The notes under the pieces are model-generated. The model saw nothing but the letters and a program-made list of their open reading frames with translations. It made no database searches and was not told where the DNA came from. Below are positions 1-64,000 of a stretch of 64,000 bases of DNA, in pieces. This stretch comes from a virus, in the IMG/VR virus record IMGVR_UViG_3300027709_000056, positions 124,001-188,000 of that record; one strand, written 5' to 3'. Every line of letters starts with the position of its first letter. The first letter of the stretch is position 1. Position numbers and translations under genes: made by a program.

Positions 1-1114
1 CTCCTGCCGCAGTTGCAGTTTCACGATCGTGTTTAACTCTATTAGGTACTTGTAATCCTCTACCGTGTGCTTCATTAATAATTGCTTGTTCTGTAACTGC
101 TACTGCACCCATTGTAGTTTGCAGTAATACAGTATTTGCGTGTGCTAGTTCATTACTAAGATCAATAAACTTTAATTTCTTATCTAGTTTATCTAATAAT
201 GCAACGTCTTGTCTATTATATTCAATAAAGGTTTTAAAATCGTTTTTATAAAGTTCATCTAATGTACCTTCATAAACAGTTTTCTTTTCACCTATCTCAG
301 CTTCACCAATTGCATCTAATCTATAAGAATGTGTTTCTGAATATGTATATTTTCTATACAACTCTAAACTATCTAAATGTACACGACCTACTAAATCGTA
401 TGTTTCAAGTTTACGACCATACTTTTCATATTCACGTTTCTTTGGAAGTTGTTTCCAAAGACAAAATCGTCTTGTATCGTCTTTGCTTAATATTTTAGAT
501 ACTCTATTAATTGTATAAGGAATATCATAACCTTCTGAGTTCCAACCACTTAAAATGTCAGCATCTTCAATTAAATCAAGAAATGTTTTTAACATCTCTT
601 CTTCTTTTTCAAATAAATGTGTATTCGGAAAGTCTTTAGTTTGCTCTTTTGCTTCTTCCATTGTAATTGTTTTCGGCGGAACTGCTAAAGTAACAAGTGT
701 ATCCAGCCATTGTAAATGTACACTAATTGCAGTTATTGGCATAAATGGATCTGATGGATCAGCAAAACCACGTTCAGGATCAAAGTCTGTTTCAATATCC
801 CAAAATGCTACGTTAAGTTTCGGAGCATCATGATTAAGATAATGTTCGCTTAAACATTGAAAGATAGGATTAACATCACTTTCAAATAATTGCTTTGTAT
901 TATTGATAGCGAGTTCTTTACGGAAGTCTTTAGTTGACTTAGATACTATTCTATTTAAAGGATCACCATAAATGCTTTTATGTTTACCGCGAGGGTCTTT
1001 ATAATAAAATGTATATTTTATAGGATATTCTGTAAAATGGCGTTTGCCTTCTTTACGTTCAACAACACGAATTATATCTGCTGTTCTATCAAATAAAGCA
1101 TCTACGTAACTCAT
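1..1114 (-). CDS. 43: Family B DNA polymerase, T4 gp43-like (N-terminal part, gene runs off the left edge)
   Basis: Replicative phage DNA polymerase with 3'-5' proofreading. The first about 371 residues are readable from the ATG at 1114. They contain the ExoI motif (DIETDFDP, about residue 120), an ExoII block (SGWNSEGYDIPY, about 190) and ExoIII (YNRQDVALL, about 300), so the proofreading domain is intact. The palm and thumb lie outside the window. The ATG overlaps the stop of the upstream glycosyltransferase gene by four bases (ATGA), so it is the last visible gene of the operon that starts with dsbA at 2981. The exonuclease motifs are seen directly; assignment to the gp43 group of family B rests on these motifs and the T4-like context. 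No intein is visible in this part. Confidence 0.95.
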   Translation of the reverse strand, partial: MSYVDALFDRTADIIRVVERKEGKRHFTEYPIKYTFYYKDPRGKHKSIYGDPLNRIVSKSTKDFRKELAINNTKQLFESDVNPIFQCLSEHYLNHDAPKLNVAFWDIETDFDPERGFADPSDPFMPITAISVHLQWLDTLVTLAVPPKTITMEEAKEQTKDFPNTHLFEKEEEMLKTFLDLIEDADILSGWNSEGYDIPYTINRVSKILSKDDTRRFCLWKQLPKKREYEKYGRKLETYDLVGRVHLDSLELYRKYTYSETHSYRLDAIGEAEIGEKKTVYEGTLDELYKNDFKTFIEYNRQDVALLDKLDKKLKFIDLSNELAHANTVLLQTTMGAVAVTEQAIINEAHGRGLQVPNRVKHDRETATAAG

Positions 1115-2121
1115 TGTGGTACTCCGAACTTATTGTAAATTTCTGGAAAAACATCTGCATATATTATTTTGTCTTTATTGTATCGCCAAAATTCTTCTGG
1201 AATTGATTTTTGATCATTAACAATTTCTTGTAGTCTATTATAATTATAATTAACAGTTGCTTTTGCTGACTGATAAAGAGTTTTATAATCTTCATGGGCT
1301 AGAGATTTAATTTGATCACATATTGATGTAATACGTCCTTTTAAATTCATATCTCTATCAAAACTATAATCAAATAATTCGTTATATAATTTAAACCCAA
1401 GGTTTTCTAATCTTGTATGAATTCCTTGTTCGCCTAAAATTATAAACGGCTTCTTAGCCAATACAGCTGAATAAGTTTTTTCAGTTAGGAACGGACTTGT
1501 ATGAGTTGACTCTAATATAAGATTAAAAACTGTTTTAAAATAATGCTCTGGCAACATTTCTTGACAAGCACCTCGTGTTAAATCCATATCATAATCATCT
1601 AAAACCATTTTTTGATTTTTAAATGCTTGGAACTTATAAGGCTGTAACATTTCTTTTTTGTGCCAAGATATATGTCCGTATCGTAATAAATCTCTTTTAG
1701 CTAATTCATCCATCATCGCACATCTATGATAGTGGGCACGATTGTTAAGTGATATATAAAGTTTATTAATATTTCTAACTTTCTTGATAGTGTCTTTGTG
1801 TGTTCTATACCAAGTATGATGTATCCAATACGTAGGCCAGGTTTTTATAGATACATTTGGCATATCATTAAGATAAGCTATTTTATTTGATAGCCTGCCA
1901 AGCATAAATTCTAAATGAATATTATTTTGTTCAAGAATAGTTTGAGCATCGTGTCTTAGTTGTTCATCGCGAGCCCAATAGTTATCACAGAAGGGTGAAT
2001 GTTCTTCAGGATTCCAAATTATTAATCTGGTATCATTATACTGCCCTAACCAGTTTAAAAGTTTCTGGTGAGTTTTAAAAACCCGCTTGTCAGGAATCGG
2101 GCAGAAATAGTTAATGTTCAT
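1111..2121 (-). CDS. Glycosyltransferase-like protein (GT10/fucosyltransferase-like C-terminal block)
   Basis: Probable cytosolic sugar transferase acting on DNA, phage glycans or host surface sugars. About 336 residues. Near residue 215 is a stretch reading ES-THTSPFLTEKTY followed by AVLAKKPFIILG, resembling the donor-binding block of GT10 alpha-1,3-fucosyltransferases (ENS..D..TEK..NAL..G..PV..G). Start: an in-frame ATG at 2172 exists, but it overlaps the upstream HAD gene by 47 bases; the ATG at 2121 sits just after that gene's stop with AAAGGA beside it and is preferred. The 3' end overlaps the start of the DNA polymerase gene. Substrate unknown; the family call is inferred from one motif block. 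Confidence 0.55.
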   Translation of the reverse strand: MNINYFCPIPDKRVFKTHQKLLNWLGQYNDTRLIIWNPEEHSPFCDNYWARDEQLRHDAQTILEQNNIHLEFMLGRLSNKIAYLNDMPNVSIKTWPTYWIHHTWYRTHKDTIKKVRNINKLYISLNNRAHYHRCAMMDELAKRDLLRYGHISWHKKEMLQPYKFQAFKNQKMVLDDYDMDLTRGACQEMLPEHYFKTVFNLILESTHTSPFLTEKTYSAVLAKKPFIILGEQGIHTRLENLGFKLYNELFDYSFDRDMNLKGRITSICDQIKSLAHEDYKTLYQSAKATVNYNYNRLQEIVNDQKSIPEEFWRYNKDKIIYADVFPEIYNKFGVPQ

Positions 2122-2125
2122 TCCT

Positions 2126-2443
2126 TTATTTGCGGAGGCCTTTAGGGCCGTACCAAAAGTATTCTCTATCATTTATAGCCTTGTCATCTATCCATACATC
2201 ATAATGGGGTTTGCCTACTTTAATTGATGTTGCTTTAACTCCCCAGCCTTCTAATTGTGCCTTAGTAAACTCTATATAATCTTTACCGGACCTTGCACCT
2301 CTGGCTGTCCAATAATGTACCTCGTTACCTTCATCAAAGAGTTTATTTAAAATTTCTATTCTTGCCTTAATTGGTTTGCTTTCTTTATAATTACTACCGT
2401 CAGTATAACATATTGTTCCGTCTATGTCTACCACATATATCAT
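2126..2443 (-). CDS. Small HAD-superfamily phosphatase-like protein
   Basis: About 105 residues. The N-terminus carries HAD motif I (VVDIDGTIC) with the nucleophile and general acid Asp pair; YWTARG fits motif II (Thr) and VWIDDKA fits the C-terminal acidic motif IV. It is compact with no obvious cap domain, like phage polynucleotide-kinase-type phosphatase domains or small sugar/nucleotide phosphatases. The start at 2443 is chosen because its ATG overlaps the upstream stop as ATGA; a longer in-frame start at 2494 would run deep into the upstream gene. Likely cytosolic. The substrate cannot be read from the sequence; the adjacent glycosyltransferase gene makes a sugar-phosphate role possible. 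Confidence 0.75.
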   Translation of the reverse strand: MIYVVDIDGTICYTDGSNYKESKPIKARIEILNKLFDEGNEVHYWTARGARSGKDYIEFTKAQLEGWGVKATSIKVGKPHYDVWIDDKAINDREYFWYGPKGLRK

Positions 2444-2724
2444 AAAAATAATCGCCAAATCGCAATACCGTTCATTATTGAAAACCACGAACATAAGAGT
2501 ATTACAAATGCCGCCTTTCGAATAACTGCACTAACTACACCCAACATAGATCCAACAAAATACATCGGAATAAAAAGTTTGGTTGCAGGATCAAGTACAG
2601 TATAGGTTAATATTGCACTAGCTGAAATCAAAAAAGTTGCTTCAACCATTTCACAATAAAATGCCGTAGGACTTAACCGGTGACTTTCTTTTAGGAAATT
2701 TGTTACTTTACTTAAAATTATCAC
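2440..2724 (-). CDS. Small membrane protein of unknown function
   Basis: About 94 residues with two or three hydrophobic segments (about 27-45, 50-67 and 72-90) and a short polar N-terminus. It overlaps the dsbA stop by four bases (ATGA) and the HAD gene start by four bases, so it is translationally coupled in the early operon. No family recognised. It could be an inner-membrane modulator such as a superinfection-exclusion type protein, but nothing in the sequence shows that. Confidence 0.6.
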   Translation of the reverse strand: MIILSKVTNFLKESHRLSPTAFYCEMVEATFLISASAILTYTVLDPATKLFIPMYFVGSMLGVVSAVIRKAAFVILLCSWFSIMNGIAIWRLFL

Positions 2725-2981
2725 TTATCTTTGCCGAGGGTAACAACTAATGTCTCCAAGTCATCAAATGCTTCTGCGTGGGCTGTCCAATCTCTTTTAT
2801 GGGCAACTTTAATTGCTTTATTAATCAAAGCAGGTTTCATATCCAATTCTTCAGCTACTGCTTTCACAGTATCTTTAAGTCCAGCTTGAAGATCTTCAAC
2901 TTCTTGAAGAACGTTACTACCTTCGTTCACTAGTCTTGTTAATTTGTCCTTTTCATCTGGACCGTATACTCGATCACTCAT
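2721..2981 (-). CDS. dsbA: DsbA-like double-stranded DNA-binding protein (T4 late transcription accessory)
   Basis: 86 residues, close to the usual length (about 80-90) of the T4 DsbA family, small basic-helical proteins that bind double-stranded DNA and enhance late transcription. The pattern of an N-terminal coiled segment, a central VKAVAEELDMKP stretch, the ALINKAIKVAHK helix and a C-terminal acidic helix (AFDDLETLV) matches that family as I know it. SD GGAGGAATCAC precedes the ATG, and a strong sigma70-type promoter lies 24-52 bases upstream, so this is the first gene of the operon running into gp43. Assignment is by pattern; the DNA-binding role is known from the family. Confidence 0.7.
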   Translation of the reverse strand: MSDRVYGPDEKDKLTRLVNEGSNVLQEVEDLQAGLKDTVKAVAEELDMKPALINKAIKVAHKRDWTAHAEAFDDLETLVVTLGKDK

Positions 2982-3004
2982 GTGATTCCTCCATTTAATT
3001 GTTT

Positions 3005-3033
3005 ATTATACTACCTCATAGCCTCATTGTCAA
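3005..3033 (-). promoter_or_regulatory. Sigma70-type promoter upstream of dsbA
   Basis: Read on the minus strand: TTGACA (3033-3028), a 17-base spacer, then TATAAT (3010-3005). Both hexamers are perfect matches to the host sigma70 consensus with optimal spacing. Predicted start near 2998 gives a leader of roughly 17 nt holding the dsbA Shine-Dalgarno. It overlaps the end of the upstream oxygenase gene. It should drive dsbA through gp43 as an early operon. Confidence 0.85.
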
Positions 3034-3592
3034 GTACTATTTTTGAATTAGCTTGTTCAACTTTTTGGCAAAGATTTCCAGATATACAAACTCTATTATG
3101 CTCACATTCTTGTTTTGGTACCATATGTGATACCCCACCTGGAAAAATTATTACTAAACCTGTATTTGGTTTAATAGCTTTTTGAGCCCCAGGGAAAACT
3201 AATGGTGCACAATTTGGACAAGCATCTACATAATACGTAAATGAATATGTTGCTGGCCAATGTGCGTGTTGGTTAGTTGTATCTCCCTGTTTGTAATTAA
3301 TACCCCAACAATCGATACAATAAAGTTCTGATGTCTTTAATGGTGAAGAAGGAGTATCACCTTCTTTTAGAGTTTCAATAACCCAATCAATTATAGGTAC
3401 AAAGTGTTCATTTGAAAACATATCCCAAGCCGTCATATTTGCTTGGACATTGGTTCTTCTGTATTGCTGATCGCCAGAACTCTTAATAATTTGTGTGAGA
3501 GTTTCTTTTACTTCTTCAGCTTTAGGATATACGTTAGTATAAACATCGTGCGGTTCAGTAAATAAAAGGTTTTCTATTCTTAAATCTTGCAT
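3011..3592 (-). CDS. Putative 2-oxoglutarate/Fe(II)-dependent oxygenase
   Basis: 193 residues. The double-stranded beta-helix core is suggested by HAHW (about residue 122) as the N-terminal iron-ligand region, a Cys pair loop (DACPNCAPLVFP), then KPNTGLVIIFPGGVSHMVP carrying the distal His, and a basic residue (NRVCISGN) for 2OG binding. Such enzymes hydroxylate proteins or small molecules and are frequent in marine T4-like phages. No Shine-Dalgarno precedes the ATG; a CATAAGTA box ends six bases upstream (3599-3606), so a late, nearly leaderless start is possible. The substrate is unknown. The exact facial triad cannot be fixed by eye. Confidence 0.65.
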   Translation of the reverse strand: MQDLRIENLLFTEPHDVYTNVYPKAEEVKETLTQIIKSSGDQQYRRTNVQANMTAWDMFSNEHFVPIIDWVIETLKEGDTPSSPLKTSELYCIDCWGINYKQGDTTNQHAHWPATYSFTYYVDACPNCAPLVFPGAQKAIKPNTGLVIIFPGGVSHMVPKQECEHNRVCISGNLCQKVEQANSKIVLDNEAMR

Positions 3593-3601
3593 TAACAGTA
3601 C

Positions 3602-4255
3602 TTATGTACTGCTATTGTCCTTGGATTCGTCTTCCGACTTGTATGCCCAATCGTCAGTATGTCCTACTGTCCATTTATCTGTATTTTCAACTTTATAGTT
3701 TTGACTACAAACTTTAAAATCACAAGGAAGAGTTTTTTCTGGAATTAAACTAGCATCCGTCCATATTATTCTATTATTCGGTTGTGCCGCAAATTGTCCA
3801 TTGTCTAGTCTAATAATATTAAATGATTTATGTTCCGGATCGTATTCAGCAAATCCTAAATTTACATGGTTCATATCTGCATGACAATTATCTATCGTAA
3901 ACATATACTCGCCTTTATGCATTTTACGATCCTTGCCATAAAATTGACAAGTGCCAAGCATTTGTTTTTCAATAACTGTAAAGTCGTAGTCAAAACAATC
4001 CCATAGTTGTAAGATATGTAATGGTAACGGTTCTGATACTTCTTCTTTCCATACAAACGCTGATAAAGGTAATTTATCATATAACGCCCCGTATTCAGTT
4101 AATAATGTTTCGAAGTATAATGCTTTTCCTAGTACACTTTTTACGCTAATCCATATACCCGGAGTAAGTTCTCCGTGACCTTTTTCCAGGTCATATAAGT
4201 ATTCTTTTTTAACAAGTACGTGTATTGGTGGTATAGAACCAACAAGAAAAGCCAT
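3602..4255 (-). CDS. Conserved-looking protein of unknown function
   Basis: 217 residues, soluble, mixed alpha/beta composition, with an acidic, low-complexity C-terminal tail (about the last 12 residues). The start at 4255 is chosen because GGAG lies at the right distance before it; an ATG at 4270 has no such site. A late-type AATAAATA box ends about 20 bases upstream, so it is probably expressed late and may be virion-associated. I do not recognise a catalytic motif. It is the last gene of the late block running down from 12.2 kb. Confidence 0.6.
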   Translation of the reverse strand: MAFLVGSIPPIHVLVKKEYLYDLEKGHGELTPGIWISVKSVLGKALYFETLLTEYGALYDKLPLSAFVWKEEVSEPLPLHILQLWDCFDYDFTVIEKQMLGTCQFYGKDRKMHKGEYMFTIDNCHADMNHVNLGFAEYDPEHKSFNIIRLDNGQFAAQPNNRIIWTDASLIPEKTLPCDFKVCSQNYKVENTDKWTVGHTDDWAYKSEDESKDNSST

Positions 4256-4273
4256 ACGGTCTCCATTCAAGAT

Positions 4274-4282
4274 ATATTTATT
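4274..4282 (-). promoter_or_regulatory. T4-type late promoter box (AATAAATA)
   Basis: Minus-strand AATAAATATA about 20 bases before the ATG at 4255. It matches the ATAAATA core recognised by T4-like late sigma factor systems, leaving room for a short leader with GGAG. Confidence 0.6.
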
Positions 4283-4297
4283 AAAAAAGGATTATTG

Positions 4298-5071
4298 TTA
4301 AGCCTGAGCCTGATTGGCTTTAGCTTGTTTCATTAGTAATTTGAATTTACCAAACAGTTGTGGATCTTGCATCATTGTTTGAATGCTTTGTGTATAAGGT
4401 GCTATTGCTTTTATTAAGTTAGGAGGTAATGTGCTTCCTGCACCCACTTTATCTAATCCTTTAGCTACCATACTTCCACTTGCACTACCGCCAGCAACAC
4501 CTTTTAATGCTGTGGCTCTTTGTGCAACTTTGGCTGTTGCTTTTGGATCTATTGGTGCTTGATCTGATCCTGGTGGAATTTCTTGTGCTGGTGTTTGTGC
4601 TTGTTGTTGTTTAAAACCTTGTGCCGCCTGTTGTGCTACACCTTTAACTTTATCAACACCTTGTCCAACTGCCGCGCCTGCCTGTTGTGCAATTGCTCCA
4701 ACTCCGCCTGCGGCGTCAACAGCTTGTCCAACGGCTTTGGCTCCTTGAGCAATTCCACGTCCAGCCGCTTTGGCTCCTTGACCAGCCGCCTTAGCTCCTG
4801 CTTTAGCTCCTTTAACAGCTAACTTACCAGCCGCCTTAGCTCCTGCTTTAGCTCCTTTAACAGCTAACTTGCCTCCAGCCTTTGCCGCTTTGGCTCCTAC
4901 TTTACCAACACCTTTTGCTACTGCTCCTGCACCCTTCGCCGCCATTCTTCCTATGCCAGCAAGTGCAGGTAATATTTCATTTATTTCTTCGTCAGACATA
5001 CCTTCAGTAATGTAGCCGTGCTTCTTACCGTAATTAATTAAAGCATCTCTTTCAAATTGTTGAAATCTCAT
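4298..5071 (-). CDS. Ala/Gly/Lys-rich histone-H1-like protein with capsid-leader-like N-terminus
   Basis: 257 residues. Residues 1-35 are ordinary (MRFQQFERD...). About 36-175 is a low-complexity region of Ala, Gly, Lys and Gln with KGAK/AGAKAAG units, like the tails of H1-type DNA-condensing proteins. A 15-residue unit (KLAVKGAKAGAKAAG) is repeated exactly twice, encoded by a 45-bp tandem repeat. The C-terminal 60 residues look folded and helical. Its place in a late block of putative capsid-internal proteins suggests it may be packaged with and bind phage DNA; that is inference. An alternative is a membrane-active or scaffold-core protein. Confidence 0.65.
   Translation of the reverse strand: MRFQQFERDALINYGKKHGYITEGMSDEEINEILPALAGIGRMAAKGAGAVAKGVGKVGAKAAKAGGKLAVKGAKAGAKAAGKLAVKGAKAGAKAAGQGAKAAGRGIAQGAKAVGQAVDAAGGVGAIAQQAGAAVGQGVDKVKGVAQQAAQGFKQQQAQTPAQEIPPGSDQAPIDPKATAKVAQRATALKGVAGGSASGSMVAKGLDKVGAGSTLPPNLIKAIAPYTQSIQTMMQDPQLFGKFKLLMKQAKANQAQA
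4782..4871. repeat. 45-bp tandem direct repeat (two copies) inside the Ala/Lys-rich gene
   Basis: Copies at 4782-4826 and 4827-4871 differ only at the last base. They encode two identical 15-residue units in frame, pointing to recent slippage or unequal recombination. Confidence 0.85.
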
Positions 5072-5188
5072 TTATTTTTTCTTCTTTAACCAGTTTAACG
5101 GATTAAGTTTGCCAGCTAGGTCTTCAACTTTTTCGTTTACCCACCAACCAACTACAAAACCGATTATAAATCCTATTGTTAAAAACAT
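5072..5188 (-). CDS. 38-residue single-span membrane peptide
   Basis: Reads MFLTIGFIIGFVVGWWVNEK, then an amphipathic segment and a C-terminal tail of Lys residues. One hydrophobic span (about 1-17) followed by a positively charged end. Its stop abuts the next gene's ATG (TAAATG), and its ATG immediately follows the upstream stop at 5189, so it fits the operon packing exactly. The role is unknown; a tiny holin-like or virion membrane peptide is possible. Confidence 0.6.
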   Translation of the reverse strand: MFLTIGFIIGFVVGWWVNEKVEDLAGKLNPLNWLKKKK

Positions 5189-5587
5189 TTATGCCCCACC
5201 TTTTTTAAGTTGTATCATTAATTGATTTATTTGTTTCTTTAATTCTGCATTTTCTGCCGCGAGTGCTTTAAGTTGTTTTTGCACATTAGGATCTGCTTTT
5301 GCTCCTTTATCCGCTTTCCCTTTTGCCTTAGGATCTGCAAAAGGAATTCTTCCTTTTTTATCCATCGCCTGACCTGGTAAGATACCAGTTGGGTCTTTTG
5401 CTTTTACGGCAGAGCCATGTTTTTTATTAAACATATCCGCATAGCCACTCATTTTATTTGCTATGTTTGAGCCACGAACTGATTTATCAAGTTTTGTGAT
5501 TGGACCACCTTGTGTCCAACCAGCTTTGGCTTTTTGACCTACAGCTTTCGCAAAAGGACCTTCGCTAATTAAATCGCGAATTTTCAT
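5189..5587 (-). CDS. Basic protein with capsid-leader-like N-terminus and C-terminal coiled coil
   Basis: 132 residues. It begins MKIRDLISE followed by Gly: a short basic-hydrophobic leader ending in I-x-E, the cleavage pattern of the T4 prohead protease gp21. The middle is rich in Lys, Gly and Ala; residues about 100-128 form a heptad-like coiled coil (LKALAAENAELKKQINQL). The ATG overlaps the upstream stop (ATGA). Probably a capsid-internal or prohead-core protein (inference from leader, late context and composition). Confidence 0.6.
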   Translation of the reverse strand: MKIRDLISEGPFAKAVGQKAKAGWTQGGPITKLDKSVRGSNIANKMSGYADMFNKKHGSAVKAKDPTGILPGQAMDKKGRIPFADPKAKGKADKGAKADPNVQKQLKALAAENAELKKQINQLMIQLKKGGA

Positions 5588-6081
5588 TTTACAGCGTCCT
5601 TTAATTTGTTATGTAATGTTTCTTTATAAGTAGATTCTTTGTTTACTAAATCAGTTAAAAATTTATTAACTTTTTCTATAGTATCAAATTCACCTACTAG
5701 TTTATTATGTTGGAATACTTTAAAAGGTTCACCTTTGAATTTTGTAGTATGAATTCCATACTTATTCATTCCTGGACCATAAGGATCGGCAGGTTTAGTT
5801 CCTTCTGTAACGCCTGCTGAATCAAATTTTGTTGCATAATCAAGATGATGATAAACTGTACTTAAATAATCTGATGCTTTAGTAATTTTAGCTGAAACCC
5901 ATCCGTCTAAGCCTTCTTCTTCAGACATAGTTTTCATCATCTCATGAAGTTTAATAGAATATTTTGCGGCTTTATATAATTCAGCTCTAGCGAGTTGGAT
6001 TTCGTGGTCTTGCTCAACTTTATGAGCCAAGTCAGCTAAATCTTCTTGAACTTCTTGTTTTGTTATTTCTTTTTCTCGCAT
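5584..6081 (-). CDS. Helical protein of unknown function, putative virion-associated
   Basis: 165 residues. Residues about 30-85 form a helical block (LYKAAKYSIKLHEMM ... GWVSAKITKASDYLSTVYHHLDY) of a type I recall from other marine T4-like phage proteins, without a known function. The C-terminal half is mixed (FKVFQHNKLVGEFDTIEKV). A GATAAATA late box lies about 18 bases upstream inside the end of the preceding gene. SD is weak (AAGGAAAC). Expressed late with its neighbours; role not readable. Confidence 0.6.
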   Translation of the reverse strand: MREKEITKQEVQEDLADLAHKVEQDHEIQLARAELYKAAKYSIKLHEMMKTMSEEEGLDGWVSAKITKASDYLSTVYHHLDYATKFDSAGVTEGTKPADPYGPGMNKYGIHTTKFKGEPFKVFQHNKLVGEFDTIEKVNKFLTDLVNKESTYKETLHNKLKDAVK

Positions 6082-6098
6082 AGTGTTTCCTTATTGTA

Positions 6099-6106
6099 TA
6101 TTTATC
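6099..6106 (-). promoter_or_regulatory. T4-type late promoter box (GATAAATA)
   Basis: Minus-strand GATAAATATAC overlapping the end of the 6102-7991 gene and 18 bases before the ATG at 6081. Confidence 0.65.
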
Positions 6107-7991
6107 GCTTTACAGGTGTGCCACCCATTAAATTATTACCCATATCTAAGGCGTTTACTGTTGTACCGTCAGCTTTTTTCTTTTGTGGTGCCTTAGGTGC
6201 TCCAAATTTACCTTTTTTCTTAGGATTATGATATGCAAGAACAGGATTAGCCACTGTAGCAATAGCACCAGCACTAGTTGAACCAGCTGTAGCTGTTTCG
6301 CCTATTTCTTTCATACCATCATATATTTGTGATTCATAATTTTCAGCGTTTTCTTTATCATAATTAACTTTCCACGTTGCTAATTCTCTATATCTACGTC
6401 TTACTTCATCAGCAAGTTCCGGATCGCTTTTCATATAGCGTTCTAAACTATAAAGAGTTTTCATTTTTTCTCTATAGTCTTCTAAATCTGTAACGCCAAA
6501 TTTTTCTTCAGACATAAATGCTTCCTTTTTATCTTTTGATAATGTTTTTGCTTCTTCTTCATCATCGTCATCATATTCACGTCCTGGAACATTTGTTAGA
6601 TCACGTGCGGCAGTACCAAATTCTTTTTCATCATCATCTGTCCAGTCGTCATCTTCTGGATCTCTATTACTAGGATGATCTGGCCAATTCATTTCATCAT
6701 TTGATGGATCAATACGTCCCCAATATTGGTGTTCGCTTGAGTAGTCTTTAGTTGAATCATAAAATTCGTGGTCTTGAACTCTATCACTATTTTTGCCATC
6801 TAGCCATTTATCAAATGCTTCGTCATAATTTTTTGCAGGTACTTTATAGATGTGCATTTCTGTTGGTGTATCAGTAATCATATGCGTACCTTCTGCATCG
6901 GCATCATAATCATCTGGATCTAACCAGTTACGTCCGATCGGATTTGATTTGTGCCACATTGATGAATATGCTTTATGCGATTTTGAATCAAGATCTTCGT
7001 TTGCTCTTTTTAATGCGTTAGCAACGTCTGGATGTTTTGATAATCCTTTTTTAAGTTTTTCAATAGTATTTGATGCTCCAGTGTAATTGCCATCTTTATA
7101 TCTTTTATCAAAAGCAATACCTTTTGCTTGTTTAATTTCTTTATCAGTTGGTTTTTCTTTATCTTCTTTAATTGCATTACAATCACAATGAGGACAATCT
7201 GGTGGACAATGACATTCGCTAACTGGCACACCACAACAGGCTTCAGGACACATTTTTTCTTTTGCTTCACCTATATCCCATGGATGTTTCCAATCACGTC
7301 TTTTAGTAGCTTTACCTAATGCATCTGTAGGATGTTCAAGATCTAGTTCATCGCGGTTCATATACTTTGTGTCACCGTTTTGAAATTCTACTTTATATAC
7401 TCCAGCTTTAGGATCAGCTTGTATTATTTTTACTCTACGTCCTTTAATTGTTCTTACAACTGTTCCAACTCGATCGTCAATAAATTCTTTAATGCTTTCG
7501 CCGTTTGATCTTGTTTTATATACGTTATGTATTTTGTCAATTGCGTCTGGCCAACCGTCTACAATAACTCTTGACATACTTTCAGCAGGACCGTATTTTT
7601 TATCTAATACGTGTTGAGCTAGTTCTAACCCATAGCCTAAATGAGCTTCAGCAACTCCTAAAAGTCTTGCTGGAGCATTGTCATCAGCTTCTGATACATT
7701 CGTTTTATGTTTGATATATGCTTGGATAATTTCATCATCCATATCGTGTAGAGCTTTCCACTCTGGCATATCAGCATATGGCTTTGCAATTGGATTGTCT
7801 TTATCTTGTTTTATAGGACTTTCTTCAATGTCTTTGTCTTTGTATTTTGCTTTGCGTGGAATTTCTTTAGTTTTATCACCATGAGAACCAGACGCACCAC
7901 TCTTTTTAAGATCTTGCATCTGTTTCCAATTAGGATCGCGGGGTTTTACTACTCTGCCATCCTTATATTTTTTAAGCTCGTTAAATCTCAT
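6102..7991 (-). CDS. Large acidic multidomain protein with a Cys-rich cluster, putative capsid-internal protein
   Basis: 629 residues. The N-terminus MRFNELKKYKDGR resembles the short leaders of its neighbours. Around residue 190-215 is a small beta domain (VGTVVRTIKGRRVKIIQ ... YKVEFQNGD). Around 245-270 is a dense Cys cluster (CPEACC, CHCPPDCPHCDC) with about ten Cys, typical of a Zn or soft-metal site. The central part is strongly acidic (runs of D and E near 440-480) and likely disordered. The C-terminus (GAIATVANP, then Lys-rich, ending GGTPVKR) resembles tails I recall in marine T4-like phage proteins. SD is weak; a CATAAATA late box sits 19 bases upstream. It may be cleaved during prohead maturation; no enzyme activity recognised. 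Confidence 0.65.
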   Translation of the reverse strand: MRFNELKKYKDGRVVKPRDPNWKQMQDLKKSGASGSHGDKTKEIPRKAKYKDKDIEESPIKQDKDNPIAKPYADMPEWKALHDMDDEIIQAYIKHKTNVSEADDNAPARLLGVAEAHLGYGLELAQHVLDKKYGPAESMSRVIVDGWPDAIDKIHNVYKTRSNGESIKEFIDDRVGTVVRTIKGRRVKIIQADPKAGVYKVEFQNGDTKYMNRDELDLEHPTDALGKATKRRDWKHPWDIGEAKEKMCPEACCGVPVSECHCPPDCPHCDCNAIKEDKEKPTDKEIKQAKGIAFDKRYKDGNYTGASNTIEKLKKGLSKHPDVANALKRANEDLDSKSHKAYSSMWHKSNPIGRNWLDPDDYDADAEGTHMITDTPTEMHIYKVPAKNYDEAFDKWLDGKNSDRVQDHEFYDSTKDYSSEHQYWGRIDPSNDEMNWPDHPSNRDPEDDDWTDDDEKEFGTAARDLTNVPGREYDDDDEEEAKTLSKDKKEAFMSEEKFGVTDLEDYREKMKTLYSLERYMKSDPELADEVRRRYRELATWKVNYDKENAENYESQIYDGMKEIGETATAGSTSAGAIATVANPVLAYHNPKKKGKFGAPKAPQKKKADGTTVNALDMGNNLMGGTPVKR

Positions 7992-8008
7992 AGTTTTTCC
8001 TAGCTTTA

Positions 8009-8017
8009 GTATTTATG
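8009..8017 (-). promoter_or_regulatory. T4-type late promoter box (CATAAATA)
   Basis: Minus-strand GCATAAATAC 19 bases before the ATG at 7991, overlapping the C-terminal codons of the upstream HAD gene. Confidence 0.6.
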
Positions 8018-9764
8018 CTTTTGCTAGTTTCGTAGCTGTAGCATACATAACTGCTTTAGCGTCATCGCCATAGCGTTTTGTGAAGCCTTTTTTGTCTTTT
8101 TTCATGCCCTTAACAATACGTTCTTTGCTTTTTTCTTCACCCTTTGAAAGTTCACGCTCTGTAGCTGGATTTCTACCTTTTCTAGCGTGTGCTCTAGGCG
8201 AATGTTCATCATCATGTATAGTATAGTTTTTACCATCCCACGTTACATCATGACCTGAAAGAAGTTCATATATTTTCTTTAATAACCTTGGGTCATATTC
8301 TGATTTGCCATATCCTTTTTGTGGCTGTCTAACTTTATCAGCAACAAAGTCTTTAAAATCGCTGTATTTCATTTTTAAAGGACCTTCACTAATAACTATA
8401 CTTTCTGGAGTATCGTATCTAGTATCTACATTGCCGTCTACATCTTTAGTTTTATATCCTATACGTTTTAAATTTTTCTTTAAATGTTTCTTTTCACCTT
8501 TGCCACCATAAGGTGCTATCATAACGCTAGGGTCACCAGCATTTTTATCATCTTTTTTTGATTTTTTTACATTTGCTATATTTGTTCCTACTCTAAGAAA
8601 ATCTGATGATGAATCTGTATCTACAGCAAAGCTGTTTTTAGGATTAGGAATTAATTCACCTTCTTTAAAATATTTTTCTAAGTTTTTAGCAGTTCTTTCG
8701 AACTTATGATCTTTATGTTTAAATCCTATTCCACCAGCACCTTCCCATTTAGCAACATTTTGCCCAAAGTCATCAATTAAGATGTTTGGTGTTCCATCTT
8801 TTTGTACAGCATATTGTTTTTTATTAGTTGTAATAATAACATCATCGGGTGGAAATGCTTTTAAATTCTTTTGCACCCATTCTCTTTTACTAGGCTCAAC
8901 TCTATGATCGTCTGCCATCGGTGCAGAAAGAATTATGTAACTTCCTTTAATTTGTTTAATAATGCCTAATAGATTATCGGCATTAGATGTTGGTTTTAGT
9001 TTAGTCCAAAAGTCTGGAGTATTTCTAATTTTATCAAGTCCTACATTTACATTCGAAATGTCTTTCCAAGTTTTAACTCCCATTAATTTAGTCCAAGCAC
9101 CAAAGAAATCTACAAGTACTCCATCCATGTCTACATAAATTTTGCTGTTACTTGATAAACCTTTAGCTTCTTTTTCTTGTAGGTTATCTGGAACATCAAA
9201 TTGCCATACTTTACCCTTACCAGTTGTTCTTATTGCCGCGGTAAGTCTTGTATTACCACCTACAAGCTCTAACCATCCATCACTATAACTTGCAACAATA
9301 GGTAATTCAATTTTACCTGTTTGTAATTGTTGTACTACTCTTTTTTTCCGTACAGGATCTATTTTATCCCAATCTTTTACGTTACCAGCTTCAGTATTTT
9401 TAATCTTTTTAACTGTTTCAGCATCATAGTCTACTACTTTACCTTTTTTAGCAAGAGCAATCCATTTATCTTTACCTATATTTTTAAATTCCTTGTAACG
9501 TTTTGCTTCGCCCCATTCATTATCAAAGTTAGGGTCAGTATATGCAATAGAGTTTTTTGATTCTGACATTCCTAAATTAAAAAGTGTATTAGGGTTAGTA
9601 TTTTTGTATGCTTTATCGTGCATAAAGTAGCCAGGACGGCCATCTTTGTCAACTTTGTTTCCGAATTTAGCGGCTTGTTTTTTAATTTCGTCAGGGCCTA
9701 CGTCAGATGTTTGATTCTGCTTTGTAATTCTGCCGACACCTTCGTATAACTGACGTAATTTCAT
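8013..9764 (-). CDS. ParB-like plus HAD 5'-nucleotidase-like protein with capsid-leader-like N-terminus
   Basis: 583 residues from the ATG at 9764, which overlaps the upstream stop (TAATG). It begins MKLRQLYEG, a leader ending in L-Y-E. Domains: about 150-185 has a ParB-like core (LPIVASYSDGW then LVGGNTRLTAA); about 200-380 is a HAD domain of the 5'(3')-deoxyribonucleotidase type (IYVDMDGVLVDFF motif I, ILSAP motif II, ILIDDFGQN motif IV); the last about 60 residues (SKERIVKGMKK ... RYGDDAKAVMYATATK) form a short helical tail I recall in other marine phage proteins. A nucleotidase could salvage nucleotides or cut modified nucleotides; if packaged it would act at infection onset. The domain calls are by motif; the combination is unusual. 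Confidence 0.7.
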   Translation of the reverse strand: MKLRQLYEGVGRITKQNQTSDVGPDEIKKQAAKFGNKVDKDGRPGYFMHDKAYKNTNPNTLFNLGMSESKNSIAYTDPNFDNEWGEAKRYKEFKNIGKDKWIALAKKGKVVDYDAETVKKIKNTEAGNVKDWDKIDPVRKKRVVQQLQTGKIELPIVASYSDGWLELVGGNTRLTAAIRTTGKGKVWQFDVPDNLQEKEAKGLSSNSKIYVDMDGVLVDFFGAWTKLMGVKTWKDISNVNVGLDKIRNTPDFWTKLKPTSNADNLLGIIKQIKGSYIILSAPMADDHRVEPSKREWVQKNLKAFPPDDVIITTNKKQYAVQKDGTPNILIDDFGQNVAKWEGAGGIGFKHKDHKFERTAKNLEKYFKEGELIPNPKNSFAVDTDSSSDFLRVGTNIANVKKSKKDDKNAGDPSVMIAPYGGKGEKKHLKKNLKRIGYKTKDVDGNVDTRYDTPESIVISEGPLKMKYSDFKDFVADKVRQPQKGYGKSEYDPRLLKKIYELLSGHDVTWDGKNYTIHDDEHSPRAHARKGRNPATERELSKGEEKSKERIVKGMKKDKKGFTKRYGDDAKAVMYATATKLAKA

Positions 9765-10366
9765 TATGCCGCCCAAACATGAGTTGCACCACGTTGTTTT
9801 CCAATACGTGCAATTTTATTCATCATCATTATTACTTCATTAAAGTAACCTTCACGTTTGCCGCCACCAATCATTGTAGCACCGCCGCCACTTTTATCTA
9901 CTGTAGTAGGTTCCTCTGCTGAACGTTTGCCTATATGTCGTTTTAACCATTGAGTAGTGAATGCAATGAACTCGTCTATAGGGACATTAGAGTCCGGATC
10001 TCCAAATCCAAGCTCGTCAAACACTTCACGCATATTTGAATTAGACAAATTTAAATCTAGTTCTGGATCGTAATCAGGATTTTCAGGTGGTTCTTCATCA
10101 CCATACATATACTTGTCTGAATTTTTATAAAAGTCATCACCATAACGGCTTCCTGAATCAGTATCGCTAGTCCAGTAACCTTTTTCTTTGTCTTTATGAC
10201 CAGCGGCAAAGCTCATACTTTCATTAGCTTTATTATTGCCTTTGTTTTTAAAGTCAAATCTGTTATTTGGACCAATACCTTTTTTATGTATTAAACCTTG
10301 TGGCTTAATTGTTTGAGGCATTATTATCCATTCTTGTTTGTAACCTAAAACTTCAGTTATTTTCAT
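9764..10366 (-). CDS. Protein of unknown function with capsid-leader-like N-terminus
   Basis: 200 residues, begins MKITEVLGYK (I-T-E near the start). Residues about 45-100 are Asp/Ser/Gly-rich and probably disordered; 105-145 is helical (NMREVFDELGFG, DEFIAFTTQWLKRHIGK); then a Gly-rich stretch and a C-terminal helix (EVIMMMNKIARIGKQRGATHVWAA). Its ATG overlaps the upstream stop (ATGA), its stop overlaps the next ATG. No family recognised; context suggests a late, virion-internal protein. Confidence 0.6.
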   Translation of the reverse strand: MKITEVLGYKQEWIIMPQTIKPQGLIHKKGIGPNNRFDFKNKGNNKANESMSFAAGHKDKEKGYWTSDTDSGSRYGDDFYKNSDKYMYGDEEPPENPDYDPELDLNLSNSNMREVFDELGFGDPDSNVPIDEFIAFTTQWLKRHIGKRSAEEPTTVDKSGGGATMIGGGKREGYFNEVIMMMNKIARIGKQRGATHVWAA

Positions 10367-10581
10367 TTTTTACGCCCCCTAAATGGTACGTTACTTGCAA
10401 CCATGAAAGGTCTACTAAACCAAAGTTTGAACCAATCTTCTGTACCTGGTTTAATACCTTGTTCTTTTTCTTTTTTCTTTAATGCCGCGGCAGTTATACT
10501 AGGATTCTCGTCTATTTTGTATTCAGAGTATCCTTGAAACTCGTTAACCCCTGCTAATTGTTTTAATCTTTCTATATCCAT
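10363..10581 (-). CDS. Small protein of unknown function in the late block
   Basis: 72 residues, begins MDIERLKQLAGV. Short helical N-terminus, then a KKKEKEQGIKPGTEDWFKLWF segment and a basic end (FRGRKK). Its stop overlaps the next ATG by four bases. Composition and position match the other leader-bearing proteins, but it has no clear I/L-x-E site right after the leader. Confidence 0.55.
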   Translation of the reverse strand: MDIERLKQLAGVNEFQGYSEYKIDENPSITAAALKKKEKEQGIKPGTEDWFKLWFSRPFMVASNVPFRGRKK

Positions 10582-10582
10582 T

Positions 10583-10750
10583 TTACTTTTTATCTATTCC
10601 ACAATATTTACTTGCTTCGTCTACTTTGCCCATGCTAATTTTATGAAATGTTTTCATAATGTTTTTATGCTTTACGTTATTCGGACATGAACATTGCCAT
10701 TGATACATCGCTTCGCATTTTACACAATATCTAGACTTTAGTTTACTGAT
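10583..10750 (-). CDS. Cys-rich small protein without an upstream ATG (possible non-AUG start)
   Basis: The frame from 10750 to the stop at 10583 is open and exactly fills the gap between two genes, reading KLKSRYCVKCEAMYQWQCSCPNN and then a basic helix ending YCGIDKK. CxxC and CxC suggest a small zinc ribbon. AAGGAG lies six bases before an ATC codon at 10750 and no ATG exists until 10708, so initiation may be at ATC, at the adjacent ATT, or at 10708 (41 residues, weak GAAG site). Start undecided; the frame itself is likely real because its stop sits one base before the next ATG. Confidence 0.45.
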   Translation of the reverse strand: MSKLKSRYCVKCEAMYQWQCSCPNNVKHKNIMKTFHKISMGKVDEASKYCGIDKK

Positions 10751-11753
10751 TAGAATCTCCTTCTATTCGGGTTACGTTACTTGCGTCAAAGATTAATAAA
10801 CCTTCAACAGCTTTATCACTAACTACTCCATCATATCCTGCTTCTTTTAAGTCCATTGTTAGTATTGCTGAGTACATTTTATCTCCAGTATACTCCCAAG
10901 GTTTAAGTCCCATTTTTGCTTTGATATCTGCTACTTCGTCGCTTTGATAATCAGCTATTTTTAACCCTGGCTTTACTTTATACTTAACAATCTCACCATC
11001 AGCACCATGATGTATTGAAAATGCATTCGCGGCAGACTCAGTCCATGTAAGATAAACTCCTCTACCTAATGCACCTAGTCCTAAACCTTTGCCCCCTTTA
11101 CCTTCTCCTCGGTAAAATACGCCGTCTTCTTTCTTATATAAATGTGGATAAAAATCTGCTTCTGATTCTATTATTTCACCTTCTTTGATTCCCATTCCAT
11201 CACGTACTTTATTGTACAACATTGTTGCTACTTTAGGATCTGTACTACATACACCTGATTTAAAAGTTTGAAGATCACCCTCAGCCGCCGCAGTTTTCAT
11301 TTTAGTTGCACTCATTCCTTCAGCACCTTCGGCATCTGGATCACGTTGTCCTGCACTTACAACATTTATAGAACTAAATGTATAATCATCGCCGCCATTA
11401 TATTTGTTTAATAATTCATCAAAACTTTTTACACGATCATCGCCCGCAACATATATAATATCTGTAAATCTTCTAGCATATAGGAACTTCATAGCATCTA
11501 TAATAGTTCTAACACTATCGTGGCCTATAGAGATACCGTCACCGAAACACTTACGGGCAAAAAAAACTTTTTCTGCAAATGTTAATGGATCTGTTTTAGG
11601 TTTTTGTGTGTGGGTTAAGAATAAAAAAGGACTGCCTGGTTGTTGCTTTACTACGTCTGCTAATTTGCCATGACCAATAGTAGGTGGGTTCATTCGCCCG
11701 AAGGCAAATACCGCAGTTTTTCCGTCTGCTTCAAATACATGGCGTAAACGCAT
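10743..11753 (-). CDS. Nucleotidyltransferase fused to an ADP-ribosyltransferase-like domain, capsid-leader-like N-terminus
   Basis: 336 residues. It begins MRLRHVFEA (leader with F-E at the expected cut). Residues about 13-180 form a cytidylyltransferase/NMN-adenylyltransferase-like domain: FGRMNPPTIGHG matches the (H/T)xGH nucleotide-binding motif, and GMSATKMKTAAAEGD matches the distal S-x-T-x-x-(R/K) motif. Residues about 205-330 look like an ADP-ribosyltransferase of the ART-PolyVal type: FYRGE, GRGVYLT, ANAFS, KYKVKPGLKI, then GYDGVV and EGLLIFDAS. The first domain type makes or uses NAD-like dinucleotides; the second consumes NAD. The start ATG overlaps the upstream stop (TAATG). By analogy with T4 Alt, an injected ART, the product may be packaged; that is inference. 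The exact substrate (NMN, CTP-type or other) is not decided. Confidence 0.65.
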   Translation of the reverse strand: MRLRHVFEADGKTAVFAFGRMNPPTIGHGKLADVVKQQPGSPFLFLTHTQKPKTDPLTFAEKVFFARKCFGDGISIGHDSVRTIIDAMKFLYARRFTDIIYVAGDDRVKSFDELLNKYNGGDDYTFSSINVVSAGQRDPDAEGAEGMSATKMKTAAAEGDLQTFKSGVCSTDPKVATMLYNKVRDGMGIKEGEIIESEADFYPHLYKKEDGVFYRGEGKGGKGLGLGALGRGVYLTWTESAANAFSIHHGADGEIVKYKVKPGLKIADYQSDEVADIKAKMGLKPWEYTGDKMYSAILTMDLKEAGYDGVVSDKAVEGLLIFDASNVTRIEGDSNQ

Positions 11754-12097
11754 TAATAATCACCTTGTCTTATTAACTCCATTTCCTCACCATAGATTTT
11801 TTCAACTAAAGAATCTATTTCTTCTTGTTGTAGCAAATCTTCAGGCTTTCGTGGAATGTTATACTTGGCACAATAATGGTTAATGCCTTGTTTAACCATG
11901 GGTAACATCGCTAGTTTCGTATCAATCGGATTGCCTGACTTTAAGTTGTCCTGCATACCAGCAATTGTTGGATAATATTGTTTACGATAAAACATAGGAT
12001 CGTTCTTCATATGAATATGAAGGTCCTCTACAACATTAAAGCCTAACTCTGGCTTCTCGGCTGGGTCTTGTTTATCTATAAATTCAGTTATTTTCAT
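11753..12097 (-). CDS. Small helical protein with capsid-leader-like N-terminus
   Basis: 114 residues, begins MKITEFIDKQDP (same MKITE start as the 9764-10366 product). Mostly helical and charged, with KPELGFNVVEDLHIHMKNDPMFYRK near the start and a C-terminal EEIDSLVEKIYGEEMELI helix. I recall similar proteins in marine T4-like phages but no function. The stop overlaps the next ATG (TAATG). Confidence 0.6.
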   Translation of the reverse strand: MKITEFIDKQDPAEKPELGFNVVEDLHIHMKNDPMFYRKQYYPTIAGMQDNLKSGNPIDTKLAMLPMVKQGINHYCAKYNIPRKPEDLLQQEEIDSLVEKIYGEEMELIRQGDY

Positions 12098-12099
12098 AA

Positions 12100-12204
12100 T
12101 TAGTCTTCTGTCCTAGTACAGCATTCACAACGCATTTGAGAGGTGCATTCGCATGGATCACACGTACATCTATCGCTGGAACATTGGTCGTTATTACAAG
12201 CCAT
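12100..12204 (-). CDS. Metallothionein-like Cys-rich microprotein
   Basis: 34 residues, nine of them Cys. The core reads CTCDPCEC, the CxCxxCxC signature of bacterial SmtA/BmtA metallothioneins (SmtA has CACEPCLC), followed by CECC. SmtA-type proteins are about 56 residues; this one lacks the His-containing half. A perfect AGGAGG lies eight bases before the ATG and a GATAAATAC late box about 22 bases upstream, so it is the first gene of the late block and should be strongly translated. Role inferred: binding Zn or Cu in the infected cell or virion. It could instead be a structural zinc microprotein. Confidence 0.7.
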   Translation of the reverse strand: MACNNDQCSSDRCTCDPCECTSQMRCECCTRTED

Positions 12205-12225
12205 AACAAAATCCTCCTATATAGA

Positions 12226-12234
12226 GTATTTATC
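12226..12234 (-). promoter_or_regulatory. T4-type late promoter box (GATAAATAC)
   Basis: Minus-strand CTGATAAATACTC about 22 bases before the ATG at 12204, followed by a leader with AGGAGG. It appears to head the late block running to about 8 kb. Confidence 0.7.
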
Positions 12235-12245
12235 AGACTTAATGA

Positions 12246-12515
12246 CTATACGGAAATTTCTACGTCGAAGTGATTGTAGCCTAAATCGAATAATTTATTG
12301 GCAATACGTTCAGCTACTATTGTGGATTCGGAGTCTTTAAGGGCTTTATGTGTTTCTACAGTTAATACAAGTCCACCCTGTTCAGTTTCCATTAGTTGAT
12401 AGTTTGTTTCATCTTCAAGTAATGCTTCATCGGCGCAATTAATAACTGCATCAGCAACTACTCCGTCTACATCATCAACTTTCTTTTCCCAAACTACGTT
12501 AATAAAGTGTTTCAT
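12246..12515 (-). CDS. Small acidic protein of unknown function
   Basis: 89 residues, alpha/beta pattern (MKHFINVVWEKKVDD ... GLVLTVETHKAL ... IANKLFDLGYNHFDVEISV), no membrane segment or signal peptide. AGGAA lies six bases before the ATG. It follows the 12525-12866 gene in the same direction and ends just before the late promoter at 12.2 kb. Not recognised. Confidence 0.6.
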   Translation of the reverse strand: MKHFINVVWEKKVDDVDGVVADAVINCADEALLEDETNYQLMETEQGGLVLTVETHKALKDSESTIVAERIANKLFDLGYNHFDVEISV

Positions 12516-12524
12516 GCTATATTC

Positions 12525-12866
12525 CTAATGATTTAACAGTATAGACGTTACTGTACCGGCTGTATATGTGACGTAAGCCCTAACAAATACAAAGTTGCCT
12601 GTAAAGTTCTTAAAATAACTGTTTCCTGACCCTGATTCTTCTGTACCAGCAATATCTCCCCAATCAGCATCAACCGGCGTTGTTGCTAATGTACCCTGCA
12701 TTTTAATAGTACCATTAAAATCGACAACATTATACTGAACAGTATGAAATCCATCTGCTCTACCATAATAGCCATCGCCTTTAAATGCTTCCCCAACTAC
12801 TGTTTGAGGAGTACTATCTCCGGGATGTACATTCTGTGTTAAAATTGTTTCGCTTATACTGGACAT
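12525..12866 (-). CDS. Putative virion structural protein, small beta-sandwich
   Basis: 113 residues, Thr/Gly/Ser/Asn-rich with alternating hydrophobics and a C-terminal FKNFTGNFVFVRAYVTYTAGTV pattern I recall from marine T4-like phage structural proteins. No Shine-Dalgarno. A GATAAATA box ends exactly five bases before the ATG, so with T4 late geometry transcription would begin on the A of ATG, giving a leaderless mRNA. Function beyond virion structure not readable. Confidence 0.6.
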   Translation of the reverse strand: MSSISETILTQNVHPGDSTPQTVVGEAFKGDGYYGRADGFHTVQYNVVDFNGTIKMQGTLATTPVDADWGDIAGTEESGSGNSYFKNFTGNFVFVRAYVTYTAGTVTSILLNH

Positions 12867-12870
12867 ACTA

Positions 12871-13551
12871 TTATTTATCTATATCCTGCTTTACAATTAT
12901 TGTGTCTACCCTACTAATATTGCCAGATAAAAATAACATAGCAAGAGTGAACACTTTTTCGTCACGTAGATATAGATATTTGCCCTTTACGTACCCTCGT
13001 TCGCCGATAGCTTTAAGAAGCCCTGGACTTACTCGTACTTTGTCTGGATTTGATTTTGCCCAGTCATAAAAATTAGGGTCAATTTTGCCAGATCCTAATG
13101 TTACTTTATACTGGTACGCAAATGGAATATTTCTAACTAAAATATTCTTGTTTTCAAGGAGTAAATTTGCTGTAGATTCTGCTGGCTCGTAAAAATCACA
13201 AACACAATCGAGTTTTTTACCTATAAGTTTAAGCCATGTGTCATTATTTGAAAATATTCCAACTTTACGTTGTTCGCAACGCACCATAAAGTTTTCTGCT
13301 TCTTGGAATTGTGTTAATAAGTATTTTAAATCGTGTAATTCATCTACATTAATATCGATATGCCGTAAAGCATCTGCACACGTTTTATATTGTATTGGTT
13401 GGTCTTCTTCTTGATGTAATTGTAGTTCGTCGATCACTGCTCGGGCGTGGGTGAGATTTTTATTGCGGAATATAAATCCTAAAGGATTATATACTCCCAA
13501 TTTATACAGATACTTGTCATAGAATAATTTTTTAGTTTCATATTTTATCAT
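12871..13551 (-). CDS. Conserved-looking protein of unknown function
   Basis: 226 residues, soluble, mixed. The start at 13551 is preferred over an in-frame 13581 because it lies just after the clpA stop with GGGGAG five bases before it. N-terminal half helical (DLKYLLTQFQEAENFMVRCEQRK), C-terminal half with YDWAKSNPDKVRVSPGLLKAIGERGYVKGKYLYLRDEKVF. No catalytic motif recognised. It follows clpA, so a proteolysis- or assembly-related role is possible but unsupported. Confidence 0.6.
   Translation of the reverse strand: MIKYETKKLFYDKYLYKLGVYNPLGFIFRNKNLTHARAVIDELQLHQEEDQPIQYKTCADALRHIDINVDELHDLKYLLTQFQEAENFMVRCEQRKVGIFSNNDTWLKLIGKKLDCVCDFYEPAESTANLLLENKNILVRNIPFAYQYKVTLGSGKIDPNFYDWAKSNPDKVRVSPGLLKAIGERGYVKGKYLYLRDEKVFTLAMLFLSGNISRVDTIIVKQDIDK
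12872..12879 (-). promoter_or_regulatory. Late promoter box (GATAAATA) placed for a leaderless transcript
   Basis: Minus-strand GATAAATA-ATAGT-ATG: five bases separate the box from the start codon at 12866. The box overlaps the stop of the upstream gene. Confidence 0.6.
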
Positions 13552-13561
13552 GCATACTCCC

Positions 13562-15811
13562 CTAATGGATTGTATGTTCAACTTCTTCTATATTTAATAC
13601 AAATTCCTTATCTTTAACGGCTATGTTAACTTTTCCACCATCTTTTAATTTACCAAACAATAACATCTTAGATAATGGACGTTTAATATCATTATCTATA
13701 ACTCGCTGTAATGGCCTTGCACCCATTTTTTGACTAAAGCCTTTATCAACTAATACATCTATAGCTTCATCAGAAATAGTAATGTCAACATCTTTATCTT
13801 TTAACATAGTTTTTAATTGTACTAAGAACTTACCAACAATTTTTATCATTGTATTTTTATCTAATTTACTAAATGTAACAACACCATCTAATCTATTTCT
13901 AAACTCTGGTGGAAAGAATCGTTTAAGTTCAGCATCTTCAAAGTCAGGCTCTTCAGAACCAAATCCTATTAGTGTTTTTTCTGCGTCTTCGGCCCCTAAA
14001 TTAGTTGTTAATATTAAAATAATATTTCTACAATCTGCTGTTTTACCGTTACTACCTGTAATAAATCCGTTATCCATTATTTGTAATAACAATGAACTAA
14101 CATCAGGGTGTGACTTTTCAATTTCGTCTAGTAATAAAACACAATTAGGTGTTTCTTGTAATGCTGTAATAAGTTGCCCTGCATTTTCTTCAAATCCTAC
14201 ATATCCTGGAGGTGAACCAATTAGTTTAGCAACAGAATGCTTCTCTTGGAATTCACTCATATCAAATCTAACAAGTTTTACACCTAGTTGGAATGCAAGT
14301 TGTCTAGCAGTTTCAGTTTTACCTATACCTGTTGGACCCATAAACACAAAAGAACCAATTGGTTTACGTTCTTCTTTAAGTCCTGCTTGGGCAACAAGAA
14401 TTTTATCAACTACATTTTTAAGAGCTTTATCTTGTCCATAAATTTCACCCTGAAGATTCTTCTCTAAATTAGCAAGATTACTTGTTTCTTTTTCTTTAAT
14501 TTGCTCTTCAGGAAGATTAACCATTTTTGCTAATTCAAATTGTATTTCTTCGGCCTGAACAAATTTATTATCCGGAGTTGTAACTGATTTAATATTAAAT
14601 CTAGAACAAGCACAATCAAGTAAGTCAATAGCTTTGTCAGGTAGCTTTTTATCTGTTTGATATTTGATGCTTAACTTAATTGCGGCATCAACAGCGTCTT
14701 CTGTAATAGTAGTATTATGAAATTCTTCATAATATTTTTTAATTCCCATTAAAATTTCTTTTGTAATTTCTTTACTAGGTTCATCAACAGTAACTCTAGC
14801 AAATCTACGCATTAATGCCCTATCATTTTCAAAGTACTTGCGGAATTCTTCCCAAGTAGTAGATGCAACTACTTTAATATTGCCTCTAGTTAATACAGGT
14901 TTTAACATATTTGCAAGATCGTTTGAACTGCTACTACCAGCCGCTCCTGCTCCACTAATCATATGTGCTTCGTCGATAAACACAATAGTTTTACCACGTT
15001 TCTTTAATGCTGTAATTACTAACTTAAAGCGTTCTTCAAAATCTCCTCTATACTTACTACCGGCTAACATAGAACCAATGTCTAAATTATAAACATTATA
15101 TTCTTGTAAAAATACAGGACATTCTTTCTTTACAATTTTCCAAGCAAGTCCTTCTGCTATAGCAGTTTTACCTACACCAGGATCACCAACAAGTAATACA
15201 TTATTCTTTGAACGTCTACCAAGTGCTAATGCAATTGTATCTAATTCTTCGTGTCTACCTACTACAGGATCAATTTTACCTGCATCAACTGATTGATTTA
15301 AGTTTGTTGTAAATGAACGTAATGCTCTAGTAGCCAATCCTGATACTTCTTCATCTTCATAATTGGCTTCTAATTCGTTGTTTAAATAATCTGCAAATTT
15401 AGTCTTATCAACATCTGCTTTAGCAATATGAAAGTATGCCCATGATTTAGTTTCGTTCATCATACTAAGAAATACGTCTGATATTTCAATATGTTGTCGT
15501 CCACTAAACAATACCTGTGTAAATGCTCTATTAAGAACACGTTCAACAGCATGAGTTTTCTTAGGCTTGTATTTTTTACCTTGAACTTCAGCAGTTTCGA
15601 TAGCTTGTAAGTTGTTTTTTAGATAATGCTCAAGATTCTTTTTAATTAATTCGTGGTCAGTTCCGAATCCTTCTAAAATTTTTGCGAAGCTTTCCTCACA
15701 GAGCATGGCAAACAATAAATGTTCAATAGTTACGTATTCATGCTTTAACTTTTTTGAAACATCTACTGCTTTATCAAAAACCAACTGTAATTGTTCACTG
15801 GGTTCTACCAT
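13562..15811 (-). CDS. clpA: ClpA-like AAA+ unfoldase (Clp protease ATP-binding subunit)
   Basis: 749 residues, the usual ClpA length. N-domain with two helical repeats (1-150), first AAA+ module with Walker A GDPGVGKT (about 209) and VFIDEAH, second with GPTGIGKT (about 489) and LLLDEIEKSHPD, and a Clp D2 C-terminal domain. The IGF tripeptide (about 612, TLIGFGSE) sits where ClpA carries the IGL loop that docks on ClpP, so it should work with host ClpP and not as a ClpB-type disaggregase; the long coiled middle domain of ClpB is absent. The sequence gives no ClpP gene in the window. It would redirect host proteolysis. Upstream deformylase stop is four bases from its ATG. Confidence 0.92.
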   Translation of the reverse strand: MVEPSEQLQLVFDKAVDVSKKLKHEYVTIEHLLFAMLCEESFAKILEGFGTDHELIKKNLEHYLKNNLQAIETAEVQGKKYKPKKTHAVERVLNRAFTQVLFSGRQHIEISDVFLSMMNETKSWAYFHIAKADVDKTKFADYLNNELEANYEDEEVSGLATRALRSFTTNLNQSVDAGKIDPVVGRHEELDTIALALGRRSKNNVLLVGDPGVGKTAIAEGLAWKIVKKECPVFLQEYNVYNLDIGSMLAGSKYRGDFEERFKLVITALKKRGKTIVFIDEAHMISGAGAAGSSSSNDLANMLKPVLTRGNIKVVASTTWEEFRKYFENDRALMRRFARVTVDEPSKEITKEILMGIKKYYEEFHNTTITEDAVDAAIKLSIKYQTDKKLPDKAIDLLDCACSRFNIKSVTTPDNKFVQAEEIQFELAKMVNLPEEQIKEKETSNLANLEKNLQGEIYGQDKALKNVVDKILVAQAGLKEERKPIGSFVFMGPTGIGKTETARQLAFQLGVKLVRFDMSEFQEKHSVAKLIGSPPGYVGFEENAGQLITALQETPNCVLLLDEIEKSHPDVSSLLLQIMDNGFITGSNGKTADCRNIILILTTNLGAEDAEKTLIGFGSEEPDFEDAELKRFFPPEFRNRLDGVVTFSKLDKNTMIKIVGKFLVQLKTMLKDKDVDITISDEAIDVLVDKGFSQKMGARPLQRVIDNDIKRPLSKMLLFGKLKDGGKVNIAVKDKEFVLNIEEVEHTIH

Positions 15812-15815
15812 TTAG

Positions 15816-16343
15816 TTACCTTCTATTATATAATTTATCATATTTTTTAAAGTACTTCTGTCGCTTCTTTTTAGCCATATTGAGCTTTAGCTTACTTACT
15901 CTATCTATAAAATTAATTCCGTATAAATGGTCGTATTCATGCCCAAATATTCTAGCATTCCAACCTTGTAACTCTATTGTACACTCTTTTTGCTTACTGT
16001 CAAGACAATCTATTATCAATCCAGCTGGACGTTTTACTTTAATATATAAAAAAGGAAAACTTAAACACCCTTCTTCACCTATAATTGTTTCTTCTGTTAC
16101 GTGAGTTATTTTGGGATTAATTATAGCAAATGCTTTGTCATCTTCATAGCCTTTTAATTCTACAGGCTTCATAATAAAAATTTGTGCATCTAATTCTACT
16201 TGATTAGCCGCCAATCCGACACCGTGTTTCTCATCCATAATAGATATCATATCGCGTTCTATATCTAAAGCATTATGCTCAGTAAAATCAAACGGCTTTA
16301 CTGTTTTTTCTAACCAACTATTTGGAGCTTCTATTAATTTCAT
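15816..16343 (-). CDS. def: Peptide deformylase
   Basis: 175 residues, the usual length. Removes the N-formyl group from nascent proteins. All three motifs are intact: GVGLAANQ (41-48), EGCLSFP (91-97, Cys metal ligand) and HEYDH (135-139, two His ligands and the catalytic Glu). The C-terminus ends in a Lys-rich helix (KKKRQKYFKKYDKL), unlike the short tails of most phage deformylases. Its ATG overlaps the dnaJ stop (ATGA), so it is coupled to dnaJ and followed by clpA. Confidence 0.95.
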   Translation of the reverse strand: MKLIEAPNSWLEKTVKPFDFTEHNALDIERDMISIMDEKHGVGLAANQVELDAQIFIMKPVELKGYEDDKAFAIINPKITHVTEETIIGEEGCLSFPFLYIKVKRPAGLIIDCLDSKQKECTIELQGWNARIFGHEYDHLYGINFIDRVSKLKLNMAKKKRQKYFKKYDKLYNRR

Positions 16344-17188
16344 CGTAATAAGTTTTTTAATTTTTTTTGTGTTTGTTTGTCGTTAATATTAGGTGTAATG
16401 CCATTAATCTTAATAAACAATGACCCAGTTCTTCTAGTTCTATGATCTGGTAACCCTTGTTCGTGTACACTAAACGTTGTACCAGGGTTTGAACCAGCCG
16501 GGATTTGTACATTTAATTTCTTTCCATGGATTGTGTCAACGGCAATACTTGTGCCTTGGATAAGATCAATAACATCAACATTTTTATTTACATAAAGGTC
16601 TATACCATCTACATCATATATGGGGTGTTTCTTTACACGTATTTTAACATGAAGATCCCCTGGTTGTCTACCTGGAAAGTACTCATTTCCACCCATACCT
16701 CTAAAATTTATTGTATCTCCAGGGCGTACTCCTCTAGGTATATCAATATTAACTGTATGCTCTTGTCCATTCTGTTGCCTAAATGATGCAATAAAACTTT
16801 TACCTGTTATAATATCTTCTAATTCAATATCTGCGGCTATTGTTACATTTTGATTTCGTCTTTGTTGAAAGCCACGTCCGAAAAATGGATTATCGCCTCC
16901 ATTAAACATTTGGTCAAATATATCTCCTACGTTAATGTTATCACCATGAAAATGATATTGTTGTCCTTGAGGTCTATGTTGGTGTGGATCAGTAGTACCG
17001 AATTGATCGTACATTGATTTTTTCTGTGGATCTTTTAAAGTATCGTATGCTTCGTTAATTCGTTTGAATTGTTCTTCGTTTCCACCTCGGTCAGGATGGT
17101 GCGTCATCGCTTTTTTCTTAAAAGCGTTTTTAATATCCGTTTCTGAAGCATTTCGAGGAATCTCTAGTATGTCATAGTAATTTGCCAT
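16340..17188 (-). CDS. DnaJ/CbpA-like Hsp40 co-chaperone
   Basis: 282 residues. J domain 1-65 with HPD at 31-33; Gly/Phe/Gln-rich linker (about 75-115); then two beta-sandwich substrate-binding domains (IELEDIITGKS, PRGVRPGDTINFRGMG, IPAGSNPGTTFSVHEQGLP). The zinc-finger module of classical DnaJ is absent, so it is CbpA-like (class B). It would bring host DnaK to phage proteins. No Shine-Dalgarno precedes the ATG; the minus strand reads GATAAGTA-CTAGT-ATG, so a late leaderless transcript is predicted. First gene of a dnaJ-def-clpA set. Confidence 0.93.
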   Translation of the reverse strand: MANYYDILEIPRNASETDIKNAFKKKAMTHHPDRGGNEEQFKRINEAYDTLKDPQKKSMYDQFGTTDPHQHRPQGQQYHFHGDNINVGDIFDQMFNGGDNPFFGRGFQQRRNQNVTIAADIELEDIITGKSFIASFRQQNGQEHTVNIDIPRGVRPGDTINFRGMGGNEYFPGRQPGDLHVKIRVKKHPIYDVDGIDLYVNKNVDVIDLIQGTSIAVDTIHGKKLNVQIPAGSNPGTTFSVHEQGLPDHRTRRTGSLFIKINGITPNINDKQTQKKLKNLLR

Positions 17189-17193
17189 ACTAG

Positions 17194-17201
17194 TACTTAT
17201 C
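17194..17201 (-). promoter_or_regulatory. Variant late promoter box (GATAAGTA) placed for a leaderless transcript
   Basis: Five bases from the dnaJ ATG, identical geometry to the box before 12866; one mismatch to GATAAATA. Confidence 0.45.
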
Positions 17202-17231
17202 TTAACAATTAATGATAGTTAAAAATGCTGA

Positions 17232-17549
17232 TTATTTGCGTTTGGGCATTGATGCACCAGGCTTACCAACATACAATCCAAAGAATGCCGCGCCAGCACC
17301 AACTATAGTTGAGATAAACATAGCTTGAGAATTAGTTGGATCTGGTAAAGCCATAAACCATGTAACTGATTGATAGAATGCCATGATGTAAGCTAACATA
17401 ATTAGTCTAGGTATAACTCTAAACTTATCAAGAACGCCAGCTGTTTGATTATACCAAGTACCGTCTTCGTCACCAGATGCAGGAACTAAATCTGCTTTAT
17501 CTAATTCATATTCCCGACTAGTTTCTTTTACTTGAATTTTATCACTCAC
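17232..17549 (-). CDS. Two-span membrane protein, holin-like or envelope accessory
   Basis: 105 residues. Polar acidic N-terminus (about 1-40), hydrophobic spans about 46-65 (VIPRLIMLAYIMAFYQSV) and 76-96 (AMFISTIVGAGAAFFGLYVG), basic C-terminal tail. Size and topology fit a class II holin, but it is in the operon of the ExbB/ExbD-like genes and not beside the endolysin. The ATG overlaps the upstream MscS-like gene stop (ATGA). Function undecided. Confidence 0.6.
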   Translation of the reverse strand: MSDKIQVKETSREYELDKADLVPASGDEDGTWYNQTAGVLDKFRVIPRLIMLAYIMAFYQSVTWFMALPDPTNSQAMFISTIVGAGAAFFGLYVGKPGASMPKRK

Positions 17550-17953
17550 TTCTTGTCTCCATTTTTAATTTTTTTAATCTCTTCGCGATTATCATGAATC
17601 GCTGATCTATTATTATGAGGAGTATGATCAAAAACAACTTTTTCTAATTTTAGAAATGGTATTCTATCATTGGGTACATAACGCCAAATATAGTCGCCAT
17701 CCCATTCACCACCTGTTTTAGTAATACCGAATACAGTTTCAGTCATTCCTATTTTAACAATTAAAGCTCTTTCGCCATCGAGTATAACTTTATCACCTTC
17801 TTTAAATTGTGGGTTTAATTTAAATGCTATACCTTTGGCAAGTTTAGTAGCCCAGTCTTTAAACCAAATAGCTATCATGATGGAGATTAGAATTCCTATC
17901 CACGGCATCATTACATCTGTCAACTGTAAGGACAGGTCGTTTAATTCATTCAT
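17546..17953 (-). CDS. Membrane protein with MscS-like beta domain
   Basis: 135 residues. One N-terminal transmembrane span (about 12-32), a short basic linker, then FKEGDKVILDGERALIVKIGMTETVFGI and WRYVPNDRI, which match the beta (Sm-like) domain of MscS channels, where the pattern is F..GD.V...G..G.V..I....T followed by PN. The pore helix and the C-terminal alpha/beta domain of full MscS proteins are missing, so it is a minimal or derived form. The last 30 residues are charged. Next to ExbB/ExbD-like genes; possible part of an envelope tension or conductance system (inference). Confidence 0.6.
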   Translation of the reverse strand: MNELNDLSLQLTDVMMPWIGILISIMIAIWFKDWATKLAKGIAFKLNPQFKEGDKVILDGERALIVKIGMTETVFGITKTGGEWDGDYIWRYVPNDRIPFLKLEKVVFDHTPHNNRSAIHDNREEIKKIKNGDKK

Positions 17954-18198
17954 TATTTTTTCTCCAACTTGTTAATGCGTTTTTCCATAGCCTCTAGTTT
18001 TTCTTTAAGAATAGGGAATTTTTTCATCTGCTTTTCTTCGTCTGTTATCAGTTTTATGTGGTAGCGTTTTGCCGCCCAAGTGTATAATTCATCTATTTTA
18101 TTATAAAACCAGACACCTAGTTTTGTGCCGCGAAACCATTTTTCAGTTGCGCCGCCTAAAATACTTCCTGCAATAGCTTTTATAAGAAAAAACCACAT
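17953..18198 (-). CDS. Small membrane-anchored coiled-coil protein
   Basis: 81 residues. Short hydrophobic N-terminus (MWFFLIKAIAGSILGG), aromatic middle (VWFYNKIDELYTWAAK) and a C-terminal coiled coil (LKEKLEAMEKRINKLEKK). Its stop overlaps the next ATG (TAATG). A GATAAATA late box lies about 25 bases upstream. I do not recognise it; it could scaffold the membrane proteins encoded next to it. Confidence 0.55.
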   Translation of the reverse strand: MWFFLIKAIAGSILGGATEKWFRGTKLGVWFYNKIDELYTWAAKRYHIKLITDEEKQMKKFPILKEKLEAMEKRINKLEKK

Positions 18199-18223
18199 AT
18201 TTGCTCCTTTAATAATATACTAT

Positions 18224-18231
18224 TATTTATC
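18224..18231 (-). promoter_or_regulatory. T4-type late promoter box (GATAAATA)
   Basis: Minus-strand CTGATAAATAATAG about 25 bases before the ATG at 18198; an internal late promoter for the 3' half of the envelope operon. Confidence 0.6.
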
Positions 18232-18241
18232 AGGATGTGGT

Positions 18242-18955
18242 TTATGGAATAACGTTGGTACTGCCACCTCGATCGGTAGGTAATTGCTGTTCTTGTGTGT
18301 TATTATTAGTATCTGGGGTACCATCAGGGGATACTAAAGACTCTCCCCCGAGCCAACCGTCAGCTGTTGGTTCATTAAGAGGTACTGGTTCTGGTTCTTT
18401 ATATGTTTTTTCAAGTTTAAAGTTTTCTGGTAGTATGTATGGAACAAATTTTTGACGTTCTTCGTTTGTACCTGTATGTGATTCGCCTTTGCCTTTTTTC
18501 TTACCAATTTTTACAGCTATTGTTCCGCCTTTACGTTGTTCGTCAAGACCCCTTAATTGCTTATGCATTTGTCTAGTATATGGTATAACCCAAGCTCGTG
18601 GTACAGTAGTATTAACCACTAATCCTAACTTATCTATCCATTCCATTTTTTTATCTTCTTCTTTTTTAGGTATTAACCACAAAAAGATGTTACCCTTATT
18701 ACCAGTTTTAGGGTTAGGTTCTACAATATAAGAGCCAACAAGGTAATAACTTTCGTTATTAGGGTGTGCATTATACGGAAAGCCATATATTGCTCTTAAT
18801 CCTATCCAAGCACTTGATATAGATAATAATAGTGTTATAGTAACTATAGCTTTAACAAACCATCTAGATCTAGATGCAGTAATAAAGATCCATAAGGTTA
18901 ATGCACCAAGTAATAATAGTACAAATACTAAAAAGATGTGTCCTTGTATAATCAT
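18242..18955 (-). CDS. Membrane protein with long soluble tail, third member of an ExbB/ExbD-like operon
   Basis: 237 residues. Two hydrophobic spans (about 5-27 and 33-53), then a soluble region with Lys-rich stretches (VKIGKKKGKGES), a Pro-rich part (EPEPVPLNEP) and a disordered end. The arrangement after TolQ/ExbB- and TolR/ExbD-like genes resembles TonB/TolA placement, but there are two spans and no recognisable TonB C-terminal domain. Its ATG overlaps the upstream stop (TAATG). Function unknown; a dedicated effector of the proton channel is a guess. Confidence 0.55.
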   Translation of the reverse strand: MIIQGHIFLVFVLLLLGALTLWIFITASRSRWFVKAIVTITLLLSISSAWIGLRAIYGFPYNAHPNNESYYLVGSYIVEPNPKTGNKGNIFLWLIPKKEEDKKMEWIDKLGLVVNTTVPRAWVIPYTRQMHKQLRGLDEQRKGGTIAVKIGKKKGKGESHTGTNEERQKFVPYILPENFKLEKTYKEPEPVPLNEPTADGWLGGESLVSPDGTPDTNNNTQEQQLPTDRGGSTNVIP

Positions 18956-19620
18956 TAATTGTCTCCCTGGGAATCTAAGCCACCCATACCTTGAACTATT
19001 TGGTAAGGTAATTCATTAATATCTGTAATTTTGCCATCTTCGTCTACAGTAAATCTAAGAACAGTTTTTTCTTCACCTTTTATAGTTAACATTACTTCTT
19101 TAATATAAACGACACCATATGGGTTTAATTTTTCAACATTAACCCTTACAGGTATTATTTCAAAATAATCATTTTTTGCAACATCGTGTCTAGGAGTACG
19201 TCTATATAAATGTACGTTTACAATATATTCTCCAGGAATGATGCCTCTAATTGTTACGTGTTCTATATTTTGACGGACATAAATTTTGTCGCCAGATGTA
19301 GTTGTAATAGTGTCATTAGATCTACCTAAGTCATCTCTATCTAGATTCATTAAGCCACGATCTTTTTGTTTAAAGCCAACTATATTGCCAGCCGGGTCTT
19401 TGACCCAAGTATCAATATCGTCTGCACTATTATCAGGCCAGCTAGTTGTTATAATAAATTCTGCAATTACTTCTACATTAGATTTTTTAGCAACTGGATT
19501 TATTAAGATAAAAGCTAAAACAAAAAGGAAAACAAAACCCACTAAGGTATTAAATAGCAAATCAATAAATGCTATTTGGGAACCGTATGTTCTAATTCGA
19601 TCAAGTCGAAGAAATCTCAT
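18955..19620 (-). CDS. TolR/ExbD-like single-span membrane protein
   Basis: 221 residues. Short basic cytoplasmic N-terminus, then one transmembrane helix (about 17-40) with the family's membrane Asp: AFIDLLFNTLVGF, Asp20, matching the PFIDxxxxLL motif of ExbD/TolR, where this residue carries protons. The periplasmic part (about 42-221) is beta-rich and longer than the about 90 residues of ExbD, with GEYIVNVHLYRR and VRVNVEKLNPYG stretches. Overlaps the ExbB-like gene end by 20 bases. With that partner it would form a proton-driven inner membrane motor. Confidence 0.7.
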   Translation of the reverse strand: MRFLRLDRIRTYGSQIAFIDLLFNTLVGFVFLFVLAFILINPVAKKSNVEVIAEFIITTSWPDNSADDIDTWVKDPAGNIVGFKQKDRGLMNLDRDDLGRSNDTITTTSGDKIYVRQNIEHVTIRGIIPGEYIVNVHLYRRTPRHDVAKNDYFEIIPVRVNVEKLNPYGVVYIKEVMLTIKGEEKTVLRFTVDEDGKITDINELPYQIVQGMGGLDSQGDN

Positions 19621-20131
19621 TCCTGTACCTTTCGAGGTCTTGTTGGAGCCTAAAGTACTGGAATTTTAATAGTGTGCTTGTTATTAAACCGGTAAGTGTA
19701 GTGTAAAGAGCAGTAGACATTCCTACTGCCATGTTTGCCAGTGCTTGTTGAACTGATGATACATCTGATATATTGATTCCATGAAATGCTCCTGCTAACA
19801 TCAATATGAAACCAGCAACAGTACCAATTAGCCCCATTGTTAATAAAACATCCGAAGCGAACCATCCTGTTTCGTGTCGAATGTCTACGTTTTTAATTTC
19901 GTCTAATTCTTTATTTGCTAGTTTACTTAACAACCAGGATTCATAACCGCAATGAACTGTCATACCATAGAAGATGGCCAAGATGAAAAACGATAGTTTC
20001 GTTTTATCTTGTATCCAAAGAGTAGTGTGTACGTCGAATAAAAATAGCCCTATAGTCGCAACTATTAATAAACTGAAGAACCACCACCACTTCAAGAAGA
20101 TAGTGTGTTTCCTAATAGTCGATATGTCCAT
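19601..20131 (-). CDS. MotA/TolQ/ExbB-family proton-channel protein
   Basis: 176 residues. Hydrophobic helices at about 15-32, 45-62, 93-115 and 127-150. The block LLTMGLIGTVAGFILMLAGAF followed by ALANMAVGMSTALYTTLTGLI is the hallmark of this family's last two helices. In the family, a pentamer surrounds a dimer of the ExbD/TolR/MotB partner, here encoded directly after it. A CTAAATA late-type box lies eight bases before the ATG and no Shine-Dalgarno is seen. A phage-encoded motor of this kind suggests a role in envelope energisation, lysis timing or exclusion; not decided from sequence. Confidence 0.8.
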   Translation of the reverse strand: MDISTIRKHTIFLKWWWFFSLLIVATIGLFLFDVHTTLWIQDKTKLSFFILAIFYGMTVHCGYESWLLSKLANKELDEIKNVDIRHETGWFASDVLLTMGLIGTVAGFILMLAGAFHGINISDVSSVQQALANMAVGMSTALYTTLTGLITSTLLKFQYFRLQQDLERYRNEISST

Positions 20132-20139
20132 GACAATAG

Positions 20140-20147
20140 TATTTAGT
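20140..20147 (-). promoter_or_regulatory. Variant late promoter box (ACTAAATA)
   Basis: Minus strand reads ACTAAATA-CTATTGTC-ATG; one change from the ATAAATA core, eight bases from the exbB-like start at 20131. Confidence 0.4.
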
Positions 20148-20173
20148 TTTTTTTATTCCGGGTGGTCTTATTA

Positions 20174-20205
20174 AGAAAAAAATAGGCATAAGATATGCCT
20201 ATTAA
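20174..20205 (-). terminator. Rho-independent terminator after the spanin genes
   Basis: A 9-bp perfect stem (AATAGGCAT / ATGCCTATT, 20181-20203, 5-base loop) is followed on the minus strand by a T run (20182 to 20176). It lies just after the stop of the 20218-20604 gene and separates the lysis operon from the ExbB-like operon. Confidence 0.85.
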
Positions 20206-20217
20206 GTATATAGATAA

Positions 20218-20604
20218 TTATTTTTTATTTTTATCGTCTTCGGATTCGTAATATTCTTTGTACTGATTAATTATTTCTCTTTGTTTAATAATATATGCTC
20301 TTATTTGTGCAAAATTTATACTAAGAGTTTCATAACCTTCATCTGTGAGTCCGAACAGAACTGGATCGTGACCAGATTGTTTAACCTTTTCAAGAACTTC
20401 TGAAGCATTTTCTGAATTAATTATATACCACTTTAAATCCTCTACTTTAAGCGGATCAGGAAGTTCTAGGTTGAGCGGTTGACGTTCAACTTCTGTTTTA
20501 AAAATGTCCAGCTTTTTTACGGTACTACAACTAGTTGTAAGGAACGTAATTGGGATTAGCAATACTAGGACACTCAGGATTGATCTGAGACTTCTTCGTT
20601 GCAT
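20218..20604 (-). CDS. Outer-membrane lipoprotein, probable o-spanin
   Basis: 128 residues. Basic N-terminus, hydrophobic stretch and lipobox LTTSC (lipidated Cys about 26) make it an exported lipoprotein. The rest is charged and helical, ending in a Lys/Asp-rich tail. It starts inside the end of the coiled-coil membrane protein gene upstream (overlap 74 bases in another frame), the classic Rz/Rz1-type arrangement. It is longer than lambda Rz1 (60 residues). With the upstream i-spanin it would fuse inner and outer membranes at lysis. Confidence 0.75.
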   Translation of the reverse strand: MQRRSLRSILSVLVLLIPITFLTTSCSTVKKLDIFKTEVERQPLNLELPDPLKVEDLKWYIINSENASEVLEKVKQSGHDPVLFGLTDEGYETLSINFAQIRAYIIKQREIINQYKEYYESEDDKNKK

Positions 20605-21025
20605 TTTTCTCTTTCTCCGTTAAAGGTGAACCTGTAGCGATTTCAAAACATCTATTCGCATTTGCGGTACCTTTGTTAATGACTTTTTCCATAATTTTTG
20701 CTTTTTTAAGAGCAAGGGCGCCTACATCACGCTTTTTGCCTGATGCATTTACTTTATTAAATTTTTCTTCTGTATCTGCTAGTTCTTTAGCAAGTGTTAA
20801 GTTTGTTTCTTGTAATTTTTTACTAATTTCTTGTTGTTTTTTAAAATCAGCTTGTACTTGTTCTATAACAGCTCTTTGATCAGAAATGCTTTGTTCTAAT
20901 TTCATATTATTAGCTTCACTAACAGCCAGGTCAGCTTTAAGTGTTTTTACATACACATAAGCACCACCAATACCGCTGAGTATTGCTAATATTATTAAAA
21001 TTTTAACGGTACTAAATATTCCCAT
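20531..21025 (-). CDS. Inner-membrane coiled-coil protein, probable i-spanin
   Basis: 164 residues. N-terminal transmembrane anchor (about 4-24), then a long coiled coil (about 28-95: SEANNMKLEQSISDQRAVIEQ ...) in the periplasm, and a C-terminal region with two Cys. This is Rz topology. The start at 21025 is an ATG with GGAG eight bases upstream, overlapping the acyl-carrier-like stop (TAATG). The 3' end overlaps the lipoprotein gene. Confidence 0.75.
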   Translation of the reverse strand: MGIFSTVKILIILAILSGIGGAYVYVKTLKADLAVSEANNMKLEQSISDQRAVIEQVQADFKKQQEISKKLQETNLTLAKELADTEEKFNKVNASGKKRDVGALALKKAKIMEKVINKGTANANRCFEIATGSPLTEKEKNATKKSQINPECPSIANPNYVPYN

Positions 21026-21246
21026 TAACAACTCTCCGCTAATTTAATTATATCATCTACAGTAACAAGATGTTCCATTTTATCTTCAGGCATAGTAATA
21101 CCTGCTTTTTCTTCTATGGCACAACAGATCTCAATCATATCCATATCGTCGCCATCTAAGTCGTCGATTATACTATGTTTAGGTTCTATTACTACATCTT
21201 GTCCAAAATGTTCGTGTAATGCTTCCATTACTTTTTCTTTAATCAT
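21025..21246 (-). CDS. Acyl-carrier-protein-like protein lacking the phosphopantetheine Ser
   Basis: 73 residues, typical ACP length and four-helix pattern (IKEKVMEALHEHFG; MIEICCAIEEKAGITMPEDKM; VTVDDIIKLAES). The conserved D-S-L motif that carries phosphopantetheine reads GDDMDM: the Ser is Asp. So it should not be acylated by the usual route. The start at 21246 has GGAG at the right distance; upstream in-frame codons lie inside the preceding zinc microprotein gene. It might bind ACP partners of the host (mimic) or be a structural adaptor. Confidence 0.75.
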   Translation of the reverse strand: MIKEKVMEALHEHFGQDVVIEPKHSIIDDLDGDDMDMIEICCAIEEKAGITMPEDKMEHLVTVDDIIKLAESC

Positions 21247-21248
21247 TT

Positions 21249-21401
21249 TTACTCCATATCTACAGTAGCCTGGCCCCAGGCTGATTCTTCGTATCGGGCG
21301 TGGTAACAAACTATAATTTCTATTGGTTTATTATCGCCATCTTTAAATTCTTCAACTAATCTACCTTCGTGTTCACGTCCACAGTTTTGACACGTTCTCA
21401 T
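21249..21401 (-). CDS. 50-residue zinc-binding-type microprotein
   Basis: Begins MRTCQNCGREHEGRLVEEF with a CxxC knuckle, then a beta-like stretch (PIEIIVCYHARYEESAWG) with a third Cys and His. Its ATG overlaps the endolysin stop (ATGA), and its stop precedes the ACP-like ATG by two bases, so it belongs in this operon. No family recognised. Confidence 0.6.
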   Translation of the reverse strand: MRTCQNCGREHEGRLVEEFKDGDNKPIEIIVCYHARYEESAWGQATVDME

Positions 21402-21922
21402 ATCATATTTAAGGCTATGTTCGATGTTTCGCTTACTCGTCTACTCCAGCCTCTTCCAAATGTTTCAAATGTGGATAAACTTTCGTAATATCCTTGCCTA
21501 GCATCTTGGTACTCACGGATTGCTATTTCTACACCGTTTGCTTCAACAAATTCGTTTACTTTACTAATTGTATTTGGGCCTATAGCCCCATCTACTCCTG
21601 CTCCGACTAGCTCTTGTAGGTATCTAGCGGCTCGTCCTGTGCCAGCGTTTACGCCAAAGTCGAATACGCACAGATCTAGACCGGCGGGCAAATCGTTTGC
21701 ATGAACTCTGCCCCAGTAGTTCTTTTCATAGATAGGAGCAACATCATCTTCAGTTAATGCTTTCATAGTGTCAGCATCAACTTCGTGTCCTACCCATTCT
21801 TCATAAGTCCGTTTAGTAACACCCATATTAGTGATACCACCCGGGTCTTTAGGATGATTAACGTAACCACCTTCATGGTCTAAGATTATCGAAAGTGCGT
21901 CTCTGTAATTCTCTCTCGCCAT
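21398..21922 (-). CDS. GH108-family endolysin (N-acetylmuramidase type)
   Basis: 174 residues, the usual GH108 length. Cleaves peptidoglycan sugar bonds. The catalytic Glu lies in DHEGGYVN (E17); GGITNMGVTKRTY and the C-terminal peptidoglycan-binding-3 region (GVDGAIGPNTISKV) follow the family pattern. No signal peptide or membrane anchor, so a holin is needed; a candidate is not adjacent. First gene of a run with a zinc microprotein, ACP-like protein and both spanins. Confidence 0.9.
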   Translation of the reverse strand: MARENYRDALSIILDHEGGYVNHPKDPGGITNMGVTKRTYEEWVGHEVDADTMKALTEDDVAPIYEKNYWGRVHANDLPAGLDLCVFDFGVNAGTGRAARYLQELVGAGVDGAIGPNTISKVNEFVEANGVEIAIREYQDARQGYYESLSTFETFGRGWSRRVSETSNIALNMI

Positions 21923-21931
21923 TTTAATCCT

Positions 21932-22645
21932 TTACTGTTTTGATAATACTAATGTGTAACCTGTGTTTTCAATTAAATACTTGTCACCATATTTTGCAAT
22001 ATCATAATCTCCTAAATATTTAGTAAGGAAAATAATCTCTGCAAAAGAATTGGCGTCATATGATTCAGTAATTTTATTAAACATATCTGTTGATTTACCA
22101 AAATCATTAACTTTAAATCTTATTGGTTCTGCGTACTGTTTTTTAAATGTGAGGTTGTCTTGCAATAATTCAATGCTGTCTACATAGCTTTTTTTGAAAA
22201 AGTTTTTATAGTTGTTTAAGTTATTTTCGTTAACTCTAATTTCATACCCTTCAACATCTAAAGGTACTGTTTCAGCTATGTTTATTTCATCAGCTTTTAA
22301 GCTATCAAAACTTTTGTAGTATCTAAATTTAAGGTCATCTAAATCGGCTAGTTTTTGTACACCATCAACTATTTCAGTAATTTGTGATGGAATATCTCTT
22401 CCACGTTCTAGTTCAACAAAAACTTTATATGTTCCGTCAGGTTGTTCACCTGATGTTACATCTGAATCTAATACAAATGGATAACCTTTTTCTAGAAAGT
22501 TCATTAAGTCTTTTGCTGGCTCTTGTGCCGCAACAGAAAAACTTAATACAACAATATCTTTATCTTCACCCATTTTTGATTTAAATGAGTCAATTTCAAA
22601 AATATCATAAACTAAATTTCTAAGATCTTTTGCTTGTAAACCCAT
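21932..22645 (-). CDS. Conserved-looking protein of unknown function
   Basis: 237 residues, soluble alpha/beta. It has a repeated-looking organisation: N-terminal part (LRNLVYDIFEIDSFKSKMG, IVVLSFSV) and a C-terminal part (LTKYLGDYDIAKYGDKYLIENTGYTLVL). ATG overlaps the upstream stop (TAATG). I recall similar proteins in marine T4-like phages; function unknown, possibly a virion protein. Confidence 0.6.
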   Translation of the reverse strand: MGLQAKDLRNLVYDIFEIDSFKSKMGEDKDIVVLSFSVAAQEPAKDLMNFLEKGYPFVLDSDVTSGEQPDGTYKVFVELERGRDIPSQITEIVDGVQKLADLDDLKFRYYKSFDSLKADEINIAETVPLDVEGYEIRVNENNLNNYKNFFKKSYVDSIELLQDNLTFKKQYAEPIRFKVNDFGKSTDMFNKITESYDANSFAEIIFLTKYLGDYDIAKYGDKYLIENTGYTLVLSKQ

Positions 22646-23199
22646 TATACTTCGCCTTCAACTGGTACTGGAGCCGCCCCTAGTTCTGCGCCTGGCTCTG
22701 CTACTACTTCATCAGCTGGTTGCATTTCTTGGTCTACTGCTGGTGCAACATCTGTAGCTGGTTCTGAAACCATATCTAATTGTTCTCTATATCCGCTATA
22801 AATGTTAATAATTAATTCTTTAGGCATTTGGATTTTAACTACCCAAACAGGATGTCTATCTAATTTGCCTTTTTTAGTACCTGGACGCATATCGCCAGGC
22901 TCTAGTATTTTACGTGGTTTAAGTACTGCTGTTTTTTCGTAACTAACTTTGCAGTCGTAATCTATTAGGCGTTTTCCACCCATAGGATCTGGCATTTTAT
23001 CTTTAGGCCACATAAATTCGCACGTTACCCAATGCTTTTCTATGTTTGGGCCTGATGCTAATTCACCATCTTCCCAATTTTCGTATACGTAAATATCAAG
23101 CTCATCTAAGACTCGTTCAAAGTCTTTTAGAACGCTAAAAGCGGTATCGCTTTCGTAGATACTTTCGATGTTTTTAACAATGTCCATTACGTCGTGCAT
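22645..23199 (-). CDS. Protein of unknown function with acidic Pro/Ala-rich tail
   Basis: 184 residues from the ATG at 23199, chosen because AGGAGT lies nine bases upstream; a GTG start at 23220 is possible. The first 135 residues are folded (FSVLKDFERVLDELDIYVYENWEDG; FMWPKDKMPDPMGG), the last 45 are Ala/Glu/Pro/Val-rich and disordered. A CTAAATAA late-type box is 22-29 bases upstream. Divergent from phoH. Not recognised. Confidence 0.6.
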   Translation of the reverse strand: MHDVMDIVKNIESIYESDTAFSVLKDFERVLDELDIYVYENWEDGELASGPNIEKHWVTCEFMWPKDKMPDPMGGKRLIDYDCKVSYEKTAVLKPRKILEPGDMRPGTKKGKLDRHPVWVVKIQMPKELIINIYSGYREQLDMVSEPATDVAPAVDQEMQPADEVVAEPGAELGAAPVPVEGEV

Positions 23200-23221
23200 A
23201 GATCTAAGACTCCTGTACACT

Positions 23222-23229
23222 TATTTAGC
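23222..23229 (-). promoter_or_regulatory. Variant late promoter box (CTAAATAA)
   Basis: Minus-strand AGCTAAATAAG, followed by a leader with AGGAGT and the ATG at 23199. Confidence 0.35.
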
Positions 23230-23293
23230 TATTCTGCATTCATATAGTAGCAGTTTAGTTTTTCCCCGTACTCAGTAAATACTTATGTAGAGG

Positions 23294-23336
23294 CAACTTT
23301 GTTGTGTTTACGGCACAATAAGTTGTTCTTTATAGT
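23294..23336 (+). promoter_or_regulatory. Hairpin and weak promoter-like region upstream of phoH
   Basis: An imperfect inverted repeat (CAACTTTGTTGTG / CACAATAAGTTG, 23294-23325) is followed by TATAGT at 23331-23336. TTTACG at 23308 with an 18-base spacer could be a weak -35. The rest of the 165-base divergent gap shows nothing else recognisable. Confidence 0.35.
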
Positions 23337-23364
23337 CTTAAATTGACTCATAAAGGAGGACTGC

Positions 23365-24075
23365 ATGAGTAATAAACGAGCCAAACGGCATCTTCAAAAT
23401 ACGAGTAATATTATTAACTTTCAATCACATAGAAAAGACATTAAAATACTTCCCCGAAACAGAAACCAAGAATCTTATATGCTAAAACTAATGGATCCGC
23501 AGAAAGACATAGTCTTCGGAATTGGTCCTGCAGGAACTGGTAAAACGCTTTTAGCGGTACAGGTGGCAGTTAAGCTGTTTCAAGGTGGTATTGTGGATAG
23601 AATTGTGGTTACTAGACCGGCGGTAAGCGTCGACGAAGATTTAGGATTTTTACCTGGAACATTGGAGCAAAAGATGGCTCCATGGACAATGCCAATTTTT
23701 GATGTATTTAAAGAACATTATACCCAACACCAAATTCAAGGTATGATTAATGAAAATATTATCGAGATTGCACCATTGGCCTATATGCGAGGTAGAACTT
23801 TTAAAAATGCTTTCATAATTGCAGATGAAATGCAAAATGCTACTACAGGTCAAATGAAGATGTTATTAACACGGTTAGGAACAAAATCACAAATGGTAGT
23901 TACTGGTGATTTGCGTCAAGCAGATAGAATGTCTAGTAACGGACTATTAGATTTTATAAAACAATTAGAACGATTTAATAAAACTAGGCATATTGATGTT
24001 GTACGTTTCCATCAAGGAGATATTGAACGTCATAATGCTGTACGAGAAGTTCTACAAGTTTACGGAGATGAGTAA
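23365..24075 (+). CDS. phoH: PhoH-like P-loop ATPase
   Basis: 236 residues. P-loop NTPase with Walker A GPAGTGKT (54-61), an arginine/proline loop (VTRPAVSVDEDLGFLPG) and Walker B FIIADEMQN (about 150), all diagnostic of the PhoH family, an RNA-helicase-like ATPase of the SF1 type. Common in marine phages; the role in infection is unsettled. Strong AAAGGAGG before the ATG. One of the few plus-strand genes, transcribed divergently from the 22645-23199 gene. Confidence 0.95.
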   Translation: MSNKRAKRHLQNTSNIINFQSHRKDIKILPRNRNQESYMLKLMDPQKDIVFGIGPAGTGKTLLAVQVAVKLFQGGIVDRIVVTRPAVSVDEDLGFLPGTLEQKMAPWTMPIFDVFKEHYTQHQIQGMINENIIEIAPLAYMRGRTFKNAFIIADEMQNATTGQMKMLLTRLGTKSQMVVTGDLRQADRMSSNGLLDFIKQLERFNKTRHIDVVRFHQGDIERHNAVREVLQVYGDE

Positions 24076-24088
24076 TAATAAATAAAGA

Positions 24089-24172
24089 ATGAATTGGGTA
24101 TTTCAAATAAGTCAATTACTATTAGGAATTATAATCATTAGCGGATTTATAGCACTAATTTATTACGTCTAA
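24089..24172 (+). CDS. 27-residue putative membrane peptide
   Basis: Reads MNWVFQISQLLLGIIIISGFIALIYYV: almost entirely one transmembrane span. It lies 13 bases after phoH; an AATAAATA box ends four bases before the ATG and no good Shine-Dalgarno exists. The stop overlaps the convergent gene at 24169 by four bases. Could be spurious. Confidence 0.35.
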   Translation: MNWVFQISQLLLGIIIISGFIALIYYV

Positions 24173-24918
24173 TCAGTATCGCCTGGCAGGTGTGTATCGT
24201 GGGCATCTACGACATAATCCTTTTTCTCGTGTTGCCAACGAGTCCATCCGGCAAATATGATATTTTTTAATCCTATAATAGCATTGTGTCGGTCCACTGT
24301 TGATTTACGCATATCACCAGTTCTTGCGATAATTTTTTCTCTTTTAATAGGAATTATTTGACATAAGGGTTCGCCCATTTTAATAGTAGTAGGTTTAATT
24401 TCTTTTAACATTATATTAATTGGACTCATTAATGCACCGATGTCGTGATCAATGATACCTGGTATAACGTCATAGTTTTTATTTTCAAAATACCACATTG
24501 GTTGGTAAAGTAAACTCCATCCTGGAGCCGCATACATTTTCCACGGATTATCTAATTTTACTGCACATCTTACTTTATATTGTGGTAGTATATCATCATT
24601 AAGTTGATCAGCTGGATGCCAAGCATGATTGTATGTAGGATCAGAATATCGTCCCTCACAAGTTAATCCATCTGGACTAGGATTAAGCTCTATATCACAC
24701 CAAGCAGGTATAATATACCCTGTTGACATATAGTCACCAATTCCTGGACAGGCTTTTACAGTCTTATCGCTATCGATTGGGTACGGACATTTTTTAGTAT
24801 AAACTTGTTGGTTAGCCCAAGATGGCGGTACAAAGTCTTTAGCAGGGCGTATAGGTGCGTGTTTTCTGACAGCCCAACGTTCAGTTTCAAAATAAAAATG
24901 TGGTTTTTCTTTAGTCAT
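24169..24918 (-). CDS. Conserved-looking protein of unknown function (DUF6065-like pattern)
   Basis: 249 residues, rich in Trp, Tyr and Pro (HFYFETERWAVRKHAPIRPAKDFVPPSW; VKACPGIGDYMSTGYIIPAWCDIE; WKMYAAPGWSLLYQPMWYF). The order of an RPA..P.W segment, a CPG..D....GY.IP segment and a beta-rich middle recalls the DUF6065 family found in marine phages, often beside sugar or oxygenase genes. No known activity. Overlaps the end of thyX by eight bases. Confidence 0.55.
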   Translation of the reverse strand: MTKEKPHFYFETERWAVRKHAPIRPAKDFVPPSWANQQVYTKKCPYPIDSDKTVKACPGIGDYMSTGYIIPAWCDIELNPSPDGLTCEGRYSDPTYNHAWHPADQLNDDILPQYKVRCAVKLDNPWKMYAAPGWSLLYQPMWYFENKNYDVIPGIIDHDIGALMSPINIMLKEIKPTTIKMGEPLCQIIPIKREKIIARTGDMRKSTVDRHNAIIGLKNIIFAGWTRWQHEKKDYVVDAHDTHLPGDTD

Positions 24919-25579
24919 TTAATTCGTTTATTATAGGAAAAATTCCTGCAATTACTTTGGCACAAGCATGAGCAATATCCATATGTTCTTTTTGTGTACC
25001 ATGCCCGCCACGTAATTCAATATAATGAACCCACGAACGAAGTGTGCCATTCATATATAGTCGTGTTTTAGTTAGTCCTTCAGGCAATACGGCTCTTGCT
25101 TGTTCTTTAGCAATACCCTGGTCTAATGCCCAGTTGTATGCTTCTTTACATTGTTCAATTATTCCTTTTTGTCTGGCTCCCCAAGCTATTTGTAATGCAT
25201 CATCATTAGCTTCTATAGAGTTTTGTCTATTTTTTGGATCTTGTAAACGTGCTTCTCTAAAAGTAAATGCTTCTTTCATATCTTGTGGGTCTGCATAACG
25301 TTGACTAAATTCTTGAAAGGAAAATGATCTGTGTCTTACTATTTGGTGGGCTATATCTCTTGTAGTATTAATTTCAAGACAGGCACTAACCATCTCTAAT
25401 GGTGACCAATGTTTGTGCTTAATCAAATACTTAATAAGTTTTGCACTTGTTTCAGTATTCATTTGATTAGCAGGATTACTAACCCTAGCACAAAAGGCGA
25501 TTAAGTCTTGTGCGTCTTCTAATCCTTCTTCTAAAAAATCATCTGATGGTTTCGAGTACGAAACTAATTTTACACTCAT
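24911..25579 (-). CDS. thyX: Flavin-dependent thymidylate synthase ThyX
   Basis: 222 residues. Converts dUMP to dTMP using FAD, NADPH and methylene-tetrahydrofolate. The ThyX motif RHR(S)xSxQExSxRY is intact at 82-95 (RHRSFSFQEFSQRY), and the C-terminal SLRS-like region (NGTLRSWVHYIELR) holds the dUMP-binding Ser/Arg. The start at 25579 overlaps the parvulin stop (ATGA); a longer in-frame start at 25621 would lie inside parvulin. Supplies dTTP for an AT-rich genome. Confidence 0.95.
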   Translation of the reverse strand: MSVKLVSYSKPSDDFLEEGLEDAQDLIAFCARVSNPANQMNTETSAKLIKYLIKHKHWSPLEMVSACLEINTTRDIAHQIVRHRSFSFQEFSQRYADPQDMKEAFTFREARLQDPKNRQNSIEANDDALQIAWGARQKGIIEQCKEAYNWALDQGIAKEQARAVLPEGLTKTRLYMNGTLRSWVHYIELRGGHGTQKEHMDIAHACAKVIAGIFPIINELND

Positions 25580-25893
25580 CCTGTCCTCAAAATAATATGT
25601 ACACCAAATGGTGTAATACAAGGAGGGCCTATGTCATCTTTTTGGATATTTTTACAGGCCGCTGAAAATTCTATTACCATAGACTCTTCTTCAAACCAAC
25701 CAAGGTCGCCTCCTCGTTCTTTACTTGGACAAGCACTATTTTCTCTTGCCGCTTGTTCAAAAGATAATCCGCCACTTTTTATTTCGCTTATTAATTGTTC
25801 AGCTACATTCATTGCTAAAGCAATTCCGCGAGTATGTGTAGGAGGATTTGCATCTTTATGACTTAATAAAATGTGTGATGCTTTTAATCTCAT
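25576..25893 (-). CDS. Parvulin-type peptidyl-prolyl cis-trans isomerase
   Basis: 105 residues, a single free-standing parvulin domain (RLKASHILLSHKD; FEQAARENSACPSKERGGDLGWFEEESMV; PFGVHIILR). The conserved His pair (SHILL, GVHIIL) and the RGGDLG/GWF core are present. No signal peptide, so cytosolic. It would speed proline isomerisation in phage protein folding. SD GGAG before the ATG. Neighbours are ferredoxin and thyX. Confidence 0.92.
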   Translation of the reverse strand: MRLKASHILLSHKDANPPTHTRGIALAMNVAEQLISEIKSGGLSFEQAARENSACPSKERGGDLGWFEEESMVIEFSAACKNIQKDDIGPPCITPFGVHIILRTG

Positions 25894-25895
25894 AT

Positions 25896-26237
25896 TTAAT
25901 CTCCTTTACCTGGAGCCTCACTAAAATGTTCCATTTTTCCTTTTACGCCTTCCCACTCTTTAACATCAGCGGGTACGTCTTCTTCACGTTTTCTAGAAAT
26001 GTTTGGCCATATACTAGCATACTTTTCGTTTAATATTAACCATTCACCACTATCGTCCATGTTATCCGAAATTATTGCTTCTACAGGACACTCTGGTTCA
26101 CATACACCACAATCTATACATTCGTCTGGATGTATGACCAGCATATTTTCGCCTTCGTAAAAACAATCGACTGGACAAACGTCAACACAATCCATATGCT
26201 TACATTTGATACAGTCCTCATTTACAAGGTATGTCAT
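25896..26237 (-). CDS. fdxA: 7Fe ferredoxin (FdxA type)
   Basis: 113 residues, standard FdxA length. Cys pattern [14 protein letters not shown] and [12 protein letters not shown] fits one [3Fe-4S] and one [4Fe-4S] cluster, as in Azotobacter FdI/FdxA. The long C-terminal extension with [15 protein letters not shown] is also family-typical. Low-potential electron carrier; partners could be host reductases, oxygenases or ThyX-linked flavin chemistry, none shown by sequence. Confidence 0.95.
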
Positions 26238-26280
26238 TTTTGCTACTCAGTTCCTTTTTTATTAACTACTAATAAGCTAT

Positions 26281-26883
26281 TTAACTGGCTGACAAACTCT
26301 CTTGGATCCATGTGGTTAAGATATACTTGGTTGTCTTACCAATTGGTGGATTACCTCTATGCGTATGGGACCAATCAGCTGGCCATACTAGGACTCTATT
26401 TTTCTTAGGTGCAAATCTTTTATTTTGATATAAAAATTCTGTTTCACCTGCTTCGTCGATATCATTTAAATACATTTGTATTACAACTTTTCTAGCAGGT
26501 TGATCTTTTCCAGATTCATAATGCCAATCATGAAATCCACCGCCTGGCTTAATACGTTTCATTTTTAGTCCATCAGCTTCCATACGTGCATTTTTTAATA
26601 TGCTAAATTTATTTGTGTATATAGGCCAAATATCTTCCCAGACCATTTTGAAAAAATCTTGTAAAAATATTCCATGAACTCGATGTATCATGTGTTGTTC
26701 TATAAACTGGACTTCACCCATATCTCGTTCGTGTGCTGGAATATAATCTTTAGTAGCTTGTATGAATCCTGTGTTATCTAGTTCTTCAAAATATTTTATA
26801 ATATCTGTTATATAATTATCAGGAAGTACATTATCAAAAATTCCTATAAAACCCTCAATTGAATGTGTAAAGTTTTTATCCAT
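26281..26883 (-). CDS. 2OG-Fe(II) oxygenase (prolyl-4-hydroxylase-like)
   Basis: 200 residues. Core motif GGGFHDWHYES (iron ligands His and acidic residue), VIQMYLND, ETEFLYQNKRFAPKKNRVLVWPADWSHTHRGNPP with the distal His, and a Lys/Arg (GKTTKYILTTW) for 2OG. Matches P4H-type oxygenases frequent in marine T4-like phages. Substrate unknown. It overlaps the gp44 stop by eight bases, so it is co-transcribed with the clamp loader. Confidence 0.88.
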   Translation of the reverse strand: MDKNFTHSIEGFIGIFDNVLPDNYITDIIKYFEELDNTGFIQATKDYIPAHERDMGEVQFIEQHMIHRVHGIFLQDFFKMVWEDIWPIYTNKFSILKNARMEADGLKMKRIKPGGGFHDWHYESGKDQPARKVVIQMYLNDIDEAGETEFLYQNKRFAPKKNRVLVWPADWSHTHRGNPPIGKTTKYILTTWIQESLSAS

Positions 26884-27796
26884 TTAAATTATTTAATTTT
26901 ATCATTGTTGCGGCCAAGTTAATTTCTGGATCTACAACTAAAGTATGATCAACTAATCCTTGTTTAATTATAATAACAGCTTGGTCTTGTTTTTCTACAT
27001 CTCCAAACAATTCTATGTTGTCATAAAGCCAACGATATACATCTTCCATTTCTTCTGCTTTTGCAGAACTACAAACTAACTTTCTTGCTTCAGTTATTTT
27101 ACCTGCTTTAAATAACTCAACCATATCTAGTTTCCAATCAGCTTCTCCTTTATCCATTTCGTTTGGTTTAAGAAGAATACCTTCTTGGCTATTCATTTGT
27201 GCCATATTAATACATTTACGTAAGTCTGGATATGTTGCTTTTACATAAGTGTCAAGTGTATCTATATCTGGAGTAACACCTTCTGTAATAAGAATTTCTG
27301 CTACACGAGCCGTAAACTCGTTTTGATCAATACGTGCAATATGAAAGCCTTGACATCTGCTATGAATTGCTGGAATAACTCTGTTAGGATAATTACACGT
27401 TAAAATAAAACGTGATGTTAAATGATATTCTTCCATTACGCCACGTAATGCCGCTTGTGCGTTTGGACTTAAATAATCTGCTTCATCTAGTAATACAACT
27501 TTAAAATCACCAAACGGTATCATCTGCACAAAGTTAATAATTTTATCTCGTACATCATCAACACTATTAGTTCTACTTGCATTTATTTCAAGTATATCAT
27601 AGTCGTTGACTTCTAATTCATTAAAAAGAATTTTTGCAAGAGTTGTTTTACCGATACCAGCATTACCACTAAAAAGTAAATGCGGAATTGATTTCTCTTT
27701 AATCCAGTTTTTTACTTGTGCTTTTTGGTGTTCATCTCTAAACACATAACCATCTATAGTTTTTGGTCTATATTTTTCTACCCAAAGTTCTTTCAT
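26876..27796 (-). CDS. 44: Sliding-clamp loader large subunit, T4 gp44-like
   Basis: 306 residues from the ATG at 27796; that start follows the small membrane ORF stop (ATGA) and precedes WVEKYRPKT, the family N-terminus. AAA+ ATPase: Walker A GNAGIGKT (about 44-51), Walker B LLDEADYL, sensor/arginine SRC finger (HSRCQGF). Loads the gp45-type clamp onto primed DNA with gp62. Genes 62 and 45 are not in the window, so the T4 replication cluster is dispersed here. Confidence 0.94.
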   Translation of the reverse strand: MKELWVEKYRPKTIDGYVFRDEHQKAQVKNWIKEKSIPHLLFSGNAGIGKTTLAKILFNELEVNDYDILEINASRTNSVDDVRDKIINFVQMIPFGDFKVVLLDEADYLSPNAQAALRGVMEEYHLTSRFILTCNYPNRVIPAIHSRCQGFHIARIDQNEFTARVAEILITEGVTPDIDTLDTYVKATYPDLRKCINMAQMNSQEGILLKPNEMDKGEADWKLDMVELFKAGKITEARKLVCSSAKAEEMEDVYRWLYDNIELFGDVEKQDQAVIIIKQGLVDHTLVVDPEINLAATMIKLNNLNG

Positions 27797-27954
27797 TTGC
27801 CTCGATTCTCCTGTCCAGCCGCAACCAAAATTATAAACACATATAAAATTGGCCAAGCCCAGCCTATTAAATGTCCTGTAATATGTAAAACCATTAGTGC
27901 AATACCTGTTGCCCCAGCAGTTCCTATACTAAATCTTTGACTCGGTAATTGCAT
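27793..27954 (-). CDS. Small membrane protein, first gene of the gp44 operon
   Basis: 53 residues: MQLPSQRFSIGTAGATGIAL then two hydrophobic stretches (about 10-33 and 34-46) and a polar tail. GAGGAAAC precedes the ATG at 27954 and its stop overlaps the gp44 ATG (ATGA), so it is translationally coupled. Not recognised. The sigma70-type promoter 22-50 bases upstream supports that it is a real gene. Confidence 0.65.
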   Translation of the reverse strand: MQLPSQRFSIGTAGATGIALMVLHITGHLIGWAWPILYVFIILVAAGQENRGK

Positions 27955-27975
27955 AAAGTTTCCTCAGTTTATAGT

Positions 27976-28004
27976 ATTATAAACTAAAATTAGATGTGTG
28001 TCAA
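27976..28004 (-). promoter_or_regulatory. Sigma70-type promoter upstream of the gp44 operon
   Basis: Minus strand: TTGACA (28004-27999), 17-base spacer, TATAAT (27981-27976). Perfect hexamers. Predicted start near 27969, leader about 15 nt containing GAGGAAAC. Should drive the small membrane gene, gp44, oxygenase, ferredoxin, parvulin, thyX and the 24169-24918 gene. Confidence 0.87.
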
Positions 28005-28012
28005 GTATTAAT

Positions 28013-28612
28013 TTAAGATTGTATTGGTAATCCGTTAAAAATAAAGCCAATTGTACATCTTGGACTTATTTCTTTTGGCGGCAATCCTTCGTGTAGATAA
28101 CTGCTTGGAAATATAATGCAACGGCCTTTTTTGAAATCAACTTCATGAAACATTTCGTCTTTATTCCAAAATCGTGTACCTGTATCACCTTGTACATAAT
28201 ATACCATTGTGTGTGACGGTAACCAATTTGGATCGTTTTCAATAAGTTCACTATCGTCAGGTGCGTCAGTATGCTTTCCACCAAAATGTTCTTCTGTAGT
28301 TAAATTGATTTGTGCTTGATTTAATTGTAAGTTTTCTGGAATATTTTTAAAAATATCTGTTTTAGTATGATGTATAATTGACCACATTGTTTTAAGTTCC
28401 CAAGGCATATCAGCTAGAAAATTAGTATGACTAACTTCAAGTCCGTGTTGAACTTCACGTGTCCATTGTTCACTAAATGTTTTGTATCCTTCGTCGTATC
28501 CTAATCCCCTATGTCCAAATCGTAATGGAAGATGGGGAATGACTGCTTCTATTTGTTCTTGTAAGTACATAGGTATTAGATCATCAAAAACTAAAATATT
28601 ATTTTTGTTCAT
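28013..28612 (-). CDS. 2OG-Fe(II) oxygenase, paralogue of its upstream neighbour
   Basis: 199 residues. Motif GGKHTDAPDD gives the H-x-D iron ligands (about 114-116), HTMVYYVQGDTG and RFWNKD follow, then IIFPSSYLHEGLPP with the distal His and SPRCTIGFIF with the 2OG Arg. Strong match in order and wording to the next product upstream (28599-29504), so the two arose by tandem duplication. Substrate unknown. Confidence 0.88.
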   Translation of the reverse strand: MNKNNILVFDDLIPMYLQEQIEAVIPHLPLRFGHRGLGYDEGYKTFSEQWTREVQHGLEVSHTNFLADMPWELKTMWSIIHHTKTDIFKNIPENLQLNQAQINLTTEEHFGGKHTDAPDDSELIENDPNWLPSHTMVYYVQGDTGTRFWNKDEMFHEVDFKKGRCIIFPSSYLHEGLPPKEISPRCTIGFIFNGLPIQS

Positions 28613-29504
28613 TCGTAACTCCCCAATTATCTATATTATCTTGGTTAAAAATAGAATGAATAATTCTACGTTCTTTTGCAAATGGTGTAGCTTCGCCACT
28701 AAAAATAAATCCAACTGTAACTCTAGGACTTGTTTCTTTTATCGGTAAGCCTTGATGTATATATTTGCTAGGAAATATAACCATTCTTCCTTCTTTCCAA
28801 GGAACTGAATGAACTTTATATGAAGACATTTCTCCTGGATGATTTGCAAAATCATCTTCATACCAAGTTCCGTCTTTTGTGCGTAATCCACCATCTTTGT
28901 TAGCCATCTCTTTTGTTCGTTGGAGTTCAGCATCTACTTCAGCTTCAGTAACTTTTCCTTGAGTTACACCGTGCGATAGTTCTGCTAATTTAGGATTTAA
29001 ATGTTCAGGATTGTTAGACCAAAATTCTAGGCCTGTATCGCCTTGTAAGAAATATACCATTGTATATGCAGGGCAATCGTCTTGAATATCAACGTGTAGT
29101 CCACCGGAATGTTTTTTAGTTGTTAAATTTACTTGTATTTGATTGCATTGAATGTTGCCAACAATTGGAGAAATAAGATTTTTATTTTCTTTTAATATTA
29201 ACCATATAGCCCATAATTCCCAAGGAGTATCATTTAATTCTTTATTAGCATTAGCATCGCCCCATTGGTCAGACCAAAATTGATATCCTTGATATGGTCC
29301 AAGACCTCTATGGCCGAATTGTAAGGGTAAGGAAGGTATTGTTTCTTTTGCTTGAGTATGTAACCATTTTGGAACAAGATCGTCTAGTACATAAATGTCG
29401 TCGGATAGTTTTTTAAAGGTCTCCGGTACTTCTATTTTCTGAGTGATGGATGTCAAATTTTCCTCCTGGGTACCTTGATTCAAGTTTTTTAACATTCTCT
29501 GCAA
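28599..29504 (-). CDS. 2OG-Fe(II) oxygenase, paralogue with an inserted segment
   Basis: Up to 301 residues. Shares LPLQFGHRGLG, GGLHVDIQDD (H-x-D), YTMVYFLQGDTGLEFW, VIFPSKYIHQGLPIKE and SPRVTVGFIF with its neighbour. It carries an about 65-residue insertion (HLNPKLAELSHGVTQG ... NHPGEMSSYKVHS) before the distal His that the neighbour lacks. Start uncertain: ATG at 29504 overlaps mazG by 92 bases; a TTG at 29456 has AGGAGG five bases upstream, though that sequence also encodes the PGG of MazG. Confidence 0.85.
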   Translation of the reverse strand: MQRMLKNLNQGTQEENLTSITQKIEVPETFKKLSDDIYVLDDLVPKWLHTQAKETIPSLPLQFGHRGLGPYQGYQFWSDQWGDANANKELNDTPWELWAIWLILKENKNLISPIVGNIQCNQIQVNLTTKKHSGGLHVDIQDDCPAYTMVYFLQGDTGLEFWSNNPEHLNPKLAELSHGVTQGKVTEAEVDAELQRTKEMANKDGGLRTKDGTWYEDDFANHPGEMSSYKVHSVPWKEGRMVIFPSKYIHQGLPIKETSPRVTVGFIFSGEATPFAKERRIIHSIFNQDNIDNWGVTNEQK

Positions 29505-29823
29505 TTACTTCATTAGGATCAAAGCCAAGACTCCGACAAGCAGAAGCCCAGTACCACATAATATCGCCCAGTTCTCGCTTGAGATGAAATACAGTTTCAT
29601 CGTTAAGTGGTTTACCTTGGAACAAACATTTTTTAACAATTTCACTAAATTCTCCTCCTTCACTGGATAATCCAATTGATGCTGTTAATAGTAATGATAT
29701 GTTAATTCCGGTTGTACTTTCTAGTTCTTGTACTCTACCAAAGAATGCACCGGACTTATCACTTTCTACTGACGTAACACCTTTAACAAACTCAACGTAA
29801 CGTTCTAAGTTAATGTTTTCCAA
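29413..29823 (-). CDS. mazG: MazG-type nucleoside triphosphate pyrophosphohydrolase
   Basis: 136 residues, single MazG domain. Metal-binding acidic motifs: SEGGEFSEIVKK (E-x-x-E) and KRELGDIMWYW (E-x-x-D), plus RYPGGKF near the end. Hydrolyses NTPs or dNTPs to monophosphate and pyrophosphate; in phages it is thought to tune nucleotide or ppGpp pools. A CTAAATAA-like sequence upstream coincides with the groES stop codon and was not counted as a promoter. Confidence 0.92.
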   Translation of the reverse strand: MENINLERYVEFVKGVTSVESDKSGAFFGRVQELESTTGINISLLLTASIGLSSEGGEFSEIVKKCLFQGKPLNDETVFHLKRELGDIMWYWASACRSLGFDPNEVIAENVKKLESRYPGGKFDIHHSENRSTGDL

Positions 29824-29834
29824 CTTAATTTCCT

Positions 29835-30233
29835 TTATTTAGATATGTACGCATTATCAGGTTCTTCTTTCTGATAACCTATAATACCCGTAGGATCAAT
29901 TGTGCGTAAAACACAAACTTCGTCTTCATCTGGAAGTTGCATATTAAATCCTCTTGTCCAACGTCCGTGTTCAACAAGAATCCAATCACCAACTTCAAAT
30001 TCGTCTTTATTCTCGTGGCCTTTAGCATACACCTTGCCCCAGCGAGGTTTAATGCCACGATCTTTTCCATCATCGTGTGTAAGAATAATGCCGCCTTGAG
30101 TTTTCATTTCACCGAAGTGCATTTCTCTAACAATAACTCGATCATGTAGAGGTCTAATATGACCTTTATAAATTGTTACGGGTTTGGCTGGGCCACCCAT
30201 ATCCTCCATGTCAACATTACTGAAATGTTCCAT
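29835..30233 (-). CDS. groES: GroES-like co-chaperonin
   Basis: 132 residues. IRPLHDRVIVREMHFGEMKTQGGIIL contains the GroES start and the mobile loop (KTQGGIIL) that binds GroEL; GKVYAKG and VGDWILVEHGRW follow. Longer than host GroES (about 97) through an N-terminal extension (MEHFSNVDMEDMGG) and a C-terminal tail. It probably replaces host GroES to fold the phage capsid protein, as gp31 does in T4, but unlike gp31 it keeps recognisable GroES sequence. Its ATG overlaps the upstream stop (TAATG). Confidence 0.9.
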   Translation of the reverse strand: MEHFSNVDMEDMGGPAKPVTIYKGHIRPLHDRVIVREMHFGEMKTQGGIILTHDDGKDRGIKPRWGKVYAKGHENKDEFEVGDWILVEHGRWTRGFNMQLPDEDEVCVLRTIDPTGIIGYQKEEPDNAYISK

Positions 30234-30646
30234 TAGTCACCTTTTTTTACAAAGTTGCCATCGTCGTCTTCAACCCATTCAGCATCTTTCTCTGCTTCTA
30301 CTACTGGGTCTGGTGTTACTTCAGTTTTAGCTTCAACTTTTGCTTTAGTTTTGCGTGATGTTTTTGTAGGTTTAGGTACAACAACATCTTCTTTTTGAAC
30401 TTCGTCAACACCACGTCCAGGCACTTCATCTGGAACTGCCTGTGGATGGTCTCTGTAATAATCGGCCATGACTTCTTCACGCTTACGGACAATTTTGCCA
30501 CCTGGGCCTAATTCATCGCCGCGAGCATTTACACGAACATTACCAACTGCTGGAGTTAATTCGTTTTTCTGACGTAAAAGATCCATATCAATAGCTTTAC
30601 CTTGCATTGATACGTGTTGTTTACGTCCAGTTTGTTTAATTGCCAT
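30233..30646 (-). CDS. Protein of unknown function with disordered charged tail
   Basis: 137 residues. The first 55 look folded or conserved (MAIKQTGRKQHVSMQGKAID, KNELTPAVGNVRVNARGDELG), the rest is Lys/Glu/Val/Pro-rich (PKPTKTSRKTKAKVEAKTEV) and disordered. I recall this N-terminal pattern in marine T4-like phages with no function. AGGAG before the ATG and a GATAAATAC late box 21 bases upstream suggest late expression. Confidence 0.6.
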   Translation of the reverse strand: MAIKQTGRKQHVSMQGKAIDMDLLRQKNELTPAVGNVRVNARGDELGPGGKIVRKREEVMADYYRDHPQAVPDEVPGRGVDEVQKEDVVVPKPTKTSRKTKAKVEAKTEVTPDPVVEAEKDAEWVEDDDGNFVKKGD

Positions 30647-30667
30647 TTTGGTCTCCTATTATGTACG

Positions 30668-30675
30668 TATTTATC
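30668..30675 (-). promoter_or_regulatory. T4-type late promoter box (GATAAATA)
   Basis: Minus-strand GAGATAAATACG 21 bases before the ATG at 30646, overlapping the stop of the upstream gene. Confidence 0.6.
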
Positions 30676-31195
30676 TCATGAACTCATTGTACTCTAGTCC
30701 ATACTGGATTGAGTTAATTTTGTGTATTCCAATTAAGTATAGCACATAACTAGCTACACTTGAACCTCGTCCTACACCCCATACAATCTTATTTTCTCTC
30801 ATTATATCTACCAAATATACAAGAAATCTTAATAAATTAAATAGTCCACGCTTTTTATATTCGTCCATTTCATCACGCACCCTTGTTATTTCTTTAGGTT
30901 CAGATGCTTTGTTTAAAACGTAATTGTAGATATCTAAATCTTTATACTTGTCCGGCATAAACCATTCTGATTGAAGAGCTTCGTCGAACTGTTTTTGATC
31001 ATATGGGAGTGGTTGGTATTCTTTTAATGGTAAAAGATCTACACCAAGTTTTTTTAGGTATTCGTTATATAAATCGGCATCACCACTCTTCTCTACTAAA
31101 AGTTTAGAAAGTTTGTCACCTTTTCCTTCATAAATTAAATTTACGATATCAAGCTGACTGAAGCGTGGAACTCCAAGCTCATCTAATTTCATCAT
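30671..31195 (-). CDS. Fragment resembling bacterial DNA polymerase III alpha (GRGS motif)
   Basis: 174 residues. The last 45 residues read IVWGVGRGSSVASYVLYLIGIHKINSIQYGL.YNEF, matching the PolIII-alpha (family C) palm motif GxGRGSxAGSLVAYxLGITxVDPLxYxLxFERFL. The catalytic Asp residues that follow in PolIII-alpha are absent, as the protein ends there. N-terminal 100 residues are not recognised. It is a complete small ORF, not a frameshifted long gene. It may bind primer-template or the host replisome; I recall similar proteins in T4-like cyanophages. Confidence 0.65.
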   Translation of the reverse strand: MMKLDELGVPRFSQLDIVNLIYEGKGDKLSKLLVEKSGDADLYNEYLKKLGVDLLPLKEYQPLPYDQKQFDEALQSEWFMPDKYKDLDIYNYVLNKASEPKEITRVRDEMDEYKKRGLFNLLRFLVYLVDIMRENKIVWGVGRGSSVASYVLYLIGIHKINSIQYGLEYNEFMR

Positions 31196-31206
31196 ATTAA
31201 CTTATT

Positions 31207-31434
31207 TTAACTGATATCAACAAGTTTGTCAAGATCTTTATTGCCGGAATTGTTCATTCTAGCTTTAATTTGGCGTTCACTCACTTCTAGTTTGTGGGCA
31301 TTTAGCATTAAAGAAATTTGTCTTTTTGCTTCTGGGTTCCGGGTTTGGAAATATTTTTTGGTAAGCTCTGCGATTTTTTCATCGATTTCTTTATCAGAGA
31401 GTACCGCTAAATTTTCTGCTAAAGGATGGATCAT
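31207..31434 (-). CDS. Small helical protein of unknown function
   Basis: 75 residues: LSDKEIDEKIAELTKKYFQTRNPEAKRQISLMLNAHKLE and a charged end. Two helices. Recurs in marine T4-like phages next to the PolIII-like fragment as I recall, no function known. AGG six bases before the ATG. Confidence 0.6.
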   Translation of the reverse strand: MIHPLAENLAVLSDKEIDEKIAELTKKYFQTRNPEAKRQISLMLNAHKLEVSERQIKARMNNSGNKDLDKLVDIS

Positions 31435-31444
31435 TTATTACCTA

Positions 31445-32011
31445 TTAAGTAAACGTACTAACATAGTGACCAAATACTGTAGTTCCACCGTCTGAAGTCC
31501 AAAAGTCAATAACCATTGGATTTACATTACTTGCTACGACAAATGGGCTAGGAAAACTAGCATCGTATTTAATTGTTCCACCACCTGATGTTGCCCAAGT
31601 AACTGTTCTTGCAGTACTGTCACCTAAAGTATCTAATAACATTAATCTTATTTTACCAACTTTTCCTGCCGCTGGCCAATCAGTAAAAGTTAGTGTAATA
31701 TTTGCACCAATAGTAAATGTTTGGAAATTACCATTAGTGAAACTAATATTTTGAGGTCCAACTACTGTTCCACCTGCATACAGTTTTTCTGTATTAGCAG
31801 TAAGTGTTGCACCAGTAACTTCATTACCTAGAAAGTCATTATCAGCATTAAGTTTAGCCGTGTTTGTTTGTAGATCTTCGATTTCACTTTTGGCCGCAGT
31901 AAAGTTGTTCTTTATTGTGCTAAAGTTATTACGAAACCCTTGGCTATCGTTATCCTGGCCTGCTATAGGATATGTAGCATCAATGCTTGTATTGTCAATA
32001 TTACTTGCCAT
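31445..32011 (-). CDS. Virion fibre-type protein with adaptor-like N-terminus
   Basis: 188 residues. The N-terminus (YPIAGQDNDSQGFRNNFSTIKNNFTAAKSEI) is a variant of the adaptor motif in the larger fibres. The rest is beta-rich (FTNGNFQTFTIGANITLTFTDWPAAGKVGKIRLML; PMVIDFWTSDGGTTVFGHY), typical of a compact fibre head. Late GATAAATA box 22 bases upstream. Possibly a tail or neck accessory. Confidence 0.7.
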   Translation of the reverse strand: MASNIDNTSIDATYPIAGQDNDSQGFRNNFSTIKNNFTAAKSEIEDLQTNTAKLNADNDFLGNEVTGATLTANTEKLYAGGTVVGPQNISFTNGNFQTFTIGANITLTFTDWPAAGKVGKIRLMLLDTLGDSTARTVTWATSGGGTIKYDASFPSPFVVASNVNPMVIDFWTSDGGTTVFGHYVSTFT

Positions 32012-32032
32012 TATTTTTCCTCTCTAGTATAT

Positions 32033-32041
32033 ATATTTATC
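32033..32041 (-). promoter_or_regulatory. T4-type late promoter box (GATAAATATA)
   Basis: Minus-strand GATAAATATA 22 bases before the ATG at 32011. Confidence 0.65.
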
Positions 32042-32045
32042 GCCT

Positions 32046-35000
32046 TTAAACATTAAAGGCATAGTTCCCGAAGGGAATATATTGCTCATAGCTATTTCCT
32101 TCGGTTGCGTCTATTATGTATCTATCAATTTCAAAGTCTAATTGTCTAAAATTGAACTCGCTATTAGCGATATTTAGTAATATAGTAGCACTAGTTCCTG
32201 GTTTACAGTAGCATAATGGAACACCTGTAACAAATCCTAGCTCTTGTACTGAATTGCTTTGGGAAGTAGTCATCCATAATGGTAAAAAGTCACGTTCTGT
32301 AAGTCCAACTGTTTTTATATTATTACGCATATTTGTAACATTACTAATATATCGTTTACTGTTAGTAATATCACTAATTTGTATAGCATCACTATCTGTT
32401 TTAATTGGTGTACCTTGAGGTCTCCATCTAAATGGATCACTTGTTGTTGTAGCAATTTGTTGGGCAGTTACAGTATCACCATTTAATAACTGAACTGTTA
32501 TGACACCGTTCGCATCATAAATTACAGTTCCTGTTCTAGTAATAATTTCGAGATCGTTACCAAATGCTAATACTTGAATAATCTGTCCTGTTGCATTTAC
32601 AATTTCAAATACGGCTACACCTGCTCCTTGTTTAGTAACATCATCAAATGCTTCATAGTCTACACTATCAACTGTAATTTGCTCTTCAGTTTTCATTCTT
32701 ACTGAAGATTTAACGTCAGTAGATCCTGTTGATTCATACGGGTCAAATACTTCTAAATAAACTACTTCATATTCAATATCGTTACTACCGGCTTTTTTAG
32801 CAACCGCAGTTTTAACTTGACCTAGTTTAAATTGTTTTCTAGAATGATTCTTTCTTGATACTGCAACATATTCTCTAATAGATTTTGTTTCAATTCCAGC
32901 ATATATTAACATTTTAATTTGTTTTTGTAAACCAAACGAAGGATCATTGGGTCTGTAAATACTTGCAGGTGTAAAGATATTAGGATCACCAATAAAGTTA
33001 TTATAAAGAGTTCGTTGTGCTGGCTTCATAAAAGGCTTAACAGATATATTACTATAAGTTATATTATCTGGATCACTAACTACAACATTAAATTCTCTTG
33101 AAATAGCACTGAATCCAAAACGGTCTCTTGCTTCTATAGTAAATCTAAATTTTCTATCTAAAGTAGTTGTAGAACCATCTAGTTGAAATGCATTTTTATC
33201 AATTGTTGATAATCCTTTTTCCCATAGTTCTGATTCTGAGTTAAATTTTCTAAACTGATTAACTTTACCAACAAGTTCTCCATTTGGATTTAATTTTAAT
33301 CCTGGAGGTAATTCGCCAGCAGTAACTCTATATAATAATGCACTAAGAATTGATTGGTCAAGTATTTTTGCTACAACACTAAACGTACTAACAAAGTTTG
33401 CATTAATACTTCCTAAACTTGCGGCAGTTGTCCATTCGATAGAAGTTTCTACTTCTCCTAAAATATTAACTGTAAATGTTTTTGGCTTTTCTGCTAATAA
33501 AACATTTGCTCCAGTAAAGCGTCTTGCTTTAACTGTAAATTTATATTCTTTTGTAACTGCTGGTTGATAAGGAACTCGTCCTGCAATTTCTCCTGTAGCA
33601 ACATCTAATACCATTCCTGGAGGCAACACACTAGCAGAATTATCATCGTTGTATTGTTGTAACTCATATGACAATGCACCAACAATAGTATTTGGATCAA
33701 ATACATCTAAGTAAATTGTTACATAATTGTTTGCTCGTTTATATCCTATGTTAGCAGGAGTTAACCAAACTGGAGTTCTAAGGAATGTATTATCAGCTGT
33801 AAATATTCCTGTACCAACTTGCATAATTGTATTATCTGCACGTAAGAAATCATCTCCAACTAGGAATATTATAAATTTTCTTTTTTCAACAGTATCACCG
33901 TCACTAACACTTACAGTAAATTCAAAAAATCTATTAAGTTTCTTTGGACTTTGAGTTTCTATAGCAGAGTCATAACCTTGCGTATCATAAAAATAACTTT
34001 CGTATCCGTTAGCACTTCTTAAACCAAAGTCGAATGGATATTTGTCAAATATTGTAGTATCATAAAATCCGCTACCAGCCGCTAAATCTAATGCTAAAAT
34101 AGGTTCAACAATTCCAACAAGTCTACCATCTTTAGTTAATTGTATTCCTGGAGGTAATACGCCATCTCCATCTGCGAGATAATATTCTAAATTGTCTCCT
34201 GCTGGTAAGTCAGGATCAATTGCTTCAAGTTGAAAATCAACAATACTGCTATCGATAATGTAAAAAGAATTATTAGGACCTATTGGAAGTTTACCTTCGT
34301 TAGTTGTCCAAACTGGAGCATCAGGTCCATTTACAGTAATTTTATATGTTCTATCTTGAATACCTGCGGCATTTGTAGCACGTAATACAAATTCGTATTC
34401 TGTACTACGTTGAACTTCGAATGGAGTTCCTACAACTTTATTTTCTTCTAATCGCATTCCTGGCGGCAATGTACCACTTATTAAACTTACAATGTTAGTA
34501 TTAAGTGTAAATGTTGTTGTTGATCCTGCTTCTAAATAAATGTCAGGAGTACTAACGTATGCATACGCCATAAAGCTCTTTACAATTACTTTCATAAAGT
34601 CTTCTAGAGTATGTGCCGCACCAGCTTTATAATGAGTTACTTGTCCACCTAAGTAACTGTAATAATATGTAGCATTTGTACCATAAAATATTCCGCCTGC
34701 ATCTGGAATTATAGCACCTGTGTATCCTTGGCTTTTTGCTAAAGCATACGTAGAATCTTGTGCAGATAAAAATGTTACACCATTAGCAACACCACCACTA
34801 TACGGAATAGTTGTATCAGTTGCTCCGTGAATAGTTAATAGTCTTTTATTTTGTAATGGAACTGTTGCTGTGTTATAGTCAGAAGCTGTATTACCAGTCT
34901 CTCCTGATGGAAAATAAAATATATCATTTCGGTATTGTGGGTCAAATAGTTGTGACGCAATTGTTACATATGAATGAACATCAGGATCGTCAATTTCAAG

Positions 35001-35546
35001 AAATGCTCTATGCACCATTGCTGACCCGAGGCCGAATCCAATAAATTTTATTCTTGTTTGATCAACATTATTAAAACCTTTTAATGCTGTAATTAAATCT
35101 TTAAGCATATCTATATCAGGTGCTTTAGACGTTTCAGTTGCAATATTCCAAGAACTGAGATAGCCAGTTGGAGCAACTATAATATGATCGCCTACATAGT
35201 TTTCCCATTCAGAAATTTGAGATGTTCCATCGCTACCATCGTCGTGTAGTATAATAGCTACTGGAATTTTTTTACCAGTTAATGCCGGAATAGTAGGTGT
35301 TCTAATAGCTACAGGATATGTATAGCCGCTAGGTTGTTGTGACCAAGTTTTAGTTATACTTAGGTCTGTTGAATTTGTTAATGTAGGTAATGGTTCGCTA
35401 CTTAAATCTGTTATGTCAGGTTTAAATAAAGACCCAAGATCTTCACTTGACGCATCTAAAGGTAGAGTAATTGATGTTGTTACCCTTTCCTCTAGTGTTG
35501 CTAGTGTGTGTCCTGATAATTCTGTCCAAACTGGTAAATTTGCCAT
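32046..35546 (-). CDS. Large virion protein: esterase-like head plus Ig-like repeats
   Basis: 1166 residues. About 65-330: alpha/beta-hydrolase of the PHB-depolymerase/LpqC kind (VAIILHDDGSDGTSQISEW; HIIVAPTGY; TIHGATDTTIPYSGG with the catalytic-type Asp; AGAAHTLEDF with His). The nucleophile elbow reads GFGLGSAM where GxSxG is expected, so the Ser is Gly. About 335-900: several putative Ig/cadherin-like He_PIG modules marked by LPPGMRLE, LPPGIQLTKDGRLVG, LPPGMVLD, LPPGLKLNPNGELVG. About 900-1166: beta-rich tail. Expected at the tail tip or fibre. GATAAATAC box 26 bases upstream. Confidence 0.75.
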   Translation of the reverse strand: MANLPVWTELSGHTLATLEERVTTSITLPLDASSEDLGSLFKPDITDLSSEPLPTLTNSTDLSITKTWSQQPSGYTYPVAIRTPTIPALTGKKIPVAIILHDDGSDGTSQISEWENYVGDHIIVAPTGYLSSWNIATETSKAPDIDMLKDLITALKGFNNVDQTRIKFIGFGLGSAMVHRAFLEIDDPDVHSYVTIASQLFDPQYRNDIFYFPSGETGNTASDYNTATVPLQNKRLLTIHGATDTTIPYSGGVANGVTFLSAQDSTYALAKSQGYTGAIIPDAGGIFYGTNATYYYSYLGGQVTHYKAGAAHTLEDFMKVIVKSFMAYAYVSTPDIYLEAGSTTTFTLNTNIVSLISGTLPPGMRLEENKVVGTPFEVQRSTEYEFVLRATNAAGIQDRTYKITVNGPDAPVWTTNEGKLPIGPNNSFYIIDSSIVDFQLEAIDPDLPAGDNLEYYLADGDGVLPPGIQLTKDGRLVGIVEPILALDLAAGSGFYDTTIFDKYPFDFGLRSANGYESYFYDTQGYDSAIETQSPKKLNRFFEFTVSVSDGDTVEKRKFIIFLVGDDFLRADNTIMQVGTGIFTADNTFLRTPVWLTPANIGYKRANNYVTIYLDVFDPNTIVGALSYELQQYNDDNSASVLPPGMVLDVATGEIAGRVPYQPAVTKEYKFTVKARRFTGANVLLAEKPKTFTVNILGEVETSIEWTTAASLGSINANFVSTFSVVAKILDQSILSALLYRVTAGELPPGLKLNPNGELVGKVNQFRKFNSESELWEKGLSTIDKNAFQLDGSTTTLDRKFRFTIEARDRFGFSAISREFNVVVSDPDNITYSNISVKPFMKPAQRTLYNNFIGDPNIFTPASIYRPNDPSFGLQKQIKMLIYAGIETKSIREYVAVSRKNHSRKQFKLGQVKTAVAKKAGSNDIEYEVVYLEVFDPYESTGSTDVKSSVRMKTEEQITVDSVDYEAFDDVTKQGAGVAVFEIVNATGQIIQVLAFGNDLEIITRTGTVIYDANGVITVQLLNGDTVTAQQIATTTSDPFRWRPQGTPIKTDSDAIQISDITNSKRYISNVTNMRNNIKTVGLTERDFLPLWMTTSQSNSVQELGFVTGVPLCYCKPGTSATILLNIANSEFNFRQLDFEIDRYIIDATEGNSYEQYIPFGNYAFNV

Positions 35547-35572
35547 TATGCTTTATATCCCTTAACTTACAG

Positions 35573-35580
35573 TATTTATC
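35573..35580 (-). promoter_or_regulatory. T4-type late promoter box (GATAAATAC)
   Basis: Minus-strand CCGATAAATACTG 26 bases before the ATG at 35546. Confidence 0.65.
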
Positions 35581-35585
35581 GGATA

Positions 35586-36611
35586 TTAAGCATACTTGTC
35601 TAGATTGTTTTCGAACTCATGTAAACGCTTCCATATACTGCGAAGCTCTGTAATAGTGGTCCAGTTCTCTAAAAATAATGCAAATCCACCATGAACCTTC
35701 TGGAAAGCATTTGATACTTGCACAACTACGCCTAATAGTATAGCACCTGTAAATAAACTAGGTCCAACAATTAAGTACGGTACAATTATCATAAATTGAT
35801 CGTAAGTAATACGCCAAGTATCAAAGTACCCATAATGCATATAAAGTCTATGATAATTGAAGCGTATACCAGTGAATAAACTCCATAGTGTTTCCGGTTG
35901 TGCATAATTGTCTTTGTCATCTTCACCTAATACTAAATCTTTTCTAAATGCGGCTTCTACTTTTTGATTATTATATTCAAGCCCTGGAAGTTTCCATCCA
36001 ACAAACCATGAAATAATAATACCGCCTAATGATACAACTAGAGCTGTCCATACTAACGAACCTGGAATATCACTAAAGAACGGAATTGTAACTGCACTAC
36101 TTAATGCCCATAAAACAGGAATAAAAGCTACTAACGTCATTATAGCTCGTACAACTTGTAATCCTAAATTTTCAACGATGCGAGCAAATCTATTACAATC
36201 TTCTTGAATACGCTGACTAGCACCTTCTATTTCAGTTTCAACATTACGCCAACGTGGAATGTAATTAAATGTAATTGCTTCACGCCAACGTAATCCATAT
36301 AAGCGGGTAAACCATCCTGTTGCAACTGCCAATATAACGTAAGGAAATGCCAGTACAGCGAAAGATGGTTCACCTTGAAATCCATTAAACCAATAATCGA
36401 AACTAATTAATTTGTTGTAAAATAATGCTGTACCTACGTCAGCTTTATCTTTATACTCGCCTGCTGTTTGTAATAAGTTATAAAAGCCACCGTACCATGT
36501 GTTTATAGCTACAGTTATTTGTACTTGTACCCATAAAGATATGGCAAGTAAACTACCGCCGCCCCAGGCCCACAAAGCCCATTTACGACTTTTGTAGAAA
36601 GCGCCTAGCAT
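35586..36611 (-). CDS. sbmA: SbmA/BacA-family inner membrane peptide transporter
   Basis: 341 residues (host SbmA is about 400). The family imports peptides and peptide antibiotics using the proton gradient. Multiple helices (about 12-32, 80-100, 145-175, 185-205, 275-300). Diagnostic wording: LRWREAITFNYIPRWR, EIEGASQRIQEDCNRFARIVE, TLVAFIPVLWALS, and GAILLGVVVQVSNAFQKVHGGF. No Shine-Dalgarno or clear promoter before the ATG; it lies between a YHYH gene and the esterase-like fibre gene in the late fibre block. It lacks the ABC ATPase. Likely inserted in the host inner membrane. Confidence 0.9.
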   Translation of the reverse strand: MLGAFYKSRKWALWAWGGGSLLAISLWVQVQITVAINTWYGGFYNLLQTAGEYKDKADVGTALFYNKLISFDYWFNGFQGEPSFAVLAFPYVILAVATGWFTRLYGLRWREAITFNYIPRWRNVETEIEGASQRIQEDCNRFARIVENLGLQVVRAIMTLVAFIPVLWALSSAVTIPFFSDIPGSLVWTALVVSLGGIIISWFVGWKLPGLEYNNQKVEAAFRKDLVLGEDDKDNYAQPETLWSLFTGIRFNYHRLYMHYGYFDTWRITYDQFMIIVPYLIVGPSLFTGAILLGVVVQVSNAFQKVHGGFALFLENWTTITELRSIWKRLHEFENNLDKYA

Positions 36612-36623
36612 AATCTATAAACG

Positions 36624-37499
36624 TTAAACGCTTCGTTGTTGTTTGGTAGAATTACCAAATATGTAAGGATAGACAGGTTGGAAAGTTGAATTAACTGACA
36701 CGTAATACGCCCATGTCCCGTTTGGATAGTCAGGTGTTTTAGAATATCTTCCGTTGTATTCATCTAATGTACCTGTGCTTACTTGATATTCATGATCATT
36801 AATAAAAGTACCAGCCGCCTTTTCTGCGTATGAAAAGCCACGCCCTGTAGGTTCTGTAGTATAATATTGATATGAACTAGTCATTCTAATTACTGACGAA
36901 AGTACGTTTGTTGGATCTGAATAACTGTATGGTCCGTAAATAGGATATCCATCAAAACAATATCCAACAATTTTGCTGTGACCGTCTGCGTGTCTAAAAC
37001 TGTCTCCACCAAAATCAGTTGCAGTATAATATGTTGGTGTTGGTGTTGCTCCAGTTAACATTGTAGAGCTCCAAGCCGCCGCCGACTCCGTTGATCCTGT
37101 TGGTAAAAACATAAACATAGCAGAGTTATAATGATACTGACCATTTGTTTCTGGCCACCCACCTGCATCGTCGGCACCATAGTTTGATCTAAATTGTACT
37201 GCATTATATTCAAAACCGTCACCCGGTTTATCTGTATTAGGATCAAGTCCGGGTGGAATAATTTCAGGACCTACTGACGGGTTGAATAATGCAACTCCGT
37301 TGTTAGAAATTCCTATTGGTGTTAATGGAACAGTTGCCTGTGCATTAGTAGTATTTTCTCCACCGCGGTATAGAATAGAATAATTATATGTTTGTGCTTG
37401 AGCAGTATTAACGTTTGGTGAGAATACATTATTGCCGAAAGCATTACCGAATGCCGCCGGATTAGGTAAACCATTTGATGTAATTGTTAATGTTGCCAT
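36624..37499 (-). CDS. YHYH-domain virion protein
   Basis: 291 residues. Typical YHYH-family segments: NGQYHYNSAMF, RHADGHSKIVGYCFDGYPIYGPY, and LDEYNGRYSKTPDYPNGTWAYYV. These domains are His/Tyr-rich, probably metal-binding, and occur in marine phage structural proteins. The N-terminus (MATLTITSNGLPNPAAFGN) is beta-rich. AAGGATAAAG serves as SD about nine bases before the ATG. Placed among fibres, so probably on the tail. Confidence 0.85.
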   Translation of the reverse strand: MATLTITSNGLPNPAAFGNAFGNNVFSPNVNTAQAQTYNYSILYRGGENTTNAQATVPLTPIGISNNGVALFNPSVGPEIIPPGLDPNTDKPGDGFEYNAVQFRSNYGADDAGGWPETNGQYHYNSAMFMFLPTGSTESAAAWSSTMLTGATPTPTYYTATDFGGDSFRHADGHSKIVGYCFDGYPIYGPYSYSDPTNVLSSVIRMTSSYQYYTTEPTGRGFSYAEKAAGTFINDHEYQVSTGTLDEYNGRYSKTPDYPNGTWAYYVSVNSTFQPVYPYIFGNSTKQQRSV

Positions 37500-37513
37500 A
37501 AGTCTTTATCCTT

Positions 37514-38221
37514 TTATATAATTATATTCCCTGCGTCAAATGACCTAGAATCTGGTACTAAATAACTTCCAAAATCAATATCAATTTCTGCAATTAACCA
37601 ATCAATTAAACTTGCAATAGTATTGTTCATATTTCCAAAATTAAATCCTGCTGTATTTGGAGCCATTAATCTAACATCAATACCATGTACTAATCCAGTT
37701 AAATCTCCTAGAACAGGACCTACAAAATTACTTGCAGTTAATGTTCCACCGTTAATTAAGTTATTACCGTTTGCATCTAAACTGCCTCCTAATGCAGGAG
37801 TAGTATCAGTAGAAAGTTCTGTAATTGTGCTAACAGTTAATACATTACCAGCAAGTGCCGTAGTTGCACCATTACCACCTTGAATATTTAAAGTACTACC
37901 GTCAGCTAATTGTATGCTACCACTATCAGAAACAACATTAAGTTGTTGAAGTCCACCTAATGCATTAACTGTAATGCCATTAGTTGAGCTAGTTAACGTA
38001 ACATTAGCACCTTGTACTATTTTTTTAAATTGTAAATCAGAGCCAGCTTTTTGATAAAACACACCTTCACCAACGTTGCCTAAATTACTTGCAGTTGTTG
38101 ATTCTGGTGAACGTAAGTCTAGATCTTCAAAATTCTGGTTAGTTTTAATAAACGCTTCGCGTAAATCATCACCTGTGCCGTCGTTTGCTAGTGTTCCTAT
38201 GTTTATCGTTTGTATGGCCAT
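37514..38221 (-). CDS. Tail-fibre protein with NIGT/NDGTGD adaptor N-terminus
   Basis: 235 residues. N-terminal adaptor INIGTLANDGTGDDLREAFIKTNQNFEDL; beta-rich middle (VSDSGSIQLADGSTLNIQGGNG) and a C-terminal segment INGGTLTASNFVGPV ... SLIDWLIAEID. Same adaptor as the 43861 and 44813 products. GATAAATA box about 18 bases before the ATG. Confidence 0.8.
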   Translation of the reverse strand: MAIQTINIGTLANDGTGDDLREAFIKTNQNFEDLDLRSPESTTASNLGNVGEGVFYQKAGSDLQFKKIVQGANVTLTSSTNGITVNALGGLQQLNVVSDSGSIQLADGSTLNIQGGNGATTALAGNVLTVSTITELSTDTTPALGGSLDANGNNLINGGTLTASNFVGPVLGDLTGLVHGIDVRLMAPNTAGFNFGNMNNTIASLIDWLIAEIDIDFGSYLVPDSRSFDAGNIII

Positions 38222-38239
38222 TTTATCTCTCTTCTAACA

Positions 38240-38247
38240 TATTTATC
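38240..38247 (-). promoter_or_regulatory. T4-type late promoter box (GATAAATA)
   Basis: Minus-strand AGGATAAATATG 18 bases before the ATG at 38221, overlapping the end of the upstream subtilase gene. Confidence 0.6.
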
Positions 38248-39895
38248 CTATACCAGGAGTACTATTTCCGCTTGTTCCTGAATAACGTATAGGGTTCTTG
38301 GAATTATAAGGCCAGTAAAGTATTCTATTTGGTGCTCCATAGCGTCTTGGAATAGTATTATATGCACTAAAATCTGTTGTAGTACCTGTATCGTATGAAT
38401 TTGCTGTACTATTTTTTGTAAGAAAATCTTTAAATTGTTGAGCAGTTCCGCCTGGATTTAATTGTAACCATAAAGCACCTATTCCAGTTATTTGTGGAGC
38501 CGCCATAGATGTTCCACCTATTCTTGCTATTTTATATGCACCAAAGCTGTCTGGATGATACTGTACACCTCCATAACCGCTTATACTACTAGTTGCACTT
38601 GTAATATCGTCACCAGCCGCCATTATATCAATGCGTGGTCCACGTTCGCTATCTTGTCTTATAAATTCTTCAGTTCCATATTGAACTCTGTCCATATTTG
38701 CTACCCATAAAGTATTGTCACTATGTGGTGAACTAGGACGGTTATAATAGATAGGCGTGTCTGCTGGTACTCCAAGTTGGTTCGCAGTATCTAATGTATA
38801 ATAGCTATTATAAATGTCACTATAGTAAGGAGCATTAGCACCTGCACATGGATGGTATCCATTGCCAGCCGCCTTAACGCAAATTATACCTGGTGTATCT
38901 GTTAATTGTTCTTGTTCAACATCAGCGGCAGTATTTACGTTTGGATGTCTATTGTTTATTGCACCCCATTGTGTAAATGTACCTGAACTCCATACTTGAG
39001 GAGTGATACTTTGATCTACTCCTTGATAAAATAAAGTTTTTACTTGTTTTCCTAAACCGTCATCATAATACCAACCGTAGCCCCAACTTTGATTTACAAT
39101 AGTAGGACGTCTATATCCTGTAGCAGGATCAATTGGTTTGTTAAGATGCCAAAGTCTAATAACATCATAAATGTCGTTGGAATTTAAAGCGGCTGTTCCA
39201 CCAAATACTCTTACGGAATAAATTTTTGCATTTTTGGCCCAACCGTAATCATAACCTGCGGCAATTCCTGCTACGTGACTTCCGTGTTGTCCTGCATTAT
39301 TACCATCCGAATAAGCGTTGGTATAATGACTTGCAGGCATACAACCTGAAATAATTGTATTCCAGTCTAGTTTTACAAATCTTGAATTACCTTCAGCATC
39401 TCTCCATGATGGGTGACAGTTATAAGTTTCACTTTCTGCAGGTTCAATGCCGTCATCTTGTATAACAATGTCAACGCCGGTACCATCTACTGTATAATTA
39501 TAATCGCCTGTATATGTATTAACTGCCGTTGCTGAATCAAATTCTTTAATAATATGTCTTCTTAATCCCCAATTAACTGCATCTTGATCATTAGATGTTG
39601 AACGATCAAACTGGGCAGTTTGTGTTGCAAATAAAAATCTTGATTCAGCAGGTGGTTTCATTTCTACTGCATGAATTCTTGGATCTTCTGATAACTTTGC
39701 CGCTTCGGCATCAGTCATCATATAATGAGTTATTCTATCATTAGCTTTTTTGGCGTATTTTACATCAACAGTTCTACCTGGAATACTATCACTAACAGAT
39801 CCATCACTTGTAGTATCCCTTTCTAAGTCTTGTTCTATTTCTGCAATATCAATACCTTTTTTAGTAACAACAAGATATTCTTTTTCGTCAGCCAT
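38243..39895 (-). CDS. Subtilisin-like serine protease, catalytic triad intact
   Basis: 550 residues. N-terminal about 85 residues (YLVVTKKGIDIAEIEQDL ... MTDAEAAKLSEDPRIHAVE) are an I9-type propeptide/inhibitor. Catalytic Asp in VIQDDGIE, His in GQHGSHVAGIAAG, oxyanion Asn in VKAAGNG, Ser in GGTSMAAPQ. No signal peptide, so probably virion-borne or intracellular. Could mature fibre or adhesin proteins, or cut host surface proteins. ATG overlaps the upstream subtilase stop, forming a tandem pair. Confidence 0.92.
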   Translation of the reverse strand: MADEKEYLVVTKKGIDIAEIEQDLERDTTSDGSVSDSIPGRTVDVKYAKKANDRITHYMMTDAEAAKLSEDPRIHAVEMKPPAESRFLFATQTAQFDRSTSNDQDAVNWGLRRHIIKEFDSATAVNTYTGDYNYTVDGTGVDIVIQDDGIEPAESETYNCHPSWRDAEGNSRFVKLDWNTIISGCMPASHYTNAYSDGNNAGQHGSHVAGIAAGYDYGWAKNAKIYSVRVFGGTAALNSNDIYDVIRLWHLNKPIDPATGYRRPTIVNQSWGYGWYYDDGLGKQVKTLFYQGVDQSITPQVWSSGTFTQWGAINNRHPNVNTAADVEQEQLTDTPGIICVKAAGNGYHPCAGANAPYYSDIYNSYYTLDTANQLGVPADTPIYYNRPSSPHSDNTLWVANMDRVQYGTEEFIRQDSERGPRIDIMAAGDDITSATSSISGYGGVQYHPDSFGAYKIARIGGTSMAAPQITGIGALWLQLNPGGTAQQFKDFLTKNSTANSYDTGTTTDFSAYNTIPRRYGAPNRILYWPYNSKNPIRYSGTSGNSTPGIG

Positions 39896-41406
39896 TAGTC
39901 GCTCCTCATTGTTAATGCTCTATTAATTACATAAGGAAAATAAGCTATGCGGTTACTACCATTCATTAAACTTCTATTGTTTGCAAAAAATGTGCTTGGT
40001 GTACCTTCGTCTGTTGAACCTTGATACATTAAGTCTTTAATTGAATTGTCTTGCCACCACTTGCGTAATTGTGCAGGTGTCCATCCTGGATTTAATTGTA
40101 ATAATAAACAACTCATTCCTGATATTTGTGGAGTAGACATTGATGTTCCACTAAGATTTAATATTGCAGTACTGTTAGTATTTGTAGCACTCATAATATT
40201 TGTACCAGCCGCCCATACATCAACTCTAGGACCTTTATCACTAGATGAAGCTGTAGCTTCACCATCATTATATAATTCACTATCAATATTTCCGCAAACA
40301 ATTGTTTCAGGACCTATATTACCTGCACCTCTGTTATAATATACAGGATTTCCTGCAGTGATGCCACCAGTAGCAATACTTCGTATAATATGATTATCGT
40401 AATCTATGTCTCCGTCATAGCAAAGTTTTTGGTATTGATTTCCTGCACTTTTTATATAGTGTACACCTTCGTCTTGCATTTCTTCAACTTCAACATTAAG
40501 TTGATAAAGATTTGCATTAAATCTATTCCAGCCGTCACCGGTCATACCATAATCAGCATTCTTAACACTTCCTACACTAGCACCTCTAAATTGAATATCT
40601 GTTATACTAGTAAAATATCCTTTATATCCCCAACTTGCTCCTACTACTGTTGGTCTTTTAAATCCTGTAACAGGATCAACAGTTTTAGCTTTATGAAATT
40701 CTTTAACTGCGTCAAACCAATATGATGAGCTAATTGTATCTATATCTAAACAATAAATGTTTGCATTCTTGGCCCAACCGTAATCTTTTCCAACTGCTGT
40801 TCCAGTACAATGGGTTGCATGATAACTTGAACCATTACTGTCTGTATAATCATAGGCCGCAATAGCACCCATATTAGGAAGTGTATTCCATTGGAATGGA
40901 ACTACACGACTAACGCCATTTCTATCCTGCCATTGTTCATGATCGAATCTAAATTTTCCTTCTTGATGAATATAATCAATACCAGTACCGTCTAAATGAT
41001 AATCGTAAGTTGTACCAGCAGTAAGGTCTTGAGTAACATTAAGTCCCCAAGCATTAGTTGTATTACCGTGTCTTAAAAGTCCCCAGTTACCTCTTGCTGT
41101 TGAAGTAGAATCTCTAACCCAGTTTTCGTCTTGTTCGTAGTCTAACCAATCTTCTTCAAAGACAAGTGGTGTATTAACATCACCTACTCTTGGATCGTTT
41201 TTAAGTTTTTCTGCTTCTTCATCTGTAAGAGATACTTCGAAAATACGTTTACTAGAAGGTCTAGTGTTTACGTTATCTACTTGTCTGTCTGGAATTATAT
41301 TACTGTCGACTTTTGAGTCTGAGGTTGTGTCTCTATTTAGATCGTCAATAACTTCTTCTTTGTTAAAGCCTTTATGTAAAGAAACAACGTAATGTTTTTC
41401 ACTCAT
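39895..41406 (-). CDS. Subtilisin-like paralogue with altered catalytic Asp
   Basis: 503 residues, same layout as its neighbour: I9-like propeptide (YVVSLHKGFNKEEVIDDL; LTDEEAEKLKNDPRVGDV), then a subtilase fold. His (SSYHATHCTGTAVG) and Ser (SGTSMSTPQ) are present and the Asn region is kept (KSAGNQY), but the Asp motif reads IDYIHQEGKF where D-x-G is expected: the acid is Glu or Gln by alignment. It may be inactive or weakly active, perhaps a structural or regulatory partner. GGAG before the ATG. Confidence 0.85.
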   Translation of the reverse strand: MSEKHYVVSLHKGFNKEEVIDDLNRDTTSDSKVDSNIIPDRQVDNVNTRPSSKRIFEVSLTDEEAEKLKNDPRVGDVNTPLVFEEDWLDYEQDENWVRDSTSTARGNWGLLRHGNTTNAWGLNVTQDLTAGTTYDYHLDGTGIDYIHQEGKFRFDHEQWQDRNGVSRVVPFQWNTLPNMGAIAAYDYTDSNGSSYHATHCTGTAVGKDYGWAKNANIYCLDIDTISSSYWFDAVKEFHKAKTVDPVTGFKRPTVVGASWGYKGYFTSITDIQFRGASVGSVKNADYGMTGDGWNRFNANLYQLNVEVEEMQDEGVHYIKSAGNQYQKLCYDGDIDYDNHIIRSIATGGITAGNPVYYNRGAGNIGPETIVCGNIDSELYNDGEATASSSDKGPRVDVWAAGTNIMSATNTNSTAILNLSGTSMSTPQISGMSCLLLQLNPGWTPAQLRKWWQDNSIKDLMYQGSTDEGTPSTFFANNRSLMNGSNRIAYFPYVINRALTMRSD

Positions 41407-41415
41407 AGCTTCTCC

Positions 41416-43824
41416 TTACACAATAGTTAAGTTACCAGTCATCCCTGCATGACTAGTACATTGGTAAACCAATGTTGTATCACTAGTATCATGTTGTGGT
41501 ACAAATGTTTGTGTTCCTGTTTGTGATCCTGTAACACCTTCTGTAAAGTCACTGCCGCCAGCACTTTCTCTAATAGCAAATGGATGTGATCCACCAGCAC
41601 TATTAATAAAGATGTATGTAAATCCTTTGTATAATGTAAAGTCGGGATTGTCTGTTGTGTCATCAATTCCTGGCCCTGCAAATCTATATGCAGAAGTTCC
41701 GTTAGCAGTTACAGTATAAGTTATAGTTGGTCCTGAAGAAGCAATTGTAATATTACCTTCAGCATCACTAGTTGTATCAATTCCTGATCCACCAGTAAAT
41801 TTAATTGATTCATCCTTGCTAATTGGTCTTAAAGTTGAATCATCTGCACCAACGCTAAATGAATATCCACTATCTGGAACTACCCAACTTGTTCCATCCC
41901 ATAAATGTAATTGTTTCGCTGAACTATTATAAATTATTTCACCAGCATTTGGAACAATGGTTGCAACGGCGTTAGTATCAAAACTTCCTAAACGTAATGG
42001 TGCTTGTTGTATTATAACGGCACTTGCCGCATCAAAAATTATATTACTTGCACTTGTAAATGTTGGTACACCTGTTCCAGAAGTTTCTATAACATCAGCA
42101 GTAAGTGTTCCTCCAATTGTAAGGTCATTGCTGAAAGTAAAAGTTCCTGTAACGTCTAAGTTTACTGCTGTTAGGGTGTCAGTAGTTTTATTATATACTA
42201 ATCCTGCATCGCCACCAAAGTTAGTTGCATCGTTAAATTGTACCTGTGTATCTGCTCCACCTGGTGTTCCGCTACCGCCGCCTGTACTATTAATTGTAAG
42301 TGTATCAGTACCAGCATCAGTTGTAATAGTTACATTTGTACCTGCTACAAACGTTAATGTATCTGCCGCCGAGTCTGCAACTATATCTGTTTGTCCTGCA
42401 ACTGCAATAGTTTGGAATGAATGTTCTTCATGAGTCCAACTTAAAGTTCCTGCTCCGTCAGTCATCATTACTGCACCATCTGTACCATCGCCATCTGGTA
42501 AAGTAAATGCTGTGTTTGATGTTAAGGCACTTGGTGCTTTAAAAGATGTAAAATTTGAATTATCTGTATCGTAAAATCTAATTTCGTTAGCTGACGCTAA
42601 TTTAATATCAGTTGCGAAAGTAACTTCATTTACACCATTTGCAACACTACCTGAAACATTTATATTAGTTGCAGTAAGAGTTGTAGTATTAACTGAAGTT
42701 GCACTTAATACATTTGTATTAGGATTATAAGTTAGTGAAGCGTCTGTTCTTAGGTCTTGTCCACTACCAGTACCTGATGCAACAAAAGTTACAGATTGTG
42801 CCAATGCTGTGTCGTCAGCTACTGAAGTAACAGTCGCCGCATTAACGTTATCTAATACTCTTGGTTCCCATTTACTTGTGCCATTATCCCAACTTAAAAC
42901 AGCTTCATCAACAGGTGTTACTGTAGTTGTATCAACATCAGTTAAATTGCCTATTGGAAAAGATGAAATATCACCCGGTGTCCATACACTTGTTCCTGCA
43001 TTAAATAATAATGCTTGTCCAGTAGTTGCACCAGCTGGAGCAACGTCTGTTAAGTCGCCAATAGCACCAACTTGGATTGTAATATTACCTTCAGTATCAC
43101 TAGCAGTTGAAATACCTGTACCGCCAATGAATTTAATTGATTCATCTGAATTAATAGTTCTTAATGTTGAATCATCAGCACCAACTCTAAATGTAAATGA
43201 ACTTGATAAAGTTCTCCATTTATACGTTAAAGAACCGTGATCGTAATATAAAATTTTGTCATTGTCAACTGACGTTACTGCATCAACATCAGTTAATTGA
43301 CGTAATAAAGTTACACCGCCTGCATCTACTTTCCATTTCCAAGAAGTAGTAGCGTGATCGTAATATAAAATTTTGCCATCATCAGCTGGAGTTACATCAT
43401 CTAAATCTTTTAATGCCGTTATAGTTTTTAAACTTAAATCTAAATTTGCACCTGTTTGTGCATTAACTCTTGCATCAGCTAAAGAATTTGTAAAGTATCT
43501 ATTGTTAGCATAAACAAGTGGCGTTTCTGTTACAATATCAGGAATGGAATCTGTAGTAATTCCTGTTGCCAAATAGCCGATGTCATTTGCAAATGAACTT
43601 ATTGCTGTTGGTACTGTAGGAATAGTAGGTTTATTTGATAAATCGTTATAGTCGCCACTAAATGGATTATTAAACGAAACACCGTTAATTTTAACATCAC
43701 CAGCATTAATAGTTCCAGCATTAGTAATACCAGAACCACCCAAATCAAGGTTATCACCTACTGGTAATTCCTTTAATTTGTTGCTATCTAACTGATCAAC
43801 TATTAGTGGTATTCTATTTGCCAT
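41416..43824 (-). CDS. Tail-fibre protein with C-terminal cupredoxin-like domain
   Basis: 802 residues. N-terminus IPLIVDQLDSNKLKELPVGDNLDLGGSGI, then repeated beta units (DLTDV/DDVTPADDGKILYYDH; RVGADDSTLRTINSDESIKFIGGTGI occurs twice with variation). The last about 100 residues form a cupredoxin-like domain: FTLYKGFTYIFINSAGGSHPF with one His, and VYQCTSHAGMTGNLTIV with Cys, His and Met, the four ligands of a type 1 copper site in order. Spacing Cys-His is +3 and Cys-Met is +6. A GTAAATA late-type box is about 22 bases upstream. Confidence 0.8.
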   Translation of the reverse strand: MANRIPLIVDQLDSNKLKELPVGDNLDLGGSGITNAGTINAGDVKINGVSFNNPFSGDYNDLSNKPTIPTVPTAISSFANDIGYLATGITTDSIPDIVTETPLVYANNRYFTNSLADARVNAQTGANLDLSLKTITALKDLDDVTPADDGKILYYDHATTSWKWKVDAGGVTLLRQLTDVDAVTSVDNDKILYYDHGSLTYKWRTLSSSFTFRVGADDSTLRTINSDESIKFIGGTGISTASDTEGNITIQVGAIGDLTDVAPAGATTGQALLFNAGTSVWTPGDISSFPIGNLTDVDTTTVTPVDEAVLSWDNGTSKWEPRVLDNVNAATVTSVADDTALAQSVTFVASGTGSGQDLRTDASLTYNPNTNVLSATSVNTTTLTATNINVSGSVANGVNEVTFATDIKLASANEIRFYDTDNSNFTSFKAPSALTSNTAFTLPDGDGTDGAVMMTDGAGTLSWTHEEHSFQTIAVAGQTDIVADSAADTLTFVAGTNVTITTDAGTDTLTINSTGGGSGTPGGADTQVQFNDATNFGGDAGLVYNKTTDTLTAVNLDVTGTFTFSNDLTIGGTLTADVIETSGTGVPTFTSASNIIFDAASAVIIQQAPLRLGSFDTNAVATIVPNAGEIIYNSSAKQLHLWDGTSWVVPDSGYSFSVGADDSTLRPISKDESIKFTGGSGIDTTSDAEGNITIASSGPTITYTVTANGTSAYRFAGPGIDDTTDNPDFTLYKGFTYIFINSAGGSHPFAIRESAGGSDFTEGVTGSQTGTQTFVPQHDTSDTTLVYQCTSHAGMTGNLTIV

Positions 43825-43845
43825 TGTTGTTTCCTATTTTATACA

Positions 43846-43853
43846 TATTTACC
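43846..43853 (-). promoter_or_regulatory. Variant late promoter box (GTAAATA)
   Basis: Minus-strand CGGTAAATATG about 22 bases before the ATG at 43824; one change from ATAAATA. Confidence 0.4.
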
Positions 43854-43860
43854 GTATCCA

Positions 43861-44811
43861 TTATACGCTTATCTTCACGTCGTTTCCATTCCGCCAAAGT
43901 TGTCCTGGAGTCCCAGGGTCTGAAGTTGGAAGACCATCAAAATTAATTACAGCATAAGGAATTTGGCTATTAGCAGTATCAACTAGTACTGTTGAATCAT
44001 CACCTAATACTGGTTGTGATTTAACACCACCACTAAAAGCAAAGTTACCATCATTGTCTACGCTTAACTGCGAACTACCTAAGTGAATAGTAGTTCCGCT
44101 TAGATATAAATCTCTAAATCGGTTTGTAGTAGAACCTAAGTCGTAAGTAATATTAGTGTCAGGAACAATATGCGAAGATACACTTCCAAGTTTTGTTGTT
44201 ACCCTAGCATCTGTGTAATATAAATTTGTTCCTTCACTTAAATCTGTTGTAGTAGCGGCTGTTATACGTGCATCAGCTCTTGCATCTGTGTAATATAAAT
44301 TAGTGCCTTCACTTAAATTTGTTGTAGTAGATGGAATTGTTGGTGTACCGCTTAAAACTGAATATGGAATAGTGCTATTAGCAGTATCAACTAGTAATGT
44401 TGAATCATCACCTACTATTGGATTGTTTGATTGAAGTCCACCACTTAATTGAAAATTACCTGAAGCATCTACTTTTAATGTAGAAGTGCCTAAATGAATA
44501 GTATTTCCACTTAAATATAAATCTTTAAAACGATGTGTACTAGAACCGATATCGTAAGTAACATCAGTGTCAGGAATAATATTTCCTTTAACAGTTCCAT
44601 CTAAATTAATTTTACTGTTTAATCCATCAACTAATGTAGTAGAGTCTTCACCAAATACAGAACCTTTAATATCTTGAACATGAGCTATTGAGCCGTCATG
44701 TCTTGCAAATAGTTCTGTAAAGTTAGCATTAACTTTAGTAAAGGCTGTACGGATTGGATCTCCGTCACCCTTGTTTGCACTTGTTCCAATGTTAATATTT
44801 TGTTGTGCCAT
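43861..44811 (-). CDS. Tail-fibre protein with NIGT adaptor N-terminus
   Basis: 316 residues. Adaptor INIGTSANKGDGDPIRTAFTKVNANFTELF, then two similar halves: each has a PDTDVTYDIGSSTHRFKDLYLSG / PDTNITYDLGSTTNRFRDLYLSG unit with HLGTS/HLGSS, and a VLVDTANS unit. NLSEGTNLYYTDARADARI also occurs twice. The same YDLGSSTHKFRDLYLDG unit appears in the plus-strand fibre at 58995. Its start follows the giant fibre gene by one base. Confidence 0.82.
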   Translation of the reverse strand: MAQQNINIGTSANKGDGDPIRTAFTKVNANFTELFARHDGSIAHVQDIKGSVFGEDSTTLVDGLNSKINLDGTVKGNIIPDTDVTYDIGSSTHRFKDLYLSGNTIHLGTSTLKVDASGNFQLSGGLQSNNPIVGDDSTLLVDTANSTIPYSVLSGTPTIPSTTTNLSEGTNLYYTDARADARITAATTTDLSEGTNLYYTDARVTTKLGSVSSHIVPDTNITYDLGSTTNRFRDLYLSGTTIHLGSSQLSVDNDGNFAFSGGVKSQPVLGDDSTVLVDTANSQIPYAVINFDGLPTSDPGTPGQLWRNGNDVKISV

Positions 44812-44812
44812 C

Positions 44813-52942
<8,130 letters not shown>

Positions 52943-52945
52943 TTA

Positions 52946-53269
52946 CTAAAATCCTACTGATTCACCACACCCGCAACTATTCTTAGTTGCTGGGTTTGAA
53001 ATATCGAAGAATGATCCAAATAATTCTTCTTTATAATTAATCGTTGATCCCATTAAGTACATTTGACTTAATGAATCAATTGCAAATTTACCTTTTTCCA
53101 AGTTAATTACTTCGTCTTTATCTTCTACAGCGTCAGACATAGTCCAGTCATATTGCATTCCTGCACATCCGCCACCCTTCATAGATAGGCGTACAACTGG
53201 TTTATTCTTAGCGGTCAGCATATAATTCATCTGGTCTATTGCTGAATCTGTTAATGTTACAATTGCCAT
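52946..53269 (-). CDS. A-type Fe-S cluster carrier (IscA/HesB-like)
   Basis: 107 residues, standard length. Three conserved Cys: GGGCAGMQY and NSCGCGESV, with LFGSFFDISNP before the last pair. Carries Fe-S clusters to client proteins. It precedes the giant fibre gene by three bases in a late transcript with a GATAAATAC box, an odd context for metabolism; it could support viral Fe-S proteins such as the ferredoxin or a fibre-bound iron site. Confidence 0.93.
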   Translation of the reverse strand: MAIVTLTDSAIDQMNYMLTAKNKPVVRLSMKGGGCAGMQYDWTMSDAVEDKDEVINLEKGKFAIDSLSQMYLMGSTINYKEELFGSFFDISNPATKNSCGCGESVGF

Positions 53270-53288
53270 AATTTTTCCTTGTCCTATG

Positions 53289-53296
53289 TATTTATC
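53289..53296 (-). promoter_or_regulatory. T4-type late promoter box (GATAAATAC)
   Basis: Minus-strand TTGATAAATACAT 20 bases before the IscA ATG, with AAGGA in the leader. Drives the fibre genes leftward. Confidence 0.65.
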
Positions 53297-53323
53297 AATT
53301 AGTCTAGGATCCTAATGTAATCT

Positions 53324-53331
53324 TATAAATA
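53324..53331 (+). promoter_or_regulatory. Perfect T4 late promoter box (TATAAATA), plus strand
   Basis: TATAAATA-GCTGTA-ATG: six bases from the start codon at 53338, no Shine-Dalgarno. Back to back with the minus-strand box at 53289-53296. Confidence 0.7.
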
Positions 53332-53337
53332 GCTGTA

Positions 53338-53625
53338 ATGTTTTTAAGAACTGAACAAACTATTCAATACTTTATGCGTAAGGGTATAAAAGGTGAACAC
53401 CACCCTTATAAACGTAAAAAAACGCTGGTAGTGTTTAAATGTGATAGTTGCAGTGAAGAATTTATACGTGATAAAGGGCGTATAGACCCTAAAAGATTAT
53501 GTGATGATTATTCGCACGTTTGCCCCAACTGCGATCCTAAAAGATTTGCCCAAAAGCGTGGAGTTGAACAACGTAAAAGATTAAACTTACGAGTAGATAG
53601 CATGATCGACATCACTAAACTATGA
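53338..53625 (+). CDS. Zinc-ribbon-like basic protein
   Basis: 95 residues, strongly basic. Two CxxC pairs: FKCDSCSEEF and HVCPNCDPKRF, 30 residues apart, with an intervening Cys (RLC), fit a zinc ribbon as in HNH-like or transcription proteins, but no HNH catalytic residues are seen. Likely binds nucleic acid. Its start codon is six bases from a perfect late box, suggesting a leaderless late mRNA. Confidence 0.65.
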   Translation: MFLRTEQTIQYFMRKGIKGEHHPYKRKKTLVVFKCDSCSEEFIRDKGRIDPKRLCDDYSHVCPNCDPKRFAQKRGVEQRKRLNLRVDSMIDITKL

Positions 53626-53664
53626 TGCCGATCCACACTAATCTATTATTAAATTGTAACCTTA

Positions 53665-53829
53665 TTATTCAGATTTCCAAATATTATAAACACCCCAAGC
53701 AAGTGCTCCCCAGATTAAAACTTTAGTCAGGGGCATAATGCCTAAGATAACTATTAACGCCGCACCACCGATTATAATTCCGTTCCACGATGTGCGTTCT
53801 TCTATTCTTCCTTTGATCCAATCAAACAT
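53665..53829 (-). CDS. Two-span small membrane protein
   Basis: 54 residues: MFDWIKGRIEERTSWNG, then spans GIIIGGAALIVILGIMPL and KVLIWGALAWGVYNIW. Fills most of the 215-base gap between its neighbours. The N-terminus resembles the next upstream product (MFKWIKEVFFGG). AAGGAG before the ATG. Holin-like size and topology, near the Bax-like gene, but unproven. Confidence 0.6.
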   Translation of the reverse strand: MFDWIKGRIEERTSWNGIIIGGAALIVILGIMPLTKVLIWGALAWGVYNIWKSE

Positions 53830-53841
53830 AATAATTACTCC

Positions 53842-54123
53842 TTATAATGCTTTGTGTAGTTGATCGACTAACTTCGATTTGAGCAGTCTACGGTCTAACT
53901 CAATACCTTGCTTCCTCCCTAACTTTTCTAAATCTTTTTTAGTCATTTTAGAAAGTTGTGCTTTGGTATGTGATTTAACTTTCGTTGTCTTCTTGCCGAA
54001 GGCTTTCTTTGGAGCCATAGTCTTATTAGACCAATGTGTAACGTGGTCTGAAAGTTCAGTATTGCAACATTCAGGCTCTTTGTGGATTCCTCCAAAAAAG
54101 ACTTCTTTAATCCATTTAAACAT
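53842..54123 (-). CDS. Basic protein with SAP-like C-terminal helix-turn
   Basis: 93 residues. N-terminus MFKWIKEVFFGG, Cys pair (ECCN), a Lys-rich linker, and a C-terminal LSKMTKKDLEKLGRKQGIELDRRLLKSKLVDQL block resembling SAP or Rho-N helical modules that bind DNA or RNA. GAGGAG before the ATG. Function unknown. Confidence 0.6.
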   Translation of the reverse strand: MFKWIKEVFFGGIHKEPECCNTELSDHVTHWSNKTMAPKKAFGKKTTKVKSHTKAQLSKMTKKDLEKLGRKQGIELDRRLLKSKLVDQLHKAL

Positions 54124-54176
54124 TAGTTGATTCTCCTCGAAATGAAAGTCGTACTATATTTAGCTGTTTTTAAGTA

Positions 54177-54380
54177 TTAGGTTATAATATTGACGTTTTT
54201 GCCCTTGCTCTTAGAGTCACAAAATGGCGGTATAAGAGTTTTTTGCTTTAATCTACTCTGTTTAAGGCCCGTTTTTGCTACTGGCTCAACTTTTGAGTGA
54301 TCTTCTGTGGATAACGTCCCCGAAAGTCTTAGAATATTAGCTAGTGTTCTTCCTATGCCATATGAACGATCAATTTTCAT
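54177..54380 (-). CDS. Small basic protein of unknown function
   Basis: 67 residues from the ATG at 54380, which overlaps the lipoprotein stop (ATGA); longer in-frame codons upstream lie within that gene. Reads MKIDRSYGIGRTLANILRL then a basic, Ser/Thr-rich tail. Not recognised; no strong SD. Confidence 0.45.
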   Translation of the reverse strand: MKIDRSYGIGRTLANILRLSGTLSTEDHSKVEPVAKTGLKQSRLKQKTLIPPFCDSKSKGKNVNIIT

Positions 54381-54556
54381 TTTAAATGACCTTTTTGTCT
54401 TTCTCGTTCTGCTATGCACCATTCATCATCTGGATTAAACATACAATCAAGAACTTTTCCAATTCCGCCTAATGTAGGATTTGCTCGTGTGTCATTACTT
54501 GTGCATTGTCCTAGTACTATTAATAATAATATAAAAATTAGTATATTCTTTTTCAT
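54377..54556 (-). CDS. Small lipoprotein
   Basis: 59 residues. Lys-rich start, hydrophobic core (ILIFILLLIVLGQC) ending in lipobox LGQC (Cys18), then a short mature part with two further Cys (LDCMFNPDDEWC). A candidate second o-spanin-like or surface-exclusion lipoprotein; sits directly after the membrane-anchored glucosaminidase gene. Confidence 0.65.
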   Translation of the reverse strand: MKKNILIFILLLIVLGQCTSNDTRANPTLGGIGKVLDCMFNPDDEWCIAERERQKGHLK

Positions 54557-54559
54557 ATA

Positions 54560-55225
54560 TTAATTTGCTGTTATCACCTTTAGCTTGTTTACAGTTGCTT
54601 TTAACAATGTAGTGTAATTCGGGTTTGTCGAAAATAAAGTTAATGTATCAATTAACTTGTCATAATTATATATCCCTGCTATAACCATTTCTTCTCTTAA
54701 TTCTCTAAAATCTTTGTATGCAGGATGATTATTTAATAAGTCAACATAGTCTTGGATTGATTGACATTTTGTTTTATATACTTTAACGCCCCATACTGCT
54801 TTTGGATTGTCTTTAGGTTTTATTTGCGGAAGTTTGGGATCCCAAGTTCTAACACCAAATAAAGCATTTCCTTCAATTGCAAATCTGCTTGTACCCCAAC
54901 CTGATTCTAATCCTGCTTGGGCTTCTACAAGTAAAGACGGAACTCGTAAACTATGTGGTGTTGTAAAGTTAATATAATTAACGCATTTTCGTACAGCTAA
55001 AACAAAACTGCTTTGATCAGTATACACAAATTCAGGTTCATGTAATCCGAGTTTAACTGCTATTTTAGATTGTTCAACTTCAACACGTTCTGTTATTTTA
55101 TCAATAACAAAATTATTTGGTTTAAACGTTCCAAAGCAAAAGGCTCCGACGCTCAGTAATATTGCTATTACTATCCAAAGAAATATTCTAAATTTTTTCT
55201 TAGTTTCTAAATTCATCCTTTTCAT
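54560..55225 (-). CDS. Membrane-anchored glucosaminidase (Bax/GH73-like)
   Basis: 221 residues. N-terminal transmembrane anchor (about 13-32), periplasmic catalytic domain with AQAGLESGWGTSRFAIEGNALFGVRTW (Glu in ESGWG) and VKVYKTKCQSIQDYVDLLNNHPAY, the family's conserved blocks. Cleaves peptidoglycan GlcNAc bonds. A sigma70-type promoter's -10 lies so close that transcription would start at or within a few bases of the ATG (55225), so translation may be leaderless, or begin at the second ATG (55216, AAAAGG beside it). Confidence 0.88.
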   Translation of the reverse strand: MKRMNLETKKKFRIFLWIVIAILLSVGAFCFGTFKPNNFVIDKITERVEVEQSKIAVKLGLHEPEFVYTDQSSFVLAVRKCVNYINFTTPHSLRVPSLLVEAQAGLESGWGTSRFAIEGNALFGVRTWDPKLPQIKPKDNPKAVWGVKVYKTKCQSIQDYVDLLNNHPAYKDFRELREEMVIAGIYNYDKLIDTLTLFSTNPNYTTLLKATVNKLKVITAN

Positions 55226-55233
55226 ACTATATT

Positions 55234-55262
55234 ACTATAGCACTTTTTGGATCAGTTGTCAA
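55234..55262 (-). promoter_or_regulatory. Sigma70-type promoter upstream of the glucosaminidase gene
   Basis: Minus strand: TTGACA (55262-55257), 17-base spacer, TATAGT (55239-55234). The -10 ends eight bases before the ATG. Confidence 0.8.
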
Positions 55263-55268
55263 TCAAAA

Positions 55269-55970
55269 TTAATGCCAATTATCTTTACACCAAGGATCTA
55301 TTGAATCTTTTGGATTTGGATCTCCATGAAATACAGCAATACACGTTTCACGTTTTATATTTGGTGTCCCTGGCTCTTTAAAGTTTCGTTTTCCAGTGAC
55401 TCTTGACATTTCGGGTTTACCACGCATTTCCCATTTATAACTTTGGATCCATTCATCGGGCCAAAAGTTAAAATCCGTTTTAACATTTGCATATAACCAA
55501 TCTTGGTCTCCATGATACCTTGCCGCATGGTATTTTGGATTTTCCATAAAACGTTCATATACTTGACTATGTTGTCCTGTATTAAATCGAACAATACTAG
55601 AATTCATTCTATCCCAATTTGATTGTACACATCTATTAAAATCTCTTATAACACAAAACTCGCCAGGCTTGTATGTAAACAGTTTATCCATATTTTTAAA
55701 AACTATTACATCTAAATCAATATAAAGAATTGTGCCTTTAACAGCTAACCCAGGATTAAAGAACATTGGTTTGTACCACCATCCGTTAATATCAGGAATA
55801 GCTGGCAACGGATGAATTTCAATTCCGGATTTTATACCAGCACCGTTTTCAGTAAAACAAACAAAGTTAAACGGAATTGTTAGGTTTCTTGAAACCATAC
55901 TGTACAAAGTATTAACATACTCTGCACTATATTTGTCGCCGTGCTTTAGGCATACAACATAATTTGCCAC
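55269..55970 (-). CDS. Glycosyltransferase, GT8-like
   Basis: 233 residues. GT-A fold signs: YSMVSRNLTIPFNFVCFTEN, GWWYKPMFFNP, and metal-binding LYIDLDVIVF (D85-x-D87), then RYHGDQDWL and a late VFHGDPNP (His/Gly loop). Transfers sugar from a nucleotide-sugar donor. Target unknown: possibly host LPS-like glycan, phage glycan or DNA. Follows a cupin gene by ten bases. Confidence 0.82.
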   Translation of the reverse strand: MANYVVCLKHGDKYSAEYVNTLYSMVSRNLTIPFNFVCFTENGAGIKSGIEIHPLPAIPDINGWWYKPMFFNPGLAVKGTILYIDLDVIVFKNMDKLFTYKPGEFCVIRDFNRCVQSNWDRMNSSIVRFNTGQHSQVYERFMENPKYHAARYHGDQDWLYANVKTDFNFWPDEWIQSYKWEMRGKPEMSRVTGKRNFKEPGTPNIKRETCIAVFHGDPNPKDSIDPWCKDNWH

Positions 55971-55979
55971 GTACTTCTC

Positions 55980-56537
55980 CTATCCATTCATTGGGCTTGG
56001 AGGCGGTTGTGTTAATGCTGGTTTAGACGGTGTTGCTCCAATGCTTAATGTAACTCTAGGTTCTAATGGAATAGACTTATGCGGTGTTAATCTAGGAATT
56101 AAGAATGCATCGCCTGTTTTGACATGAATTAGTCTGTTCTCATTTGCTTCTTCATTTGATAAAGCATAAGCAACTTCTCCATATCCTTGTATTAATAAAA
56201 CACTTTCGGCATCACGATGCATAAAGATTGAATGATGCTTGTCTGATAAACTCCAAAATAAAGAACAATTATATACAGTTTCAGTCTGAAAAGGTTTGTA
56301 GTTTGTTATGAATTCTGTATAAAAAGGTTTTATTTGTTTATGAGTTTCAACTGAAGGTAAGTGGCTACTATAACCATCCATAACCATATCATGATTAGTA
56401 ACCCTAGAAATATATTGATTGATAGTTAATAATGTATCAAAGTTAATATTTTTTGCTTCAGGAAATATGCCAGGCCAATGTTTGACCTGGTTATTTGTAC
56501 GAGCTTCGTTTAGTTCTTCCCAAAATTTTTCACGCAT
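55980..56537 (-). CDS. Cupin/JmjC-like protein, possible 2OG oxygenase
   Basis: 185 residues. A jelly-roll core: SIFMHRDAESVLLIQGYGEVAYAL has an H-x-D pair, VKTGDAFLIPRLTPHKSIPLEPRVTLSIGA has the distal His and a basic residue. This is cupin fold and fits the JmjC-type hydroxylase or a simple metal-binding cupin. Its ATG follows the queD stop directly (TAAATG). Substrate unknown. Confidence 0.68.
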   Translation of the reverse strand: MREKFWEELNEARTNNQVKHWPGIFPEAKNINFDTLLTINQYISRVTNHDMVMDGYSSHLPSVETHKQIKPFYTEFITNYKPFQTETVYNCSLFWSLSDKHHSIFMHRDAESVLLIQGYGEVAYALSNEEANENRLIHVKTGDAFLIPRLTPHKSIPLEPRVTLSIGATPSKPALTQPPPSPMNG

Positions 56538-56984
56538 TTATTTTTCCACTATTGCACTATTACTGCCGTGTTCAAAAACTTCAACACTAGAAAGTCTTAC
56601 ACGACCGCCAGTATCTTCGTCAATTAATGGTGCTACATAATTATAAACGTGTTCAGCAAATTTTTCACAACCAACACCATCCAATAAAACTACTTTTGCT
56701 ACACCTTTTTTATCTAATGCCATAAAGTCGTCTACATAAGGATCATTTTTGTCAACTGCAAATTTATGATCAAAAGTGTCTTCTAAATATTGTTTGATCC
56801 ATTTACAATTGCCAAAGTCATAAACCCAATTTTTATCATCAAGTTCAATAGCTTCGAATTCAAATCGAAATCCTAAACTATATCCGTGTATTAATGAACA
56901 ATGACTGTGGGTTGCTTTTGCTTGTCGGAAGGTACAACTTAACCCTCTTTCGTTACCGTATGTTTTTGTGCTTTTGTATTTCAT
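56538..56984 (-). CDS. queD: QueD/6-pyruvoyl-tetrahydropterin synthase-like protein
   Basis: 148 residues. T-fold enzyme. SHCSLIHGYSLGFRF corresponds to the Cys/HGH zinc and catalytic region, but the second His of HGH is Tyr; FDHKF and FEHGSNSA carry the other conserved His and Glu. QueD makes 6-carboxy-tetrahydropterin for 7-deazaguanine synthesis, used by some phages to modify DNA. No queC, queE or DNA-transglycosylase gene is in the window, so the pathway is unproven. AAAAGGAGAA before the ATG. Confidence 0.85.
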   Translation of the reverse strand: MKYKSTKTYGNERGLSCTFRQAKATHSHCSLIHGYSLGFRFEFEAIELDDKNWVYDFGNCKWIKQYLEDTFDHKFAVDKNDPYVDDFMALDKKGVAKVVLLDGVGCEKFAEHVYNYVAPLIDEDTGGRVRLSSVEVFEHGSNSAIVEK

Positions 56985-57042
56985 TTTATTCTCCTTTTAA
57001 ACGGCGGAGTATTTAAAGAGGGATCGACGTTAAGTCCTCATT
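56985..57042 (-). promoter_or_regulatory. Structured leader of the queD operon
   Basis: About 58 nt between predicted start and ATG. CTCC (minus strand, in ACTCCGCCG) can pair with GGAG of the Shine-Dalgarno across a TTTAAAA loop, and an upstream GAGG can pair with CCTC. A three-codon ORF (ATG AGG ACT TAA) lies at the 5' end. No preQ1 riboswitch consensus recognised. Confidence 0.35.
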
Positions 57043-57048
57043 TGTTAT

Positions 57049-57077
57049 AGTATATAGTCTTTACCATCCCTTGTCAA
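57049..57077 (-). promoter_or_regulatory. Sigma70-type promoter upstream of queD
   Basis: Minus strand: TTGACA (57077-57072), 17-base spacer, TATACT (57054-57049). Drives queD, cupin and GT8 genes. Confidence 0.85.
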
Positions 57078-57749
57078 CTACTTAAACTGGTGTGGGTTGT
57101 CAATTTCGTTATAGCATACTTGGAGATGTCTTGTATTAAAACTAACCGTTAATCGTTTATTGGTTTTATTAAAATAACTTCTATGATATAACCAACTAGG
57201 AAATAAAACGAGCATTCCTGTTCTAGGATGAAATTCCATTATGTCCGCAGTAAACTCTGTTGCTCTATCATGCACCTCAGCCATCTTTGCTAGTAATATT
57301 GGACTTTTAAAAACAATTGGAGCACTACCTTCTTCTACATAAGGATAATATGCTCCACTAACAATACTTAATTCGTGTCTATGCTCATTTACATGACCTT
57401 CATCTTCTTGTATATTAAACCAGCTTTTTGTAAGTTCAACATTTTCTAATCCAACAGTTCTAGTATAATCATTTAAACAGTTTTCAATATCCCGTCTTAT
57501 TTTTTTAAATTCGGGCATATCTAAACAGTTTGTAGTTTTGTGGACTTTACTTACTGGATCAAAAGATAAACTACTAGTTCTACCTTTGCCTACGTCTTTA
57601 GGCCAGTTAGATGTTTCTTCGAAGTTTGTCATAAGTTCAGAAATGATTTTGTTGTCTGGATGATTCTCAAAAGAAAATACTTGAACTAACGTTGGAAATA
57701 AATTGAATTCTGCCTTATCAAAAGAACCTTCGGGTATATTAGCTTTCAC
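57078..57749 (-). CDS. 2OG-Fe(II) oxygenase (PF13759-like), paralogue A
   Basis: 223 residues. SWFNIQEDEGHVNEHRHELSIVSGAYYPYVEEGSAPIVFKSP and HPRTGMLVLFPSWLYHRSYFNKTNKRLTVSFNTRH give the family signature: proximal His with acidic residue, distal His in FPSWLYH, and the 2OG Arg. About the same length and wording as the 57739 product, so tandem duplicates. Overlaps it by 11 bases. Confidence 0.88.
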   Translation of the reverse strand: MKANIPEGSFDKAEFNLFPTLVQVFSFENHPDNKIISELMTNFEETSNWPKDVGKGRTSSLSFDPVSKVHKTTNCLDMPEFKKIRRDIENCLNDYTRTVGLENVELTKSWFNIQEDEGHVNEHRHELSIVSGAYYPYVEEGSAPIVFKSPILLAKMAEVHDRATEFTADIMEFHPRTGMLVLFPSWLYHRSYFNKTNKRLTVSFNTRHLQVCYNEIDNPHQFK

Positions 57750-58380
57750 GCGGTTTCTCCATTCGATAGTCTTTAATAGTTTTTAAGTAAACTCTATCCA
57801 TAGAGCGTATTGTATTAAAACTTATTACATATCTTTTTTTACCAGGATTTGGTTCTACATAATGTCGTAACCAACTAGGAAATATTACTAATAATCCAGT
57901 ACGTGTTGGTATGTCTAAATCGTATCTATTATAGTATGTAGGTTTTATAATACAGTCATTCATTCGTAATGGTTGTAAAGGACTTTCTAAAACTAATGGT
58001 GCACTTTCTTCATCACAATAAGGATAGTATGCTCCACTAATTACACTTCGTTCGTGTCTATGGGCAGTTACTGAATTACCTTCAGACATTGTATTAAACC
58101 AGCTTGTTGAAATTAACGTATAATCAATTCCAGCTTCTTCACAGTATTCGTCACAACATGATTGTATTGTTTTCCATAAGTCTCGTAATCGTTCGTCACT
58201 TAAGAATTGTTCGTCACCAGTAATATAACTACTAACACCTCCTTTAACTAATCTATGTTGAGCAACATTTTCGTTCTCGTCTATCATTTGCACGGCAACT
58301 TTTTCACATGAATGGCCTATAATATCCCATGAAGATACTAGTGTTGGAAATGCGGCAAAGTGTTTAGGTTCAACTCTCAT
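57739..58380 (-). CDS. 2OG-Fe(II) oxygenase (PF13759-like), paralogue B
   Basis: 213 residues. SWFNTMSEGNSVTAHRHERSVISGAYYPYCDEESAPLVLESP and TRTGLLVIFPSWLRHYVEPNPGKKRYVISFNTIR mirror paralogue A. N-terminus FAAFPTLVSSWDI is also shared (FNLFPTLVQVFSF). Overlaps the upstream gene's end by 11 bases. Substrate unknown. Confidence 0.88.
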   Translation of the reverse strand: MRVEPKHFAAFPTLVSSWDIIGHSCEKVAVQMIDENENVAQHRLVKGGVSSYITGDEQFLSDERLRDLWKTIQSCCDEYCEEAGIDYTLISTSWFNTMSEGNSVTAHRHERSVISGAYYPYCDEESAPLVLESPLQPLRMNDCIIKPTYYNRYDLDIPTRTGLLVIFPSWLRHYVEPNPGKKRYVISFNTIRSMDRVYLKTIKDYRMEKPRES

Positions 58381-58951
58381 TATCTATCTCAAATTCAACT
58401 AACATTTTGTTACAAACATTTTCTTGTTTTGTTGGCCATTCTTTATTATTATAATAGTAAAATTGCACCATAGGAAAATATTCAAATACTTTGTCAATTT
58501 GGTAAATCCAATAGCTAGGATCTACTGGACTTGAATCTGCATCGTTATAGTTATCTGTGCCTTTATATATGTTGTTATAAAGTCCAGTATCTAAATCAAA
58601 CCCAATCATATGTACTTCAGGGGCGCCACTCCATTTAGTAGATATGCTGGCTCCTAATAATACTGCATAAGGTCCACTACCCCAATGCCATGGATCGTCA
58701 AGTCTTGTATTGCCTTTATATGGAAGTGGTGGAACTAGCCCACATAGTTTAAATTGGTCTATCCAATCAGCCCTAGTATAGATAGAACCGTAGTTACGGT
58801 CTTTTTGTGCTTCTTCAACCATACGGCGATCACAACAGATCAAATGAGTTACATAAAAATCTCGGAAAATCGCGTTACAACCAACCTTTATGTCATCACA
58901 TTTGCTGATGTCAATATCTTTTCTACTCTCTCCGTTGCCGATCACAAGCAT
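58370..58951 (-). CDS. GT42/DUF115-like Rossmann protein (putative sugar transferase)
   Basis: 193 residues. LVIGNGESRKDIDIS and VGCNAIFRDFYVTHLICCDRRMV resemble the start of CstII-type sialyltransferases and DUF115 proteins (GNGPS, CN..). WGSGPYAVLLGASIS and VHMIGFDLD follow. Family call is tentative. No Shine-Dalgarno: the minus strand reads ATTAAATA-TTGTC-ATG, five bases from box to ATG. Confidence 0.6.
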   Translation of the reverse strand: MLVIGNGESRKDIDISKCDDIKVGCNAIFRDFYVTHLICCDRRMVEEAQKDRNYGSIYTRADWIDQFKLCGLVPPLPYKGNTRLDDPWHWGSGPYAVLLGASISTKWSGAPEVHMIGFDLDTGLYNNIYKGTDNYNDADSSPVDPSYWIYQIDKVFEYFPMVQFYYYNNKEWPTKQENVCNKMLVEFEIDNES

Positions 58952-58956
58952 GACAA

Positions 58957-58964
58957 TATTTAAT
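58957..58964 (-). promoter_or_regulatory. Variant late promoter box (ATTAAATA) for a leaderless start
   Basis: Five bases before the ATG at 58951, overlapping the plus-strand box at 58962-58969. Confidence 0.35.
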
Positions 58965-58969
58965 AAATA
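58962..58969 (+). promoter_or_regulatory. T4-type late promoter box (AATAAATA), plus strand
   Basis: AATAAATA 25 bases before the ATG at 58995, with AGGGA in the leader; the start of the plus-strand fibre cassette. Confidence 0.6.
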
Positions 58970-58994
58970 TGTATAACGATAGGGACAAATACGA

Positions 58995-61900
58995 ATGACA
59001 GCATTTTATGATTTTTTTAGGTATATTAAATTATACTCTACAGACGGTGTAACACTTGAGTTTACGTTACAAGCTGATTCAGTAACTGATACGGTTAATA
59101 TAAGCCGGGGTACAGGCGTAGCTTGGACTGGTGCTTCAGAGGGTACAGATTCATTTAAAATAGATGTCGATTATACGTTAGAAGTACCTGTAACAACTAC
59201 TACTATTAGATTAACTGATGTTAATGCTAACGACCAGGATATAGCTCTTGTTGCCGGTGCTAATATGAATATTATACGTGATAGTGCTAATCAATTAACA
59301 ATTTCAGCATTAATAGGTGGTATTAGTAGAGCTATTACTAGTATTACACAAGCCAGCCCATGCGTTGTTCAAACAACAAACGTTCACAATTTTACAGAAG
59401 GTACCGCAGTTACTATTACAGATGTAGCTGGAATGACTCAGCTTAATGGTAATGAATACTATGCTGATATTTTAACTGGTACTACACTTGCATTATATGA
59501 AGATCCAGATTTAACAACAGCAATTGACAGTACAGGCTTTGGTGCTTATACATCAGCTGGTGTTGCCACTGGTGAATATTCAGGTGCAAGTAAATTAAAC
59601 GAATTAGATGATGTATTATTCAATGTTACTAATTTTTCAAATAGTATTAAAATAGGTGACACTACAACAGGAACTTTAAATGCCGCCGCTGGTAATGTTA
59701 TTATGGGCGTAGGTGCCGGTAATGCTATTACAGAGGGAGATAACAATGTTATAATTGGTCTTGCGGCAGGCCCTGGTATTACAGCTGGTCGGGACAATGT
59801 CTTAATAGGTAAAGATGTAGCAAATAACTCCAACAGTGATGGTGATTGGACTGATAGTGTTGCTGTAGGATTTAAAGCAGGTTTAGGTTCAGGTAATCCT
59901 ATCATTGGAACTGAAACACCAGAGAAAGCTGTATTCATAGGTTCATTCGCAGGTACAGGACACAATCATGATAATAATGTTGCGATAGGATATTTTGCTG
60001 GATCGAATTTGAGGGATGACGCCAATAAGAACGTGGCTATCGGCTCTGACGCTATGAGCCAGACCAAAAACGATCCTTCAGTTCAACAAAGTAATAACGT
60101 TGCAGTAGGATATTTTGCTTTGAGAGGTGCCAGCGATGCATCACAAATTGGTAACGTTGCAATAGGATCTGAAGCAGGTAAAGTAATTCTAGATGGTGAA
60201 CGCAACGTCTTTGTTGGTGAAAAAGCAGGTGTTCAACTTACTACAGGTGATTACAATACATTCATAGGAACCGACGCTGGTGGTGTTGTACATACTGGAG
60301 ACGGTAATGTTATTATAGGTAGGTATACAGGTACAAATGGACTAACAGATACTCTTGCAATTTATACACATCCTACTGGTGGCCCACCTAAGGAAAGAGT
60401 TACTATTACAGGTACAGGTAAAATTACAGTTGATTCAACTGGTGGTGAAATTAATGGTAATTCTATAGTAACTTCAAATAGTATTAGCGGTACTGTAACA
60501 GGACATATAATTCCAGATACAAATATTGCTTACGATTTAGGAAGTTCAACACACAAATTTAGAGATTTATACTTAGATGGTACAAGTCTTCATTTAGGTA
60601 GCACAATTTTAAGAGATAACGGTTCAGGTAGTTTACAAGTAAATCTTGTTAACGTATTACAAGTTGCCGCAGATGATTCAACTGTACGCACAATTGATAG
60701 TGGCGAATCAATTAAGTTTAGTGGAGCAGGAGGTGTTACAACGGCAACTGACGCAGAAGGTAATCTTACAATTACTGGAGTAGGAACATTAAGTGAATTA
60801 ACTGATGTACATAATGCGGTACCAACAGATGGTCAAGTACTTACTTGGGTTAATGCAAATTCAAGATGGGAACCAGTAACAGATGTTGAAACAGATATTA
60901 CAGGGTCTGTATTTGGTGATGACTCAACAGTACTAGTTGATGGTGTTAATAGTGCTATTAATTTAGATGGTACTATGAAGACTCATATGATACCGGCACT
61001 AGATGCTACGTATGACATAGGATCAGCTGAAAAGAAAATTAGAGATTTATATGTTGACGGTGGAGGTTCTTTCTGGATTGGTGATACTACAAAAATGCAA
61101 ATTGCACCTTATAAGTTTCAAGATGCAAGTTTTGGTCATTTTGTAGAATTAACAGGAGTAGCTGATGAACCAGATGACAGTTATTCTCCACGCTTATGTG
61201 GAATAGTTATAAGTCCTGATGGTACTAAACTATATACTCCTCAAGCTGATCGTAATAGTCCTTTACCTGACTATATGCGTATTGTTCAGTATACTTTAGG
61301 CACACCATTTGACCTTTCAACAATTACTAATACTGTAGCCCCTGCGAATTCTTTAGATGTTTCAGGACAAGTTAATGCACTTGGAGCCGGTGGAGCGTTT
61401 GCTAATACTGATACTAGTATAGGTGGAATACATTTTAAACCTGATGGTACTAAACTATGGATGATGACAGGTGCAAGTATATCTTATAGTGGTGGTACAG
61501 GACCTACTTATCATTCAGCAAATAAACTTGTTGAATATGATTTAAGTTCAGCCTGGGATATTACTTCAGCAACATTTAATAATAAATGGTCTGAAGCATT
61601 ATATGGTTATTCAGCATCACAGTTTAAGATAAGTGAAGACGGCAGATTTCTTTATATGCGGTCAACCCGAACAATAAAACAATGGGAAATGACAACACCG
61701 TTTGATATTTCTACATTAACACAATACGAAGATTTTAACCTTGAACAGACATATTTAAAATCTTACCTAACTGTTAGAGAACACTCAACAGGCAGTTATG
61801 ATAATTTAACTGATATGTGGATTAGTAAAGATGGATGGAGATGGTTTGGCTTATTCAATCATGGTCTATCTAATGATGGTATGATTTATGGTTATACAAT

Positions 61901-63002
61901 GACTACCAAATATGATATTACAACTTCAGTACCAATAGGACTTATAAACGAACACATAACACAACAAGATCCACCATATCAAAATTCTATAATGATTGCT
62001 GGTAGTAATCATCCTAATGGCAACAACGGACAACAAACAGGTATGTCAGACGAATGGGGTGATTGGACACGATCAATATTTTTTGCTGATGACGGAAAGA
62101 AACTGTATGTAGCTGGTTATTACGATAATCATCCAACTGTAGGTGCAGGTGGAATTCAACAATATAATATAACTGATTCAATAGATCCACAATTAAGATT
62201 TAAAGGTCTAGGTAAAGGCGTAAAAATTGAAGGTGAAATTGAATTGGCGTCAGGCGCTTCAGTTAACGAGATTAGTACAGATACTGATATGTCAGGTGAT
62301 AGTGACACGGCAATTCCAACAGAAAAAGCAGTTAAAACATACGTTGATACTAAAGTTGGTGGTAGTTTAACTGTAGCTGAAGAAGGTAGTGATTTAACAA
62401 CAGGTGCAACAAAATTAGATTTTGTTGGTACAGGTGTTACTGCTAGTGGTACAGGTACAACAAAAACAATTACTATTCCTGGCGGTGGCGGCGGTGGCGG
62501 TTGGACAGCAATTTCAACTCAAACTGTATCTTCATCCGTGACATCAGTAACATTTGGAAGTTTAGATCTTTCTGCTTATAGCACCGTGCGATTAGTAATA
62601 AGCGATCTTGTTCATAGTAACGCTCAATATACTTTCTTAAAGTTAAGTAATGACGGGTTCACAAGTGATGATACATGGTCCCAAAACGTAATAGCGATGT
62701 TTGACAATACTACAACATCTTATGATAGACACGCAAACAGTACAACGTTTAGCACTGGAGAATATCTTATTTTGACTTCTCATGTTGTATGGTTTGACCC
62801 GATAATAATGAGCGGCTGGCTAGATTTTGATTTAACAACGTCCAATGTGATTTGTAACGGACAAGGAGTTTCAAGGGATGACGGTGAGGGAGCAATTCTG
62901 TGGTCTGGAATTTGTGATGTTACAACTTTCACTGATTTAAAAATAGAAAAATTTAGCGGCACGTTTGAATCTGGAACTTTTAAATTATTAGGTATGGCAT
63001 AA
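58995..63002 (+). CDS. Plus-strand tail fibre: IGxxAG repeats, beta-propeller-like region, C-terminal head
   Basis: 1335 residues. About 1-210: beta-rich shaft. About 235-455: repeated N-V-x-I-G-x-x-A-G units (NVIIGLAAG, NVAIGYFAG, NVFVGEKAG, NVIIGRYTG), like YadA-type trimeric adhesin heads. About 505-530 and 670-695: YDLGSSTHKFRDLYLDG units shared with other fibres. About 720-1070: blades with ISPDGTKLYTP, FKPDGTKLWMM and ISEDGRFLYMRS, a WD/beta-propeller look. A Gly-rich hinge (about 1165) then a C-terminal domain. A different orientation from the other fibres suggests a host-range cassette. Confidence 0.85.
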   Translation: MTAFYDFFRYIKLYSTDGVTLEFTLQADSVTDTVNISRGTGVAWTGASEGTDSFKIDVDYTLEVPVTTTTIRLTDVNANDQDIALVAGANMNIIRDSANQLTISALIGGISRAITSITQASPCVVQTTNVHNFTEGTAVTITDVAGMTQLNGNEYYADILTGTTLALYEDPDLTTAIDSTGFGAYTSAGVATGEYSGASKLNELDDVLFNVTNFSNSIKIGDTTTGTLNAAAGNVIMGVGAGNAITEGDNNVIIGLAAGPGITAGRDNVLIGKDVANNSNSDGDWTDSVAVGFKAGLGSGNPIIGTETPEKAVFIGSFAGTGHNHDNNVAIGYFAGSNLRDDANKNVAIGSDAMSQTKNDPSVQQSNNVAVGYFALRGASDASQIGNVAIGSEAGKVILDGERNVFVGEKAGVQLTTGDYNTFIGTDAGGVVHTGDGNVIIGRYTGTNGLTDTLAIYTHPTGGPPKERVTITGTGKITVDSTGGEINGNSIVTSNSISGTVTGHIIPDTNIAYDLGSSTHKFRDLYLDGTSLHLGSTILRDNGSGSLQVNLVNVLQVAADDSTVRTIDSGESIKFSGAGGVTTATDAEGNLTITGVGTLSELTDVHNAVPTDGQVLTWVNANSRWEPVTDVETDITGSVFGDDSTVLVDGVNSAINLDGTMKTHMIPALDATYDIGSAEKKIRDLYVDGGGSFWIGDTTKMQIAPYKFQDASFGHFVELTGVADEPDDSYSPRLCGIVISPDGTKLYTPQADRNSPLPDYMRIVQYTLGTPFDLSTITNTVAPANSLDVSGQVNALGAGGAFANTDTSIGGIHFKPDGTKLWMMTGASISYSGGTGPTYHSANKLVEYDLSSAWDITSATFNNKWSEALYGYSASQFKISEDGRFLYMRSTRTIKQWEMTTPFDISTLTQYEDFNLEQTYLKSYLTVREHSTGSYDNLTDMWISKDGWRWFGLFNHGLSNDGMIYGYTMTTKYDITTSVPIGLINEHITQQDPPYQNSIMIAGSNHPNGNNGQQTGMSDEWGDWTRSIFFADDGKKLYVAGYYDNHPTVGAGGIQQYNITDSIDPQLRFKGLGKGVKIEGEIELASGASVNEISTDTDMSGDSDTAIPTEKAVKTYVDTKVGGSLTVAEEGSDLTTGATKLDFVGTGVTASGTGTTKTITIPGGGGGGGWTAISTQTVSSSVTSVTFGSLDLSAYSTVRLVISDLVHSNAQYTFLKLSNDGFTSDDTWSQNVIAMFDNTTTSYDRHANSTTFSTGEYLILTSHVVWFDPIIMSGWLDFDLTTSNVICNGQGVSRDDGEGAILWSGICDVTTFTDLKIEKFSGTFESGTFKLLGMA

Positions 63003-63012
63003 GGAAAAAGAT

Positions 63013-63249
63013 ATGGCAAATGAAAAGAAAATGGTTGATGGTGTAGTAAGTGAGTTAACTGACGAAGAACAAGCTACTCTAAATACTTCACGTGCAAAAA
63101 TACAAGCTAAGATTGATGCAGATGCTTGGAGAGTTTCTAGAGTGTCTAGCTACGGAAGTATAGGCGACCAGTTAGACGAAATTTATCATGATATAGATTC
63201 TTGGAAAGCAAGAATAGCCAAAGTTAAATCAGATAATCCAAAGACTTAA
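63013..63249 (+). CDS. Tail-fibre-associated small protein (assembly factor-like)
   Basis: 78 residues. Ends with YGSIGDQLDEIYHDIDSWKARIAKVKSDNPK, a motif (Y.SIGDQLD.I..DI..W...I..VK...PK) that follows fibre genes in many phages. Ten bases after the fibre stop with AAGGAAAAAG as SD. Probably a fibre adaptor or chaperone. Its end overlaps the convergent gene at 63246 by four bases. Confidence 0.75.
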   Translation: MANEKKMVDGVVSELTDEEQATLNTSRAKIQAKIDADAWRVSRVSSYGSIGDQLDEIYHDIDSWKARIAKVKSDNPKT

Positions 63250-63659
63250 ATTATTCTAATTTCTTTTCTAAATTCCGGTATACGTAAATACGGGCAAGTT
63301 TGACATACCCAACCCTTACTTTCTACTATGTAAAGATGAGGTTCTCTCTCAGCAGATTCAGTAATATGGCACGTTGAAAATGTAATTGTGCCTTCTTGTT
63401 CTTCTGGTTCAGATGATATACTACAATCAGGAAGTAAATAATCTTTAATTATAGGGAATGCCCATACAACATCAAGTCGTCCATCGTTATCTGTATCCAT
63501 AAAAGTTGTAATACTTCCTGGTACATCACTCCAAGACCAAAAGGCCATACTTTTAAAAAATGAATTTTTACTATCAAATAATGTTGTTGGGTCAACTTCC
63601 TCAGCACTAACTGAAGTTGAAAGCATAAGGCAGAATAACCCTATCAATAGTTTTTTCAT
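63246..63659 (-). CDS. Secreted/periplasmic protein of unknown function
   Basis: 137 residues with a clear Sec signal peptide (KK then LLIGLFCLMLSTSVSA, cut near A19). The mature part contains DTDNDGRLDVVW, an EF-hand/FG-GAP-like Asp loop, and four Cys that could form two disulfides (LPDCSIS, TCHIT, VCQTCP). A periplasmic or outer-surface factor. Role not recognised. Confidence 0.65.
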   Translation of the reverse strand: MKKLLIGLFCLMLSTSVSAEEVDPTTLFDSKNSFFKSMAFWSWSDVPGSITTFMDTDNDGRLDVVWAFPIIKDYLLPDCSISSEPEEQEGTITFSTCHITESAEREPHLYIVESKGWVCQTCPYLRIPEFRKEIRII

Positions 63660-63664
63660 AACTA

Positions 63665-64000
63665 TTACCGGCCTTTTCTAAGAATTTTTGCTTTGGTTTT
63701 AGATTCTCGGATAAGTTTTAGTTCTTTGGCATGACCTATTTTTACTTTAGATACGTCTTTTTTAATATCACGTAAATTCTGTTGCATATCTGCAAAGCGA
63801 TCATAACTGTCTGTAAAAAAATTATTTAGATTCTTGATTGCATCAATAACCCACCACCACCAAAAGAATGCGACGGTTCCAAAAGTTATTGCTATTGTGA
63901 CTAATAGATAATCTAGCCATCCTTGAATATCTATTTTTAAGATTAATATAATCGATAATAAAGCAGTTAATGGCAGTATACGGCCTAACCAAGTCCATAC
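63665..64000 (-). CDS. Membrane protein with coiled-coil tail (partial; start beyond the right edge)
   Basis: 111 readable residues. Two spans (about 9-25 and 33-55, the second ending FFWWWWVI), then a helical basic tail (SYDRFADMQQNLRDIKKDVSKVKIG; ESKTKAKILRKGR). The frame is open to the right edge with no convincing start, so the N-terminus is missing. Topology resembles a small inner-membrane or i-spanin-like protein. Confidence 0.55.
   Translation of the reverse strand, partial: VWTWLGRILPLTALLSIILILKIDIQGWLDYLLVTIAITFGTVAFFWWWWVIDAIKNLNNFFTDSYDRFADMQQNLRDIKKDVSKVKIGHAKELKLIRESKTKAKILRKGR

Follow-up and report, generated by a model that had tools for sequence, protein, structure and literature searches.

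Unrelated late proteins of a marine T4-like phage share leaders resembling capsid-targeting signals

Introduction

Do the similar short N-termini of otherwise unrelated proteins, encoded side by side in a marine relative of phage T4, mark these proteins as cargo of the virus particle? The injected internal proteins of T4 counter restriction enzymes, and to our knowledge few counterparts have been described beyond the T-even phages. If such a leader can be recognised in marine T4-like phages, a block of genes annotated 'hypothetical protein' would become a set of virion-cargo candidates open to testing. We analysed a 199.8-kb record and, within it, a block of nine neighbouring genes (g1 to g9, all on the minus strand) in a window of 64,000 nucleotides. 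A sequence-only reading of this window had proposed an array of injected effectors. As set out below, the capsid-targeting, gp21-cleaved leader in that proposal is well supported by sequence conservation, a gp21 gene, late promoters and the virion proteomes of relatives, whereas injection is suggested by analogy with T4. The block is probably a late-expressed cassette of virion cargo with T4-like, gp21-processed leaders.

Results

Prohead protease gp21 cleaves by the rule L/I-x-E (PMC9026906). Strict sites of this kind occur as ITE in g9 (11753-12097; 114 aa; MKITE/F at nucleotides 12083-12097, the slash marking the predicted cut; MKINEF, MKIKELDE and MKLVEF in orthologues) and g6 (9764-10366; 200 aa; MKITE/V), as LYE in g5 (8013-9764; 583 aa; MKLRQLYE/G, 9741-9764), as ISE in g2 (5189-5587; 132 aa; MKIRDLISE/G, 5561-5587), and as ITE at the end of the 23-residue leader of Ala/Lys-rich g1 (4298-5071; 257 aa; MRFQQFERDALINYGKKHGYITE/G, 5003-5071). 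The sites of g8 (10743-11753; 336 aa; MRLRHVFE/A, 11730-11753), g3 (5584-6081; 165 aa; MREKEITKQEVQE/D) and g4 (6102-7991; 629 aa, with a Cys-rich stretch) are relaxed, with VFE, VQE and FNE rather than L/I at P3; the leader-like MRFNE/L of g4, represented by MRIRE/V or MRLRE/V in orthologues, is the weakest of the block. Homologues of g2 were not found among the related loci compared. The remaining gene, g7 (10363-10581; 72 aa), starts MDIERLKQLAGVNE, lacks a leader of this type and has no match among named phages. By eye, a similarity is visible between g7 (MDIERLKQLAGVNE) and DIRRLAGLN at the end of the scaffold protein.

The nine open reading frames and their N-termini agree with the sequence-only reading; g5 starts at the ATG at 9764 rather than the TTG at 9776. 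The list of leader genes in that reading stood in part: g3, with orthologues beginning MREKDLKE/GLADLA, had been overlooked. The cut it placed after FE7 of g1 was not borne out, as orthologues retain ...GYITE/GMS or RYITE/SMS and support ITE/G at residue 23.

The leaders are real and far above chance. The pattern M[KR][ILVF]...E, with Glu at positions 5-10, fits seven of the nine block genes, the number first proposed, versus 4/198 other genes of the record (Fisher p = 4e-9, for an expression chosen after the data had been seen). With a looser rule derived from T4 (K/R at 2-3 and hydrophobic-x-E ending at 5-14), the block again yields 7/9, versus 19/198 (9.6%) elsewhere in the record (p = 7e-6). 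Over 106 stretches, related and own, 10.8% of proteins begin with an anchored tag, M[KR]-hyd-x-[EDQHRKST]-hyd, whereas the tag follows 0.32% (24/7480) of internal methionines. The plain rule [ILVFM]xE[GASN] gave a modest excess, 46 N-terminal families versus 13-35 at control offsets, and we therefore relied on the anchored tag and on conservation. Chance is the least credible explanation that we considered: AT-rich phage genes often begin with M-K/R and often encode Glu, and the loose rule alone matches the 9.6% just given and 9% of genes in cyanophage S-SCSM1, but chance does not account for enrichment in the block, at N-termini relative to internal Met and across families, or for conservation in orthologues. 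A near-identity search against named phages gave no match.

Multiple observations bear on cleavage. First, hydrophobic-x-Glu closes the leader in all orthologues with an anchorable domain (51/51 nucleotidyltransferases, g8, and 47/47 nucleotidases, g5), phylogenetically linked sequences whose counts are not independent; this ending matches the gp21 rule. Second, E8 is invariant in 20 aligned g8 orthologues and likewise in 20 aligned g5 orthologues, and M1 and E8 are the sole invariant positions within residues 1-10 of both unrelated alignments. Third, many unrelated families carry the tag, and [LIVFM]xE at 7-25 is found in 32/40 tagged versus 111/367 untagged families, as defined by a 50% mutual-coverage rule adopted because single-linkage BLAST clustering merged multi-domain proteins. 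Among tagged families having the site, I or L occupies P3 in 24/32, and G/A/S/N occupies P1' in 23/32 versus a background of 27%. Finally, g6 orthologues pass straight from the leader to E/SMSFAAGHKD, the matching site here being E49/S50, and residues 12-49 of g6 therefore look like an inserted block module.

These features also bear on an improbable alternative, in which the N-terminal helix is an uncleaved motif that docks the protein to the head exterior, neck or tail of the virion, with no processing by gp21. In an AlphaFold model, residues 2-7 form a helix of low confidence, and a good cleavage site is missing from g4 and from the nucleotidyltransferase of Pelagibacter phage HTVC008M (MKTLKELLRKK, without Glu). 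Against docking, an invariant Glu at P1, a variable P2 and an I/L-rich P3 form the gp21 signature, and g6 orthologues fuse leader to body exactly at E/S.

Modules have been shuffled within the block: the start of g4 is fused to the body of g3, and a segment of g5 lies within g6. These swaps, together with the identity of the first 15 nucleotides of g6 and g9, would suit the notion that the similar starts are mere recombination joints left by cassette shuffling, without a targeting role. We consider this very improbable, since most block leaders differ in their codons while the protein pattern is kept, suggesting selection at the protein level.

Late expression is predicted from promoter motifs. 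The exact sequence TATAAATA occurs once in the window versus 13 expected occurrences, and we therefore defined the late promoter as ATAAATA, preceded mostly by a base other than T. A same-strand start follows this motif at a distance of 8-60 nt in 31/45 cases, compared with 2-20 of 67-147 for control 7-mers. As the sequence-only reading held, such promoters frame the block, with minus-strand copies at its head (12227-12233; GATAAATAC) and upstream of the next gene (4275-4281; gene at 3602-4270), which bounds it. Further minus-strand copies lie inside, 25 nt upstream of g4 (8010-8016) and 24 nt upstream of g3 (6099-6105). Immediately behind the promoter at the head of the block is a Cys-rich mini-ORF of 34 aa (12100-12204, minus strand).

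The genome also encodes head proteins. A gp21-family prohead protease, which the earlier reading had proposed looking for, was found at record positions 19517-20167 (PF03420, 4.9e-26), and gp23 and gp20 are encoded as well. The scaffold protein has its nearest counterparts in jumbo phages (121Q and RaK2 among them), so interactions with the core may differ from those in T4. The claim that no gene outside the block has the leader proved false: two leader genes adjoin capsid genes, at record positions 30271-30867 (MKVHQIISE/S) and 27891-30260 (MKLQEVFAYNLKTQHILTE/G).

The location of these two genes, a few kb from gp21/gp22, fits a different role, in which the leader directs and processes head-core proteins that give the prohead its form (scaffold-like; compare T4 gp67/gp68); their products would be structural or degraded and never delivered to the host. 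Several leader proteins are low in complexity or lack an enzyme domain, and for the 257-aa Ala/Lys-rich and 132-aa block proteins and the 198-aa and 789-aa proteins near gp21 a place in the head core is just as possible. For the set as a whole we judge this role unlikely, because the block includes a nucleotidyltransferase and a deoxyribonucleotidase and because enzymes with such leaders survive in S-CREM2 particles.

Both enzyme domains named by the sequence-only reading were upheld. The nucleotidyltransferase of g8, which is followed by a variable C-terminal domain, matches phrog_3041 (1.6e-48) and, by Foldseek, PPAT/NaMNAT folds (E about 4e-6). The 5'(3')-deoxyribonucleotidase of g5 (residues 209-350) matches PF06941 (4.5e-9) and phrog_2643 (6.8e-24), with Foldseek also in support. 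Two further assignments were rejected as unsupported: an ART in the C-terminal part of g8, which had no Pfam or PHROG match, no related PDB sequence and a low-confidence model, and a ParB-like part of g5, where residues 75-205 had no Pfam match and one weak PHROG match of unknown function (0.034).

Published virion proteomes of relatives make a virion location of the block proteins likely by analogy. Nucleotidyltransferase relatives with T4-like leaders are present in the particles of all three of S-CREM2 (MKNFSSFLTE/A; PMC10665884), S-SM1 (T4-GC190, MKKFSAFLNE/A; PMC3037559) and S-SCSM1 (NMNAT, MKSFLQFLKE/A). The S-CREM2 particle also holds a SAM hydrolase (MKDFDSFLEE), a kinase (MKRFDAFLTE), gp13 (MKDLHSFLTE) and gp136 (MQTFSMFFSE) (PMC10665884). 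In this phage, the loose rule matches 7/28 non-structural S-CREM2 virion proteins versus 6/167 undetected proteins (p = 6e-4). It shows no virion enrichment in S-SCSM1 (2/22 versus 22/234, 9%; p = 0.64), to which a strict post hoc S-CREM2 expression also failed to carry over, and a T4-like leader, MKTFKQFMSES, also occurs on an S-SCSM1 protein that carries no annotation of detection in the virion. For S-CREM1, 14 virion proteins are listed. The nucleotidyltransferase relatives of Klebsiella phage K64-1 and E. coli phage SHEFM2K lack a leader, their chains starting directly with the catalytic domain, and the text of the RaK2 paper does not mention a nucleotidyltransferase.

Discussion

Unrelated late proteins with a T4-like head-loading tag suggest that the cluster is particle cargo, perhaps injected into the host. 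We propose that the leader would bind the prohead core during assembly, that the phage's own gp21-type protease would cut after hydrophobic-x-Glu, and that the mature protein would remain in the head alongside the DNA; we infer targeting and cleavage from the features above. Delivery into the host may follow, as it does in T4, and the nucleotidyltransferase and nucleotidase could then act on host or phage nucleotides as infection starts. More tentatively, and with somewhat less confidence than doubt, a general N-terminal address, exchangeable between proteins, might let marine T4-like phages bring dozens of unrelated products into the head and deliver them; nucleotide and NAD-type enzymes, SAM hydrolases, kinases and nuclease-like enzymes would be among these. 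N-termini by themselves would then be enough to list what abundant ocean phages inject. A literature search of incomplete coverage found no paper describing such leaders for cyanophages or their relatives.

In head and ejection proteins of SPN3US and phiKZ, as proposed for the block, a gp21-related protease removes N-terminal propeptides by cutting after x-x-E, and the cargo is ejected; most of those propeptides, however, are longer than 100 residues, and cleavage follows A-x-E or S/A/G-x-E. T4 Alt, an injected ADP-ribosyltransferase, is cut N-terminally at ITE-6 (PMC5694885), and the same ITE spans residues 3-5 of g6 and g9; unlike the block proteins, Alt loses six residues plus a C-terminal piece, and homology between them was not seen. 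The virion nucleotidyltransferases of cyanophages S-SM1, S-CREM2 and S-SCSM1 (T4-GC190/NMNAT-like) share with g8 a homologous catalytic domain and a leader ending in Glu, whereas their leaders are of the form MKxFxxFLxE and their C-terminal domain is different; the available text of the cyanophage virion papers makes no remark on the leader. In T4 IPI-III, a short N-terminal leader is likewise common to otherwise unrelated proteins (in IPIII, the first 10 residues are enough for targeting), together with the L/I-x-E rule, a gp21 protease in the same genome and late expression. Compared with IPI-III, leader cleavage and injection are predictions here, the leader sequence is of the M[KR][IL]R type, and the block is larger, with cargo that includes large enzymes and many more families.

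Leader genes and late promoters in the record

The window covers positions 124001-188000 of a virus record 199,810 bases long. The nine ORFs of the block (window 4298-12097, minus strand; genes g1, 4298-5071, to g9, 11753-12097) and their N-termini agreed with the description in the sequence-only reading, and comparative evidence indicates that they most likely form a cassette of late proteins that a T4-type leader directs to the prohead and that gp21 trims. The gp21-like prohead protease that this reading suggested looking for elsewhere in the genome was present as a profile match (PF03420, 4.9e-26). Because the record also encodes gp23 (PF07068) and gp20 (PF07230), it is, judged by gene content, a T4-like myovirus. 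Its nearest scaffold-protein relatives were jumbo phages such as 121Q, RaK2, Atu_ph07, and Pseudomonas phage 30-3, and relatives of block proteins also occurred in Methylophilales phage Melnitz, Pelagibacter phage HTVC008M, and cyanophages. Elsewhere in the record, a ~14.7-kb open frame at about 45544-60267 suggests a giant protein of ~4,900 residues. Only a few genes separate the block from an upstream gene for a ClpA/B-type AAA protein (phrog_4871, 1.6e-243; window 13562-15811, minus strand), and starts resembling those of deformylase and DnaJ lie close by.

Of 45 ATAAATA copies, 31 were followed at 8-60 nt by a gene start on the same strand, compared to 2-20 out of 67-147 for each of seven control 7-mers; the motif also preceded structural-region genes (e.g., 12263-13705 and 15763-16146). 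This placement, with sites at 12233, 8016, and 6105 for the block, points to late promoters before and inside it; the site at 4281 serves the next gene. TATAAATA occurred once in the whole window versus 13 times expected from shuffling. ATAAATA in the record was mostly just upstream of genes, and copies away from promoters appear to be avoided.

An N-terminus of Met, Lys/Arg, a hydrophobic residue, and Glu at positions 5-10, a pattern defined after the block had been seen, began 7/9 block proteins but 4/198 others (p = 4e-9). A looser T4-derived rule (Lys/Arg at 2-3, hydrophobic-x-Glu ending at 5-14) gave 7/9 versus 19/198 (p = 7e-6), all whole-record counts being approximate because a simple ORF caller supplied the gene list. 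Two of the four outside matches had clear leaders and adjoined capsid genes: record 27891-30260 (MKLQEVFAYNLKTQHILTE/G; slash, predicted gp21 cut after Glu, P1) and 30271-30867 (MKVHQIISE/S). Their low-complexity products (789 and 198 aa, respectively; 8891-11867 of fetched stretch L003), encoded a few kb from the gp20, gp21, and gp23 genes, are candidate core or cargo proteins. The claim that no leader genes exist outside the block was therefore wrong, and the location of these genes favors a head role. The other two matches look like chance, one being a peptide-deformylase-like start.

Conservation of the leader and modularity of the block

Several comparisons bear on the leader. First, in a 20-sequence alignment of g8 (10743-11753), Met1 and Glu8 were the sole invariant residues before Gly19, and the same two were the only invariant residues within the first ten of the unrelated g5 (8013-9764). 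Hydrophobic-x-Glu, mostly with Glu at position 8, preceded the domain in all g8 (51/51) and g5 (47/47) orthologues with a recognizable domain start. Second, in four forms related to g6 (9764-10366), the differing leaders MKIKDLGAVVEGIIE, MKIKELGLAE, MRIKDLDESIIE, and MRYTELLE joined directly to a common body, SMSF[AS]AGHKD. Third, orthologues of g3 (5584-6081) read MREKDLKE/GLADLA and place this gene, omitted from the earlier leader set, within it; in g1, the conserved site was ITE/G at residue 23.

Finally, the leader recurred on unrelated proteins of related phages. Across our record and fetched loci, including those gathered from IMG/VR by scans with three block proteins, the tag M[KR]-hydrophobic-x-[EDQHRKST]-hydrophobic began 179/1661 proteins (10.8%) but followed an internal Met in only 24/7480 cases (0.32%). 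It was found in 40 of 407 protein families, an upper count because some low-complexity families are split. Hydrophobic-x-Glu at residues 7-25 was present in 32/40 tagged versus 111/367 untagged families; in those 32, P3 of the putative site was Ile or Leu in 24, P2 was variable, and P1' was Gly, Ala, Ser, or Asn in 23 (background, 27%). This pattern matches the L/I-x-E rule that has been published for T4 gp21 (PMC9026906).

The block itself is modular. The g3 body was joined to the start of g4 (6102-7991) in three fetched stretches (L030, L042, L023), residues 12-49 of g6 matched a segment within g5 of other phages, and the C-terminal half of g8, modeled with low confidence, was likewise swapped between phages. 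Of the domains initially proposed, the nucleotidase in g5 stood as a 5'(3')-deoxyribonucleotidase (Pfam, PHROGs, Foldseek) and the nucleotidyltransferase in g8 was supported by PHROGs and Foldseek (phosphopantetheine and nicotinate-nucleotide adenylyltransferases), whereas no profile support was found for ParB in g5 or ART in g8. The 72-aa g7 family (MDIxxLKxLAG[IV]NE; 10363-10581, minus strand) was kept beside the block in many IMG/VR loci, but none of the named phages gave a match; the first residues of the family look like those that close the phage's own scaffold protein (DIRRLAGLN). The block also contains three minus-strand mini-ORFs that had not been counted: 12100-12204 (34 aa, Cys-rich, behind a late promoter), 10583-10708 (41 aa, Cys-containing), and 5072-5188 (38 aa, hydrophobic N-terminal segment).

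Virion proteins of relatives

The published S-CREM2 particle proteome (PMC10665884) includes a nucleotidyltransferase (MKNFSSFLTE/A), SAM hydrolase (MKDFDSFLEE), kinase (MKRFDAFLTE), gp13 (MKDLHSFLTE), and gp136 (MQTFSMFFSE). It also includes the Cas9-annotated gp12 (OR473000; 7704-10313 of fetched stretch L109), with a leader-like RFASFMAE/A within its first 30 residues (about 18-26); the actual start or the function of this protein merits a closer look. The loose rule, fixed before counting yet after these N-termini had been inspected, matched 7/28 non-structural virion proteins versus 6/167 undetected ones (p = 6e-4). Nucleotidyltransferase homologues with leaders were also found in virions of S-SM1 (MKKFSAFLNE/A; PMC3037559) and S-SCSM1 (MKSFLQFLKE/A; PMC9602691). 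The K64-1 and SHEFM2K homologues have no leader, beginning at the catalytic domain, and their genes adjoin a DNA methyltransferase gene. In S-SCSM1, the nucleotidyltransferase gene sits within genes 89-97, and 7/9 of these carry a virion-protein annotation, but the S-CREM2 enrichment was not replicated across the proteome (2/22 non-structural virion proteins versus 22/234 others). The loose rule by itself is therefore an unreliable predictor of virion proteins, and the case for the leader rests on conservation and the nucleotidyltransferase family.

Comparison with T4

Targeting of T4 IPIII needs only its first ten residues (PMC9026906), and Alt loses six at ITE-6 (PMC5694885), the same ITE triplet found in g6 and g9. 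The leader is the sole common part of Ip1-3, and each of these three proteins inhibits a different GmrSD restriction enzyme (PMC12373910). Injection of the block proteins into the host is possible. The cassette is of interest for the breadth of its cargo and because mass-spectrometry data already at hand in the field would allow a direct test, and would be a variant of a system already known rather than one new in kind.
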